Positions 1 to 64,000 of a DNA stretch of 64,000 bases are shown piece by piece. The notes below the pieces were generated by a model that was given only the letters and a program-made list of their open reading frames with translations, was not told where the DNA came from and ran no database searches. The stretch spans positions 1,326,692 to 1,390,691 of the forward strand of contig JAZGUH010000488.1 of assembly GCA_037893225.1 (NCBI GenBank). The letters are read 5' to 3'. Positions within the stretch are counted from its first letter, which is position 1, and every line of letters begins with the position of its first letter. Both the position numbers and the translations under genes were made by a program. This stretch comes from Hippasteria phrygiana. Taxonomy: Eukaryota > Echinodermata > Asteroidea > Valvatida > Goniasteridae.

Positions 1-341
1 TGACCTTCGCTGGGTACGTAAAAGTCCGACAATACAGGTTCGCGAGGTAATATCAACTCGTCGTTGGTTACTTCGTTATATAGTCTCAACGCCTCATCTA
101 CATTTTTGAAATCTTTTTGAGCCCTGGCTTCTTTATGTAGTCGATCGTTTAGATAATCCAGAACCTTGGTTCTTTGTTCCACCCACTCTTGTTTAGCTCG
201 AGTTAATTGTTCTAGAGCCAAATCGTGTCGTTTACGTTCTTCGTCTGACCTACCACCGAGCTTAGAAAATATAAAGCTTGATCCTGTAAACGCTAAAGCG
301 TTTACAAGAGCTCCACCAATCATCATAAATACACCCGCCAT
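1..341 (-). CDS. Polinton small protein, partial, N-terminal membrane segment
   Basis: On the minus strand an open frame starts with ATG at 341-339 and runs without a stop off the left edge, at least 113 codons. The N-terminus (MAGVFMMIGGALVNALAF) is hydrophobic and could span a membrane. It is followed by a charged, helical stretch with many K, R and E residues (residues 30-80) and then an acidic region ending near LSDFYVPSEG. The layout is familiar to me from proteins next to Polinton genes, but I cannot give a function. The start is 41 bp from the integrase start on the other strand, so the two genes probably share a divergent promoter in the AT-rich gap 342-382. Confidence 0.75.
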   Translation of the reverse strand, partial: MAGVFMMIGGALVNALAFTGSSFIFSKLGGRSDEERKRHDLALEQLTRAKQEWVEQRTKVLDYLNDRLHKEARAQKDFKNVDEALRLYNEVTNDELILPREPVLSDFYVPSEG

Positions 342-382
342 TTTTAATAAGTCGTTAAAATTTTTACAAAGTATAAAATAGA

Positions 383-1267
383 ATGGAAACAAAATTAAGT
401 AAAATATTTTACAGTCCTAAAGGATATTGGAAAGGTGCAGGAGCTATAAAAAAATTGTCGTTAAAAGCTAACGTACCCGAGTTAGTCGTTAGAAATTGGT
501 TGAGAAAACAAGCCATGTGGCAAATATATTTACCAACCCCCAGTTTTATACCGAGACCTACGAGTCTCAATAAGGTTATAGGGCGACCCAATGAACAGCA
601 TCAAGCGGATCTGTTGTATCTACCTCACGATGTAGTTAAACGGAAAACTTACAAATACGCGTTGACGATCGTTGATGTGGCCACTCGATATAAAGAAGCT
701 GAACCCTTGACGAATAAAACGAGTACTCAAGTTGTAGAGGCGATAAAAACGATTTACAAAAGATCGGCCTTGTCTTGGCCTCTCACGATAAAAGTAGACC
801 CCGGTACAGAATTTATGGCCGAATTTAATACTTTGATGCGGACTCGCAACGTCACAGTACAGAAAGGCGAGGTTGGTAATCATAGAGCTCAAGGTATAGT
901 AGAAAGATTTAATCGTACTTTAGCCGAAAGATTATTCGGTCATCAATACGCTCAAGAAATGTTAGAGCCTACCGAGCGTAGCCGCGAGTGGGTAAAAAGA
1001 TTGCCTGAGGTCGTAGCGGCGTTAAACGACGAAGAAACTAGATTGATATCGACTATGAAAGGCGAACCGTTAACTCCTCGAGCGGCTATGTCTCAGTTAG
1101 AAATAAAGCAATTGAGTTCCTCAGGGCTCAAGAGCCCCGAAGAACTTTTAAGCGTAAATGACGATATCGTTAGATATCTTTACGCTCCTGGAGAGCTCGA
1201 AAAAGACGCTAGAAGAAGAGCTACCGATCCTATTTGGAGCTTAGAAATGTATACGATAAAAAAATGA
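383..1267 (+). CDS. INT: Polinton retroviral-type integrase (stopped by an in-frame TGA)
   Basis: A 294-residue protein. A short helix-turn-helix-like region (residues 20-45) is followed by the RNase-H-fold integrase core. Candidate catalytic residues are D76 (HQADLL), D139 (KVDPGTEF) and E174 (QGIVERFNRTL); the second and third are about 35 residues apart, as in retroviral integrases. In the family it inserts the linear element into host DNA and makes 6-bp target duplications. The frame ends at TGA 1265-1267, but the same frame continues open for 40 codons with a recognisable C-terminal tail (separate entry). The protein as encoded therefore lacks its end unless the stop is read through. It converges on the structural-protein gene on the minus strand. 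Confidence 0.92.
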   Translation: METKLSKIFYSPKGYWKGAGAIKKLSLKANVPELVVRNWLRKQAMWQIYLPTPSFIPRPTSLNKVIGRPNEQHQADLLYLPHDVVKRKTYKYALTIVDVATRYKEAEPLTNKTSTQVVEAIKTIYKRSALSWPLTIKVDPGTEFMAEFNTLMRTRNVTVQKGEVGNHRAQGIVERFNRTLAERLFGHQYAQEMLEPTERSREWVKRLPEVVAALNDEETRLISTMKGEPLTPRAAMSQLEIKQLSSSGLKSPEELLSVNDDIVRYLYAPGELEKDARRRATDPIWSLEMYTIKK

Positions 1268-1390
1268 ACGACGAATCCTGAACAGCCCGCATTGTACTGG
1301 CTGACTCACGGTCCCAAGAGATCGTTCGTTAAGAAAGAATTAATGGTCGTTCCGTCAGATACTGAGTTACCACCTTCCTCAGCGACGTAG
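1268..1390 (+). pseudogene. Integrase C-terminal tail after the in-frame stop
   Basis: Immediately after TGA 1265-1267 the integrase frame continues to TAG 1388-1390. The piece contains ALYWLTHGPKRSF and a VVPSDTELPP motif, which resemble the C-terminal end I associate with Polinton integrases. A single TGA, which could come from CGA by CpG decay, is the simplest explanation. Programmed read-through is possible, but nothing in the context supports it. The last bases overlap the end of the minus-strand tail described at 1379-1632. Confidence 0.7.
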
Positions 1391-1632
1391 AATATCGTAT
1401 GCTAGATACCCAACCCCAGCAGCGGCCATTAATCCAACGACTAAAGCCGTTTTTTCTTGTTCGTGCGAGTCTGGCGGTTGAGTTGGTGGCGTAGCTACGA
1501 CCGTAGAGAGTGGCGGGGGTACTCGCGTAGATACGTTCGTAGGGCGTACAACCGTAGGAAGTACGTCTGAGATTAGAGGTGTAGGGGTTGGTAACGGGTC
1601 TAAATTCTCTAAATCGTCTAAATTCTGCTGGG
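1379..1632 (-). pseudogene. Displaced C-terminal tail with membrane segment of the 1633-3015 protein
   Basis: Downstream of the stop of the 460-residue protein another minus-strand frame stays open to TGA 1381-1379. It carries a Thr/Pro-rich stretch like the end of that protein, then a hydrophobic segment (ALVVGLMAAAGVGYLAYDI) and ends ILRR. The repeated block at 1576-1739 explains the displacement: its second copy has one A fewer in an A-run, which throws the upstream gene out of frame. The tail is therefore probably the original C-terminus, a Pro-rich linker plus one membrane anchor. Confidence 0.65.
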
Positions 1633-1739
1633 TTACTGTACGACTCTTTTTACGGGAGAGGGTGGGGTTGGTAACGGGTCTAAATTCTCTAAATCGTCTA
1701 AATTCTGCTGGGTTACTGTACGACTCTTTTTTACGGGAG
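1576..1739. repeat. Tandem duplication of about 83 bp inside the structural gene
   Basis: Two adjacent copies share the string ttctgctgggttactgtacg and its surroundings, at about 1576-1656 and 1660-1739. The copies differ by one T (an A on the coding strand) in the run before acgggagag. The duplication lies in the Thr/Pro-rich region of the minus-strand gene and, with the missing base, causes early termination. Confidence 0.85.
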
Positions 1740-3015
1740 AGGATGGGGTTTGTGGAGGGGGTGACGGTGTAGGGGTTGGTGGCGTAGCTACGACGTCTGA
1801 GTTCAAGTTGATATTTAATCCTATCGACGCGCCGGGCGTAGCTATCTGTATATTATTATTATAACCTTGGTGAATACCGACTAAAAGCTCCATATTTGAT
1901 GGAATTAAGTACAATCCAGGGCTAATCACAAAGTTTAACGAGCTTCTAGCGTACTGTAAAGAATCTTGAAATCTGGTTATAGAAGATTCTAAGTCCGTAG
2001 GGCTGTCAATGATATCTTCTACTATATTTTCAAATTGTCTTTGTGCATCTAATCCGGTACCTGCAGTTAGTATACTCGTTTTTGTTTGGGCTTGCGCACC
2101 GAGTATGGCGTACACGTACGTTCTAACGCTTTCGTTTATTTTTTCTATACCAACGTCGGTAAACGAGCTCTTCTGACGTATGAGAGCTCGAAAACCAAGT
2201 CGTACAACGTCTACGGATTGCCTGATCCACGAGACTGTATAGCTACTAAAATGATATGCGTCACCCGACTCTCCAAAACCCATATAGGTAGCGCCAGAGT
2301 ATTTAGCGGAGGCATGCTCATTGATGAGCTCGCGAGGGTCGTAATTTCTACCGGGTACGGGTATATATTTATGCGAGTCTATATCGTAATAGTACGCCGT
2401 ACCTAATCCTCCAGAAGTTAAGTCCGCAGTCTGTTTAAAACTCACGTTTGGATCGACTTGAAAGCGTCGACAAGTATCGATATAAGCGCCGTTATCGATG
2501 TTATTGTTTAGATCGTTGAATATATTGTCTCCTGGAACTGGGCATTTTAAAAAGTAAAGTATCTTTCTAATCGTGAAATATACGTGAAACTTGAATAAAG
2601 CCGATATTACGGGGTTTTTATGAAGCAATAAGTCTAGTCCTACGCCGCAACCCGACGTCGCGCACCAAAATGCGAAGTTGAGTTGATTTTGATAAAACGT
2701 CATGGGGTCCGATGCATAGCGTAGGACTTGTTCGTCGTGTTTTATGTCGGACATTTTATAGGCGCTAAATATATCAACTAGTCGAGCGATAAAAGACCTG
2801 TTGTCGTTGGTGTTTACGATGATGCTAAGTTGACTCAAGTGCATGTTCAACGGGGTACTCTCCGGGCTTATCGCTTCGTACTTGTCGCTAACGCTTTGTG
2901 CTCGCGTAGCTACTCGAGTATCGTCTTGACCTCCAGCTAGATTCACGATATCTAGAGCATTTGTTACTGTTTGTTTATTAGCGTCTAAAAATTTCACAAA
3001 TTGAGCGAATTTCAT
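1633..3015 (-). CDS. Polinton conserved structural-type protein (PX/PY class)
   Basis: A 460-residue protein. Its central part (residues about 110-175) has a Cys-containing segment (WCATSGCGVGLDLLLHK) and FHVYFTIRKILYFLKCP. Later come a Gly/Tyr-rich region (YSGATYMGFGESGDAYH) and a segment with VRTYVYAILGAQAQTK. I recognise this pattern from long uncharacterised Polinton proteins of animals; its position next to integrase and polymerase fits a virion component, but I cannot say which one. The last 55 residues are Thr/Pro-rich and end abnormally because of the tandem duplication. The start at 3015 follows an AT-rich gap shared with the divergent gene at 3064. Confidence 0.7.
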   Translation of the reverse strand: MKFAQFVKFLDANKQTVTNALDIVNLAGGQDDTRVATRAQSVSDKYEAISPESTPLNMHLSQLSIIVNTNDNRSFIARLVDIFSAYKMSDIKHDEQVLRYASDPMTFYQNQLNFAFWCATSGCGVGLDLLLHKNPVISALFKFHVYFTIRKILYFLKCPVPGDNIFNDLNNNIDNGAYIDTCRRFQVDPNVSFKQTADLTSGGLGTAYYYDIDSHKYIPVPGRNYDPRELINEHASAKYSGATYMGFGESGDAYHFSSYTVSWIRQSVDVVRLGFRALIRQKSSFTDVGIEKINESVRTYVYAILGAQAQTKTSILTAGTGLDAQRQFENIVEDIIDSPTDLESSITRFQDSLQYARSSLNFVISPGLYLIPSNMELLVGIHQGYNNNIQIATPGASIGLNINLNSDVVATPPTPTPSPPPQTPSSPVKKSRTVTQQNLDDLENLDPLPTPPSPVKRVVQ

Positions 3016-3063
3016 TTTAATTTTAATAAACCAAATATTTTAATCTTATAAATAAGATTTAAA

Positions 3064-3761
3064 ATGGAATCGCACGTTTTTGAAATGGATGGTAGCGAAC
3101 AAACGTTTACTTTGTCAAAACCTATAGATAACTCTAATAGAGATTACAGTATGAGCTTAAACAGCGCGATATTTACCGCGGGGTTTTATAATATGCCTAG
3201 TAATAGCGAAATTCTCTATTTTATACATCAAATCGATCCAAACACTGGGAAAAAACGGGTAGTACGGATGGTAAAATTGATATTCCGGCTGGATATTACG
3301 ATATAGATTGGATCGAAGAGAGACTCAGTAAATTAGTTTGGTTAGAAGTCTCCGTAGATAAACTTAATAAAAAAATATCTTTAAATATAACGGAAGAAAA
3401 TAGCGTTCTACGCTTTGATAAAAACATTAAACAATTGTTGGGGATATCGGTCAAAAACTTAGTTTTTGGCGTAGATTACGTAGGGTATTATAATACAATG
3501 CCTATCGATGCAATTTTTTTACATTGCGATCAGTTATCTACGTCTAATAATTTCTATAACGGAGGGGGAAGACACTTGCTAGACGTTATACCGATAACGA
3601 AAAGAGACGATACGATTATCGAGCGTGCAAGATTAACCGCTCGTAGACTCGTGGGTGATAAGATAAACCAACTTAGCTTTAGTATCAGAGACCGAGACGG
3701 CGCTTTAATAAATAATCGAGGAAAAAAGATTAGTTTTAACTTGGCGATAGGTAAATTTTAA
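3064..3761 (+). pseudogene. Polinton structural-type gene, copy 1, frameshifted
   Basis: The first 59 or so codons (from ATG 3064, MESHVFEMDGSEQTF) match the start of the next gene, then the frame is lost. The remainder, in another frame up to TAA 3759-3761, keeps the family signature IFLHCDQLSTSNNF and a C-terminal SIRDRDGALI motif. The shift falls close to the run of six A residues at about 3250-3255, so a single-base indel is enough. Either a decayed gene or a homopolymer error in the assembly fits. The gene is a tandem paralogue of 3797-4531. Confidence 0.75.
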
Positions 3762-3796
3762 GCGATTTTTTAAAAAGCTTTTTAAGCTTAAATAAA

Positions 3797-4531
3797 ATGG
3801 AATTGCACGTTTTTGAAATGACTAGTAACGAACAAACTTTTAGTCTGTCAAAACCTATAGATAACTCAGAGGGAGATTACTGCATGAGTATAAACAACGT
3901 GATGGTTAACATTGGTTTTTATACTATAGCTCAACATATGACTATAGGATGGAGCATATGGGGTTTGCCTGGTGGCGCCTTGCAGGATGAAGAATACGGT
4001 AAAATAGTAATTCCGGCTGGAAATTATACTATCGGTGAGTTAATAGCTGAATTTAATAAGTTAAGATTGATCACAGTTTCCGTAGACAAGATTAATAAAA
4101 AGATTATTTTTAATGCCGGTATTATACCGGAAGGTGAATATGTTCGGATTGATTTCGATCTACATACTCAAAAAGTGTTGGGTCTATTCCCTAGGTGGTA
4201 CCCTGGAATTGATGATGAACTTGTAGGATATTATAGTATGAATTACTTGAATACAATTTTTTTACATTGCGATCAGTTATCTACGTCTAATAATTTCTAT
4301 AACGGAAAGAGCACGCACTTGTTAGACGTTATACCGATTTTATATATTAACGATAATTCAGATGTAGAAGCGACTATCCAGAATAAAAGAAAAACTACCA
4401 TCCCGCTAATTAGGAGTAAAATACCCGAACTGAATTTTTCTTTCAGAGACAGCGACGGCGCGTTAATCGATAATAACCATAAGAAATTTATTTTTCGAGT
4501 AGATATTTATCGATCGTCTTGTTCTGGCTAG
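3797..4531 (+). CDS. Polinton structural-type protein, copy 2 (minor-capsid-like family)
   Basis: A 244-residue protein opening MELHVFEMTSNEQTF. It has alternating beta-type segments throughout and a conserved patch IFLHCDQLSTSNNFYNG near residue 155, then NFSFRDSDGALID near the C-terminus. Small all-beta proteins with this patch occur in animal Polintons, where a jelly-roll capsid role has been proposed for such proteins; that assignment here is inference. It is the intact partner of the damaged copy directly upstream. Its 3' end overlaps the end of the polymerase gene by 44 bp, tail to tail, which may explain an unusual last few residues. Confidence 0.7.
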   Translation: MELHVFEMTSNEQTFSLSKPIDNSEGDYCMSINNVMVNIGFYTIAQHMTIGWSIWGLPGGALQDEEYGKIVIPAGNYTIGELIAEFNKLRLITVSVDKINKKIIFNAGIIPEGEYVRIDFDLHTQKVLGLFPRWYPGIDDELVGYYSMNYLNTIFLHCDQLSTSNNFYNGKSTHLLDVIPILYINDNSDVEATIQNKRKTTIPLIRSKIPELNFSFRDSDGALIDNNHKKFIFRVDIYRSSCSG

Positions 4532-7500
4532 AACGATGACCATAAGCCAGAGTGTCTATACCATTAGGTAAAATATATCTCTTCGTATCTAAAGGATTTA
4601 AAGATTGCTTGACTTGAGACTCTGTGTATATCATGTGACGCTCAGTTCCAAAACGAATCATCTTGTTTGAATAGCATTCGTTCGATAAAACGCATCGCTT
4701 ATATTTTTCGTAAGATAGATCGTTGTTTATAACCACTCGGTTTACGCCTTTGGCCTTTTTTAATACGACGTCTCCGTATAAAATCGAGTACATCTTCGAT
4801 CTGATGCAAGTAGCTTCGCTTATGACTTTTCCTCCGCATTCGTCTTTAAATTTACCGATAACTTTCTTGTTAGTCTCATCGTATAAAAAGTGGTCTTTCT
4901 CATAGTTAGAAAAATCATACAAGTCAGACTGTTTTTCCAGATCGAGATAAACGTCTTTAGTATAGATAATCAAAAGCAGCGAGTCCGTGTCTGTATACAT
5001 CAATCTTACTTTATCGCCATACGTCTTTTTTAATTGGTTGTAATAAAAGTCATACATTAGAGTCTTCGATAAGTCTAAGATACTAACGCCGCAATAGATG
5101 GGTTTATTTAAATACGTTTTCTTTTTGTACGATTCCACGAATGAGAGACCGCATTCTTTAAACGCTATAGTAGACTTGTAACAAGGTTTAGAAACTATTT
5201 TTTCGTATTCTTCTACTTGATCGTTTCGCAGTAGCACACCATCTATTCTATTTCTGACATTTTCCATCGTTTTGCCGAATACAGAATTATTCATTAATTT
5301 GAAAAAGTCTTTTTCAAAATCCGACTTTGCTTTCGTTCTGAGTTGCGTGTTTTTATCGATGTATGATTTCATCCAAGGTTTTTGTTTAAATTGTAACGCC
5401 CGATGTACTTTAGTTAGTTTTAGACCTAGCCTCAAACACTGTTTCAAATTGACGTAGTGCAATACATATTTTTCTTTGCGATATAGCGTGCCGGTTAATT
5501 TTTTTACCTTAGCACCATCTCCTATCTCACTCGCCAACTCTCGTTGATACTCCGATAACCATTCTTCAGGTATGATTATATTATCGGCGGCTAAAGGATA
5601 ATCGTTGTGTAGATCGTGTAGTTCGGCTGGATATTCTAGGTCAACTTCGAACATATATCCAGTTGAAGCCTTATCTTTTAACGCCATGACACGATCGTGG
5701 GTAAATTGTTTTGTACCGACCCAATTAAATCCTCCATAAGGTAGCGGTCGACTCATGGCCCATCCGTAGAGGTTGTTGGCGTCTAGATAGAGAATATACG
5801 AATCGGGTTTATCTTGCTCGTAATCTTTTAGGTATGAATTGTTGGCCTTGGCATAGCGCGTACTACCAACGCTCGATATTCCTCCTCTTTTTGCTTTTTC
5901 AAAAAATAGATGTTTATCTACATCGGTTAATAATTCTAATTCTATTTTAGTATGTCTTAATAAAGCGTCCCAACTTAATCCCGGTGCTGTGAAGTAGTTG
6001 GCTGGATCCAACTTGTAATTCGTTCTACACATTTGTCTAAAATTCTCGAATACACCGGCTAGTAATAGAGTATCCGCGGTTACATATAAGTCGTGGTATT
6101 CACCCATGTTTTTTATGTCAAAGGTCCGCCATACTCGTTGCGCTCTTTCGTAGTCTTCGTCCGACACGTGTTCGTCCTTTAGAGCGCTGTAAAAAGATTC
6201 TTTCGGCGGTAGAGTAGTTTCGCTAAATCGTTCAAAGCTGTCCATGTACTCGTACGGATATACACCCTTTTGTAATAAGAGGTCCGCGTTTTCTTCACCA
6301 TAACGTTTCAGGAGTAGCCTAAAGGCGTCTCTCGGGCAAGACTTTACCAATTTGTCGAGACCACTAGACATAAAATGAAACGAGTCGATAAATCTATATT
6401 GACCGATCGAAAATGAAATGTATTTTTCTGAATTTTTGGGTATACACCAGATATCTTGTTGATACTTGGAAATACCCTGCATGATCAAGTGCGCGTCATA
6501 ATTTTCTAAGTTGTGAAAGACGACTGGTATTGTCGTTTCACCGGGTTTTACTCGTAATTTAAGATTACAGTAAGCGTGTGCGGCTCCTCTGTATTTACCG
6601 GTAGTGTGACAATGATCTCTTACTTTTCGAAATTTGTTAATTTTCTTTTGGCAAAACATACATGTTTTCTCGACGTATCCCTTTTCGTTTTCGTACGTGT
6701 ATTCTTCCAGTTCTTCTTTACTTTTAGGTTCTACAGGCTTGTAGCACTGGCAATTACACGAGTAATTTGGATAAATTGGTTTTTCGCAAATCCAGCACTC
6801 GTTAGAGTTTAGGTGAATTTTTTCTTCTTTTAGCGTATATATTATCGGCTTAATGCGAGCTAGTAAGTCATTAATCTTAGGTTCGAGTTCTTGCAACGAG
6901 GTTATAAAATTGTCTATAGCGTGTTCACCTCTATAAGTCTTTCGCTTGATCTGTCGGCCATCGCATCTAACTACAACGTACGAATAACCGCAGGCTTTGT
7001 GAATATGAGTTTTACTCGACGGTTCTACTTGCGTAGCTACGCAAGTAGGGCATACCGTCGTCTTTGTTTTTTCTAATACAGATTCAAAATCAGCGTATAT
7101 GACGTATGGTGCATCTTGTAAATTTTTGAAGTTTTTAAACATTAATTTGCTTTTGTCTAAGTATTTGTTCGCACTTTCATGTGGCATTTTAACGGTAGAT
7201 AAAGCAGAGTCTATTCCTTCGCAATCTTTTATGTGCCCATCCAGCTTCTCTTTCGAATTAAAATGCGTTAAACATCTTAAGCAAAACATTTTACGATGTT
7301 GACTATTGGTAACGCCAGATAAGAATCTAGGTAAGTCACTTATCCAACAATAATGACCGTCAAATAATAGCAAATTGATAGTTTTTGTATCGTATGGTCT
7401 TTTAGATAAATATAGCGGATATATCAAGCCCTTTTTATCTTGTGGATAGGTTTTATTTTTGCAGTCTGTGTCATATCCTAACACGTTTATACTTATATCG

Positions 7501-8486
7501 TTTTGTCTTTCTATTTTAGATATTTTACTTATGGGTGTGGGGAAGTCTATGTCCTTAAAATTTAATCCGTCATCGGTTTTATAAGTAGATGGATTATTTC
7601 CGCGAAATTGGTACTTTGGGTTTGTTGCTAATTGGTTTTTAACTCTATCGGTATATATACATAGGGCGGCTCTTATACACCATCTTATACACTCTTGATC
7701 TTCGTTTTTGATATTGAATATTGCGCGTTTGTTAGCTACATACTCGGGTAGTTTTACGTAAGAAGCGCCTACCAGAGGGTTAACTCTGTTTATGTTGATG
7801 TAAAACGCGACTATTTTATCTATAGTCCAACCACTTCCTTTATTCGTATATTTATCTATCTGAGATAATATCGTTTCATATTGTTTCCCGATAGTCGTAG
7901 CTATCTCGCTCTTGTTTAAGACTCGATTTTGGTAACTAAAATGAGTAGCGGTTGATGTTGTAGTCTCATCACCTGATTTTTTTACATACTTTATTTTCAT
8001 AGCGATCTGTAGTTTCATCGTTTTTATTTTTATTAATTCAGCGACGATTTTGTTTTTGATCATCGATATGTGGGTGTTGTAAAATTGCTCTGGATCGTCG
8101 GTAAACAGACTCGGAATCAGTTCCAAATTTCTATAACTGTTTTCAAATCTTCTAGTCTCTCGAAAGTCTGATTCTCGAAAAGTATTTTGCTCCTTAAATC
8201 TTTTTATAGCTTCGATGTAATCTTTTTTTATCGCTCGACCATTTCTACCCGTTGATATGACGTGTAAATATTTATCGTGCGCGAGTCGCGCTAACGAAGC
8301 TTTAGATCGTATTCTCAAATTTAAAAATTTGTCTTCTTCTTTTATAGCTCGAATATAATCTCGCCTGATATACGTATTACGGCGTCCTGTTGGTGTTCCT
8401 AAAGATAAGTTATACTTATCGATATATCTTTTTAAAGATATTTTGTTCCATCTATTGTATCCTCGAATCATGGGTTGTGTCTCCAT
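4488..8486 (-). CDS. POLB: Protein-primed family B DNA polymerase of Polinton
   Basis: 1332 residues, intact. The N-terminal 100 residues hold two similar basic repeats (around IRRDYIRAIKEE and IKKDYIEAIKRF). A Cys/His finger (CLRCLTHFNSKEKLDGH) lies near residue 400. Exonuclease motifs are Exo I (YADFESVLE, about 465), Exo II (NLENYDAHL, about 655) and Exo III (TADTLLLAG, about 800). A Cys/His block DHCHTTGKYRGAAHAYCNL sits before Exo II. Polymerase motifs are A (LDANNLYG, about 900), B (KLMNNSVFGKT, about 1063) and C (YTDTDS, about 1162). In the family it copies the linear element from a protein primer at the terminal repeats. All catalytic acidic residues look intact, in contrast to the damaged neighbours. 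Confidence 0.97.
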   Translation of the reverse strand: METQPMIRGYNRWNKISLKRYIDKYNLSLGTPTGRRNTYIRRDYIRAIKEEDKFLNLRIRSKASLARLAHDKYLHVISTGRNGRAIKKDYIEAIKRFKEQNTFRESDFRETRRFENSYRNLELIPSLFTDDPEQFYNTHISMIKNKIVAELIKIKTMKLQIAMKIKYVKKSGDETTTSTATHFSYQNRVLNKSEIATTIGKQYETILSQIDKYTNKGSGWTIDKIVAFYININRVNPLVGASYVKLPEYVANKRAIFNIKNEDQECIRWCIRAALCIYTDRVKNQLATNPKYQFRGNNPSTYKTDDGLNFKDIDFPTPISKISKIERQNDISINVLGYDTDCKNKTYPQDKKGLIYPLYLSKRPYDTKTINLLLFDGHYCWISDLPRFLSGVTNSQHRKMFCLRCLTHFNSKEKLDGHIKDCEGIDSALSTVKMPHESANKYLDKSKLMFKNFKNLQDAPYVIYADFESVLEKTKTTVCPTCVATQVEPSSKTHIHKACGYSYVVVRCDGRQIKRKTYRGEHAIDNFITSLQELEPKINDLLARIKPIIYTLKEEKIHLNSNECWICEKPIYPNYSCNCQCYKPVEPKSKEELEEYTYENEKGYVEKTCMFCQKKINKFRKVRDHCHTTGKYRGAAHAYCNLKLRVKPGETTIPVVFHNLENYDAHLIMQGISKYQQDIWCIPKNSEKYISFSIGQYRFIDSFHFMSSGLDKLVKSCPRDAFRLLLKRYGEENADLLLQKGVYPYEYMDSFERFSETTLPPKESFYSALKDEHVSDEDYERAQRVWRTFDIKNMGEYHDLYVTADTLLLAGVFENFRQMCRTNYKLDPANYFTAPGLSWDALLRHTKIELELLTDVDKHLFFEKAKRGGISSVGSTRYAKANNSYLKDYEQDKPDSYILYLDANNLYGWAMSRPLPYGGFNWVGTKQFTHDRVMALKDKASTGYMFEVDLEYPAELHDLHNDYPLAADNIIIPEEWLSEYQRELASEIGDGAKVKKLTGTLYRKEKYVLHYVNLKQCLRLGLKLTKVHRALQFKQKPWMKSYIDKNTQLRTKAKSDFEKDFFKLMNNSVFGKTMENVRNRIDGVLLRNDQVEEYEKIVSKPCYKSTIAFKECGLSFVESYKKKTYLNKPIYCGVSILDLSKTLMYDFYYNQLKKTYGDKVRLMYTDTDSLLLIIYTKDVYLDLEKQSDLYDFSNYEKDHFLYDETNKKVIGKFKDECGGKVISEATCIRSKMYSILYGDVVLKKAKGVNRVVINNDLSYEKYKRCVLSNECYSNKMIRFGTERHMIYTESQVKQSLNPLDTKRYILPNGIDTLAYGHRSSQNKTIDKYLLEK

Positions 8487-8808
8487 CTTTATAGTAACAA
8501 ATATAATATTTTTTTTTTAAATAAAAAAATTATTAATTTTTTTTTGGCTTATGTTATTTTGGGATAATATCTTTTTTCGCCGGGCGCCCGGGCGTTTTCG
8601 TACGCTTCTAGACTATGAAAAACACTTTTTATTTTCTTGATTTTGTGCAAATTTTGGTGTGTATATACACACCAAAATTTTGAATAAAATTTGGGCGATT
8701 TTTAGACCATTTTGTTTTTAAAAAATTTGACGTATGTACCTACAGCAAAATTGGGGAGGAAAGTGAAAAAATAGGAAATGACATAGAATCGGCATCTTCT
8801 ATACTACT
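8487..8808. other. Polinton right terminal region with hairpin
   Basis: This is the AT-rich leader of the polymerase gene running into the terminal repeat. It contains a GC-rich patch (cgccgggcgcccgggcg near 8579) and a perfect 32-bp palindrome at 8649-8680 whose centre is gtgtatatacac. The outermost bases read TTCTATACTACT at 8797-8808. The inner limit of the terminal inverted repeat cannot be set because the left end of the element is missing. Confidence 0.7.
8649..8680. repeat. Perfect 32-bp palindrome in the polymerase upstream region
   Basis: The 32 bases equal their own reverse complement; the arms begin aaattttggtgtgtat. It could form a hairpin or be a dimeric protein-binding site near the replication terminus. 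No other copy is seen in the window. Confidence 0.9.
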
Positions 8809-10199
8809 ACATGTTATCCATTACGACTGATGACTTGAGACAATGGGGGATTAGCGATAACAATACAACTGAGGACCTGAGCCCAAGTCCTCGGTAGAAT
8901 TCTTCTACAAATATAGAGAACAATGGAAGGAAACGACCCAATTCCTCAAAAGAATAGTAAAACACGACTGTGCTCTAACCTTGCATACTCTGTGTGCATG
9001 GACCTGAAAATTTCCACACGAAGCAGGAAGACTGAACCTTATGTGGACTTGCCCACGTCCACACAAGGTTTCCCTCTCTCTGAAGAACAGCTTTAGAGGC
9101 ATTTGGGGGTTAGGGTTATCTGTCGCAAAATATAGGTTAAAAGAGCGTTCACAGTGCGAGTAAAATCAGCTTTTGTCTCCATTTTTCTTAACTACATGAA
9201 AACAAAGGAATGTCCACACTAGGTATGGAACGTAAGGATTGTGGACCTTTAACAAAGAGGACAATAGGGTCTGCGATTGTGTCAAGGTCCACGATTGAAA
9301 ATCGTGTACAAAACCAATGGGAGGCCTTCCGAAAAAGTTAAGAGTATAAACAAAAAAGGGACAATAGGAGGTCCGCGATTGCCGGTGTTTACACACTTGT
9401 GTGTGCGTGTGTGTAAAATTGTATTACTACTGAGGACACAATGATAGAGAAACAACAATGAAATACTTGTTTTCCTCTGAGGGAGGTCTTTTTGTTAAAC
9501 ACAGTCCTCGAAGGTACAAATGTGTACATAGTCCAGAGCAGGGTGTTAAAAGTAAAGGGACAATAGAGAAGACAAAGCCTTGTTCTCAGCAGTATAGTAA
9601 AACACGACTGTGAGCGTGCTCTTTATTGTACTACGTTGAGGACAAGAGGAGAAAGAAAATACAAAATAATTTCTCTTGTCCTCGAGAGTCGGTCTTTTGT
9701 AAAAATCGGTCCTCGAACGTAAAGATACTTAGATGCTTAGTCTATTAAATAGGCATGCAACTTGAAATTGACAAAAAAACAAAGAAATTCCAATCTTTAC
9801 AAGACTTTGTACAGTGTTTTTCAATTTCAAATGGCATAAGTGTGAAGTGAAAAACGAGGAAATCAGCTGATCCGAGGAAAAGTTGCATGCCTGATTAAAG
9901 GAAGAATAGAAAACACAAAGCATTGTCCTCACGAGTACAGGAAAGTATGCGAGTATGAGTATGTATATACCGGCAATCGTGGACCTGGGACAAAAGAATT
10001 CGGGCGTAGACAAAGGGTCCACGTTTGACCGAACGTCCACGATTGAAAATCGAGTACAAAACATATGGGAGGCCTTCCGAAAAAGTTAGAATATAAACAA
10101 AAGAGGAACAATGCGAGGTCCACGATTGCAGGGCTGTGTGCGTGCGGCGTAGTTATTGATGCTCTTTCATATTAACGGACAATATTTGTCACTTCGTGG
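8809..10199. repeat. Repeat-rich non-coding stretch with GGTCCACGATTG family copies
   Basis: No gene seen. A repeat with the strings ggtccacgattg, gaggccttccgaaaaagtta and gtataaacaaaa occurs at about 9270-9395 and 9950-10135, and again at 63385-63580. Between them two diverged copies of a segment ending in cctcgaaggtac / cctcgaacgtaa occur (9420-9520, 9640-9720). Short ORFs here are shadows of the repeat. Confidence 0.75.
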
Positions 10200-11360
10200 A
10201 AACGGCATGATGAAAATGTAGGGAAATGTCCGGCGGGAGTGGGGACAGGAGCCGAAGCCATGGCAGGGTCAAATTCGTCACCGTTTTCACGAAGAGCCAC
10301 ACATGTGGATTTTGAAGAAAAAGCGTTTTCGAGATAATCGCAAGAGAAGTTTCTCCTATTTTAAAACTGCCAAAAACACTACTTTGCAACAACTTTGTGC
10401 AGTAAGGAAACATTCACATAATTCTATGAGAGGTGAATTTGTACGTGAACCCAGTAATTAGAATTAACACGGTGGTTAATTAGCCTAAATTAATTAGTAA
10501 AGATGCGTGTCTCTTCGTGAAAACTTCCCTACATTGAAGCCCTTTCTGATCAATGTGTTTTTCTATATGGAAGGGGCGCGCGTGTTTACGGATGCGCAGC
10601 TGAGAATGTAATAAAGATGTGTGTCTCTGCGTAAAAACGAAAATCTCAGTTGACCTACATGTACTTTTACGCCTTTCCGTGCAATACGCGTTCAAGGGGC
10701 AGTCATGTTCGCGTCTCTTCGTGAAAACGCAAAATGCAATTATCGAGATGTCTGCCCCTTGCATAATTAATGTAATTTGGAAATTAATGATGTTTTGCTT
10801 ACAGAAGCATGTCAAAATGGTTAAGTAGAGTGGTTTAAAGCAAAATAGTGAAAAAAATCGAAATCGAAAAAATTTTCATTTTTGACATGTGTGGCTCTTC
10901 GTGAAAACGGTGACGAATTGTGGACTCCGAGGTAAGGGATGGACTAAACAAGACAAATTGTTTTTAACTTCAATCTTGCCTTTATTACTTGCCATTGATC
11001 ACCACCACTAATACAAAAAAAAACACACCTGACAAAGAACCAAACACCCCACAATACCTTGCAATGCAACACAGGAAAATATAATAGTGACATCAATGAA
11101 TACAATTACATTTGCGAGAACATGCACATATCTCTATGCATTAACTGTAGTGAGATTTTGTGCCTGTCTCGGGACGAAACCTCAACCTAATAATATAGAA
11201 AAGATCCGACTACTTGACCGAATATAATGTTAAGGCGAAGATTAATGTCAAATACAGCCGACTTGCGTTTCAGTTGCCAAAATCCTATTTTTGGGGGACG
11301 CAAATGGCTAAGTTGTATCCACGGCTATGTCTAGTGTAACAAGTCAACAACCGGGAAGAC
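10200..11360. repeat. Dispersed repeat copy, interrupted by a MITE
   Basis: 10200-10275 and 10920-11360 match 60995-61512 in the same orientation. Shared strings include gatgaaaatgtagggaaatg, atcaccaccactaata and gacgcaaatgg. The copy at 61 kb is uninterrupted and so shows the empty site for the element at 10276-10915. Confidence 0.85.
10276..10915. mobile_element. Foldback MITE, TIR CGTCACCGTTTTCACGAA, 4-bp TSD AATT
   Basis: The termini are inverted copies of CGTCACCGTTTTCACGAAGAG, flanked by AATT at 10272-10275 and 10916-10919. The related locus at 61.05 kb lacks the insertion. Internal sequence has several further CTCTTCGTGAAAAC copies in both orientations and no transposase. The same family is at 51189-52535. 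Confidence 0.88.
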
Positions 11361-12367
11361 CGAAACTCACAAGATTCAAAATAAAGCGCATTGTGAATAA
11401 TACAACCCGAATGCATATTAAACTTTAACGAAGCCAAGATTTTCCGAACTCTATGACCAAATAGAAAATATATTTATATATACATGTATACATGTATCAG
11501 ATTATATTTGCACCAGAAGAAAATACAAATGGAGATTATTCATAAATCCCAAAGATATACACTTGTATTTTAGCGGATCGAGGCATGGATTATGCATAAA
11601 AAATAGACTTCTCTGTTGCTAAGCAACCGCGTAAAGGGCCGAACTGGAACTTAAACAACATGGACAGCTTTTTTCTCCATCTCGATATAGGCCTAGGTCG
11701 TACAAAAGAAGCAAAATAGCGAAAAAATACAAACAATTCAATATCAGCTGTGCCACTATTGAACAAAATAAATTTTAACAGTGTTTGTTATATAAAAGAC
11801 ATTTAACATCTTTTCTCATTCATTATCTAACATACTTCAGAGACCGACTAGAAAACTGAATTTATTAAAAACACAAACATTCAAAGATTTCTTCAAAGAA
11901 TTATTGTGAACCTCCCCAATGTTTTATATCGCTTTAAAAGCCCACTTCTTTTTCTTTCCTTTAAAAGTAAACCTTTAAACGTGACGTCACTGGAACTAGA
12001 CTGGTTTCATCCATTATTTTGCGGCGGGAACCAATCTAAATTTGCGTTAGCTCAATGACTTGCTACTTCAGGCTCAGGGGCCACGTTTTTACTCCGCTGT
12101 TATTAAACATTTTCCACCCAGTATTAAACAAAGGTATAAACACACCCACGTGACAGCCTCTTGACCAATAGAAAGAGTGAAACTGGAAATTTACTGTGGG
12201 TAGACGCGCGATATATTGACTTGTTGGACATAAACTCTAAATTGTTTACAATGGTCTACATTCGAAGTCTTTCCAAATACTGCTCAACTGAGAAATCCCG
12301 AGAAATACTTCTTTAATAATGAATTACGTAATACGGCTGGCAAAATCTCCGGTAGAACCACTAGCTT
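11361..12367. other. No gene recognised
   Basis: AT-rich single-copy-looking sequence. It has a small TATATA/TACATGTATACATG patch at about 11465-11500. No coding or RNA feature can be supported. Confidence 0.5.
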
Positions 12368-12376
12368 GGTGGCGCA

Positions 12377-12988
12377 TAGCCCTAGAAGGACGCTATGATA
12401 TAGCGTCCTAGCGCCCAAGTATGCAAAACAGTCCTATGCTAGAAACCGAAGATCAAAAATCACACTTTACCTGCATATATATTCTTGGCATCATTTTATT
12501 CAAACAGTTCAACAGCCCATCTCCCTGTACGGATAGAAATATTCCTCCAAGAATGTCAAGAACAGGAGATATTTGCGGCGCAAAATCGTCTCCACGCGAC
12601 GCTGACTTCACAAACACGAGGAGTAATACCCACATTTAGAACGTTCATCAACAGAGGGCGCAATTTACAGTCGCCGCGTGCACGGCCGAAATTGCGCCCT
12701 CTGTTGTTGATGAACATTCAAGACGTGCGGACAAGGTATTACTCCTCGTGTTTGTGAAGTCAGCGTCGCGTGGAGACGATTTTGCGCCGCAAATATCTCC
12801 TGTTCTTGACATTCTTGGAGGAATATTTCTATCCGGAGAGGGAGATGGGCTGTTGAACTGTTTGAATAAAATGATGCCAAGAATATTTATGCAGGTAAAG
12901 TGTGATTTTTGATCTTCGGTTTCTAACATAGGACTGTTTTGCATACTTGGGCGCTAGGACGCTATATCATAGCGTCCTTCTAGGGCTA
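12377..12988. mobile_element. Mutator-like foldback element, 9-bp TSD GGTGGCGCA
   Basis: Almost the whole 612 bp is one inverted repeat: the ends are TAGCCCTAGAAGGACGC and its complement, and the arms meet near 12660-12690. The 9-bp direct repeat GGTGGCGCA lies at 12368-12376 and 12989-12997. A 9-bp duplication and very long terminal repeats are known marks of Mutator-like transposons. No transposase is present, so it is non-autonomous. Each end has a further small palindrome (gacgctatgatatagcgtc). Confidence 0.88.
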
Positions 12989-13129
12989 GGTGGCGCACTG
13001 TAATGCGAACTTCCTGCGATTTTTCGTAGTCCAGAGTTGCCAGAATGTATATGGCTATGTGAGCTGCAAGACAGATTCTCGGCATTGTTTGCCATCGAAA
13101 TATAATCCTCCACATCGCAATTAGTACAA

Positions 13130-13225
13130 AACAAATTATAAACAGGGCAGAGGATTCTAACCCAGGCCTCATGCTCCAAAGCCTTATGCGCTACCAATGT
13201 AGCCAAACCAGCAGCTCGACCAAAT
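13130..13225 (-). repeat. tRNA-derived SINE-like sequence
   Basis: On the minus strand an A-box-like TGGCTACATTGGTAGCGC is followed about 35 bp later by a B-box-like GGGTTAGAATCC. The spacing fits an internal RNA polymerase III promoter from a tRNA. The folded tRNA is not intact, so I call it SINE-like, not a tRNA gene. Confidence 0.55.
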
Positions 13226-13243
13226 TGGTTTACTGCAACCTTA

Positions 13244-13374
13244 GAGCAAGTTCGAGCGGCGACCATTTTTCGACCTCTGGTCGATTTTGCCTGGGACCCA
13301 ACATGTATTTCGTATACAGGTTGCCATGGAAAATCGACTAGTGGTTGACAAATAGTCGCCGCTCGAACTTGCTC
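13244..13374. mobile_element. PIF/Harbinger-like MITE, TSD TTA
   Basis: A 131-bp element with perfect 20-bp terminal inverted repeats GAGCAAGTTCGAGCGGCGAC, flanked by TTA at 13241-13243 and 13375-13377. A 3-bp TWA target duplication is characteristic of PIF/Harbinger transposons. There is no coding capacity. Confidence 0.82.
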
Positions 13375-13377
13375 TTA

Positions 13378-15980
13378 GTTGTCTAAACACGTCACTATAT
13401 CAAGCGCCCTCGTGCGACGTTTATCATATCTTATTGTATCTTAATGATGAATATGCATGATGGCAATTCTGGTCTACGAAAAAAAAATTGGCGAACTGCC
13501 CCAATTACGTAATAATAGAATCCAGGCGCACAACTCCTCAGTGTAACTGACCCTGTGCATCGAAAGGCACTTAGATGAGACACTACGCCGCGAAAATTCG
13601 CTCCAGAACCGACCTGAATGAGAAAAGAACACTGTATATAGTATATTATTACCCCGGTTAGGGTATAGGCCTACATGTTATTTTCTTTAATGTAATATGC
13701 AACATTTGCTTTTGCTGTAATTTTCAGAAATTAATGGTTTGGGGTTTAGTATTTTTATAGCAAATACTGTAACACTGACCCGTTTAAAGTTTTGTGTGAA
13801 TTATGCTGGGAAAAAAAGAGAAAAATGCTGCAGGCTGGTTCCTTGACCCTACTTTAGACAAAACAGAGCAATTTATAGACGTCAGGGAATTATCAGGTCG
13901 GGAAACTAGACTAGCTGGCTTGCACCCGTCCATTGATGTGTAACCACTTGCCAAACAAAATGTGGACTAACTTCAGTTAGTAAATTGGAGGGCAGTACAT
14001 GTATTTGAAAAAACGAAATTTAGTTTGATTCGTTTGGATGATCAGATCAACAGGGGGCGCTGTTTCCCGCTGCTTTCCCCGTCCTTCCCGCGGACGCGAT
14101 CGTGTGCTTGGGTCCTTTTATTTAATCTCATTCACAAGAATTCACTGATGCGTATCTCTATATAAGGAGCGTCCTTAGTAACTAATGCCAGTTTTGTCAC
14201 GTATTCCTCCGCCAACTTAGTTTTGCTCATTGTGCAGATCTACAGTTTACCCTTTGTGATGTACAAGTGACGTCAGATCAGTTTCTTTTATTAAGCAATG
14301 AGTGCAACGTTTGAATAGGCATAATGGTGTTGCGTAATTGAATTGCATATTAGCCTTGATTTCCTCTGTTGCTGTCATACTTTTCATGAGATTCTTTGGA
14401 AGCGGGGTTTTTACAAGAATGCGAATCCCATGGAAGTGAAGCTAACGACTAACTTGAATGCTTCCTGGTGATTATTAGTGTGCAATACTTGTTTTGGTCA
14501 GGTTCACGAGTTCAAACCCGGTGTAGGTTGTGCTTCGACTCTGTAGCAGCAATTGATTAACTGAACCAGCGATCCCGGTGATTTTCGAATAGTGCATAAT
14601 TCAATAGCTTTTAATCATATCGATACCAATCACTATAGAAATATGCCAAGAATCGATACTATCTACTTCCGACTTTACCTGACAATGTTACAAAGAAATA
14701 AATAAATATTACTTTAAAAAACTTTGCACGCCTGATTTTATGATGTGTGTCTTGGGAAACTTCTTGTTTATGTGCACATATATTTCTGGGGTACATCTGA
14801 CAGAAAATCCAGGAAGAGATCATTTGAATGGTTCGTATTGTCATAGCGTTTGTACAGTATTTTGGAACACGTCTAGTAGCAGCCCGATGTAAGACTATCT
14901 CACAGACATTATTATCAATGGCTAAATTCGAAGCCGTAGCCACAACAGATCCGATCCAGGCAACGGCTTATACTGTGCGACTGCAGCATACCAGCCTGTG
15001 AATAAACTAAACTGATCAGTCGCCTTGTACCGACCCTTTTCCCATGCTTTAAATAAACTCTGAGATTCAATGTTGTGGTTTCCCACTGAGTGATTCTGTT
15101 TAGAAATAAACTGTTTTTCATGCGTATGAGCGCAGCGAAGTAGCATGAAAGTCAGTTTATTTCAAACGATGGTCGGCCGACCATCGCGTGAAATTGATAC
15201 AAACATTCCACTTTTCTTAAAAAATACAGCAGTTGCCATGATTTCACAGGATGCTTGAGATTATTATTTACTAACAGTCAAGTAAGTTATTTCATGATAT
15301 TGCAATACTGTTCTTTGATGTTTGCAAATGTCTTATATTACCTTAACTCTCAATTTTTATTTTGTCCTTACCAGCATAATTTTGATACTTTTTAAATAAA
15401 TTCAAAACTTGGCTGGACACTGAGTAAATTTCAAACGGAACGTGACTGGTGAAAATCGACAGATAAAGCGGGCGTGTAGGAGTTTTTTACCAAATGGTTT
15501 CTATTTTTTTCAAAGTGCCAACTGTTCCATTAATCCAAGTATAAGTATTCTACACTGGCATGTTCTTGTTAATTATTTCAGTTCCGTATAATGAAGTATT
15601 AACAAAATTGTGACTCCAAACAGCGCAGAAATCCGTGTAAGCCATAGCCATTATGGGCCTCGGTTTACGTTTACGCTGCAGGAGAATTCCATACTTACCG
15701 AACTTCCTTTGGCGCAATATAACACGTAGGTGGAACCCCAAATCCGTTAAACTCGGAGCCACATGGGGTGATATAACCACCCATATCTGATAGGGAAAAA
15801 ACAAAAGTGACCACGCTGTTAAAAGTTTGTGCGTATACACATCATGCACGTCATGTGACCTGTTCAGAAGTACTTGGGGAGCTTCGGGCAAGTTAGGGGC
15901 AATTTTGATCAAGGACTGTTTTTGGAATATTTAGAATGAACGGTGGCTAGTCGGCAGTCTGGAACCAACTGTGGGGAACC
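13378..15980. other. No gene recognised
   Basis: Mixed non-coding sequence. A short minus-strand stretch near 15580-15650 (reading MAMAYTDFCAVW) is a doubtful candidate for the last exon of the ODC-like gene: it resembles the family AYT motif, but available splice acceptors give the wrong phase. Nothing else can be supported. Confidence 0.4.
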
Positions 15981-16176
15981 TATACCCAGCACGATATGGG
16001 GCAGAGGGGTACCCCCCCCCCCCCTTGTCCCTATATCCTATACATATACACTCTCCAGACTATTGTTACCTAACACATCCCCCTAGAGATCTGAAAAGAA
16101 TTCCTGAGATTCCGGGAACACAATGACCAATAGGCTACAAAAGAGGGGGGTTCCCTCTGCCCCATATCGGGCATCA
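15981..16176. mobile_element. Small inverted-repeat element
   Basis: Ends share CGATATGGGGCAGAGGG and its complement, with a poly-C tract just inside the left end. Flanks are not clear enough to name the target duplication. Confidence 0.55.
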
Positions 16177-16296
16177 TAATGAAGAACCAGCATGGTTGCG
16201 CTCGTTATGTGATCAATTGCAACATTTGCCGTACTAAGCTGCGAATAACTGAAGAGGGAACAAGTGACAACCTATAATCGTTTTTGGTTTAGCTGC

Positions 16297-16602
16297 ACTC
16301 TAAAAACTCCGGACACGGGTTCTATTTGGTCCGACACTTTTTCGGGTCAAATTGACCCGGAAATTAGTCAGAGAAGTATCATGTTGACCCTGAAAAGTGT
16401 CATGTTGACCCTGAAAAGTGTCATGTTGACCCTGAAAAGTGTCATGTTGACCCTGAAAAGTGTCATGTTGACCCTGAAAAGTGTCATGTTGACCCTAAAA
16501 AGTGTCATTTTGACCCGGATAAGTGTCAATTATGACCCGGAAAAGGGTCAGGCCAAATAGAACCCGAATCCGGGTCAAATCTGACACGGGAGTTTTCAGA
16601 GT
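16297..16602. mobile_element. MITE with internal 21-bp tandem repeat
   Basis: Ends are ACTCTAAAAACTCC and GGAGTTTTCAGAGT. Inside them are further inverted segments around ccaaatagaacccg, and the centre (about 16375-16510) is a run of six to seven copies of gtgtcatgttgaccctgaaaa. An open frame across the array is a by-product of the 21-bp period. Confidence 0.7.
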
Positions 16603-16984
16603 ATGTTTCGCACTTGTATGCCATTGCGCAGGTGTAAGGTACGACGAATCAACCAACCTCCCGCATCTTTGTGATGTGTCTCGGTTGATGCTCAAAAATA
16701 CTAACTACCGGTACTGTTACACCATAAACACGACCTGGTACAGTGGTAACACACAACAGATTGTTAGTAATTTCTTTGTGTCAAGGATTCCTCAATAGCC
16801 CATGATGCACTGTAGCTCGCAAGCCTGTGAAGAATAGACGAAAAGATGCTTAGCTTCCGAAAGGGAAGAAAACAAACCAGAATAATAGGCTATATAATTC
16901 CGGGGTTTATCTCCCATTTAGTTCATAGTTTGTATAGATTATTCTGGGGAAACTATATAGGATATTCTGCGGAATCTCACGGAT

Positions 16985-17115
16985 TAGGAAAGGACTGAAA
17001 ACCAATCCATGCATATGTAGACCCAGACGGGTTTCGAACCCGGGTCAGAATGGTGGAAGGCGGGGAAAATGTACCACAAGGCCAATCTAACCCTATTGAC
17101 CATATTTTTTGCCTA
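16985..17115 (-). repeat. tRNA-derived SINE-like sequence
   Basis: Minus strand: A-box-like TGGCCTTGTGGT, then a B-box GGTTCGAAACC that fits the consensus GGTTCGANNCC, followed by a short unique-looking tail. The B-box is intact while the cloverleaf is not, as in tRNA-headed SINEs. Confidence 0.6.
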
Positions 17116-17324
17116 CTTCATATTATGCCATTTCTATAAGCAACTAGAACGGCAAAGCCGCCATGGCTCGCTGCTCAAGGCAGGCGCGAGGCCCCACACC
17201 ACCCCTCCACCCTCGCTACAACCAATATTAATCCCATCCCGTCTCCACCCGAATCTCATTCTACCATTTTAATATAACAAAATAACAAATTTGAAATATT
17301 TTATGTGCCAACCCCATACAACAA

Positions 17325-17580
17325 ATTTCTATAGAATTCTATAAAATGCTTTATAGAGTTCTTTAGAACTCTATAGAACAAAAAAATTTCTATAGAATTT
17401 TCATAGCAACTTTTTATAGAATTGTTTTTTTCTATAGATGTTTATAGAGATGTTCTATAGAGATCTATTTAAATTTTTGGTGCATAGAGTTGTACACACT
17501 TTATATATATAGAGCTCTATAGAAATACTTTATATAGAGCTCTATAGAAATACTTTATATAGAGCTCTATAGAAATATAT
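17325..17580. repeat. TCTATAGA-rich satellite
   Basis: Many overlapping copies of the small palindrome tctataga, ending in three copies of a 25-bp unit (tagagctctatagaaatactt) at about 17500-17575. No gene. Confidence 0.75.
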
Positions 17581-17929
17581 GATATGAGTTGTGCACACTT
17601 TGAGGTTTTAAGAAATCTCTGGTTTTTCATTATAGAGTTTATACATAGTTTCTCTAATGTGTAACACATCCGTTCCTGCGCCAGTTTAAAAAGGAATAAA
17701 AATATATAAATACATTTTCTAATAAATGAAAATCCCAAAAGTCGAACTACTAGGGGTTGGGTTTGGTGGAGGATCCACACTGCTTATGTTAAAGGGGTAT
17801 GTATACATTGAACATGAGAGAAACATTTACATGTAATTACAACTATTTTTTGATTTTGACTCTATAACACTTTCTATTAGATCTCTTTACCAAAATATTT
17901 CTTTAGGGAGCTATAGTCCAATTCTTCAT

Positions 17930-18225
17930 TGACAAACTCTCTGGAAGCCAGCGACAAACTCTCTGGAAGCCAGCGAGAAACTCTCTGGAAGCCAGCGAGG
18001 AACTCTCTGGAAGCCAGCGAGAAACTCTCTGGAAGCCAGCGAGAAACTCTCTAAAAGCCAGCGAGAAACTCTCTGGAGGCCAGCGAGAAACTCTCTGGAG
18101 GCCAGCGAGAAAACTCTCTGGGGACCAGCGAGAAACTCCCTGGAGACCAGCGAGAAACTCCCTGGAGGCCAGCGAGAAGCTCCCTGGAGACCAGCGAGAA
18201 ACTCCCTGGAAACCAGACTGGGAGT
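17930..18225. repeat. 20-bp satellite next to ODC-like exon 9
   Basis: About fourteen copies of aactctctggaagccagcga, drifting to aactccctggagaccagcga on the right. It begins only about 40 bp beyond the splice donor of the exon at 18266-18392, so it lies at the start of the following intron. Confidence 0.85.
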
Positions 18226-18265
18226 CCAGGATATGGGAGGTGGAGGAAGTTCAGACGTTACGTAC

Positions 18266-18392
18266 CGTGGAACAAGACAAAGTCTCCCGCTTCCATCTCC
18301 GGCATCATACATTTCTCGAATATCACGTCACCCGCGTGGCACGTCGGTCCCCAAATACAGGACGCTTTAAGATCATGGTTTTCACCTGGGTC
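18266..18392 (-). CDS. ODC-like exon 9, WGPTC motif
   Basis: 127 bp. It encodes DPGENHDLKASCIWGPTCHAG... to DFVLFH. The catalytic cysteine of WGPTC is kept, but the next residue, normally Asp, is His. Acceptor TTTACAG, donor CACG/GTACGT. The following exon was not located. Confidence 0.92.
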
Positions 18393-21300
18393 CTGTAAAG
18401 TCGGTAGAGTTCATATGTTATCATCTAGCCATTGTTTGATCGCTGTTGATGTCTTGGTCTATTGCCTTGCTTTTGTCGTAGTTGTGTGGTTGTTATATAC
18501 ATTGTGTCTGGTTGTTACATACAACTTCCCACTATTTGTTTTAATATCTATTTTGGGTCCAATTCGCCCGCCCGCTAAGCTTTTGTTGAAACTATTTACC
18601 TGCAGTTCCAGTAACTCGGGAGGATCAAAAAACAGTGGAAGACTTTCCGTCCGCAACTCACAAGTAAACGCATTGAACCGACCCACATTCAAGTAGTACA
18701 TCCAAATTGATTGATCACTTCGCCCTAGAACACAATCAACAAAATGTAAAAAGACAAAGAAATATAGCAGTACCGGTATGTAACCTCTTTTTTCCCCATG
18801 GCGAGTGAAAACATGATTGCCGTGATTGCTTCAATCACCTTATTACAGTTTTTCTCAATCGCTTTAACACAACAACTGCAAATAAAGTGACGATAATCAG
18901 AAGTGAAATCGCACCATTCAAAACTTTGCGTGTCTGGTGTGAATCTTGAAGTATTCTTTTGTTGTATTCGCACAAATTTCGGTACACTAGCAAATTGTTG
19001 CATCTCATTAAACGTTATCAATGTACATTTCACACCGTTTTCATCTGAATGCATTTTTCTCCCAACTAAGGGCATATTGTCTACTGGAATCATTCGCATA
19101 GCACACGCACTAATGCAAAGGACTTAAGAAATAAATCATTCATCAAAAGTAATATGGGGTATAAAGGACCGCGATGTCGACGAGCAGGGCCCAATTTCAT
19201 GGCTCTACTTACCGTTAGCGAAAAATCCCCGCTTATTGTAGCAGAAAATGCTGTGCTTACGGCAAGCGTATTTCACGCGTTAGCGGGGAATTTTGCCTCC
19301 TGAACATGCGTACATCCCGTAACTAAGGATTCTGTGCTTACAGGGTTAGCGCAGAATTTTTCCGCAAGCGCTGTTAGCGCAAAGTGATCGTAAGCGCGGA
19401 AAGCTGTGGTTAGCAGAGCCATGAAATTGGACCCAGATGTGGCCTGACAGAAATGATCGCCTTGATCATGCATGAAACAATATAGACCGTGGGGCGTCCG
19501 TTCGTATCGTTCAGCCTTGTTCTCTTCGGCAGAGGGGGGACACGATATAACTCTCTCAAGCAAGTTAACAATACAATAGTTATTATTTTTGTTGATCCCG
19601 CATTCATAGGTCTCGCATGTTATGTAATTTTGATGATAAAAAAGTATCTATTTTGTGCGGAATAATATCATACAGAATCAGTCGTGCGTGTGTTTGTCCA
19701 ATGAAATCAGGTTTCTCGTACCTCGCGATCTTTGTCACTTTTGGCTTGGCGTTCATTGGATACTAAATTTCATGCGCAAATAGAAAACGATTTTGTAGCC
19801 AATGAAAATGGCTGTTATGGCCACACGCGGTACGTCAAAACCAGTGGCAACGTCAACAAAACGACGCGTCATGACGGTGGTTTTCATCGCAAATGCTCAT
19901 CACTCAGTACCAAATTCCACCAATTCTACAAACAGAAACGGGTTATCCTTACTTGGAAAGCAGAAACAAGAAGCAAACCTAAGCCTTGTCAGCTGCGGGT
20001 AAGCATAGAGTTTATTTCTTTTTCTTTTCAAACGTGTATAGTACTTTTAGTAGGCCTACATTAGTGGTTTTCCCTCGTGAACATGGCGCATAAAGGCGCA
20101 TGCTAGGCCCTTGCAACACCCCGACTTTACTCGTGCAGTGTTGCCAAACTTCTTTGTTGACAAAAACTTCAAATTCATTCAGTGAAATACTGGTACTTTT
20201 ACGTTATAATGCTTGCTATTTAACCTCTGTGAACAACTTCGGTGTCATGAAATTTATTCCGAAATTAAAAAACGGCGGTGTCCGGAAATTGGGCACAAAA
20301 TCTGCCGAGTCCCCTAAAAAACTAACGTTAAACCATCATGCTGACCATGCTAACGTGGAAATTACAAGTTGACATTGAAGAATTTATTTCTTTAAAGTTG
20401 AAAAATTCTGATACAGGCGCTTTTTGCAATACAATTTTATTCATTTTTTTTAAATATGAAGCTTGACTGCAGGCATTCATTTTGTTATGAATAAGATAAT
20501 TTATATCTTTTAAGGATATTAATTTATCATATTTATGCAAACTGTTTTATTGGGTTCACCACCCATAGGGAAACCCCTGGCCAATTTTTGAACTGGCAAA
20601 TGCATGAAGTTCCGAAAAAACCTGAATTTATTCCCCAACCTGTCTGAGTGGTTTTGTTTTCAGGCTGTTACTATATACTGCAAACAGATCCTTCTACTGC
20701 AGATAACAGAAAAAAGAAAATCAGCTTTGTTGGGAATAGAATGTTTAAAAGAATTTACACTTCAATGTTATTATTGTCTTGCATCGGTGTTATGTTAATT
20801 TAAATAAGGGTTTGCGCTTCTATTAATTTACCCTTCAGATAGTCAGAACGGTTGACCTGGTGGCTGATATTTTTGGGCCGAAATATACATTTAATAAACA
20901 TTTCAGTTTTAATGTGTTGTGTGTATTTCCTTTGTTTTACAGATATCAACGCCGGTGCACGGACAAGAGAGTGCTTCAGACACTGAGCCTTCTGATGAAC
21001 ATGGCTGTTATTACCAGTGTCAACGTACACACAATCGTCTTAAGTTAACATGGCCGATACTCGCAACGAAAATGAAACAGAGTCCACCAAATTAAAATGC
21101 TATGCACATTTATCTGAAGTTTTTGAAGACATCAAACCAATCACTGAGACATCGTGGACAAAGTTCTTAGAAAGTGTACTAATTTGGAAGGATTTGGGTG
21201 GGAAATCGGCTGAAATAGCGAGGTGTTTCATAGCAGATCATGATGGCAGTGACAGTATAATAGGCACTTTGAAAAAACAATCTTGAAATAAGGTAATGTT

Positions 21301-24300
21301 ACAATTCGGATGTGTTGATAGAATTTGTTCAATCAAATCCGCCTTACAAAATACTTTTTAAACTGTCAACAAGAAACAAACGTTGAGGTACGCATTTTAT
21401 CAGTGGATAATAAAACATTGATCCTGTTAATAGTCCAGTCCAGGATAGCAATCCACATTCAACAATGTAACAAACTTTATAGAGAACAAGTTGCTAACTG
21501 TGGCTTTATATAATTATAAATCAGCTATAAATAATGGATAGACATGAAGAGAATATGCTATTGCAACGAAAAGAACATTAAGGTATTTGCACCTAATGAG
21601 AAATTGTTGTGATTTGCGTCATTGTAATGTTAACTCAAATATAAGGGTTAGCCCTTCCAGCTGACTGCATGCGATATAGCCTAGGGATCAAATTTGCCAG
21701 TGATCCCATCTGCACAAGAGTGGAAGGTTGTGGGTTCGAATTCCACCCAAACAGTATGTGATTTTTTATACCTCACATAGACTGGAAAGCACTGAGCATG
21801 CAGTGCTAATTGTAATGCATGTAATACTAAGTCGGGAAGGGCAAACCCTTATTTGAAATTGAAATAACAGAATGATATTAGGACACACAGGGCTCTGTTT
21901 TTTCATCAGATTGGAAATGTTTTCAATTTGATTTCCAAAATGTCAAAGGAATGCTTCTTACAAAGACTACATGTAAACTACAAAAACTGCACGTACATGT
22001 ATATTGTTTATACAATGTAATTATTCTTTTGTGTCGGGTTGAAACATGACAAGTAATACAACTGAGGTAATGTTACCACTGATGTCGTTCACCTTTTTGA
22101 GGGTTGTGTTGATTTCTTTAGACCTTATAAGAAATTTTTCATAAATTGCAAATAAATATTATCCATGTTTTTTGAAAAAAATTGCATTTTTTTCAATGAA
22201 CACATTTTCTTCAACAGATAACATTACAAAATGTTTTTATGAATTTTTGCAACCCTCTATTTTTTTAACCTAAAAATGTTCGCACACTCGGAGAATTGTG
22301 TTGATCAAACTTTTAGACATGGCATTTGCCATAAAGTCTAAAACTTGTAATAAGTGATCCTATTGATTTATCTTCACAGGTAATTCTATAGAATTGTCAA
22401 TCAAGTGGCATGTTTGAATTAATTTTGTTCATAGTGAATTTTACTGAAAGCATGGATAATACAAGGAAACGCATGGAAATACTTGAAGCAAATACTTCAA
22501 TAATACATGTGCATGCACATGTTTTGAAATTCCTAATCCGTATACGTGTATCTACTTATTGGCAAATGTTGAGGATCCCCCCCCCCCCCCCGAGATGTGT
22601 TATCTTTTTTAGTTCAATGCATACAAATAGTTTCTACAATATTTCATTTTACATTAACCTCAGTGAACTTAAAAATGACCTAATAAAAATATGAAGCAAA
22701 ATCACATATTACACCTTTTCAAACCCATGTACATGTAGTTTGTGTACTCCAGCTTTATCGTCGAAAAACAATGTGGGGAATATAATGCCTCAACAAAACA
22801 TTTTCATTAAATTTCAATAAGTCGAACCATATTTGACGAAAATTAATCTGGTAAAAATAATAGAATACCTATAAAATCTTTGAAAATAACAATTCACATA
22901 GCTGTGTTTACTATATAAAACAAATTAATAATTTCCTTGAACATGAAAAAGAAATTCCCATCGTATCATAATATTTAAGGCACAATATACTGAGCTTGAT
23001 ATATTTTTTCAATATATTTTTGGTCAAGCGAGGGCGCTGTTTTTCTTATGTTTTTCTTTAAAGTGAAAAATGTGAAGATTTTTTCGGGAATTACACATTA
23101 ATGTGCAATTTTTGAGCGTGGGATCAAGTGAATCCTTGATTATACACATGTTATCTACCATTTGAGCCATATTGTGTGTCCCCCCCAAACGTTGGAGAAC
23201 AGAAATCGCTTTCTGAAAGGATTTCGGGACCATGCCCTACAGTCTAATATGGAAACTGTTTAATACTTTCCATTTGCGGACGTATTTGCCTAAAAAACAT
23301 TAAACGTTTTGTTGGCATTATTTGTGTCTTTTTGTGTTTTGTTGTTTGTGGGTTTTTGTGGGTTTTTTTTGTGGGGGGGGACGAGGTTGAATGCAGATAT
23401 TGAATTAAAATAAAGAGAATACATACTTTTGAAATTTGTATGTTGTCATAATTTCTTCTGTTTCACTATGTTTGTCAATAGACGTTAGTGATATGTTGAT
23501 GGTCTGCGCGATTTGACGGTGGTATGAGCTTTTGTAAAAGTTTTTTGATATTCGCATACAATGTCATTATGGCATCAGTATTTGTAGTTTAAGTTAGCAT
23601 ACGAAGTGTTTCAGGAATCGGGTTATTTGTTTTGATGAACATGTACGAGGTTGCGGTAACCGTGTTAAAGCGATTGAGAAAAACTAATTTGAAATTAACA
23701 ATGTATCCACTCAACATGGTGCTGTGTGTGTAATGCATCCTAACTACAAAACCCTTTGGTTAAGTGGAATGAAATTTACAAATAATAATCATAGATGTTC
23801 CAAATTGCGTACTTTATTACATGTATACTAATGACATTAGCGACTCGCCGAGGTCATGGGAGGAGGAGCGAAATTCCCCCCAAAAAAGTTCTTTTAGGGT
23901 TAAAAGTGGGTGTTCACTACCATATATCTTTTTAAAATAACGTCGAATAATCAACAAGGGAAACTGACTCGGTAATTTGAATGAATTTTCAAAATGAACA
24001 AAGAAAACTAGGAGTAGTTGGGATTCGAACCTGCGACCTCCGAAATACCGTTCCGATGTTATATAAATATCAAATTCCCATGATTATCGGACTCTTAACC
24101 CATGATGCATTGCAACACAAGCGTGTTTTTATAACGACACAATAACCTTCAACCTCATCACAACCCTAACCCTACCCCAAACCTAACCCCGTTTCTCACC
24201 CTAATCCTTACCCTTAACCTTAAGCTATGTTTCTCATCGTTTTGCTGCACGGTACCTACTGAGCATGCGCAGTGTAACAAAAAAGTCGAATTTTAAGGGA

Positions 24301-27300
24301 ATCTGATATTCTCGCGACACCGGTGCTCTGCCAACTCAGTCTCGATAGTTGGCGATAGTGAGATGACTAGTCGGAAGACTAGCGCCCCCAAAACAAAGAC
24401 ACTGACAATTTGGGACACCGCCAATACAGGGCAAGATAGCTCAGTTAATAGAGCGCCGGTACGGTATTCCGGATGTTTAAGTTCAAATCCCGCTCCTTCC
24501 AGTTTCCTTTGTTGTTTAGAGGATTTTTGTGTGCAAGAGAAAAGGCCTGAGAACATGTATTCCAGCTCCCAAAGAAAAATTCACAGTACTCCTAATTGGT
24601 TGTGAATCCAACAAAAACATCGCGAGAACCACGGAACCTACCATCTTCATCGTCCGCGTTTTCTGCAGAGTTTGTCCTGTAGACACGTTTGGACATGACG
24701 TTTGCCACCAAATACCCAGCCGATCGTGTGTAGAATGTCCCTGGTTCGGCTATGACCCTAACACCACTGCTTTTTGGGAAGCACTCTTCGAGCGTCTCGC
24801 GGACTGCTTCGGCAAACTAAAACAAAGCAATAAAATTAATACAGTGTTACGGTATTGACTGTTCTTTTATGTGATTCTCTTGGAAATGACAGTGCCCAGA
24901 AATCCCCTGAATGATTTTAATTTCAATGATTTGTTTCTACCCTTCTCCAAGAGCTGAATGAAAAGAAACCACCTCTATTTTGTCATATTTACGGAAAAAG
25001 TTAACAAAAACTACCGAAATATTGACATACTTCCTTTAATTTTGTATTATTTTCCACCAGGAAATACATCCAACAAAATGTTCCACGAGATATAAGCCCG
25101 GTTCATACTTCATGCGAATGCGAATGCTAAGCGAATTTGACGTCATGAAACATTCGCAGCGAAGATTCGCACAAGTTAAACGCGAATTGTTGGCGTTGAC
25201 GTCATAAATTTGCTTTGCGTTCGCATTCGCATTCGCATGAAGTATGAACCGGGCTTTAGACTGGCACCGCGCGTGGTGCGGCTGTTTACGGTTTACTATC
25301 GTTTCCCTGAAGGGACATCAAACATCGCAGATTTCTGCGATGTCGCTCCGAGTCATTTAATGGCACATCTTATCGCAGATTTCTGCGCAGATTTCTGCGA
25401 TGTCGTACATTTTATTGCAGATTTCTGTGCGAAAAAATTGCGACATCGCAGAAATCTGCGCAGAAATCTGCGATAAAATGTGCGATAAAATGTGCGACAT
25501 CGCAGAAATCTGCGCAGAAATTTGCGATGTTTGATGTCTCTTGAGGGCCACGATAGTTTACCTGATGTTCAGTTTTTTTTTACCTACTTACGTAATTCCA
25601 GACTATCGTTTTGCATACGGTACCTTGTACTGTGGGACTTCTTATGCTGATGTCACCGACCATTTCAACAATATATTCGGATTTATGCACGTGCGCGCAT
25701 AAGCGAGCAGCGAGGCGGAAGTGAACTGCATGATGTGCGTAGAGCATATAAATGTATTGGTGGTCTCGCTGGATCGTTTTGTTCACAGAAAACAGGTTTC
25801 CGTGTTTTGTTTACTTCACCAGGCGCATTTAGCCTAGCTGAATGCATGGAGTGGGGAACTAGATTGCTAATGGGAACCCGTCATAAAGTTATATTTTGAA
25901 AATTAGATGGCGCATGCGCTATTCCGTGCACGCCATGCGACCGGCTTCGCACGCAGATCATAGCGTTCAAAGAACATGTTCAAAGCGGACAAACAGAATG
26001 TAAAAAACCCGAATGTAACATAATTCAATAACGTGATCGGCCCATTTTGTGTAATCCTATGGTACCCAATGGCAGGCTTGCGCGGCGCCAGTCTCGTTTT
26101 TGACAAGGGAATTTGTGACTTTCTTTTGGTCTGAATCAGTTGCCAACATTGGACAGTTCAGTACCTTGTCAAAGGTGATCTTGGAATACAATCTCCCAGG
26201 GAAACCCCCACCGATGTCCAGCAGCTTCATATCGAACCCGAGGGAGGTTCCCGTGTCGAACATTGGCCGGATGCGTCGAATCATTTCGCTGTAATATTTC
26301 GGGTCGTTGGACTGACTGCCAACGTGAAAGCTAAAAAGGAACAAAGTTTGAATATTTTTTCAACATTGCAAAAACAAAGCGATGAAAACGTCTTGGATAA
26401 GACTTCGTTGTTTATTGTAAGTATCACATCCGTCCCTTCGTGAAAACGGTGGCGTCGAGTAAACAGAAGCTCGTTTTCAGAATATGACGTTTACATCGCG
26501 GATATTGTAAATTAAAGAAGGGATTTATTTTATTTTTATTTATTGTTTTGAGGGTGGGGGGAGGGTGGGGGGGGTTCCCACGTAGTATAAAGAATTGTTA
26601 AAACCGAGCCCAAAGGTATTCCTTTTTTGTAAAAATATTAAATGCGTGTTTCCATAGGTCCGAAAATTGGGATTATTTCTTTGGTATCTATTGCAGATGT
26701 ATTTTCCCTATTTAGCCCTCAGGGCGAATTCCAAAAAAAGGTACCGGTAAAACTAGAACTGTCTTTTTTGAAACAGAACACATGCTTTTCGGAATTATTT
26801 TTTTATAACGTCACTTTGAATTTTGCATACTAGTGACAATATCTACCTACCCCAAGGGTTGATAAAAGTCATGATATTCTTTAAATCAAACAAATCAGAT
26901 TTTATAGAATTTTAATCAGATTTTCTTTTTATTTAAATCAAGTTTTTTTTTTACTATCGCACCATTGGCATCAAACACATTTTGTTCTAAATAAGTCAAT
27001 TTAAATTACCATCATTGAAAGTCGAGTATAACCACACACAATTGTTCATGAAATCAGTACTGAAATCCCTTTCATTGATCATATTCTTTTCTAGAATACA
27101 AAGTTTGTCTTAAAATCTCTGTTACAACATCACCATCATACTGCACATTTCTCATCCAAGTTGATAACAGGAACCCCCTCCTCTCTACACACAACCATGG
27201 TGGAATAAAACTATTTAATGCAGCCACTATATTTTTTTAACGCACTGTCCTTATTTTGATCCCGTAAAAGTTTTTACGATTTTTGCGGTGGAAATATTGT

Positions 27301-30300
27301 CATTTGGCGTCATTTTGCATTTTCAGCCGTAGAATGGGAACCAGACAATGGAACTTTCAATGGACAGAGCACCATTGAAGATTTAGGCCTACATGTATGT
27401 TAAAATATAGACGATTTAGCAGAGACGATGATGCAAAATTTACAATTTTGGAAAACGTACAAATTTATTAAAAATCATTAAAAGTCCCAACACAACATTT
27501 TTTAATTGTCATTTTTATACAACTCAGCAGAAAGTCCTTAATGCCTGATGAACTGGATACAAAAATTCACTCGGGGGGGGGGGGGGGGGGAGTGGGGGAG
27601 GGGCATGGTCGGGGGGGGGGGGGTTGGGGGCGGGGGGTCAATTGATAGGCGCATTACATGCATTGAGTTATTTAAACTATGAGAGGAATACTGTATCATA
27701 CATTAGTACATTAGTACATTACACACACAATGTACTTCAGAATCATATGCATTGTACACAAGATAAATGTAGTACAGTGTTTCAGGAAACTGGCCTACAT
27801 CCCTTTAGAGTGAGTATAAGCGATTTAAAGTTAATGACAGTCGGGTCTGAATAACAGAAATTGTTTTACATTTAAAAAATAACAGAAATATAAAAATAAT
27901 CAAAACGTGATTTTTATTAGTAATTTCTTTTATTCTTTCAGTGATTTAAATCATGATTTAAATCATGATTTAAATCAATGATTTAAATCAATGATTTAAA
28001 TCAAACAACCCTGACCTACCCACCAATTTTTATGACGATCGAACCTACGCTTATACGTGTTTCAAAAAAGCACATTTTTGATGACCTCATCGTGATGTCA
28101 CATTTTTCACATTCATATATAAATATCTGCGGCCTAAGAAACCTATTACAAAAAGAATTTCGAATTGAGCATGTTCCGTTGACGAAATATGGCTGAAAGG
28201 TAAATATCAATATGAATTCGTATGATAACGTCATCATGACGTCACGTAAATTTTCATCTATAACACATGCCGGTCTACCACCATGCCAACTTTGAACCAA
28301 ATAGGACGAACGCTTCTCTAGATATAGGCACTCAAAAAATGCACATTTACGATGACGTCACATGACACGTGATGACGTCATCATGACGTCACATCAATTA
28401 TCATTTATAACACGTACTTGTCTGTGGGCATGCAAATGAACCGGATTGAACGTAGAGTTCTGGAGATAAAGGGCTTCAAAATATGCACCATTAATGTTAT
28501 GGAGCACTCCTTTTAGAATTTCCTTGTGGAGACCTATTCATCCTTTTGTCCTCTATTGTTTCTCTGTCTCCATAAGGTAGCGAATTTAGGGTTTATAGGC
28601 TTTATAAGAGTTAAAAATCTTCTGATGTCATTATTTTGAAGTGATTTTTTGGACGGGAATATTGATGTCAATATGCACGATTTGCGATGTCCCTTCTGAG
28701 CCACCATACCCCATTGGTACATGCTGTAACACTATGCCGCGTGTCGCGCCGCGTGTCGCGCCGCGTGTCGCGCCGCGTGTCGCGCCGCGTGTCGCGCCGC
28801 GTGTCGCGCCGCGTGTCGCGCCGCGTGTCGCGCCGCGTGTCGCGCCGCGTGTCGCGCCGCGTGTCGCGCCGCGTGTCGCGCCGCGTGTCGCGCCGCGTGT
28901 CGCGCCGCGTGTCGCGCCGCGTGTCGCGCCGCGTGTCGCGCCGCGCCGCGTGTCGCGCCGCGTGTCGCGTGTCGCGCCGCGTGTCGCGCCCCGTGTCGCG
29001 CCCCGCCAAGCCACACATAGCTGTACGTTCGAGTGTGGAATAAATTAACAACGCGCCACACGACATCCAAGGTTTTCTGCCCTTCCCAGAATTTGTTGTT
29101 TTATATCGTTTTTGATCTAAATATCGAAATGGCTGTTATTTCACACTTGAGTGAGCCACGATCATGAAAATGTTTAATTAGGTAAAGCAAAATTCAATGT
29201 ATACATGTATATAAGCCGTTTTGTCATATCAGATTGCTAAATATACTCATTTTTTAGCATGAATTTAATGACCTTCAGATGACGGTCATCATAACGTCAC
29301 GTCAATTGCCATCTATTACATACCCTGGCCTACCCGCATACAATACTGAACCCAATCGGACGTACGGTTTTCCAGATATCTGACCTTAAAGTATGCACCT
29401 TTAAGATGACGTCACGTGACGCATGATAACGTCATCACGACGGCACTTGTCAAAGCAAATATTCGCAACGTGGTCTTGGCCTGTGTCATATTTGGAGTCA
29501 ATCTGATCAACGACCGCAACATTTTGAGATTAAAATGAAATTTAAAACTGAAAAATTCATAGAAAATCAGCCGATGACGTCACTTCGGATTTTATATGCT
29601 AGTGGCAATATCTACCTACCCACCAGTTTTCATGACGATCAGACTTACCCTTATGTGTTTAAAAATAGCACATTTTTAACGACATCATCATGACCTCACA
29701 TTTTTACATTGATACGTAGGTATCTATGACGTAACAAACCTATTACAAAAAGAATTTCGAAATTAGTATGTTCCGTTGATGAGATATGGCTTAAAAGTTC
29801 AAAAATTAAAAAATTCCTATAAAATCGTATGATGACGTCACTATGACGTCACATCAATTTTCATCTATAACACGTGCCGGCCTACCAGCATACCAACTCT
29901 GAACACAATCGGACTTACGGTTCTCTAGATGTGTCCTTCAAAAATGCACTTTAACATGACGTCACGTGACACGTAATGAGGTCATCATGACGTCACGGTT
30001 CGATCCACACATTCAGTATGGGATCTTTGTTTGGCAAAGTATGATGAAGATATGAGCTTTGGAAGTGACCAAAGTGCCGCACAGCAAAAACGTGTACAAA
30101 GTCTATGGGATTTGAGGGGAGAAGAAAAATAATTCAGAACAAAAACAATACCTTTTCCGCAAAGATTGCGGAAAAGCTAAAAAAAAATCACTTATGTTTT
30201 TGGCGATTTATTGACTTTTGAGCTCTGCCACTCTTTTAGGACTTTAATTAACGGAATTGCAGGCATAAAAGCAAACTTGTGCAGGATCGTTTAATTGGCA

Positions 30301-33300
30301 TGATAACACTAAAGTTGTTGGTGTAAGCCCAGGGTCGTTCATTGTTAATTATGGGTGTGTGACAGTGGCGCTCACCAAACTATTTCGGGAAAACTCAAGG
30401 TCAAAAGGCCTCTCAAGGTGTGGGCTACAAAAGACAAGAAAAGACAAGAAAAGACAGGGAAGGAAGGTATCTAGGCTATTCACATTTGTTTGAATTTTGA
30501 AATACATGCATAGGTGAAAGGGAAGCAGGTTACAGGTAAGGAGTTCTAAAGAGAGGCAGTATGAGGGGAAAAGCTTGAAGAGTATCTCACTGCAGTACCA
30601 GCCTTTGGAACAGCAACAGTGAAATGAGACAGTCAGGCAAGTGATGTGACTGATTGTGAACTTTTTAAATTTGTTGACTTAGTATCATGAGCCCTAATTT
30701 ATAGAGAACGCATTATACGCCATCTTACCTCACACCGATAATCTGGAGTCCCAAGTCCTTAGCAAGCTCCATTAGAGGACGTACTTCTTTGCCGTGACAT
30801 CCGAATTTGATACCAAATTTCAAATCAGATGTACTGTCTTCACACACAATCCGAAGAACAAGCCTCATGGAAATAAATACATTAAAAAAGACGACCCTTT
30901 AAGCAAGCTACAATAGCAGAAGCAGAAACTACCCGAGTCCTTTTATGTTTTCTAGTTACTTTCTGTCCACGATTACAGCTTTCAACGTGACCTCAAAATA
31001 TAACGAGATTTGACGATAATGCATACTTGCGGGCCATTGTATTGGAGCCACAACGTATGCGGCGTCCGATTTTATGAACTTATATTGTTATCTGACTTGC
31101 CTGAGCCGGGAAGTCATAATAATGTGGTCTTGTGATGGAAAAAGAGGCAATACAAATTTAATATTACAACTTGATGACCAAAATAATAATTTGACCTTTA
31201 CTTCCGACCAACCTATCATTCAAACTGCTATGTGGTAAACACAGACTAAAACGTATGTAGCAAGACTACAGTCAGTGTTTGGTTTGGTACCAAGACGTTC
31301 ATATGAGAGTAACACGTGCCATTATTTTTAGCAAGGATATGTGAATCCATTAGTATGGGTGATATATTGCAAAAACTGTGATGTTAAATTAACACCGTGT
31401 TTGAACCATCCGTCCAATATAGATACTACGTGGTGTAAGTTTAGCACCACAGTGTATGCAGTGTTTGCAGTGTAAGTCCTTATTATAATAATATTTTTCC
31501 TTGTGGAATTATTTCTCCGGAATTTATTTTCATAAGCTAAATGCCTAGGTATTACTTACTGAGCGTCTGGGTATACGCGTTTGACCTTGTGTAGCTCTTC
31601 TGCCGTGTCAAAGGTCATGAGTCGTACTCCTTTCTCCCTGGCGAAGCGAAGATGCGACTCCTGTTTGTAGGGATGAGCGTAGATAATGTCATCCGGGCTT
31701 GCGCCTAGATCGAGAACAGTCTGTATCTCTTTCTTTGAACAGAGAAAAGACACACCAGAAGAAAAATTACTCCAGTATTCCTCATGTTATAACCATGGAT
31801 AGACCACCACGTCTCCAATCCCGACTCCCGACTCAGAGTTGTCCAAATGCGTCTCACTCCCCTTGCAATTGCTCATGATCACCATATACACGGAGTCTCA
31901 AAAACGTAATCCATACTCAAAGGGTTAATATTGAGAAAGTATTATTTCACTTTACATTTAACACGTTCATATTTAACTGTTGATTTTAATTTTTGCCTTT
32001 TTAAAGATATAAGATCAAAATGTGGCTACTTTTCCGTAAAAATGAAAAGTCTTGGCTGAAAATCGATATCAGGCAATGTAGCCTCAAATTTGGCCCCAAA
32101 TACGACATGCATGCAAAACTACGAGTAACCTAACAATAAAAAAATATTTATGAAAAACGACAGTTAAATGTAAACGTGTTATTTGTTATTGTTTCTGCAT
32201 AAAGTAGAGGCGATACGCTTTCCAGCGATATCTTGGTTACATTCCTCCTTTTATCCATCATAAATTTTTGAGCACCATTGTCTTGAAAATGGGATGCGAA
32301 ATCAGGCTTGGGATAATTTTGTATCTGTTGGATGTTCGAGTAGCTAACGTCAAACAGCAACAATGTGGCTTTTTTGAGACACTATATACAATTTATAACT
32401 GTAATTACACATTTATATAAAATGACGCAGAAGAACGTGCAGATCAAATTGGCGGGAGATTGTCCCGTCTATTACACCCGCCCCTTTACGTATACACCAA
32501 TAACAGCCGCGCGCGCCATATATGTTAGTCACGCATGTCGGACCATAGTCGCGGCTGTGATTGGTCAATACATTTAGGGGCGGAGCTTAACGGATCGTTT
32601 CTGTCATGCTGCTTAAAGAGGAACTAAAACGGCAATTTTTTTTATTTTTTTGACTTATCTGATAGTTTATGCCTCCCCAAAACTAATGTAACAAGTTTCA
32701 TGATTCTGAAAAATCAAAAAAAATATTTTTGAGCCTTTTCTTTCTGAGCCACTTTGACTCGATTCAGAAAAGGCCGAGGTCAACTGCGTGTCGTATCGCG
32801 CGAGTATTGACGTATACGTGTAGAAACATATGACGTCACTGTATTATACGACAATGTTTTACGTAGAGTCTGTACGTATTTTTTGGTCTAAGGCTAGTAT
32901 TACTTGCTGTGCTTTTTGCTCATGATTCAGGAGTAACACTACGATAAACATATTTTAAAGTGTTGACATCTTTGTGAGACATTTAGAATTGGGGTTGTAG
33001 GCTTGTTCTTGCTGAAAAGCTAGTTATGAGTCATACTTTCCTTTGTTTGCAGTCGGCTTTTATTGGAACCTGCGCGGTGAGTTGTGTGTGAGCTGATGCT
33101 ATACTCTAGTCTGGCAACTTTGCTTATGCAGCCCTCATAAGGACCCGCACCTTCTCAGAACCATACACACAATTTCTGTTATAAGGTACCAGACTCAATC
33201 GCATGCAGCGCATGCGGCATATGGTGCCGTGCGTGTACAATGCATGTTGAGTCAAGCGAGCGTAGACAGGGAGACGGCCGGGGCTCTGGCTGCTCAAGAC

Positions 33301-36300
33301 GGCAACCGCAGGCAACGTCGTCGCGGTGCTGCGCGTGAGTCCGGGGCACGATTGGAATGCTCGGTGCCTAGAGTTGGAATGGCTCCAGCCTTCAAACGGA
33401 ATTGTGCCTTCAAACCCAGCTGAGTTTTCATACTAACACTATCATCTATACAGTCTTTGGCGAAATGTTCTGCACATATTTTCGACCATTTCGACAGCCC
33501 AAAATCAGATATTGTATTGTCTACAAAGCGGACCCACTGTCGCCTTTGAACTCCATTCAGCACTGGGAATCGCAGTAAGGTTAGGTCAGGGTTTTTGTCG
33601 CTGTTCCTCGTGCAACCCCCAACTACACACGATCGAGGCATAATGATTATCTCAGAACCATGCTCATACTGAAATAATATCAAAATTAGACAAAATAGAC
33701 GGGAAAACGGAGGAGTTAGGTCGACAAAAACTCTTCAGCAGCACCAACTCCACGTACGTACATGCATAGTGTTTGGCTGTAGCATCAACCGACTCTACAC
33801 GTTTACGTCACGGGGTCACGTACATACATTTAACATACATAATGAGCTTTCGCGAAACAGGATAAATGGTTCAGAATAACAACCCTTTTTTTTTTTTATT
33901 AGAAAATTCCTCTCGTCTGCAAACTAATCTCCATCAGTTAAAAGAGTATTTAAACTGTCGGAAAAGTCCAAAAAGTCAACAAAACAATTTGCCGTTTTAG
34001 TTCCTCTTTAAATCTCATACTCTTACTTTACTAGCGCAGTCGAAACTTCTGCCAAGTGCAATCAGTATTCGCAGAATCAATGGATCCGGGTTACATTTTA
34101 CAGCTGCAGAATAAAGACACAATATGTGCACAATATTTAAAACAGAATACATGTATTTAACAATTTGTAAACATTCTCCATATTCAAGCAGTGGCGTATC
34201 TGGCGGGGGCGGGGGTGCAAGTTCCCTTCCACAGCCTGATTACAGCCGTGCGGCACCTTACTGTAACACCAACCATGGACACAGACCAGTAGCGTATCCA
34301 GCTTTTTGTGCCAGGGAGGGCAAACAACATCTGAATCGTCTTAAAATCGACTGAAAAACACTATTTCTTTTTGTTTTTTCTGACGCTTCAAATGCCGCCA
34401 GGGGGAAAAGTTGCCAACAAACCCCCCCCCCCCCCCTGCTGGATACGCCACTGACAGACACAGCCCTAGCCCTCGGGCTACGTTGAGGTTCAGGCTTCGA
34501 GCTAAATTTGGGGTTTGGACTACAGATAAGTTTATGCCTCGGGCTGTGCATTTAGGGCATGTGCTACATTTAGGCACAGGGGCTATTTTGCTGGGGATTG
34601 GACAAAATGTTAGGTGTAGGTCTTCAGCTACATTTCGGTCTCGGGCTACATTTAGGTCTCGAGGTACATTTAGGTGGCACACAAGCACTGTTGTTTTCAA
34701 GCAGTAAAAAATCCAGTCAAACAGGAACAATTAAGAAAGAACGGCGTTGAGACAAAGAAGGAAGGACATCTTAGGCCGTGTCCAAATTTTCGGCCACGGC
34801 TACGGCTACGGCTACGGCTATGGTTGTTTCTAAGGAGTTAATTGCTAATCCGTCAGAATGGTTTCCCCTAATGGTTGCAACCCCTTAATAGCAACAGCCG
34901 CAGGCGTAGCCGAAAACCCGGTAACGGCCTGATATTCACCGTAGAATGTCTGAACATCGGGCAGTAGCTCCCTCCACAAGTTGTCTTTAGCTATTACATC
35001 ACCGAGGTCATAGATGATAAACGGGTCTTCTAGATCCTAAACGCGAAAATAAAGTAGAAGTCCCATGTAGTTGTAAATGTCAATGTAATGAAACAATGTA
35101 TAAATTCGCACACTTGTCAATCCGGTCAAAGGTTTTGTTTTCAAAATGTTGATATTTTGTTTTGCAGGTAAATATGATTTAGGAGAAACCTTTACAAGTA
35201 AATAAGAAACCCAATAGGTTCCTTTATCACGATTAATTTATGTGCATAATTTTTTCCGGTTTATCACAGCTGCAGTTTAATATGGCATTGGGTCTTGCAT
35301 TACGCAGCTTGATGCATAGCGCATATAGGAGGCGTTTGTCTCGAGTACTGCAAAAACTATCAGCGGTGTTAACCCTGGGATCTACCAACGGACTTTAACA
35401 ACATGACAATTAATTTGTTTTTTCATTACTAACAATTTGTTCGGCCAATAAGGGTGACACTCCATGTATTCCTCAATCAATGTTTCTAGTTTGAGGTTCT
35501 CTGGTCACCTTTAACCTGGGGATTCCCCATTGAGAGCAATAAATCTGAGAAGTACTGGCAGTGTGACTAAGCCATATTGAATTGTATACAAATTTGATCC
35601 CTTTGTGTACAGCTACTCTTGCCGCTGGCTATCAAGGTTGGCAATCAATCACTGTTACTTTGACAGTTATACATGGTTTGGGGCCATGGATTTCGACCTT
35701 CACTTTAATTAGTAAAAAAAGGAAGGGTGAACCAACATGTACATTTCCAGTGGGCTTGAATTAGTAATATGTGGGCCCGCCCAGGGACCTCCATTCGACC
35801 TTTTCAAAGTATTAGACTTGTATTCTGTCCCCCAAACGAGGGTACATACGCGTAATACAAACTGACTTTTCACAACAGTCCACAGGAACAACCGCTTGAT
35901 TTTTTTGACCTGGTGGCACACATCCCCTGAAATCCCCCAAATTTCATCTAATTGTTTAGTTACCTAACCTATTTCCAAGGCCTGAGCGTAACAATTTTAA
36001 AATAATGAATTCGATGGTAATATGAATAAATGTGGAAAACAAAACCCGAAGCATTGACGTTCAACATTCAGACTGGCTGCGGCCTGAACACGCAGCCAAA
36101 GCGCTACAGACAAAGGGCACCACTCTGAATTTTCCAATGTTAAATCGGTCCGACTTTTTGAAATCATATACTGAAATGATTTCCGTCAAGGATTTTCAGA
36201 CAAATGGCGCATTTTCCAGTGACGGTGGTCTGTATTATTATGTTCTACTTTGAGATTATCTCTCCAACCATAGAAAATTTAGGACAAACTCTTTTTGTAG

Positions 36301-37554
36301 CACAATTGGAGCCTCCAAGATAATGTGTCCCTTTCAATTAACACCATGTTGGATCTATATTGATTTTCTTTAACAGACTTTTATAGAATTAAATACACTA
36401 TAGACAACTTTGTTCCTCACAACTGCATTCACCACTGGAGAACAGGGTCATGGATCTTGATTTGTTTGCCATATTTAAGGTAATGCTTTATATTGTGACG
36501 TTACGGCCCTCGGGCGGAAGAGAGAACTCGGTGAGGGCGCTCTCGTCCTCCTCGCGGCGTGGCGCGGACGGCACACCGGAGGGTCTCTGAGCGGCTAGAG
36601 ACGCGTCCGTTGGGATGGATACCGTCCCAGTATTGGACAGGTAGAAACTGGGCCCGGGTCACGTTACCTGCCGGGTCTTTAATTGAATGACAATGACCTC
36701 ACACTCAACAACCAATAAGAAACAGGCTGGAAGACACCATATGACGTGTAAGAAACTCAACGTGTACTGGTTTATTCACTCTACTTTTCTAGTAGCTGTC
36801 AACAGAGGGCGTTCCTTGATTTGAATTACCAGAGGGCTGCGTAACCACGATACAGTCAGTAGTGAAAAACCCACCATAAACATCGAGAACCCAGGGTTTA
36901 CCACAAGCGTAATTTTAGTCTTACGTAAGCTTAAGAGGCTAATTCATGGGTGTCGCCCCTCGCAGCAGCCTGCAAGAGTCACGGCAACAAGCCCCATTAA
37001 CGACCGTGGGCTCCTTTAAAAGGTACCCTTACCGCACAACCAATATAGCCAGACCCTCAACTCACCTGCTCTACGCCGCACTACTGCTAATAACACCCGT
37101 CGCTCTATGCAAGTGCAACAAAAAAGTGTTCGTAATCTCGCCCAATACAAGACAAGACCGCTTTAACTAGGCTTATGCGCTGCCTTTTATAGCCTCGCGG
37201 CCTGCATTCGCTGTGCACTGAACGTGCGCTTGCATAATGTGTGCTGCACGTGGCTAGAACGGTGACCTCTGCCGTCCAATCACGTCGCGCTATGCGAGGC
37301 TACGCACTCTGCCTGCTGTATGACACTGCCCCTATACGCTGTGCTATGCGTGCCTATGCCATATCTTTAACTTTAGTCGTTAAAGTGCTACCTTTAATAT
37401 ATATTTGTGTCTAGCTGCACTATCACGGCTGTAAACAACTCACCTCACGAGTCGGCTCTGATTTGTGTTGAATCTTGTCCAATGCAATTTGCCGGATAGA
37501 CGTTGTATGGTCGTAAAGGTTTAGCCGAACATGCGGTGTCTCGAAGAACTCCAT
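18266..37554 (-). CDS. Ornithine-decarboxylase-like gene (ODC/antizyme-inhibitor family), nine exons, 3' end missing
   Basis: Minus-strand exons at 37554-37444, 35036-34940, 34103-34027, 31732-31560, 30863-30729, 26330-26165, 24816-24642, 18724-18600 and 18392-18266 have GT-AG borders and compatible phases, with one continuous frame. In mouse ODC numbering the visible key residues are: K69 kept (AVKCN), D88 kept (FDCAS), H197 and S200 kept (FHVGS), the glycine loop kept (DIGGGFPG), E274 kept, R277 replaced by T (AEPGTF), D332 replaced by V (LNVG), C360 kept, D361 replaced by H (WGPTCH). Cofactor binding is thus largely preserved while the two acidic residues that hold ornithine are lost. It may be an antizyme-inhibitor-like protein or a decarboxylase of another amino acid. 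The last exon, which should carry the AYT...FN motif, was not found. 173-bp and 135-bp exons agree with my memory of vertebrate ODC exon sizes. Confidence 0.88.
18600..18724 (-). CDS. ODC-like exon 8, substrate Asp-332 replaced
   Basis: 125 bp, phase 1 start after acceptor TTCTAG. It encodes RSDQSIWMYYLNVGRFNAF... to ELLELQ. The family motif YYVNDGVYGSFN appears as YYLNVGRFNAFT, so the aspartate that binds the ornithine side chain is a valine. Confidence 0.88.
19185..19433. mobile_element. MITE with GGGCCCAATTTCATGGCTCT ends
   Basis: The two ends are near-perfect inverted repeats (GGGYCCAATTTCATGGCTCT). The internal 200 bp also folds back around gttagcg motifs. No coding capacity. Target duplication not clear. 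Confidence 0.75.
19802..20002 (+). other. Doubtful exon-like open frame
   Basis: A frame from ATG 19802 ends at a good splice-donor-like string, CTGCGG/GTAAGC. The frame at 20241-20372 and the one at 21050-21286 lie downstream on the same strand. They could belong to one small gene inside the ODC-like intron, but no family is recognised and the phases were not proved. Confidence 0.2.
21050..21286 (+). CDS. Small hypothetical protein in ODC-like intron 7
   Basis: 78 codons from ATG (MADTRNENETESTKLKC) to TGA, with a hydrophilic N-terminus and a helical part (SWTKFLESVLIWKDLGGKSAEIARCF). Amino-acid composition looks more protein-like than the neighbouring chance frames. I do not recognise the family. 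It lies antisense within the intron between exons 7 and 8. Confidence 0.3.
   Translation: MADTRNENETESTKLKCYAHLSEVFEDIKPITETSWTKFLESVLIWKDLGGKSAEIARCFIADHDGSDSIIGTLKKQS
21690..21775 (+). repeat. tRNA-like SINE fragment
   Basis: It contains a B-box GGGTTCGAATTCC with an A-box-like GATATAGCCTAGGGA about 55 bp upstream. The cloverleaf is not intact. Confidence 0.4.
21861..24000. other. No gene recognised
   Basis: AT-rich intron sequence of the ODC-like gene. Contains a poly-C run at 22578-22591 and a G/T-rich tract at 23340-23385. No coding or RNA feature supported. Confidence 0.5.
24000..24062 (-). repeat. tRNA-like SINE fragment
   Basis: Minus strand shows GTCGCAGGTTCGAATCCC, a perfect B-box with T-arm pairing, but no convincing A-box at the right distance. 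Confidence 0.4.
24150..24230. repeat. Degenerate CCCTAA-like array
   Basis: aaccctaaccctaccccaaa and following bases look like imperfect telomere-type hexamers (CCCTAA) over about 70 bp. Probably a low-complexity part of a repeat. Confidence 0.45.
24430..24503 (+). repeat. tRNA-derived SINE or tRNA pseudogene
   Basis: The D-arm and A-box are well kept (GATAGCTCAGTTAATAGAGC), and AAGTTCAAATCCCGCTCC follows at the right spacing as a T-arm. The acceptor stem and anticodon arm are damaged, so a working tRNA is unlikely. Confidence 0.55.
24642..24816 (-). CDS. ODC-like exon 7, EPGR motif changed to EPGT
   Basis: 175 bp. It encodes FAEAVRETLEECFPKSSGV... to DDEDG. The AEPG motif is followed by TF instead of RY, so the arginine that contacts the cofactor phosphate in ODC is gone; vertebrate antizyme inhibitors also differ at this point. 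Confidence 0.93.
25095..25256. mobile_element. 162-bp MITE, TA target
   Basis: Inverted ends AAGCCCGGTTCATACTTCAT, followed by repeated gcgaatgcgaatg; TA flanks both sides (25093-25094, 25257-25258). TA suggests a Tc1/mariner-type target, but the class is uncertain. Confidence 0.75.
25313..25545. repeat. Foldback of TCGCAGATTTCTGCGA units
   Basis: Outer arms acatcaaacatcgcagattt and its complement enclose many copies of the small palindrome cgcagatttctgcg in both orientations. No gene. Confidence 0.75.
26165..26330 (-). CDS. ODC-like exon 6, cofactor His and Gly loop
   Basis: 166 bp. It encodes FHVGSQSNDPKYY... DIGGGFPG... ITFDK. It holds the histidine stacked on the cofactor ring and the glycine-rich phosphate loop. 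Acceptor TTTTTAG, donor AAG/GTACTG. In the mouse and human gene I believe this stretch is split between two exons. Confidence 0.93.
26880..28015. repeat. Dispersed repeat copy (inverted relative to 58.4 kb), interrupted
   Basis: 26880-27235 and 27895-28015 match the reverse complement of 58375-58925: shared strings include ttcatgaaatcagtact, cttttctagaatac and gggttgtttgatttaaat. The middle part (27236-27894, with poly-G at about 27575-27640) is absent from the other copy. The right edge carries a small gatttaaatcat tandem array (27940-28008). Confidence 0.75.
28013..30010. repeat. TGACGTCA-rich repeat, two similar blocks
   Basis: Blocks at 28013-28420 and 29605-30000 share runs such as acctattacaaaaagaattt and catgttccgttgacga, and both contain many copies of gatgacgtcatcatgacgtca. 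A 29250-29460 block is a third, weaker copy. These sites resemble the CRE core but are part of the repeat. Confidence 0.7.
28736..29010. repeat. 12-bp GC-rich satellite (CGCGCCGCGTGT)n
   Basis: About 22 nearly perfect copies of cgcgccgcgtgt inside AT-rich intron DNA. It is very CpG-rich. All reading frames are open because the unit is a multiple of three; these are not genes. Confidence 0.95.
30729..30863 (-). CDS. ODC-like exon 5
   Basis: 135 bp. It encodes LVLRIVCED... to LQIIGV; R of LVLRI corresponds to the conserved R154 of ODC. Donor GAG/GTAAGA. Confidence 0.9.
31560..31732 (-). CDS. ODC-like exon 4, antizyme-binding region
   Basis: 173 bp. It encodes KEIQTVLDLGASPDDIIYAH... to VYPDA. 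This is the part of ODC that contains the antizyme-binding segment (here ESHLRFAREKGVRLMTFD). Acceptor TTCAAAG, donor A/GTAAGT. Confidence 0.92.
32480..32590. mobile_element. Small MITE-like inverted repeat
   Basis: Arms cgcccctttacgtatacaccaa and the complement of ttggtcaatacatttaggggcg, with acagccgcg / cgcggctgt inside. About 105 bp. Confidence 0.6.
32617..34010. mobile_element. TIR transposon carrying a THAP ORF, TTAA flanks
   Basis: Ends are AGAGGAACTAAAACGGCAA and its exact complement, with TTAA at 32613-32616 and 34011-34014. Inside is one THAP-domain ORF on the minus strand and no recognisable transposase core. TTAA would fit a piggyBac-like target, but the termini do not start CCC, so the class is uncertain. 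The right end lies 12 bp from the exon 3 splice donor. Confidence 0.72.
33294..33641 (-). CDS. THAP-type zinc-finger protein
   Basis: 115 codons if begun at the second Met (MPRSCVVGGC), the usual THAP start; an upstream Met at 33683 is possible. The domain shows the C-x4-C pair at the start, LLRFPVL, RRQWVRFV, and the C-x2-H pair in KICAEHF, then a GAIPTLG end like the AVPTIF box. THAP domains bind DNA and are often taken from P-type transposons. The tail after the domain is Arg/Ala-rich and may read into an intron. It is antisense-free: same strand as the ODC-like gene whose intron it occupies. Confidence 0.72.
   Translation of the reverse strand: MPRSCVVGGCTRNSDKNPDLTLLRFPVLNGVQRRQWVRFVDNTISDFGLSKWSKICAEHFAKDCIDDSVSMKTQLGLKAQFRLKAGAIPTLGTEHSNRAPDSRAAPRRRCLRLPS
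34027..34103 (-). CDS. ODC-like exon 3, cofactor lysine
   Basis: 77 bp, too short for an ORF list. It encodes AVKCNPDP... to FDCASK. The lysine of VKCN is the residue that binds pyridoxal phosphate in ODC. Acceptor CTGCAG, donor GTAAGA; phases fit exons 2 and 4. The THAP-bearing transposon ends 12 bp beyond the donor. Confidence 0.9.
34774..34929. mobile_element. MITE with GGCCGTGTCC ends
   Basis: Inverted ends GGCCGTGTCC / GGTAACGGCC enclose a (GGCTAC)n run. TTA at the left and TGA at the right could be a drifted Harbinger-type TWA duplication. It stops 10 bp from the donor of exon 2. Confidence 0.65.
34940..35036 (-). CDS. ODC-like exon 2
   Basis: 97 bp. It encodes DLEDPFIIYDLGDV... to TFYG, the strand leading to the cofactor lysine. 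Acceptor TTTAG, donor G/GTGAAT. A small transposon ends 10 bp beyond the donor. Confidence 0.88.
35040..36433. other. ODC-like intron 1, single-copy part; no gene recognised
   Basis: Ordinary intron sequence between exon 2 and the palindrome boundary. Short ORFs show no family resemblance. Confidence 0.5.
36494..37352 (-). mobile_element. Solo LTR, left-arm copy (5' part deleted)
   Basis: The end CGTCACA and a TATA box (GCTATAAAAGG on the minus strand near 37183-37193) match the complete LTR in the right arm. About 50 bp of LTR start and 300 bp beyond are missing at about 37352, compared with 55170-55517. It is in sense orientation in ODC-like intron 1. Confidence 0.75.
37444..37554 (-). CDS. 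ODC-like exon 1 (coding)
   Basis: 37 codons from ATG 37554-37552, ending CGTGAG before donor GTGAGT, phase 0. The bases just before the ATG (TTTGTTTGATTTAAG) look like a splice acceptor, so an upstream non-coding exon is likely. The exon lies in the left arm of the large palindrome and has a second copy at 54968-55078. Confidence 0.8.
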
Positions 37555-37977
37555 CTTAAATCAAACAAAAGTCTGGCTTAGTAAAGCCAGATTATCAGCC
37601 GACATTCCATTAACTTTAATTCCAGGCAAAAGCAACAACAGCTGAATACCAGTCACAAGCAATAATAGGCTAATCCTGTGTTCACCAACTTGGTTTTGGT
37701 CTCGGGGTCTGCTACCCGGTCGGGCCAGCCCACGTCAGCGAGCGGTCTAATGTTTGAAGGCCGGCGACGTCGATCCGTTTTGGCAGCACACCACCCGGTT
37801 CACACACACACCCAAGCAAGCATTCAGCCCTAACACACCTCGAAGGACGGGGTTAATGACGAAAATAACAGGGGACGGACACAAATAATGCAGAGCCAGT
37901 CTTCTTTATTCCTACACCCCGCGCCTTCATAAAGGCGCTTCTCCACAATTCTACGTCTCGCAAAGCTCACGTTTAAT

Positions 37978-40597
37978 TAGTGTTCATTCGTTTTGAACGT
38001 ACACAGGACAGTCATTTACGTCTCAACCAATAAAATGCCTTGCTTTTAAACGCTCCGCCCACTGTTACTGCCCACCGTGACCGTCCACTACCTTACCTTT
38101 ATTATTCAAATTGTACAGCGCTTGTAGTAATTATAATAACAGGGCAAGAGGATTTCAACTCGCCATCAGTACAAAAATCAGAATAACATAATAGAATTCT
38201 ACGCGGCAGGGTCTCGAACAGTGAGATGGAGTTGTGTACTGTATTGCGACTACTGGACATCATGACTTGATAAAGGAATGCATTTGAAACGTAACCCTGG
38301 GTAATTATAATGACTATTCAATCTCATGTTGATATTTTTCAAAAACATTTGTCTACCATTTCCCTATAACAATAAAAGTAAATACAAATCAATCTATCTT
38401 ACAGTAACATGTACACTGTCATCGGAATCCTATTTCTTTAATCTCTGCCAAAAAATGTTATCAACAATATCACATGTATTACGAATAACTAATTATAAAT
38501 GTTGTCTTGACTTAAGACCGAAACGGAGGTCAGCTAATTTGTTTAGTAAATTGTTGGTCTAAGTAGGGGTAGGGTCGCTACTTAGACTTACAATAGAAAC
38601 AGTACGTATGGTTTGAAAGGGTTAGGTAGGGTACCGTCAGTCTTTAGAATTTGGAACGCAAGAAAACAAGGCTAAGGCGGGGTATACGATCACTATACTT
38701 AGACTTACAATAGAAACAGTACGTAGGATTTGACAGGCTGAGGTAGGGTACCGTCAGTCTTTAGAATTTGGAACGCAAGAAAACAATAAGGCCAAGGCGG
38801 GGTATACGGTCACTACTTAGACTTACAATAGAAACTGCGTAGGATCTAAAAGGTTTATAGGTAGGGTACCATATTCATAAAAAGCAATGCATTTGAAACG
38901 CAAGGAAATGTTAGGGTTAACCCTTGTGCTATTTAATAGGTCAAAATCAGTCAAAATTTCCTTCCACCTCCCCTGCCTATACTTTGTACACAGACAGGGT
39001 CAGATTACATGTGGTTTGTACATGTGGCAGAAGGGTCACAAACAATCACCTTGACTGATTTTGACCCATACAACAACATGGCTCAGAATGCATGTTTGCA
39101 TAGGAGGGTTTTAAATTAAGGTAGACTATGGCCGGTATAGAATTAGAACGGTACTTAAGCTTTACAAAGGCTTGCTAAGGGTATTTTCAGTATTCAGAAA
39201 CAGCACGACATTGGGAAATACAAAAATAAATAAAAGCCAACAAGTACTGTCACTCTGGCAGACAGACTAATAACGTGGGGCACGAAATGGGACACGCTCG
39301 GCAGATAAATGCGAGGATGAGCATCAATGATGAGGAGAGGGCACTGGCGGCGGAACGGGGGGGGGGGGAATTCCCTCCCCCCCCCCCCCCCCCCCACACT
39401 TTTCTACTTGGGGGAAATCCCCCAACACTTTTGGCAGTTCCGCATAAATATAAACATAGAAAAAAAGAAGCCGACCGGCGCTGCTTTGGCCATCCCACTT
39501 TCAAAAATGTTCCGCCACCTGTGAGAGGGCACTTGTTCTGAATGCTTATCGCCTCAATGGCCTCGTTGGGCCCTTGTTAACCACGTCACTTGAAAATGCT
39601 GACCTCAACCCCCACCCTGACCCCTACCCCGACCTTCTCCACCCAACCCTGACCACCCCTCACCCCCACCACCACCCCAGATCCCCACCCTGACACCCAG
39701 CCTGACACACACCCACCCATACCACCTCCGCCCCAAACCAGTACTGCTGCAGTAAGCCTGCAGTGTAGGCATCACATTTCACACACATTTTAATTAATAA
39801 TCATATTGTAGGACCATTTTAGTCGACATTTTTCTCTAAATGCCTAAATGTTTCAAGGACCTTGAAATATTAAAATTAGCAACGACACTGTATAACCTTG
39901 ATAGAATTTACAGTAAACAAATGTTATGTATGTACCCATATGTTGAACATATTTCTGGAAACTACATACTGTTTGGATTGACCCAAAATGTACTAAACAA
40001 AATTAGCTGGCCTCCGTTCTGGTCTTAAATAAGATCTTCATCAAAGACAACATTTATAATTATTTATTCATAATCCTACATGTGATATTGTTGATAACAA
40101 TTCTTTATTTCTATTTGTTTCATTTTTGGCGGAGATTAAAGAAATACGATTCCGATGAAAGTATATATATATATGTAGGATTGTTTTGTATTTACTTTTA
40201 TTGGTAAAACAAAAATGGTAAATACACTTTTTTGAAATTTTTTAACATGAGATAGAGTAGTGCACTAAAGTGACCCCATGTAGTATTTGAAATGCATTCT
40301 TTATCAAGTCATATAACGTCCAGTAGGAAATATACAGTACACAACTCTATTTCACTGTTCCAGACGCTGCCGAGTAGAATTATCTTTTGTTATTCTGATT
40401 TTTGTACCGATGACGAGTTGAAATCCTCTTGCCCTGTTATTATAATTAGTACAAGCACTGTGTAATTTGAATAATAAAGGTAAGGTAGTGGACGGTCATG
40501 GTGGGCAGTAACAGTGGGCGGAGCGTTATAAGCAAGGCATTGTATTGGCTGAGACGTAAATTATCGTCCTGTGTACGTTTAAAACGAATGAACACTA
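37978..40597. mobile_element. Element with about 570-bp terminal inverted repeats, left-arm copy
   Basis: The ends TAGTGTTCATTCGTTTT and the complement are inverted over 37978-38546 and 39988-40597. The inside has three tandem copies of a 120-bp unit (38576-38850, containing agtacgtatggtttgaaagg or its variants), poly-G/C at 39358-39392, and no transposase. The same element is in the right arm at 50530-54511, so it was present before the inverted duplication. Confidence 0.8.
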
Positions 40598-40663
40598 ATA
40601 CAACGAATGTGGCTTACTGATTCGTTAAGGTTTCAAGAATCGGCAATCACTGAATGAACCAAT

Positions 40664-40669
40664 TACCAG
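40664..40669. repeat. Target site duplication TACCAG, left
   Basis: Direct repeat of 50116-50121, immediately outside the AGTAGTATA terminus. Six bases is the duplication size known for Polinton integrase. Confidence 0.85.
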
Positions 40670-40875
40670 AGTAGTATATACGGAGCCAGTGAGACCCCTA
40701 TTGGCGGTGCTGCCTCGAATTGCGGCGCCACCGCCTCGAGGCGCGGTGCTGGCGGTGCTGCTGGAGCTGCCTCCCTCATTTGGCGGTGCAGCTGGCGCAT
40801 AGCTCTTTCACCTTCTGCACCGCCTCCGAGAGTGGTGCCGGATTGTGTGTGGGTGGGTGTGTCAAAACGTGATGG

Positions 40876-41100
40876 GCTCGATGCCGATTGGTTAATTTAA
40901 AAATAACGGTCGATGCTGATTGGTTGATTAAAATTTGAAGCTCGATGCCGATTGGTTGATTTAAATGTGGCGTTCGGTGCTGATTGGCATGGTTGATTTA
41001 AATTTAACGTTCGATGCTGATTGGTTGATTTAAATGTGGCGTTCGATGCTGATTGGTTGATTTAAATATAACATTCGATGCTGATTGGTTGATTTAAATT
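40876..41100. promoter_or_regulatory. CCAAT-box tandem array, left half
   Basis: Seven copies of a roughly 32-bp unit containing gatgctgattggttgattta; read on the minus strand each has AACCAATCAGCATCGA, a CCAAT box. Two more ATTGG sites follow at about 41290-41310, and a TATA-like caataaaagt at 41351, about 100 bp before the WW/PC4 ATG. CCAAT boxes bind NF-Y; a promoter role is inference. Confidence 0.65.
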
Positions 41101-41452
41101 AAATAAGTATTTTCGAAGTTTGGGAAAAATAGACACCGCAGACGAGGGGTGTTGACGAGTCTGCTGAACGTGTCAAATGTAAATTGCAATGTAGATGACG
41201 TCATAGGTGTGACGTCACGGACAATGGCGCACATATTGTGTAAGGGATGAGGATGTTCCGGACAAGATTAATCTCTGAAACGTATATGCTGCGTTCTGAT
41301 TGGTCGATTGGTAAACAGTAATGGGTTGCTGTGGATACGAGAGGTCGGGGCAATAAAAGTGGGAGCGTTTGAATTCTGGCTGTCACTCGTGTGTCAGCCA
41401 CTGAAGATATCACACTCTCTGCATCAACCAAATTTTATCACGCAATAAAAAG

Positions 41453-42034
41453 ATGGACCCAGCACCAGGACCAAGCGTACCCCCGTCTTCCCCTTCTGGT
41501 GGTTTGGACAAGGGACCGTTTGAGTGTGTGAAGAAATTGACTCACACCCAAGTTAAAAAAGGCTGGCGCGAAGCTTACAGCGCGAGTGAGAAGAGGCCTT
41601 ACTATTACAACATTTACACCCGAGAGAGTCTGTGGTCCATACCTACCTTCCAACCAACGCAACAGGAGGAGAGTCAGGCGGACTCAGGACCCGCACCGGA
41701 CTTGCTGGCAGCTGCCATGGCAGAACTTTCCGGTACAGCGGATTTCACCCAGCCCCCGTTCGTGAAGGGAAAAGGCAAGAAGAGAAAGTTCAGCCCAGAC
41801 CCCAACCAGCGGGAGAACGACAACCAGGCCGTCAGATTTCAAATTGGAGGTGAGCGTTACGTTTATGTCAAGCGTTTCAAGGGCCGTGTGTACGTTAACA
41901 TCAGAGACTATTATTTCAACGAGGACAAAACTAAACTACTGGCAGGAAAGAAGGGGCTGAACCTAACGGCCGTGGAATGGATGAATTTGGCCGATCGGTG
42001 CAAGGCTATCACCGAGGCCATAGACATGGTCTAA
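41453..42034 (+). CDS. WW domain + PC4 (SUB1-like) protein, left half
   Basis: 193 residues. A Pro-rich start is followed by a WW domain (residues about 33-66; W38, YYYN at 50-53, W61, P64), which binds Pro-rich partners such as the RNA polymerase II tail. A basic patch (KGKGKKRKF, about 105-113) looks like a nuclear signal. Residues about 127-189 match the single-stranded-DNA-binding PC4 domain: FQIGGERYVYV, FKGRVYVNIRDYY and the GKKGLNLTAVEW segment. The combination suggests a nuclear transcription or replication factor for the element. An internal splice donor at 41850 allows a second product without PC4 (next entry). The other half has an identical copy. Confidence 0.88.
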   Translation: MDPAPGPSVPPSSPSGGLDKGPFECVKKLTHTQVKKGWREAYSASEKRPYYYNIYTRESLWSIPTFQPTQQEESQADSGPAPDLLAAAMAELSGTADFTQPPFVKGKGKKRKFSPDPNQRENDNQAVRFQIGGERYVYVKRFKGRVYVNIRDYYFNEDKTKLLAGKKGLNLTAVEWMNLADRCKAITEAIDMV

Positions 42035-42568
42035 ATTGATCTTCACAGTGGATATCAACACTTACATTTCCTACTTTTTCTACACACTACAGATTCCACG
42101 AATCAGGACATCGTCGATCGGCGGGCACGGGCGAGAAGACTCACTAAGCGAATTCTGACCAAGCTCATCACGGATGAGATATTCACCATAGTCTACCGGG
42201 CGCAGGAACAGCTGGGCTGCGAGGGATGCGAGGAGGACTGGCCGTGTCAGTGGGACCACGCATGCCTGTTCTTCGGCATGACTCCCGAGAGCTGCCTCGA
42301 TGATTTTCTATCCCAACACTTTGAGGAAGCCATACAATTGCTTGACACGGGGAAATTACTTCCTATATTTTATGCAGTAGCAGCCCTTTTGGGCGCTGGG
42401 TCGTTCGTGGGGGAAGGAATGGACTCGAACACTGAGATAAACTCAACGATTGCAGACATTTTGAATAAGTGGAAGACTGAGCAATCAGATATCGTCATTT
42501 CGTTCTATTCGATGTTTTTCAACAACACCACTGAACTTGTTCAATATACAGTTGATCTCATTGAGTGA
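41453..42568 (+). CDS. Predicted spliced isoform: WW + Cys/His tail, left half
   Basis: Exon 41453-41849 ends GGAG before a strong donor GTGAGC. The acceptor ctactttttctacacactacag ends at 42092. Joining 41849 to 42093 keeps one frame through the ORF ending TGA 42566-42568, about 290 residues. The new tail has a basic helix (RRARARRLTKRILTKL), a Cys/His cluster (CEGCEEDWPCQWDHAC) and a C-terminal part with a hydrophobic segment (LLPIFYAVAALLGAGSF). The 243-bp intron contains nearly the whole PC4 domain, so retention or removal would switch the protein. AATAAA follows at about 42586. This is a prediction; no transcript is available. Confidence 0.68.
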
Positions 42569-44035
42569 CATTTTAAATAACCTAAATAAATTGTTTCCGG
42601 GTTGTAAAATGTTCAAGTCATACCCAATGATCTAAATGGTTGATGTCGCTAATTTTCTCGTTTTCATTTATATTTAGTAAAATAGGTACTTGTAATTGGT
42701 ATTGTTGTTGCTAATGTGGTGGTGGGTAAAGTTTCAAGTTTGACCAAACAAACGAATTAATAAAATGATTGAGGAGAAGAAAAAAGAAATCAGAAATTCT
42801 TTAGTGTGTTCATTTGATGTCTGTTTAAATATAATTATTTAATTAGTAGTCTAACGTTAGTATCAAAATTATATATACAAAAAAACAAACAAACAAAGAA
42901 AATAAAAAACAAACTAACACGGATTTGCTTAAAATATAAAATAATAAAATATTTTTAATGCGGGTAGGCTATATAGGTAAATCAAAGAGTGGTTGTATAA
43001 CCAATGTAATAAATGAACGTACTACTCAAACATATCCGCCTATTCAAGGTTATTCACGTCCGGTGTTGTTCGCAAGATCTTGTTCCTTCCCATTGCCGGC
43101 GTTTTGACTTGGGTGTTTACCATTTCCTGCATTTTGACTAGGTTGTTTATCCCATTTCCTGAGTTTTTTCTTTATCTGTGTGAGACCATGGAGAAGGTCA
43201 GTACAATTATAGGTACGTAATTAGGTGGTATTGATGGGCATGAGGACTATAGATGCTTTTAATCACCCTACTGTATTTTATAAGGTCTACATAGTATAGC
43301 TGGTCTGTATAGTGTAATTAATGATTACATAGTTCATCGATGGGCTCGGGTCAAGGAATTATAATGGAATGGTTTGCTACGGTTTAGTCAGGACATACAT
43401 TCTTTTAATTAAGAGCTCGGAGACTCTGCGTGGCACTTCATATGTGTTGGGGACTGCTTGCAATGAATGCGTGGGTCTGTCGTTCATACTTCAGACAGAG
43501 CGGAACACCATGGGGAAAGGAATACACGGAGTCTAACCTCGATCAGGTAAACCTATTCCATTTTGCCATAAAACTCAAATAAATTCAATATTTGTTCATG
43601 TGTATTCACTCATTTATTTATCGGTACAAACTCTGCCCATTTATTAAAGATTTCCTTATTCGTCAGTTCTATGTTTTTCTTCTTTAACATGGACGAACAT
43701 TATGACAAGTAGTAAATTACATGACACTGTTGCTCCTAAATTTACTTGTTTTACCGGACCGGGAAGTACAAAGTGAGCCATGTAACGGGTTTTAAAGGTA
43801 AGCGTGCTAAAAGTTCACGTAAAAACTAAAACATAAAACATACAATTGAAATAATCAAAGTAGATTACGGAAAAAGCGAAAACTAAAAGTAAAATTTTTA
43901 AGCAAATGTACAAATTAAAAGTAAATTTGTAAAATATACGCTAATGTGATTAGCGTTCAGCATAAGGAAGTAAAATTATAACAATACAACAGTCTTTCTG
44001 AAACTGTTGGTCATTAATCATAACTGTCTTCCTCG
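42569..44035. other. Gap between the convergent genes, left half; no gene recognised
   Basis: 1.47 kb of AT-rich sequence identical to 46750-48216 in the other half apart from one or a few bases. I see only a polyadenylation-type AATAAA near the left end and no coding frame. Confidence 0.6.
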
Positions 44036-44743
44036 CTATTCAAGTTCCTCTTCATCTTGTTGGAACAGTCCATCAAATTTGGCCTGGTGTTTAGGCATTA
44101 CTCTGTTCAGGGCTTTCTTTACTTCTAGACCCTTATCTACTTTTTCTTCGAGATCTTCCACAATATCTTGATGAGTATCACTATCCTTTAGATGTAGGTA
44201 ACTTGACAGAAAATCCTTGTATTTGTTGAAGAAGATTCGTTTAACCACCCAAAGAGTCTTTCGATTGGCTTTTTCCCTGGCTTGATCTTCACCCACACCA
44301 CAGTTGACGTACTTTTCGTATTTTTTATTCCACATCTCTTCAGTGGCTTCTTTGGCCTCTTCCAACCAGTCTAGATAGGTGACATTGTCTTCCAATTCAG
44401 AACTAGACTCATCTTCATCTGATAATTCGTCATCTTCTACCTCATTTTCGGATTCCAAATACTTTTCCTCGAAATCTTCGTCTTCATCTTGCGTAGATTC
44501 AGTTTCAGAGTTGTCTATTTCTGAATCTTCAAATCTACGCCTTTTAAAATAGGATTCAGAATGATCCACGTCACCATATTCAGATTGAATAGCTTCAATT
44601 TCAGAATCATCGCCAACTTGATTCACTGTAGATTCTTCTGCAGCATGTACATCTTCTGCATGCCTGCGTAGGTTATATCTCCGTCCAAAGCTTTTGTTAC
44701 ACCGGTGACAAGCATGGGGTTTGACTGCAGCATTAACATTCAT
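44036..44743 (-). CDS. C2H2 zinc-finger protein with acidic region, left half
   Basis: 235 residues. One C2H2 finger at residues 10-33 (C12, C15, H28, H33; KSFGRRYNLRRH). Residues about 35-118 are very acidic, with E/D/S runs like an activation domain or histone-chaperone-like tail, and a basic spot KRRRF. Residues 120-220 are predicted helical (EMWNKKYEKYV, NRKTLWVVKRIFFNKYKDF), conserved-looking but not a domain I can name. Probably a nuclear DNA-binding protein. The gene starts next to the central satellite and runs outward, ending tail to tail with the WW/PC4 gene. Confidence 0.85.
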   Translation of the reverse strand: MNVNAAVKPHACHRCNKSFGRRYNLRRHAEDVHAAEESTVNQVGDDSEIEAIQSEYGDVDHSESYFKRRRFEDSEIDNSETESTQDEDEDFEEKYLESENEVEDDELSDEDESSSELEDNVTYLDWLEEAKEATEEMWNKKYEKYVNCGVGEDQAREKANRKTLWVVKRIFFNKYKDFLSSYLHLKDSDTHQDIVEDLEEKVDKGLEVKKALNRVMPKHQAKFDGLFQQDEEELE

Positions 44744-44847
44744 GTTGAATCTTTGAAGGTTAATCTCCGAATGACAAGAAAAGGATGAAATTGTTCAATA
44801 TAAGCACTTATTTTGTTCATAACTCTGGTATTTGTGATCAATTGCTT

Positions 44848-45940
44848 ATTTACTTATCTCGCTGCTCATTTGCTCTTTTTGTTGCTCATTTACTAATTTC
44901 TTGCTCATTGTGTTGCTCATTTGCTCATTTCTTGCTCTTTTTGTTGCTCATTTACTCATTTCGCTGCTCATTTGCTCATTCCTTGCTCTTTTTGTTGCTC
45001 ATTTGCTCATTTCTTGCTCTTTTGCTCATTTCGTTGCTCATTTGCTCATTTCTTGCTCTTTTTGTTGCTCATTTACTCATTTCGCTGCTCATTTGCTCAT
45101 TTCTTGCTCTTTTTGTTGCTCATTTGCTCATTTCTTGCTCTTTTTGTTGCTCATTTACTCATTTCGCTGCTCATTTGCTCATTCCTTGCTCTTTTTGTTG
45201 CTCATTTACTCATTTCGCTGCTCATTTGCTCATTTCTTGCTCTTTTTGTTGCTCATTTGCTCATTTCTTGCTCTTTTTGTTGCTCATTTACTCTTTTTGT
45301 TGCTCATTTGCTCATTTCTTGCTCTTTTTGTTGCTCATTTACTCATTTCGCTGCTCATTTGCTCATGTCTTGCTCTTTTTGTTGCTCATTTACTCATTTC
45401 GCTGCTCATTTGCTCATTTCTTGCTCTTTTTGTTGCTCATTTGCTCATTTCTTGCTCTTTTGCTCATTTTACTCATTTCATTATCTTTTTGTGACTCGTT
45501 TCGCTACGAAATGAGTAAAATGAGCAAATGAGCAACGAAATGAGTAAATGAGCAACAAAAAGAGCAAGAAATGAGCAAATGATCAGCGAAATGAGTAAAT
45601 GAGCAACAAAAAGAGCAAGAAATGAGCAAATAAGCAACGAAATGAGTAAATGAGCAACAAAAAGAGCAAGAAATGAGCAAATGAGCAGCGAAATGAGTAA
45701 ATGAGCAACAAAAAGAGCAAGAAATGAGCAAATGAGCAACAAAAAGAGCAAGAAATGAGCAAATGAGCAGCGAAATGAGTAAATGAGCAACAAAAAGAGC
45801 AAGGAATGAGCAAATGAGCAGCGAAATGAGTAAATGAGCAACAAAAAGAGCAAGAAATGAGCAAATGAGCAACACAATGAGCAAGAAATTAGTAAATGAG
45901 CAACAAAAAGAGCAAATGAGCAGCGAGATAAGTAAATAAG
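44848..45940. repeat. Central satellite and axis of the inner palindrome
   Basis: Left of about 45505 the strand is a tandem array of ttgctcatttgctcatttct / tgctctttttgttgctcat units (10- to 52-bp higher-order period). Right of it the array appears as the reverse complement. The left array is about 220 bp longer than the right, so the symmetry point of the flanks (45392.5) lies inside the left array. At the switch the sequence is gtgactcgtttcgctacgaaatgag, with a short imperfect hairpin. All frames are open through the array; the resulting ORFs are not genes. Confidence 0.92.
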
Positions 45941-46041
45941 CAATTGATCACAAATACCAGAGTTATGAACAAAATAAGTGCTTATATTGAACAATTTCAT
46001 CCTTTTCTTGTCATTCGGAGATTAACCTTCAAAGATTCAAC

Positions 46042-46749
46042 ATGAATGTTAATGCTGCAGTCAAACCCCATGCTTGTCACCGGTGTAACAAAAGCTTTGG
46101 ACGGAGATATAACCTACGCAGGCATGCAGAAGATGTACATGCTGCAGAAGAATCTACAGTGAATCAAGTTGGCGATGATTCTGAAATTGAAGCTATTCAA
46201 TCTGAATATGGTGACGTGGATCATTCTGAATCCTATTTTAAAAGGCGTAGATTTGAAGATTCAGAAATAGACAACTCTGAAACTGAATCTACGCAAGATG
46301 AAGACGAAGATTTCGAGGAAAAGTATTTGGAATCCGAAAATGAGGTAGAAGATGACGAATTATCAGATGAAGATGAGTCTAGTTCTGAATTGGAAGACAA
46401 TGTCACCTATCTAGACTGGTTGGAAGAGGCCAAAGAAGCCACTGAAGAGATGTGGAATAAAAAATACGAAAAGTACGTCAACTGTGGTGTGGGTGAAGAT
46501 CAAGCCAGGGAAAAAGCCAATCGAAAGACTCTTTGGGTGGTTAAACGAATCTTCTTCAACAAATACAAGGATTTTCTGTCAAGTTACCTACATCTAAAGG
46601 ATAGTGATACTCATCAAGATATTGTGGAAGATCTCGAAGAAAAAGTAGATAAGGGTCTAGAAGTAAAGAAAGCCCTGAACAGAGTAATGCCTAAACACCA
46701 GGCCAAATTTGATGGACTGTTCCAACAAGATGAAGAGGAACTTGAATAG
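46042..46749 (+). CDS. C2H2 zinc-finger protein with acidic region, right half
   Basis: The protein is identical to that of 44036-44743, in mirror position. Both copies are intact, which suggests recent origin of the palindrome or sequence correction between the arms. Confidence 0.85.
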   Translation: MNVNAAVKPHACHRCNKSFGRRYNLRRHAEDVHAAEESTVNQVGDDSEIEAIQSEYGDVDHSESYFKRRRFEDSEIDNSETESTQDEDEDFEEKYLESENEVEDDELSDEDESSSELEDNVTYLDWLEEAKEATEEMWNKKYEKYVNCGVGEDQAREKANRKTLWVVKRIFFNKYKDFLSSYLHLKDSDTHQDIVEDLEEKVDKGLEVKKALNRVMPKHQAKFDGLFQQDEEELE

Positions 46750-48216
46750 CGAGGAAGACAGTTATGATTAATGACCAACAGTTTCAGAAAGACTGTTGTA
46801 TTGTTATAATTTTACTTCCTTATGCTGAACGCTAATCACATTAGCGTATATTTTACAAATTTACTTTTAATTTGTACATTTGCTTAAAAATTTTACTTTT
46901 AGTTTTCGCTTTTTCCGTAATCTACTTTGATTATTTCAATTGTATGTTTTATGTTTTAGTTTTTACGTGAACTTTTAGCACGCTTACCTTTAAAACCCGT
47001 TACATGGCTCACTTTGTACTTCCCGGTCCGGTAAAACAAGTAAATTTAGGAGCAACAGTGTCATGTAATTTACTACTTGTCATAATGTTCGTCCATGTTA
47101 AAGAAGAAAAACATAGAACTGACGAATAAGGAAATCTTTAATAAATGGGCAGAGTTTGTACCGATAAATAAATGAGTGAATACACATGAACAAATATTGA
47201 ATTTATTTGAGTTTTATGGCAAAATGGAATAGGTTTACCTGATCGAGGTTAGACTCCGTGTATTCCTTTCCCCATGGTGTTCCGCTCTGTCTGAAGTATG
47301 AACGACAGACCCACGCATTCATTGCAAGCAGTCCCCAACACATATGAAGTGCCACGCAGAGTCTCCGAGCTCTTAATTAAAAGAATGTATGTCCTGACTA
47401 AACCGTAGCAAACCATTCCATTATAATTCCTTGACCCGAGCCCATCGATGAACTATGTAATCATTAATTACACTATACAGACCAGCTATACTATGTAGAC
47501 CTTATAAAATACAGTAGGGTGATTAAAAGCATCTATAGTCCTCATGCCCATCAATACCACCTAATTACGTACCTATAATTGTACTGACCTTCTCCATGGT
47601 CTCACACAGATAAAGAAAAAACTCAGGAAATGGGATAAACAACCTAGTCAAAATGCAGGAAATGGTAAACACCCAAGTCAAAACGCCGGCAATGGGAAGG
47701 AACAAGATCTTGCGAACAACACCGGACGTGAATAACCTTGAATAGGCGGATATGTTTGAGTAGTACGTTCATTTATTACATTGGTTATACAACCACTCTT
47801 TGATTTACCTATATAGCCTACCCGCATTAAAAATATTTTATTATTTTATATTTTAAGCAAATCCGTGTTGGTTTGTTTTTTATTTTCTTTGTTTGTTTGT
47901 TTTTTTGTATATATAATTTTGATACTAACGTTAGACTACTAATTAAATAATTATATTTAAACAGACATCAAATGAACACACTAAAGAATTTCTGATTTCT
48001 TTTTTCTTCTCCTCAATCATTTTATTAATTCGTTTGTTTGGTCAAACTTGAAACTTTACCCACCACCACATTAGCAACAACAATACCAATTACAAGTACC
48101 TATTTTACTAAATATAAATGAAAACGAGAAAATTAGCGACATCAACCATTTAGATCATTGGGTATGACTTGAACATTTTACAACCCGGAAACAATTTATT
48201 TAGGTTATTTAAAATG
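46750..48216. other. Gap between the convergent genes, right half; no gene recognised
   Basis: Mirror copy of 42569-44035 with the same lack of coding frames. Confidence 0.6.
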
Positions 48217-49332
48217 TCACTCAATGAGATCAACTGTATATTGAACAAGTTCAGTGGTGTTGTTGAAAAACATCGAATAGAACGAAATGACGATATCTGA
48301 TTGCTCAGTCTTCCACTTATTCAAAATGTCTGCAATCGTTGAGTTTATCTCAGTGTTCGAGTCCATTCCTTCCCCCACGAACGACCCAGCGCCCAAAAGG
48401 GCTGCTACTGCATAAAATATAGGAAGTAATTTCCCCGTGTCAAGCAATTGTATGGCTTCCTCAAAGTGTTGGGATAGAAAATCATCGAGGCAGCTCTCGG
48501 GAGTCATGCCGAAGAACAGGCATGCGTGGTCCCACTGACACGGCCAGTCCTCCTCGCATCCCTCGCAGCCCAGCTGTTCCTGCGCCCGGTAGACTATGGT
48601 GAATATCTCATCCGTGATGAGCTTGGTCAGAATTCGCTTAGTGAGTCTTCTCGCCCGTGCCCGCCGATCGACGATGTCCTGATTCGTGGAATCTGTAGTG
48701 TGTAGAAAAAGTAGGAAATGTAAGTGTTGATATCCACTGTGAAGATCAATTTAGACCATGTCTATGGCCTCGGTGATAGCCTTGCACCGATCGGCCAAAT
48801 TCATCCATTCCACGGCCGTTAGGTTCAGCCCCTTCTTTCCTGCCAGTAGTTTAGTTTTGTCCTCGTTGAAATAATAGTCTCTGATGTTAACGTACACACG
48901 GCCCTTGAAACGCTTGACATAAACGTAACGCTCACCTCCAATTTGAAATCTGACGGCCTGGTTGTCGTTCTCCCGCTGGTTGGGGTCTGGGCTGAACTTT
49001 CTCTTCTTGCCTTTTCCCTTCACGAACGGGGGCTGGGTGAAATCCGCTGTACCGGAAAGTTCTGCCATGGCAGCTGCCAGCAAGTCCGGTGCGGGTCCTG
49101 AGTCCGCCTGACTCTCCTCCTGTTGCGTTGGTTGGAAGGTAGGTATGGACCACAGACTCTCTCGGGTGTAAATGTTGTAATAGTAAGGCCTCTTCTCACT
49201 CGCGCTGTAAGCTTCGCGCCAGCCTTTTTTAACTTGGGTGTGAGTCAATTTCTTCACACACTCAAACGGTCCCTTGTCCAAACCACCAGAAGGGGAAGAC
49301 GGGGGTACGCTTGGTCCTGGTGCTGGGTCCAT
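48217..49332 (-). CDS. Predicted spliced isoform: WW + Cys/His tail, right half
   Basis: Mirror of 41453-42568: exon 49332-48936, intron 48935-48693, exon 48692-48217, with the same donor and acceptor bases and the same frame. Confidence 0.65.
48751..49332 (-). CDS. WW domain + PC4 (SUB1-like) protein, right half
   Basis: The 193-residue product is identical to the left-half copy. It is the unspliced form that ends at the stop inside the intron. Confidence 0.88.
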   Translation of the reverse strand: MDPAPGPSVPPSSPSGGLDKGPFECVKKLTHTQVKKGWREAYSASEKRPYYYNIYTRESLWSIPTFQPTQQEESQADSGPAPDLLAAAMAELSGTADFTQPPFVKGKGKKRKFSPDPNQRENDNQAVRFQIGGERYVYVKRFKGRVYVNIRDYYFNEDKTKLLAGKKGLNLTAVEWMNLADRCKAITEAIDMV

Positions 49333-49684
49333 CTTTTTATTGCGTGATAAAATTTGGTTGATGCAGAGAGTGTGATATCTTCAGTGGCTGACACACGAGT
49401 GACAGCCAGAATTCAAACGCTCCCACTTTTATTGCCCCGACCTCTCGTATCCACAGCAACCCATTACTGTTTACCAATCGACCAATCAGAACGCAGCATA
49501 TACGTTTCAGAGATTAATCTTGTCCGGAACATCCTCATCCCTTACACAATATGTGCGCCATTGTCCGTGACGTCACACCTATGACGTCATCTACATTGCA
49601 ATTTACATTTGACACGTTCAGCAGACTCGTCAACACCCCTCGTCTGCGGTGTCTATTTTTCCCAAACTTCGAAAATACTTATTT

Positions 49685-49910
49685 AATTTAAATCAACCAA
49701 TCAGCATCGAACGTTATATTTAAATCAACCAATCAGCATCGAACGCCACATTTAAATCAACCAATCAGCATCGAACGTTAAATTTAAATCAACCATGCCA
49801 ATCAGCACCGAACGCCACATTTAAATCAACCAATCGGCATCGAGCTTCAAATTTTAATCAACCAATCAGCATCGACCGTTATTTTTAAATTAACCAATCG
49901 GCATCGAGCC
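49685..49910. promoter_or_regulatory. CCAAT-box tandem array, right half
   Basis: Mirror of 40876-41100, here showing aaccaatcagcatcgaacg directly on the plus strand. It is upstream of the minus-strand WW/PC4 gene. Confidence 0.65.
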
Positions 49911-50115
49911 CATCACGTTTTGACACACCCACCCACACACAATCCGGCACCACTCTCGGAGGCGGTGCAGAAGGTGAAAGAGCTATGCGCCAGCTGCACC
50001 GCCAAATGAGGGAGGCAGCTCCAGCAGCACCGCCAGCACCGCGCCTCGAGGCGGTGGCGCCGCAATTCGAGGCAGCACCGCCAATAGGGGTCTCACTGGC
50101 TCCGTATATACTACT

Positions 50116-50121
50116 TACCAG
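50116..50121. repeat. Target site duplication TACCAG, right
   Basis: Direct repeat of 40664-40669 directly after the terminus TATACTACT. Confidence 0.85.
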
Positions 50122-50483
50122 TGTGATTGTATGATTAATAATCTATACTGTGATTGGGGTCTCGATTATTTAAATGAATCAGAACTCACGCTTCGTATGA
50201 GGCTCCTTCCTTGGACCTAACGTGATTCGCTTATTATTTGTACGTCTGCTCAGGACGATTGCCAAACGGGAAAAAAGGACGAGTCACGCCCGCTCTTGTT
50301 TTTATACTAAAATGCCACGCTAGGCTGGTGCCCTCCAACTTTGTGGCCTGTACTCGTAAAAGACGGCTAGAAGGTAGTCTAGCAACCTAGCGAAAAACTC
50401 GATTCTGGTATTAATCGATTCTGCATTGCGTTACAGTAGCCACGCAAGGATACTTTTCAATGGGCCGTATTTGTGCTAATGGG
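50122..50483. other. Spacer of the outer palindrome, right part
   Basis: Unique sequence with no counterpart in the left arm. Together with 40644-40669 it forms the roughly 388-bp spacer that separated the outer arms before the 9.4-kb element inserted. No gene seen. Confidence 0.75.
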
Positions 50484-50529
50484 CCGATTCTTGAAACCTT
50501 AACGAATCAGTAAGCCACATTCGTTGTAT

Positions 50530-53500
50530 TAGTGTTCATTCGTTTTAAACGTACACAGGACGATAATTTACGTCTCGGCCAATACAATGCCTTGCTTATA
50601 ACGCTCCGCCCACTGTTACTGCCCACCATGACCGTCCACTACCTTACCTTTATTATTCAAATTACACAGTGCTTGTACTAATTATAATAACAGGGGAAGA
50701 GGATTTCAACTCGTCATCGGTACAAAAATCAGAATAGCAAAAGAGAATTCTACTCGGCAGCGTCTGGAACAGTGAAATAGAGTTGTGTACTGTATATTTC
50801 CTACTGGACGTTATATGACTTGATAAAGAATGCATTTCAAATACTACATGGGGTCACTTTAGTGCACTACTCTATCTCATGTTAAAAAATTTCAAAAAAG
50901 TGTATTTACCATTTTTGTTTTACCAATAAAAGAAATACAAAACAATCCTACATATATATATATACTTTCATCGGAATCGTATTTCTTTAATCTCCGCCAA
51001 AAATGAAACAAATAAAAATAAGGAATTGTTATCAACAATATCACATGTAGGATTATGAATAAATAATTATAAATGTTGTCTTTGTTGAAGATCTTATTTA
51101 AGACCAGAACGGAGGCCAGCTAATTTTGTTTAGTTCATTTTGGGTCAATCCAAACAGTATGTAGTTTCCAGAAATATGTTCAACATATCGTCACAGTTTT
51201 CACGAACAGACGAATTTTGCCTCTCCGCACTAAACTAAAGTTACAAGAAAATCAGGTTTTAAGCTGCTCACTTTTTAAATTGAAGATAGTACCTGCGTTC
51301 ATACCACATGTTGATTCAGTGTTGACACTATGTTAAAGTTCAGTTCTCGGTCTTTCACAAGTAATTGGCAGCTAAGCGATAAGTCAATTAATTACAGAGT
51401 TATTAATTGATTAATAACTTTGTCTGTTCGTGAAAACTCAGAAGCGAGAAATGGCCTGTTTTGCCCCACAGAGTGTCAATTGTCTCTTCGTGAAAACCCA
51501 AAATCCATTTTCTGGCAATTTTGCCCTTCACAGCCCCATTGTATTAACACGGAGTTCAAATTCGTCTCTTCGTGAAAACCCAAAATCCATTTTCTGGCAA
51601 TTTTGCCCTTAACAGCCATACTGTATTAACACGGAGTTCAAATTCGTCTCTTCGTGAAAACCTAAAATCCATTTTCTGGCAATTTTGCCCTTCACAGCCC
51701 TATTGTATTAACACGGAGTTCCGAATTGGCACTTCTTGAAAACCCAAAATCCATTTTCTGGCAATTTTGTCCTTGACAGCCCTATTGTAACATAGAGTTT
51801 TGAATTGGCTCTTCGTGAAAACCCAAAATCCATTTTCTGGCAATTTTGCCCTTCTCGGCCATATATACGCTATGGCTGAAAAGGACAAAATTGCCAGAAA
51901 ATGGATTTTGGGTTTTCACGAAGAGCCAATTCAGAACTCTATGTTTGTGAAGGACAAAATTGCCAGAAAATGGATTTTGGGTTTTCACGAAGAGCCAATT
52001 CGGAACTCAGTGTTAATACAATAGGGCTGTGAAGGGCAAAATTGCCAGAAAATGGATTTTAAGTTTTCACGAAGAGACGAATTTGAACTCCGTGTTAATA
52101 CAGTATGGCTGTGAAGGGCAAAATTGCCAGAAAATGGATTTTGGGTTTTCACGAAGAGACGAATTTGAACTCCGTGTTAATACAATGGGGCTGTGAAGGG
52201 CAAAATTGCCAGAAAATGGATTTTGGGTTTTCACGAAGAGACAATTGACACTCTGTGGGGCAAAACAGGCCATTTCTCGCTTCTGAGTTTTCACGAACAG
52301 ACAAATGTATTAATCAATTAATAACTCTGTAATTAATTGACTTATCGCTTAGCTGCCAATTACTTGTGAAAGATCGAGAACTGAACTTTAACATAGTGTC
52401 AACACTGAATCAACATGAGGTATGAACGCAGGTAATATCTTCAATTTAAAAAGTGAGCAGCTTAAAACCTGATTTTCTTTTAACTTTAGTTTAGCGCGTA
52501 GAGGCAAAATTCGTCTGTTCGTGAAAACTGTGACGATATGGGTACATACATAACATTTGTTTACTGTAAATTCCATCAAGGTTATACAGTGTCGTTGCTA
52601 ATGTTAATATTTCAAGGTCCTTGAAACATTTAGGCATTTAGAGAAAAATGTCGACTAAAATGGTCCTACAATATGATTATTAATTAAAATGTGTGTGAAA
52701 TGTGATGCCTACACTGCAGGCTTACTGCAGCAGTACTGGTTTGGGGTGGAGGTGGTATGGGTGGGAGTGGGGTGGGTTGGGGTGGGTTGGGGTAGGGTGC
52801 GTGTCAGGGTGGGGATCTGGGGTGGTGGTGGGGGTGAGGGGTGGTCAGGGTTGGGTGGAGAAGGTCGGGGTAGGGGTCAGGGTGGGGGTTGAGGTCAGCA
52901 TTTTCAAGTGACGTGGTTAACAACAAGAGCCCAACGAGGCCATTGAGGCGATAAGCATTCAGAACAAGTGCCCTCTCACAGGTGGCGGAACATTTTTGAA
53001 AGTGGGATGGCCAAAGCAGCGCCGGTCGGCTTCTCTTTTTCTATGTTTATATTTATGCGGAACTGCCAAAAGTGTTGGGGGATTTCCCCCAAGTAGAAAA
53101 GTGTGGGGGGGAGGGAATTCCCCCCCCCCCCCCCGTTCCGCCGCCAGTGCCCTCTCCTCATCATTGATGCTCATCCTCGCATTTATCTGCCGAGCGTGTC
53201 CCATTTCGTGCCCCACTTTATTAGTCTGTCTGCCAGAGTGACAGTACTTGTTGGCTTTTATTTATTTTTGTATTTCCCAATGTCGTGCTGTTTCTGAATA
53301 CTGAAAATATCCTTCGCAAGCCTTTGTAAAGCTTAAGTACCGTTCTAATTCTATACCGGCCATAGTGTACCTTAATTTAAAACCCTCCTATGCAAACATG
53401 CATTCTGAGCCATGTTGTTGTATGGGTCAAAATCAGTCAAGGTGATTGTTTGTGACCCTTCTGCCACATGTACAAACCACATGTAATCTGACCCTGTCTG

Positions 53501-54511
53501 TGTACAAAGTATAGGCAGGGGAGGTGGAAGGAAATTTTGACTGATTTTGACCTTTTAAATAGCACAAGGGTTAACCCTAACATTTCCTTGCGTTTCAAAT
53601 GCATTGTTTTTTATGAATATGGTACCCTACCTATAAACCTTTTAGATCCTACGCAGTTTCTATTGTAAGTCTAAGTAGTGACCGTATACCCCGCCTTGGC
53701 CTTATTGTTTTCTTGCGTTCCAAATTCTAAAGACTGACGGTACCCTACCTCAGCCTGTCAAATCCTACGTACTGTTTCTATTGTAAGTCTAAGTATAGTG
53801 ATCGTATACCCCGCCTTAGCCTTGTTTTCTTGCGTTCCAAATTCTAAAGACTGACGGTACCCTACCTAACCCTTTCAAACCATACGTACTGTTTCTATTG
53901 TAAGTCTAAGTAGCGACCCTACCCCTACTTAGACCAACAATTTACTAAACAAATTAGCTGACCTCCGTTTCGGTCTTAAGTCAAGACAACATTTATAATT
54001 AGTTATTCGTAATACATGTGATATTGTTGATAACATTTTTTGGCGGAGATTAAAGAAATAGGATTCCGATGACAGTGTACATGTAACTGTAAGATAGATT
54101 GATTTGTATTTACTTTTATTGTTAGGGAAATGGTAGACAAATGTTTTTGAAAAATATCAACATGAGATTGAATAGTCATTATAATTACCCAGGGTTACGT
54201 TTCAAATGCATTCCTTTATCAAGTCATGATGTCCAGTAGTCGCAATACAGTACACAACTCCATCTCACTGTTCGAGACCCTGCCGCGTAGAATTCTATTA
54301 TGTTATTCTGATTTTTGTACTGATGGCGAGTTGAAATCCTCTTGCCCTGTTATTATAATTACTACAAGCACTGTACAATTTGAATAATAATGGTAAGGTA
54401 GTGGACCGTCACGGTGGGCAGTAACAGTGGGCGGAGCGTTTAAAAGCAAGGCATTTTATTGGTTGAGACGTAAATGACTGTCCTGTGTACGTTCAAAACG
54501 AATGAACACTA
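50530..54511. mobile_element. Long-TIR element, right-arm copy
   Basis: Counterpart of 37978-40597 in opposite orientation, lengthened by the MITE insertion at 51189. It has the same 120-bp tandem units (about 53640-53920) and poly-C/G tract (about 53115-53135). Confidence 0.78.
51189..52535. mobile_element. Foldback MITE, TIR CGTCACAGTTTTCACGAA, 4-bp TSD ATAT
   Basis: 1347 bp, almost entirely palindromic about a centre near 51865. Each arm holds an array of roughly 80-bp units containing cgtgaaaacccaaaatcca and tctggcaattttgccc. ATAT flanks both sides (51185-51188, 52536-52539). The left arm of the outer palindrome at about 39940 has a single ATAT there, so it is a proven empty site. The ends match those of the element at 10276-10915. 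Confidence 0.92.
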
Positions 54512-54967
54512 ATTAAACGTGAGCTTTGCGAGACGTAGAATTGTGAAGAAGCGCCTTTAAGAAGGCGCGGGGTGTAGGAATAAAGAAGACTGGCTCTGCA
54601 TTATTTGTGTCCGTCCCCTGTCATTATCGTCATTATCGTCATTAACCCCGTCCTTCGAGGTGTGTTAGGGCTGAATGCTTGCTTGGGTGTGTGTGTGTGA
54701 ACCGGGTGGTGTGCTGCGGGCCAGGCGGTAAACTGCCGCCAAAACGGATCGACGTCGCCGGCCTTTAAACATTAGACCGCTCGCTGACGTGGGCTGGCCC
54801 GACCGGGTAGCAGACCCCGAGACCAAAACCAAGTTGGTGAACACAGGATTAGCCTATTATTGCTTGTGACTGGTATTCAGCTGTTGTTGTTTTTGCCTGG
54901 AATTAAAGTTAATGGAATGTCGGCTGATAATCTGGCTTTACTAAGCCAGACTTTTGTTTGATTTAAG

Positions 54968-55078
54968 ATGGAGCTCTTCGAGACACCGCATGTTCGGCTA
55001 AACCTTTACGACCATACAACGTCTATCCGGCAAATTGCATTGGACAAGATTCAACACAAATCAGAGCCGACTCGTGAG
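54968..55078 (+). pseudogene. Duplicate of ODC-like exon 1 (orphan)
   Basis: 111 bp open from ATG with donor GAG/GTGAGT, differing from 37444-37554 by a codon change (Phe to Leu at residue 3). No further ODC-like exons follow on this strand before the window ends. It could be transcribed from a duplicated promoter, but it has no partner exons here. Confidence 0.85.
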
Positions 55079-55698
55079 GTGAGTTGTTTACAGCCGTGAT
55101 AGTGCAGCTAGACACAAATATATATTAAAGGTAGCACTTTAACGACAAAAGTTAAAGATATGGCATAGGCTTAAGCTTCCGTAGCTATACAGCTACATCT
55201 GACTTCATCTGATGAAGTAGCTGTACGAAAGCTTACATCATATTTTAAACTATAGTTAGTCTTTAAAATGCTATACCTTTAATATTAATCGTGAGGTAAG
55301 GACAGATAGGCGACTCATGTCTTGCGCTAAATGTTGTATGATCTAATGTGCTCAATTGTTTATTCCTCTGTTGTTGCAGGCAATTTGTCGCCTTCGTGTA
55401 AGCATGATACTTCCCATGAACACATTACATTTTACCCGTTTACATAAAATGTATTTTGCATGGATATTGTGACGCGACAGAGGGCGCACTTAATGTATAA
55501 ACCCTTAGTATATATAGCACGCATAGCACAGCGTATAGGGGCAGAGTGCGTAGCCTCGCATAGCGCGACGTGATTGGACGGCAGAGGTCACGTTCTAGCC
55601 ACGTGCAGCACACATAGCGCAAGCGCACGTTCAGTGCACAGCGAATGCAGGCCGCGAGGCTATAAAAGGCAGCGCATAAGCCTAGTTAAAGCGGTCTT

Positions 55699-57046
55699 AA
55701 TAATAATAATAATTACATTTATATAGCGCGCATTCCATACAAATATGTTCATGTGCGCTGTACATTATACATAAAACAAAATTAATTACATCATACTATT
55801 ATTCAGTTAAAAATGAAAATCATGATTCAAAATCAAAAGCTAGTTTAAAAAGATATGTTTTAACTTCAGTTTTAAACTTATCTAGACTCCTAAGATTCCT
55901 TATGTGACCTGCAGCCGATTTCACGAAACCTTGCGCAATTGCGCAACTCTACTTACGCCACAATTTATTGCGTAAGTTGCGCAACATTTTAAAATCGATT
56001 TCACGAAAGTTACGCAGTGCGTAAGTCGTTGACTTGCGCCACAAATTATGGCGTAACTCACGCACTCGTTTTAGGTGGCTTAAGTTGTTGGCACAAAACA
56101 CCGAAATTATGACTTAGCTAGCTGAGCGTGAGCACAGCAGAGCCGTTAGTTGTTCAAATCATTAATTAAATTCACTAGTTTATTTCAGAGAGTAATTAAA
56201 TGATCATCCGCTGCAGGTTTACCTGTGAGATATTTCCGAAAGTTGCCATCAATCTTTTTTTCGGAGCGATGATTTAAAAGTGAAAAGTTTCAAAATGGCG
56301 CCCCACAGTTTAATTTTACGACTGTTACATGTATTGTTATTGTTGTACTAAAACAGTCGTCGTAAAAGCGGTATTCAGCCTCGTCCGCGATGTATAAAAT
56401 AAATAAAACATTGCGCAGCTACGCACTGTTTCGTGAAATGGATCGTAAGGATGTAGCGCAGCTGCGCAACATTTTTATAGCGCAAGTCTTACGCAATGGC
56501 GTAAGTTGCGCACGGTTTCGTGAAATCGGCTGCAGGAAGTTTGTTCCATAGTTTAGGGGCAGCTGTCTGAAAAGCACAATCACCTAGTGAAACTTTACAT
56601 TTAGCACTCCCCGGAGTCAGTAACACACTATTCATTAAACGAAGACTATATCTGTTTTGACGAATAACAGACACCAGGTCACAGAGATACCCCGGAGCTG
56701 TTTCATATAAACATTTAAATGTTAAAATCAAAATTTTAAACTGAATACGATATACAACTGGTAACCAATGAAGGAGATGAAGAACTGGCGTGATGTGACA
56801 TATACGTGGTGAACCGGTTACAAGGCGAGCTGCAGTATTTTGAATTCTTTGTAATTTACCAATGTGTGTACTGGAAAGACCATACAGTAAACTATTACAG
56901 TAATCTAGTTTGCTTGTTATAAAGGCATGCACTAAAGATTCTATAGACTGTCGAGTTAAAAACTTCCTGATCCTACGCAAATTATACAGGTGGTAAAACG
57001 CAGAACTACTTATTTTACTTACATGATACCCCAATTTAAGTTCAGA
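55699..57046 (-). mobile_element. 5'-truncated LINE (non-LTR retrotransposon), TSD GTCTT
   Basis: Inserted in the LTR between duplicated GTCTT (55694-55698, 57047-57051); the left arm has the empty site. On the minus strand it encodes the C-terminal end of a reverse transcriptase of the CR1/L2/Jockey kind: LDYCNSLLYGL, KLQRIQNTAARLV and LHWLPVVYRIQFKIL, then KLWNKLP. The last residues (RNLRSLDKFKTEVKTYLF) lie after the nested MITE. The 3' end is an (ATT)n tail, typical of such LINEs. Confidence 0.9.
55915..56529. mobile_element. MITE nested in the LINE
   Basis: Inverted ends CCGATTTCACGAAAC and its complement; inside many gcgcaa/ttgcgc motifs in both orientations. CTGCAG lies at both borders (55909-55914, 56530-56535), of which four to six bases may be the target duplication. 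Removing it would restore continuity of the LINE frame at LWNKLP. Confidence 0.82.
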
Positions 57047-57924
57047 GTCTTGTCTTGTATTGGGCGAGATTACGAACACTTTGTTGGACTTGCATAGAGC
57101 GACGGGTGTTATTAGCAGTAGTGCGGCGTAGAGCAGGTGAGTTGAGGGGCTGGCTATATTGGTTGTGCGGTAAGGGTACCTTTTAAAGGAGCCCACGGTC
57201 GTTAATGGGGCTTGTTGCCGTGACTCTTGCAGGCTGCTGCGAGGGGCGACACCCATGAATTAGCCTCTTAAGCTTACGTAAGACTAAAATTACGCTTGTG
57301 GTAAACCCTGGGTACTCGATGTTTATGGTGGGTTTTTCACTACTGACTGTATCGTGGTTACGCAGCCCTCTGGTAATTCAAATCAAGGAACGCCCTCTGT
57401 TGACAGCTACTAGAAAAGTAGAGTGAATAAACCAGTACACGTTGAGTTTTTTACACGTCATATGGTGTCTTCCAGCCTGTTTCTTATTGGTTGTTGAGTG
57501 TGAGGTCATTGTCATTCAATTAAAGACCCGGCAGGTAACGTGACCCGGGCCCAGTTTCTACCTGTCCAATACTGGGACGGTATAATTCCATCCCAACGGA
57601 CGCGTCTCTAGCCGCTCAGAGACCCTCCGGTGTGCCGTCCGCGCCACGTCGCGAGGAGGACGAGAGCGCCCTCACCGAGTTCTCTTTCTTCCGCCCGAGG
57701 GCCGTAACGTCACAATATAAAGCATTACCTTAAATATGACAAACAAATCAAGATCCATGACCCTGTTCTTCAGTCCATACCTCACGTACTGAGCTCGTAT
57801 ACGTGTACTCAACCTCGTCCCCAGGGTCTACTTTCATCCTTATTCTGGAGGCGTATTGCTCGAACGCTATATGGGGACGAGGTTGACGCGTACTGTTCTA
57901 TTGAATTTTTCAGGTAAAAATTTT

Positions 57925-58080
57925 TTGTGCCGGACTCGGGCCGAGTCCTCGAGCTGGTCGAGTCCTTATTGTCCGAGTCCGAGTCCGAGTCCTGACTGAT
58001 CGAGTCCGAGTCCGAGTCCGAGTCCTTGAAAATCGGGACTCGAGTCCGAACTCGAGTCCGAGTCCGGACTCGAGTCCTCC
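57925..58080. repeat. GAGTCC/GGACTC hexamer array
   Basis: Imperfect tandem cgagtccgagtccgagtcc with some inversions. The open frames across it (Asp-Ser or Arg-Thr repeats) follow from the 6-bp unit. Confidence 0.9.
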
Positions 58081-58374
58081 AGCACTGCTTCATACATGTA
58101 TTATGTGTTGTATTATTCTTAAATTCTATTCTTAAATTCTTGCCAAAAATATTCAGAGTTGGAATTAAATTGGTATCTTTAAATTGAGTAAGAAACCACC
58201 TTAAGGTCTAGACAAATTTGATTTGTTCTTGGGTGTATAAGTGTCAACAATTATACTTAAGTCCGTAAACGCAGCATCTATTTTTTTAAGGAACAGAAGT
58301 CTTGCCAATGACAGCAGAATTTAATTCACAATGTTTCATTTACCTCTCATAAGTATTAAGTGTCAACAATCCAG

Positions 58375-58925
58375 GGTTGTTTGATTTAAATCAATGAAAC
58401 GCAATCACTAATAAAAATCACGTTTTGATTAGGGGGTTAGGGTAACGTTTTGTATGCAATCTAGTCTGTTCTGACTCTGAGAAAATAAACTTTATAAGGA
58501 AACAAAACTGTACACGCCTACATGCACACGGTGATATTTAGGTAGCTGCATTTCATTTTGTATAGTTTTATTCCAAAATGGAAGGGTGGGGGGTTTTCCT
58601 GCTACCAACTTAGATAAGAAATGTGCAGTATGATGATGATGCTGTAACTTATACCACAGAGATTTTAAGACAAACTACATCTATGTATTCTAGAAAAGAA
58701 TGTGATATATAAAAGGGATTTGACAAGTACTGATTTCATGAACAATTGTGTGCATTGTGGTTATACTTGACTTTTAATGATGTTCATTTAAATTGACTTA
58801 TTTAAAATTAAAATGTTTTAAGCAAATGGTACAATGGTAAAAAATAATTTGAAACCGATTCAAATTAAAAGAAATATGATTTAAATAACAAAAAGTCTGA
58901 TTTATTTTGATTAACCCTGCAACAA
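58375..58925. repeat. Dispersed repeat copy, inverted relative to 26.9-28.0 kb
   Basis: Shares gggttgtttgatttaaatca, gattttaagacaaact and ttcatgaacaattgtgtg with the other copy in reverse complement. No coding capacity. Confidence 0.75.
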
Positions 58926-60994
58926 TCATACTTAGTTATTTACTTCAATCTGTAAATATCGCTTATGTTTGGTTACAAATATCTTGCAAGTGATGACAGG
59001 ATTTCATTTACAATTGAAGAAGTAGCAACATGGGTTTTCTATTCTTTAATTCAATTCTGGTTGCATTGGAATAAGACTGTTTGAAAAGATTATGACTCGT
59101 TTGCTTCATTTTCTTTTGTTTTTACATGAAATAAAAATTCAGTCACATGACTAATCTGATTAGTCATCAATTTGAATGATTAACTGCAAAAGTCAGCGCT
59201 TTTTTGGATTTAATCAGAAGACTATTTAATATTAGTCATTTTGACTGGCTTAGTTGACTAAGAAATATTAGTCATTTGGCTTGTTTAACTTTGGTTGGTC
59301 ATTTCAGACGTAGGGCAGAACTAAATTGTATTAGTCAAAATGATTAACTTATGTTTAAAGTGTAGCCACTTTATTGCCCACAATTTTTTTTGTGCGGGAT
59401 AACCTAAAATATACTGTTTTGTTTCGTTCTACGCGCAGATTGTTTTACGTAAATACTGTCGGAATTATGAGTGTCCTACTAATTTCAAATTTAAAACTTA
59501 TTATATTTACATTGCCGGTTGAATTTATTATTTATTTTGGGGGGTGGGCATTTCTCATTGTAAAGTTCTTAATTTATCCAAAGCTGAACAAATTAGCAGT
59601 TTTTGGACGTATCCCTTCAGACTAGAATAATCGTTCGCTCTAAAATTGCAATTAGTGACATTTTATCCAAAGCTTAACAAATTAGCAGTTCGGTTTTAAT
59701 TTTTCCAGTGTGGTGCGTCCCAAAAACGCGAACAGAGCAGCCTAAAGGGGCACACTTTTTGGGCGTGCCTCTATAGCGTTCGCTCTAAAATTGCTATTAG
59801 TGACATGCTCAACAGTTCAGCATATTTTTGTGCTACTAATTATGCATGCCGTAAATCTTTATAACTCGCTACCCAGCCAAAAGTACATTGTACTGTACAA
59901 ATTGAAAACTCTAATTTTTGCCTGTCAATGCCGTACATAAGCTTGGAGAAGTACTTATGTAAACATTTCCATATTACTGCAGGTCGTGTTGCATGGTAAT
60001 TTTAACAGCGCCCATGACCGCCTCATCAACCCGCTAGATCCGACACTGGATTAAACGTTTATCTGCATACATAGAATATATTTCAAGCAATCATTAATCA
60101 AAGGGTTTTGCAGTTATGATATTTGCCACACAGGTGCTGAGTGGCTGTACAAGGCCATTGAATATGGCATTACAGTTTTCCCCGTGTCGGAAAATGCTGC
60201 AATGCGCGAGAACAATACGTCAACATATTATACGTTTAGTGTGAAAATGTGCGTAAGACATCAGCGGAAAAGTCATAGAAGAATGTCGACACTATCTTGA
60301 AGCTACAAAGGTCCCTCCTCATTGGATCGTGCAAGTCGATCACAAAATCCAACGAGATTTGGCGAGAACACATTATCGGTACTTCCGGGCACACCGTATA
60401 ACGTTGGCGGCGTCCAATTTTATATAACTATTTTGTTTCCGACTAGGCCGAACTGGAAAACTACAATTATGTTGTCTTTTGAGAGGGAAAGAATAATTTC
60501 AATTTACACTTTAAATACCTTGCAAAATGATGACCAAAGTAGGCCTACATGAAATAATAAAATTACCGGCGATGGGTCATTTTAGGAGACATTGCCATAG
60601 ACTCGTGCAAATTCCTTTTTTAACTTTCATGAAGCCTAACCCCACTTTTCCCTTAACCTACCCACACGAATTTTGGTATATTTATGTTTTGGACCATTCT
60701 CTATCGATACAACTCACTTTCGACAGTAAAATTCTGCCTCTAAATATGAGCTGTGACATTAGGGAGACATTGAAATGTCACTTGTCTCCCTAAGGTATAA
60801 CAAAATTATGACAAAAACGTCTCCTTAAGGGTACTTTAACAGGTATAAGGATAAGTTTTAGCTGAATTTCTGATGAATCTATCATTCACATTGCTCTGGG
60901 GGTAAATATAGACTTAAATAGTCTGTCGCTAGACTACAAGATGATGCAGGTATACGTTATTTATTTAAGAATCATTCTTCTGTGACATGTCGTG
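58926..60994. other. No gene recognised
   Basis: AT-rich. Two similar pieces containing cgttcgctctaaaattgc occur at about 59631 and 59769. Short ORFs have no family resemblance. Confidence 0.5.
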
Positions 60995-61512
60995 GAGGTG
61001 ATGAAAATGTAGGGAAATGCCCGACGGGAGCGGGGACAGGGGCCGAAGCCTCGGCAGGGTCAGATTGTTCACTCCGAGGTAAGGGATGGACTGAACACGA
61101 CGAATTGTTTTTAACTTCAATCTTGGCTTTATTACTCGCCACTCATCACCACCACTAATAAAGAAAACACCACTATGACGAAGATCTAAACAAAGCACAA
61201 TACCTTGCAATGCAACACAGTAAAATAGATTAATTACATCAATTAATACAATTACATTTAATTAGTTAAAAACGTGCACAAATCTCTATGCATTAACTTT
61301 AGTGAGAATTTGTGAAAGTCTTAGGACGAAACCTCAACCTAATATATAATAACTTGATCCGACTACTTAACCGTAGTAAAATGATAAGGCGAAGATTAAT
61401 GTCAAATACAGCTGACTTGGGTCTCATTTGCCAAACGTCTAGTTTTTGGGGACGCAAATGGTCAAGTTGTATCCATGGCTATGTCTGGTGTCAGAAGTCA
61501 ACATCCGAACGT
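60995..61512. repeat. Dispersed repeat copy, uninterrupted (empty site for the MITE at 10276)
   Basis: Same family and orientation as 10200-11360, continuous through gggtcagattgttcactccg where the other copy carries the 640-bp element. Confidence 0.85.
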
Positions 61513-62219
61513 TAACGAGCGCCATGACCGATACGTAAATATTAAAATAAATAAGCCAGAAGGAAATATGATACATATTGGGATTGATCATGACATACCC
61601 GTGTATACGTATACCACTGGACAATTTTGCTGTGCATGCTAAAAACAAAACACAGAACATTTGAAAAACATAGGTTCTCCCGGTTAATTCCACACTTGTA
61701 CAAATTTGATGACAAATATTTCATTTTAATTTCATTCTGCAACGCTGTTGGGCTAATTTATAATTTCCTTTTCAAATATGCGCCAAAACAAGCTAATTTT
61801 GAGTGCAGAGTAATGCATGATCATAACATTCTCATCCGTCCTACTTTCGGCAAATTTGTCATTACTTAATTTGTTTCTTTTTCATTTCACTGTCTTGGCT
61901 CATACTGCGGAGTTTTTATGAACTGAATAGATATATACACGTAGTGGGCATGACATCCTAGTATAGTTTCCAATTGACTGGACTAGATTATGTTAGCTAC
62001 GGTACTGATTCTACTTTTTAACAACAAGGCAACAATATGACTGCTGTTAGTTTTAATTTAGGCTTGGAGCTTTCAAATATAACGAGTAATCATTAAACAA
62101 TGAGAGTAACGACATCATGTGCATCGTGCAAACACCCTGAAGATCATTAAAAATGTGTCCAAAACGAACGTTAATACTTTATGGAATCCACGTACCAACA
62201 ACTACAAAATAATGTTTAA

Positions 62220-62677
62220 CCCTGCGCTGCACTGGCGGCGTCACTTGGGGACGCCGTTTTTGTTGTTTTCCTTATACAAAATTTAAAAAACGCCCCCATA
62301 CATTGATACTCCAGATATGCCTAGCCTGGTCCTTGCCGAAAAGCACTGTATAGTCACTTTGTGGCCTGGGTTGGAGGGCAAGCCAGGGTAAGCCATAGAA
62401 ATGCATGTTTCAGGGAAAGTCCCATAGGGTTGTGCACAAACCACCTTCCTGTTTGTTCACAATGGGTTTTACCACGGGCATGTAAATGATAATGTCAATA
62501 GCCCAGCTCCAGATGGCCAGGCCTTTGTAGTCTGTCGACCCAGTCAAGGCCCAAGGTCTTTAAGAGGGCATGTGGTTTTTAAAAGGAAAAACAAATATAT
62601 ACGCTACAAGCACATGCTTTCCCAAAGGAAGCAGGCAGTGTCACCGTGTCAGTAGGAATTGGCAGTGCAGCGCAGGG
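62220..62677. mobile_element. piggyBac-type MITE, TSD TTAA
   Basis: Inverted ends CCCTGCGCTGCACTG, flanked by TTAA at 62216-62219 and 62678-62681. CCC starts and TTAA duplications are known piggyBac marks. 458 bp with no transposase. Confidence 0.85.
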
Positions 62678-62988
62678 TTAAAACGATAAATGCGTGGTAT
62701 AGTTTGTAAAACTGAGTAAATAAGATGCATCAATGTGTGCATAGCCACAACCATGTTATGAACAACATTTTGAAAAACAATATTGTTATCTCCGTCTTGG
62801 ATACTGTATTTTGATTGGCCTAGAACGATCACGTGTCCGGTCAATAAAAATGACTGGCACAACGGCACTCCAATCATTGAGCTGTATCATTGGTACCCAT
62901 GCAATTTTCACCTATATACACTGTTGACGATAGTAAACTATAATGGGAGCAGCGGACTAGCAGACGATCAGCTGTTTTGATGCGTTTT

Positions 62989-63098
62989 TAGTTTAGTTTA
63001 GTTTAGTTTAGTGTTTAGTTTAGTTTTTAGTTTAGTTTTTAGTTTAGTTTAGTTTAGTTTAGTTTAGTTTAGTTTAGTTTAGTTTAGTTTAGTTTAGT
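62989..63098. repeat. (TTTAG)n microsatellite
   Basis: About twenty copies of the pentamer tttag with a few length variants at the left side. Confidence 0.95.
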
Positions 63099-63384
63099 TA
63101 CAACGAGCATATTTTTAACACCCTCGGGGACGGGCATAGCACCCTCGGCTTCGCCCCGCGTCCCTCGGGTGTTAAAAACGTCATATCCACATCACAGCAG
63201 TCAACAATTGTTAAATGTAACCATTATTTGATATTGCACATTAGTCAGTCAGTCATTAAGCTCAATGGCAGCTTAGAATGAAAGTGCTTTAACTTTGGCA
63301 AATATCTATTTTGCAAATGAGTTATTCAACACTGCGCTGTCGTACATAATTGTGTCTTTCTAACAAAACGTGTACCCGTGATTG

Positions 63385-63580
63385 TGGCTGTGAGTTTGTA
63401 TATGCCGGCAATCGTGGACCTAGGACAAAAGAATTCGGGCATAGACAAAGGGGTCCACGTTTGACCGAACGTCCACGATTGAAAATAGTGTTCAAAACCA
63501 ATTGGAGGTCTTCCGAAAAAGTTAGAGTATAAACAAAAGAGGAACAAAAGGAGGTCCACGATTGCACCCGTTTACATGAC
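63385..63580. repeat. GGTCCACGATTG family repeat, third copy
   Basis: Closely matches 9950-10135 in the same orientation (ggcaatcgtggacct, caaaagaattcgggc, gaacgtccacgattgaaaat). Open frames on the minus strand repeat those at 9.9 kb and are not genes. Confidence 0.85.
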
Positions 63581-64000
63581 TGGGTGCACATGTGTACATG
63601 GAGAAATTAGCTCACATGTCCTTCCTTAACTCAAACAATTATAATTTGCGTACTCCATTATCATAGGCCTACCCGGGATTTGACTTGGAGGAGGGATCAC
63701 CATTATATATTTTCAAAAACTTTCGAATGTTTTTCAAAAAAGATTATTTGTCCGATTGTGTTCCCCCAGAAAATAAATTTTAAAGCTGGAGGGGGTGGGG
63801 GGGGGGGGGGGGGGGTTCTAGGCCTTTTTGATTTTAGTGGAGCCTTTTATACATCTATTTTACTACATACGCCACATACGCATAACCGCCCCAATTCGTG
63901 CAACTAACAAATAGGACAAAACTAAACAAAAACAACCAAAACAATTGGCAACTTTTTGGGGCTCAAGTCCCCAGGTCACCCTCCTTTGGATGCGCCAATG
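63581..64000. other. No gene recognised
   Basis: Non-coding sequence with a poly-G run at about 63790-63816. Confidence 0.5.

What the first reader, a model, noticed from the sequence alone, without database searches (positions are those of the whole stretch)
40670..50115. Palindromic, non-autonomous Polinton-like element carrying two copies of two regulatory genes
Seen: a 9446-bp near-perfect palindrome with AGTAGTATA...TATACTACT termini and a 6-bp direct repeat TACCAG outside both ends. Known: Polintons end AG...CT, have long terminal inverted repeats and make 6-bp duplications. The Polinton at 1-8808 in the same window ends with the same nine bases. Instead of polymerase and capsid genes this element has a WW/PC4 gene and a C2H2 gene in each half. 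Inference: a satellite moved by Polinton integrase and replicated by Polinton polymerase. I know of no described element with this structure.
Basis: partly seen in the sequence, partly recalled or inferred. Interest (0 to 1): 0.93.

Follow-up and report, generated by a model that had tools for sequence, protein, structure and literature searches.

The report
Palindromic satellite transposons of Polintons
This animal genome carries a family of jumping DNA elements that are each one giant palindrome, have none of the usual machinery of their own, and wear the ends of virus-like Polinton elements, which suggests that they are parasites of those elements.

Summary
In detail: 40670-50115 is a 9446-bp palindrome (3 mismatches in 4344 arm pairs) with AGTAGTATA ends and direct TACCAG on both sides. 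It is not a one-off. At least 16 insertions of the family were found in the host genome, each with its own exact 6-bp duplication, all different: 14 have both arms, one has lost much of an arm, one is rearranged. Two pairs at different sites match over full length (1 mismatch in 8130, 3 in 5809), so the whole palindrome moves as a unit. The window copy is a mosaic. Its outer 2.5 kb is 88-99% identical, step by step, to the right end of a 16.4-kb Polinton of the same genome, WW-PC4 gene included. Its inner part (C2H2 gene, head-to-head array) is shared with palindromes that have another end type, which also caps PolB-bearing elements. The switch lies within about 5 bp and is mirrored in both arms. 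Best reading: non-autonomous Polinton satellites, made and kept palindromic by fold-back during strand-displacement copying, able to exchange ends with helpers. Mobilisation in trans and fold-back are inferred, not shown.

The parts
40670..50115 (.). whole palindromic element, 9446 bp
40664..40669 (+). left target-site duplication TACCAG
50116..50121 (+). right target-site duplication TACCAG
40670..45013 (+). left arm (symmetric stretch)
   Evidence: 3 mismatches
45772..50115 (-). right arm (symmetric stretch)
   Evidence: 3 mismatches
40670..43197 (+). Polinton-derived end module (arm 1-2528), matches the right end of C98
47588..50115 (-). mirror copy of the Polinton-derived end module
   Evidence: and the mirror
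43193..44850 (+). satellite core (from arm 2524), shared with the other palindromes; junction at 43193-43197
45935..47592 (-). mirror copy of the satellite core
   Evidence: and the mirror
41453..42034 (+). WW-PC4 gene, 193 aa, left copy
   Evidence: Pfam WW and PC4 above cut-off
48751..49332 (-). WW-PC4 gene, right copy
42093..42568 (+). second exon, alternative C-terminus of the WW protein (intron 41850-42092, GT...AG; inferred)
   Evidence: (same join in P0004)
48217..48692 (-). second exon, right copy (intron 48693-48935; inferred)
   Evidence: (ORF 48217-48507) and symmetry
44036..44743 (-). C2H2 gene, 235 aa, left copy
   Evidence: zf-C2H2 below Pfam cut-off
46042..46749 (+). C2H2 gene, right copy
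44850..45935 (.). central head-to-head tandem array (GCTCATTT / AAATGAGC), proposed fold-back axis

Best explanation
The element is a non-autonomous, palindromic satellite of Polinton-type elements. SHOWN: it belongs to a family whose complete members are mostly single long palindromes with AGTAGT ends, each flanked by its own 6-bp duplication; whole palindromes recur nearly unchanged at different sites; the window copy is a mosaic of a Polinton end and a satellite core, mirrored in both arms; the ORFs and domains seen in it include no polymerase or integrase. INFERRED: helper Polintons supply an integrase that recognises the AGTAGT ends and makes the 6-bp duplication, and a PolB that starts copying at the ends by protein priming (the 3-bp repeat AGTAGT would suit jumping back). 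INFERRED: palindromes arise and regain symmetry when a displaced single strand folds back at the head-to-head array in the middle and is copied round, so that one end is doubled into both ends. This also explains how a borrowed Polinton end came to stand at both ends with the same junction, and why arms are in most tested elements more alike within an element than between elements.
For: 16 insertions with 16 different exact 6-bp duplications; control hexamers 0 of 431 pairs against 13 of 101 for AGTAGT. C102 and C451: 1 mismatch in 8130 when flipped; C231 and C29: 3 in 5809, at different duplications. Mosaic with a junction of about 5 bp, present also in C413 at another site. C98 is a Polinton with the same ends, duplication AGCCGA, integrase core, chromodomain and PolB above Pfam cut-offs. 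PolB elements share the other end type: C693, C458 and C519. Head-to-head array in 13 of 14 complete elements. Arms pair by element in the core tree for 7 of 12 elements, 2 more are all identical, 3 mix. C519 carries a palindromic core inside a PolB element.
Against: No replication intermediate, no excision and no transposition was observed. In C102/C451 an arm difference was inherited, so the palindrome is not remade each time. No integrase or capsid gene was found in the stretches read of the PolB element C693, so the helper for AGTAGTG ends is not a proven full Polinton. Among 19 distinct C2H2 ORFs dN/dS is about 1.1, so recent selection on the satellite's own gene is not seen. Broken and single-arm copies exist. 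Hairpins of 24 bp or more near the centre were found in 12 of 14, not in C860 and C430.
Confidence: 0.75

Rival explanations
1. The palindromes are formed and kept by chromosomal events: an ordinary Polinton derivative was inversely duplicated by hairpin-capped breakage, and arm-to-arm gene conversion keeps the arms alike.
For: The genome around the element is rich in inverted repeats. Gene conversion would also make arms alike within elements.
Against: Chromosomal inverted duplication would mirror the flanks; here direct 6-bp duplications bound all 16 palindromic or derived copies, and nearly identical palindromes sit at different sites. Conversion may still help to keep arms alike; it cannot by itself explain the insertions.
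Confidence: 0.12
2. Fold-back type cut-and-paste transposons unrelated to Polintons, with very long inverted repeats, moved by an unknown transposase.
For: Long inverted repeats and tandem arrays are found in Foldback elements (recalled). The AGTAGTG-ended helpers showed PolB but no integrase in the stretches read.
Against: 2.5 kb of the window copy is a Polinton end; end type and 6-bp duplication are those of the Polinton C98 and of PolB elements.
Confidence: 0.08
3. Assembly or sequencing artefact.
For: Such artefacts do make palindromes; two nested levels of inverted repeat are present in the window.
Against: Symmetry ends at the terminus with direct hexamers and unmirrored flanks; 15 further insertions on other contigs show the ends and duplications.
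Confidence: 0.02

Closest known systems
Polinton/Maverick (adintovirus-like) elements, here C98 of the same genome
   Same: AGTAGT ends, 6-bp duplication, and 2.5 kb of the right end with the WW-PC4 gene
   Different: C98 is 16.4 kb with 178-bp inverted repeats and carries integrase and PolB; the satellites are whole palindromes without them
PolB-only elements of this genome (C693, C458, C519)
   Same: AGTAGTG ends and, for C693 and C519, 6-bp duplications read directly
   Different: they encode a PolB; C693 is not palindromic beyond its inverted repeats as far as read; C519 contains a palindromic core
Palindromic derivatives of protein-primed linear replicons (yeast killer plasmids, defective adenovirus genomes; recalled, not from a call)
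   Same: one end doubled by fold-back into a head-to-head palindrome
   Different: those are accidental, extrachromosomal forms; here the palindrome is integrated, flanked by duplications and inherited as a family
Foldback/Galileo elements and MITEs (recalled)
   Same: long inverted repeats, tandem arrays, mobilised in trans
   Different: other termini and duplication length; MITEs are short and non-coding
Virophages, satellite viruses and other helper-dependent elements (recalled)
   Same: dependence on the machinery of another element
   Different: no capsid gene seen here, integrated in an animal genome, palindromic

Membership tests
Polinton/Maverick, autonomous | 6-bp target-site duplication (6 bp for Polintons: passage of PMC10045372) | tested here: met
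   TACCAG on both sides; 16 of 16 family insertions with exact hexamers
Polinton/Maverick, autonomous | inverted terminal repeats beginning AG (AG recalled) | tested here: met
   AGTAGTATA at both ends; same ends in C98
Polinton/Maverick, autonomous | encodes protein-primed PolB (passage of PMC4028283) | tested here: not met
   ORFs and Pfam scan of the element show WW-PC4, a helical exon and C2H2 only
Polinton/Maverick, autonomous | encodes an RVE integrase, ATPase and protease (passage of PMC4028283) | tested here: not met
   same as above
Non-autonomous Polinton derivative | ends shared with an autonomous Polinton of the same genome | tested here: met
   arm 1-2528 matches the right end of C98 at 88-99% in 250-bp steps
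Non-autonomous Polinton derivative | moved by the Polinton's integrase | not testable with these tools
   inferred from ends and duplication length only
Fold-back derivative of a protein-primed replicon | one end doubled head to head about an internal inverted repeat | tested here: met
   mirrored Polinton end and junction in both arms; head-to-head array in 13 of 14
Fold-back derivative of a protein-primed replicon | terminal protein on the ends of a linear molecule | not testable with these tools
   needs DNA from the animal
Foldback/Galileo | P-type transposase and another duplication length (recalled) | tested here: not met
   6-bp duplications and no transposase among the ORFs examined
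MITE | short and non-coding (recalled) | tested here: not met
   3.0-13.1 kb; C2H2 ORF of 235 aa in many copies

The most novel reading that the evidence does not exclude
A distinct class of mobile element, 'half-replicon' palindromic satellites. Each propagates through half-length hairpin molecules (one protein-capped AGTAGT end, one closed end at the central array), so that only one end has to be acquired to dock onto a new helper. The family thereby changes helper by exchanging its single end, which is then doubled automatically. C2H2 is the satellite's own gene; WW-PC4 (PC4 being a single-strand DNA-binding domain) came from the helper together with the end.
Probability: 0.35. Interest if true: 0.93.

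Novelty: new variant of a known kind. Interest (0 to 1): 0.86.

Why it matters
Palindromes of this length are usually unstable and regarded as accidents (general knowledge). Here they are the usual, heritable form of a transposon family. The mosaic shows end exchange between a satellite and a virus-like helper, with the junction resolved to about 5 bp. It offers genomic evidence on how Polintons copy their DNA in animals (strand displacement, fold-back), on which I know of little direct data. Arm divergence could give a clock for each insertion, as LTRs do, if conversion is allowed for. It also places WW-PC4 among Polinton genes.

Tried and rejected
IMG/VR scans with both protein alignments: 64 and 49 stretches matched a pattern and none was confirmed as a relative (the tool says that records near the window's own genome may be left out). 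Papers: nine searches; I saw listings with abstract beginnings, and 'find' passages only of PMC11071308, PMC11071296, PMC2836005, PMC7805220, PMC10045372, PMC6431247, PMC10294476, PMC4028283, PMC1864894 and PMC12368964. A word beginning palindrom- was looked for in nine of these ten (not PMC2836005) and gave no palindromic Polinton derivative. The library lacks most subscription journals, and Repbase is not in it. The helical second exon (AlphaFold2 model, mean pLDDT 80) had no significant fold match: best viral E 1.3, best PDB E 0.6, a Bcl-2 relative. The idea that the palindrome is remade at every transposition was dropped because of C102/C451. The idea of recent purifying selection on C2H2 was dropped. 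For WW-PC4, window copy against C98, 9 synonymous and 6 non-synonymous differences over 128 and 451 sites fit constraint, which may reflect the Polinton's own history. One search had the orientation of minus-strand loci wrong and was replaced. Searches of the genome with the C2H2 and PolB proteins did not complete.
Full report
CHECK. The palindrome is there. Arms 40670-45013 and 45772-50115 pair over 4344 nt with three mismatches. Direct TACCAG flanks both ends. The centre is a head-to-head array of GCTCATTT units. The flanks hold an older, interrupted inverted repeat (36434-40644 against 50483-57774) with 40 mismatches in 4087 columns of its three longest blocks (a block of 160 columns with 3 mismatches left out), against 3 in 4344 inside the palindrome (Fisher p 8e-10). 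Mirror symmetry stops at the AGTAGTATA ends: the first 25 bases on the left and 367 on the right are not mirrored, so an artefact or a simple chromosomal inverted duplication does not fit.

GENES. Each arm encodes WW-PC4 (41453-42034; WW E 2.3e-7, PC4 E 1e-12, both above cut-off), a second exon (42093-42568) and a C2H2 protein (44036-44743, minus strand; one finger, below Pfam's cut-off). At E 0.001 or better, WW-PC4 had 24 relatives among 161 candidates, C2H2 67 among 1388, the second exon 11 among 50. The relatives that bear an organism's name are from the bat star Patiria miniata; most others lie on short unnamed contigs. Patiria protein P0004 runs from the WW half into the second exon at the position where the window has GTGAGC and ACAG, so an optional intron is likely; the window's two exons would give 290 aa by my arithmetic, and P0004 has 291. 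The host was not identified; an echinoderm is likely but not shown.

FAMILY. A search of the host genome (944 Mb, 1285 contigs; window = C488:1326692-1390691) with arm 1-4131 gave 57 matches on 25 contigs; only 40 of 587 candidates were scored, so counts are lower bounds. By my tally over, two of the 25 are Polintons (C98, C261), one is a PolB element with a palindromic core (C519), and 22 are satellites. Of these 22, 17 show core matches in both orientations (C430 and C433 only partly in the second arm), one (C413) is rearranged with ends inverted and one core, and four (C153, C362, C529, C857) show one core in the stretch read; C529 also has a 353-bp inverted pair around it. A scan of all pieces held at that point for AGTAGT (or AGTATTG) ... 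ACTACT pairs with identical outer hexamers found 14 elements: C102 AACATA 8138 bp, C231 CCCAGG 5809, C29 GGCACG 5809, C343 TGCGAG 6434, C384 CTTCGC 8291, C430 AATGCA 2956, C451 TACGTG 8130, C45 GCCGCC 5991, C488 TACCAG 9446, C4 GATGTG 4010, C646 AACGTG 6475, C683 GTGACC 7713, C689 CACCCG 6395, C860 GACGTC 6324. C430 has lost much of its right arm. C413 adds GTTGGG, and C635, found by its ends, adds CACGGG, 13.1 kb, with C2H2 in both arms, one of them in two pieces. That is 16 insertions with 16 different hexamers: 14 with both arms, one truncated (C430), one rearranged (C413). Seven of the 22 loci (C153, C179, C203, C362, C433, C529, C857) had no complete pair of ends in what was read. In a control with nine other hexamers 0 of 431 pairs had identical flanking hexamers, against 13 of 101 for AGTAGT.

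MOVEMENT AS A UNIT. C102 and C451 differ by 1 base and one 8-base gap over 8130 aligned positions when one is flipped, and C231 and C29 by 3 in 5809, at different duplications. In C102/C451 a difference between the two arms was carried along, so the palindrome was copied whole. In the core tree of 12 elements (24 arms; for C102, C451, C384 and C683 the stretch taken was about 2.1 kb instead of 1.07) the two arms pair with each other for C488, C4, C860, C384, C689, C343 and C646; C231 and C29 are all identical; C102, C451 and C683 mix. Copying as a unit and occasional return to symmetry are both needed. C231, C29 and C45 share one identical C2H2 ORF in all six arms.

MOSAIC. In 250-bp steps, arm 1-2500 of the window copy is 88-99% identical to the right end of C98 and has no match in C4; arm 2524-4250 is 94-99% identical to C4 and has no match in C98 apart from 29 bases at the boundary. 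The junction lies at arm 2524-2528. C413 shows a continuous match across it at another site. C98:1984724-2001106 is a Polinton by its parts, read as separate stretches: AGTAGTATA at both ends, duplication AGCCGA, 178-bp inverted repeats at 99.4%, integrase core and chromodomain above cut-off, PolB with DNA_pol_B_2 above cut-off, an ATPase weakly like Adeno_IVa2 (just below cut-off), a protease weakly like Peptidase_C5 (below cut-off), and two proteins that I take from general knowledge for major and minor capsid proteins (no Pfam match). A 193-aa WW-PC4 lies at its right end and in C261, so it is a Polinton gene here.

SECOND END TYPE. Apart from C413 and the window copy, the satellites whose ends were read begin AGTAGTG, with AGTATTG at one end of C4. 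The first 1500 bases of C102 match 102 places, many as inverted pairs (40 of 609 candidates scored). One pair is C693:877053-891765, duplication CCTACC, 14.7 kb, with an open PolB frame of 818 + 382 codons in two adjoining stretches (DNA_pol_B_2 E 5e-30 for the first); no integrase or capsid was found in 878500-890500 by ORF lists and tblastn. C458 holds a PolB 91% identical to it over 818 residues and C519 one 81% identical over 755. C519:268537-289937 (duplication AACCGC) also contains a palindromic C2H2 core next to its right end. It is either a recombinant or the kind of molecule from which fold-back would make a palindromic satellite.

MECHANISM. For invertron-type linear plasmids, PMC1864894 (passages) describes a terminal protein as primer, a possible 'snap back' start and presumed strand displacement, as in adenovirus. 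A displaced strand that folds at the head-to-head array and is copied round becomes a palindrome with the same end twice. That one event accounts for the palindrome, for the doubled Polinton end with one junction, and for like arms. Integrase and PolB acting in trans are inferred from the ends and the duplication length; PMC10045372 gives 6 bp for Polintons (passage). Results against or neutral: no integrase in the AGTAGTG-type PolB element as far as read; dN/dS about 1.1 among 19 distinct C2H2 ORFs; of 33 C2H2 ORFs that the script listed 30 are full length, but the script lists only ORFs that keep finger and tail, and C153, C683, C857 and C860 gave none and C384 only one of two, so broken copies exist; hairpins of 24 bp or more near the centre in 12 of 14 elements; no direct evidence of replication.

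NOVELTY. Non-autonomous transposons and palindromic derivatives of linear replicons are known kinds (recalled). A transposon family whose usual form is one complete palindrome, moving as a unit and wearing Polinton ends, did not turn up in nine paper searches; the library is partial and Repbase is not in it.

Noticed in passing
window 36434-40644 and 50483-57774: The flanks form an older, interrupted inverted repeat; the palindrome sits in its spacer of 386 bp (25 + 367 - 6). Whether the two are linked by cause is open.
   Followed up: partly
window 51184-52540, 12377-12988, 25295-25557: Three further palindromic stretches (1357, 612 and 263 bp), one built of inverted tandem units; the region is rich in inverted repeats.
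   Followed up: no
window 1-8808: End part of another Polinton: rve integrase, a 1332-aa PolB-like ORF with an Endonuclease_7 match, about 25% identical to the C98 PolB; its ninth-base end AGTAGTATA matches the palindrome's.
   Followed up: partly
L042, L045, L046 (C693:878500-890500): A 14.7-kb element with 6-bp duplication, a 1200-codon open PolB frame and a C2H2 gene, with no integrase or capsid found in the stretches read.
   Followed up: partly
C519:268537-289937 (L015, L030, L049-L051): A PolB element whose right end holds a palindromic C2H2 core: a possible progenitor or recombinant of the satellites.
   Followed up: partly
C464, C995, C489, C774, C153:2100251-2104714, C273, C541, C427, C656: More inverted pairs of the AGTAGTG-type end, 2-12 kb apart, probably further satellites or relatives; not read.
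   Followed up: no
window 41453-42568 and P0004: The WW gene probably has two products by an optional intron: WW-PC4, and WW joined to a helical domain without a known fold match.
   Followed up: partly
C231, C29, C45: Three insertions with different duplications share one identical C2H2 ORF in all six arms, a sign of very recent activity.
   Followed up: no
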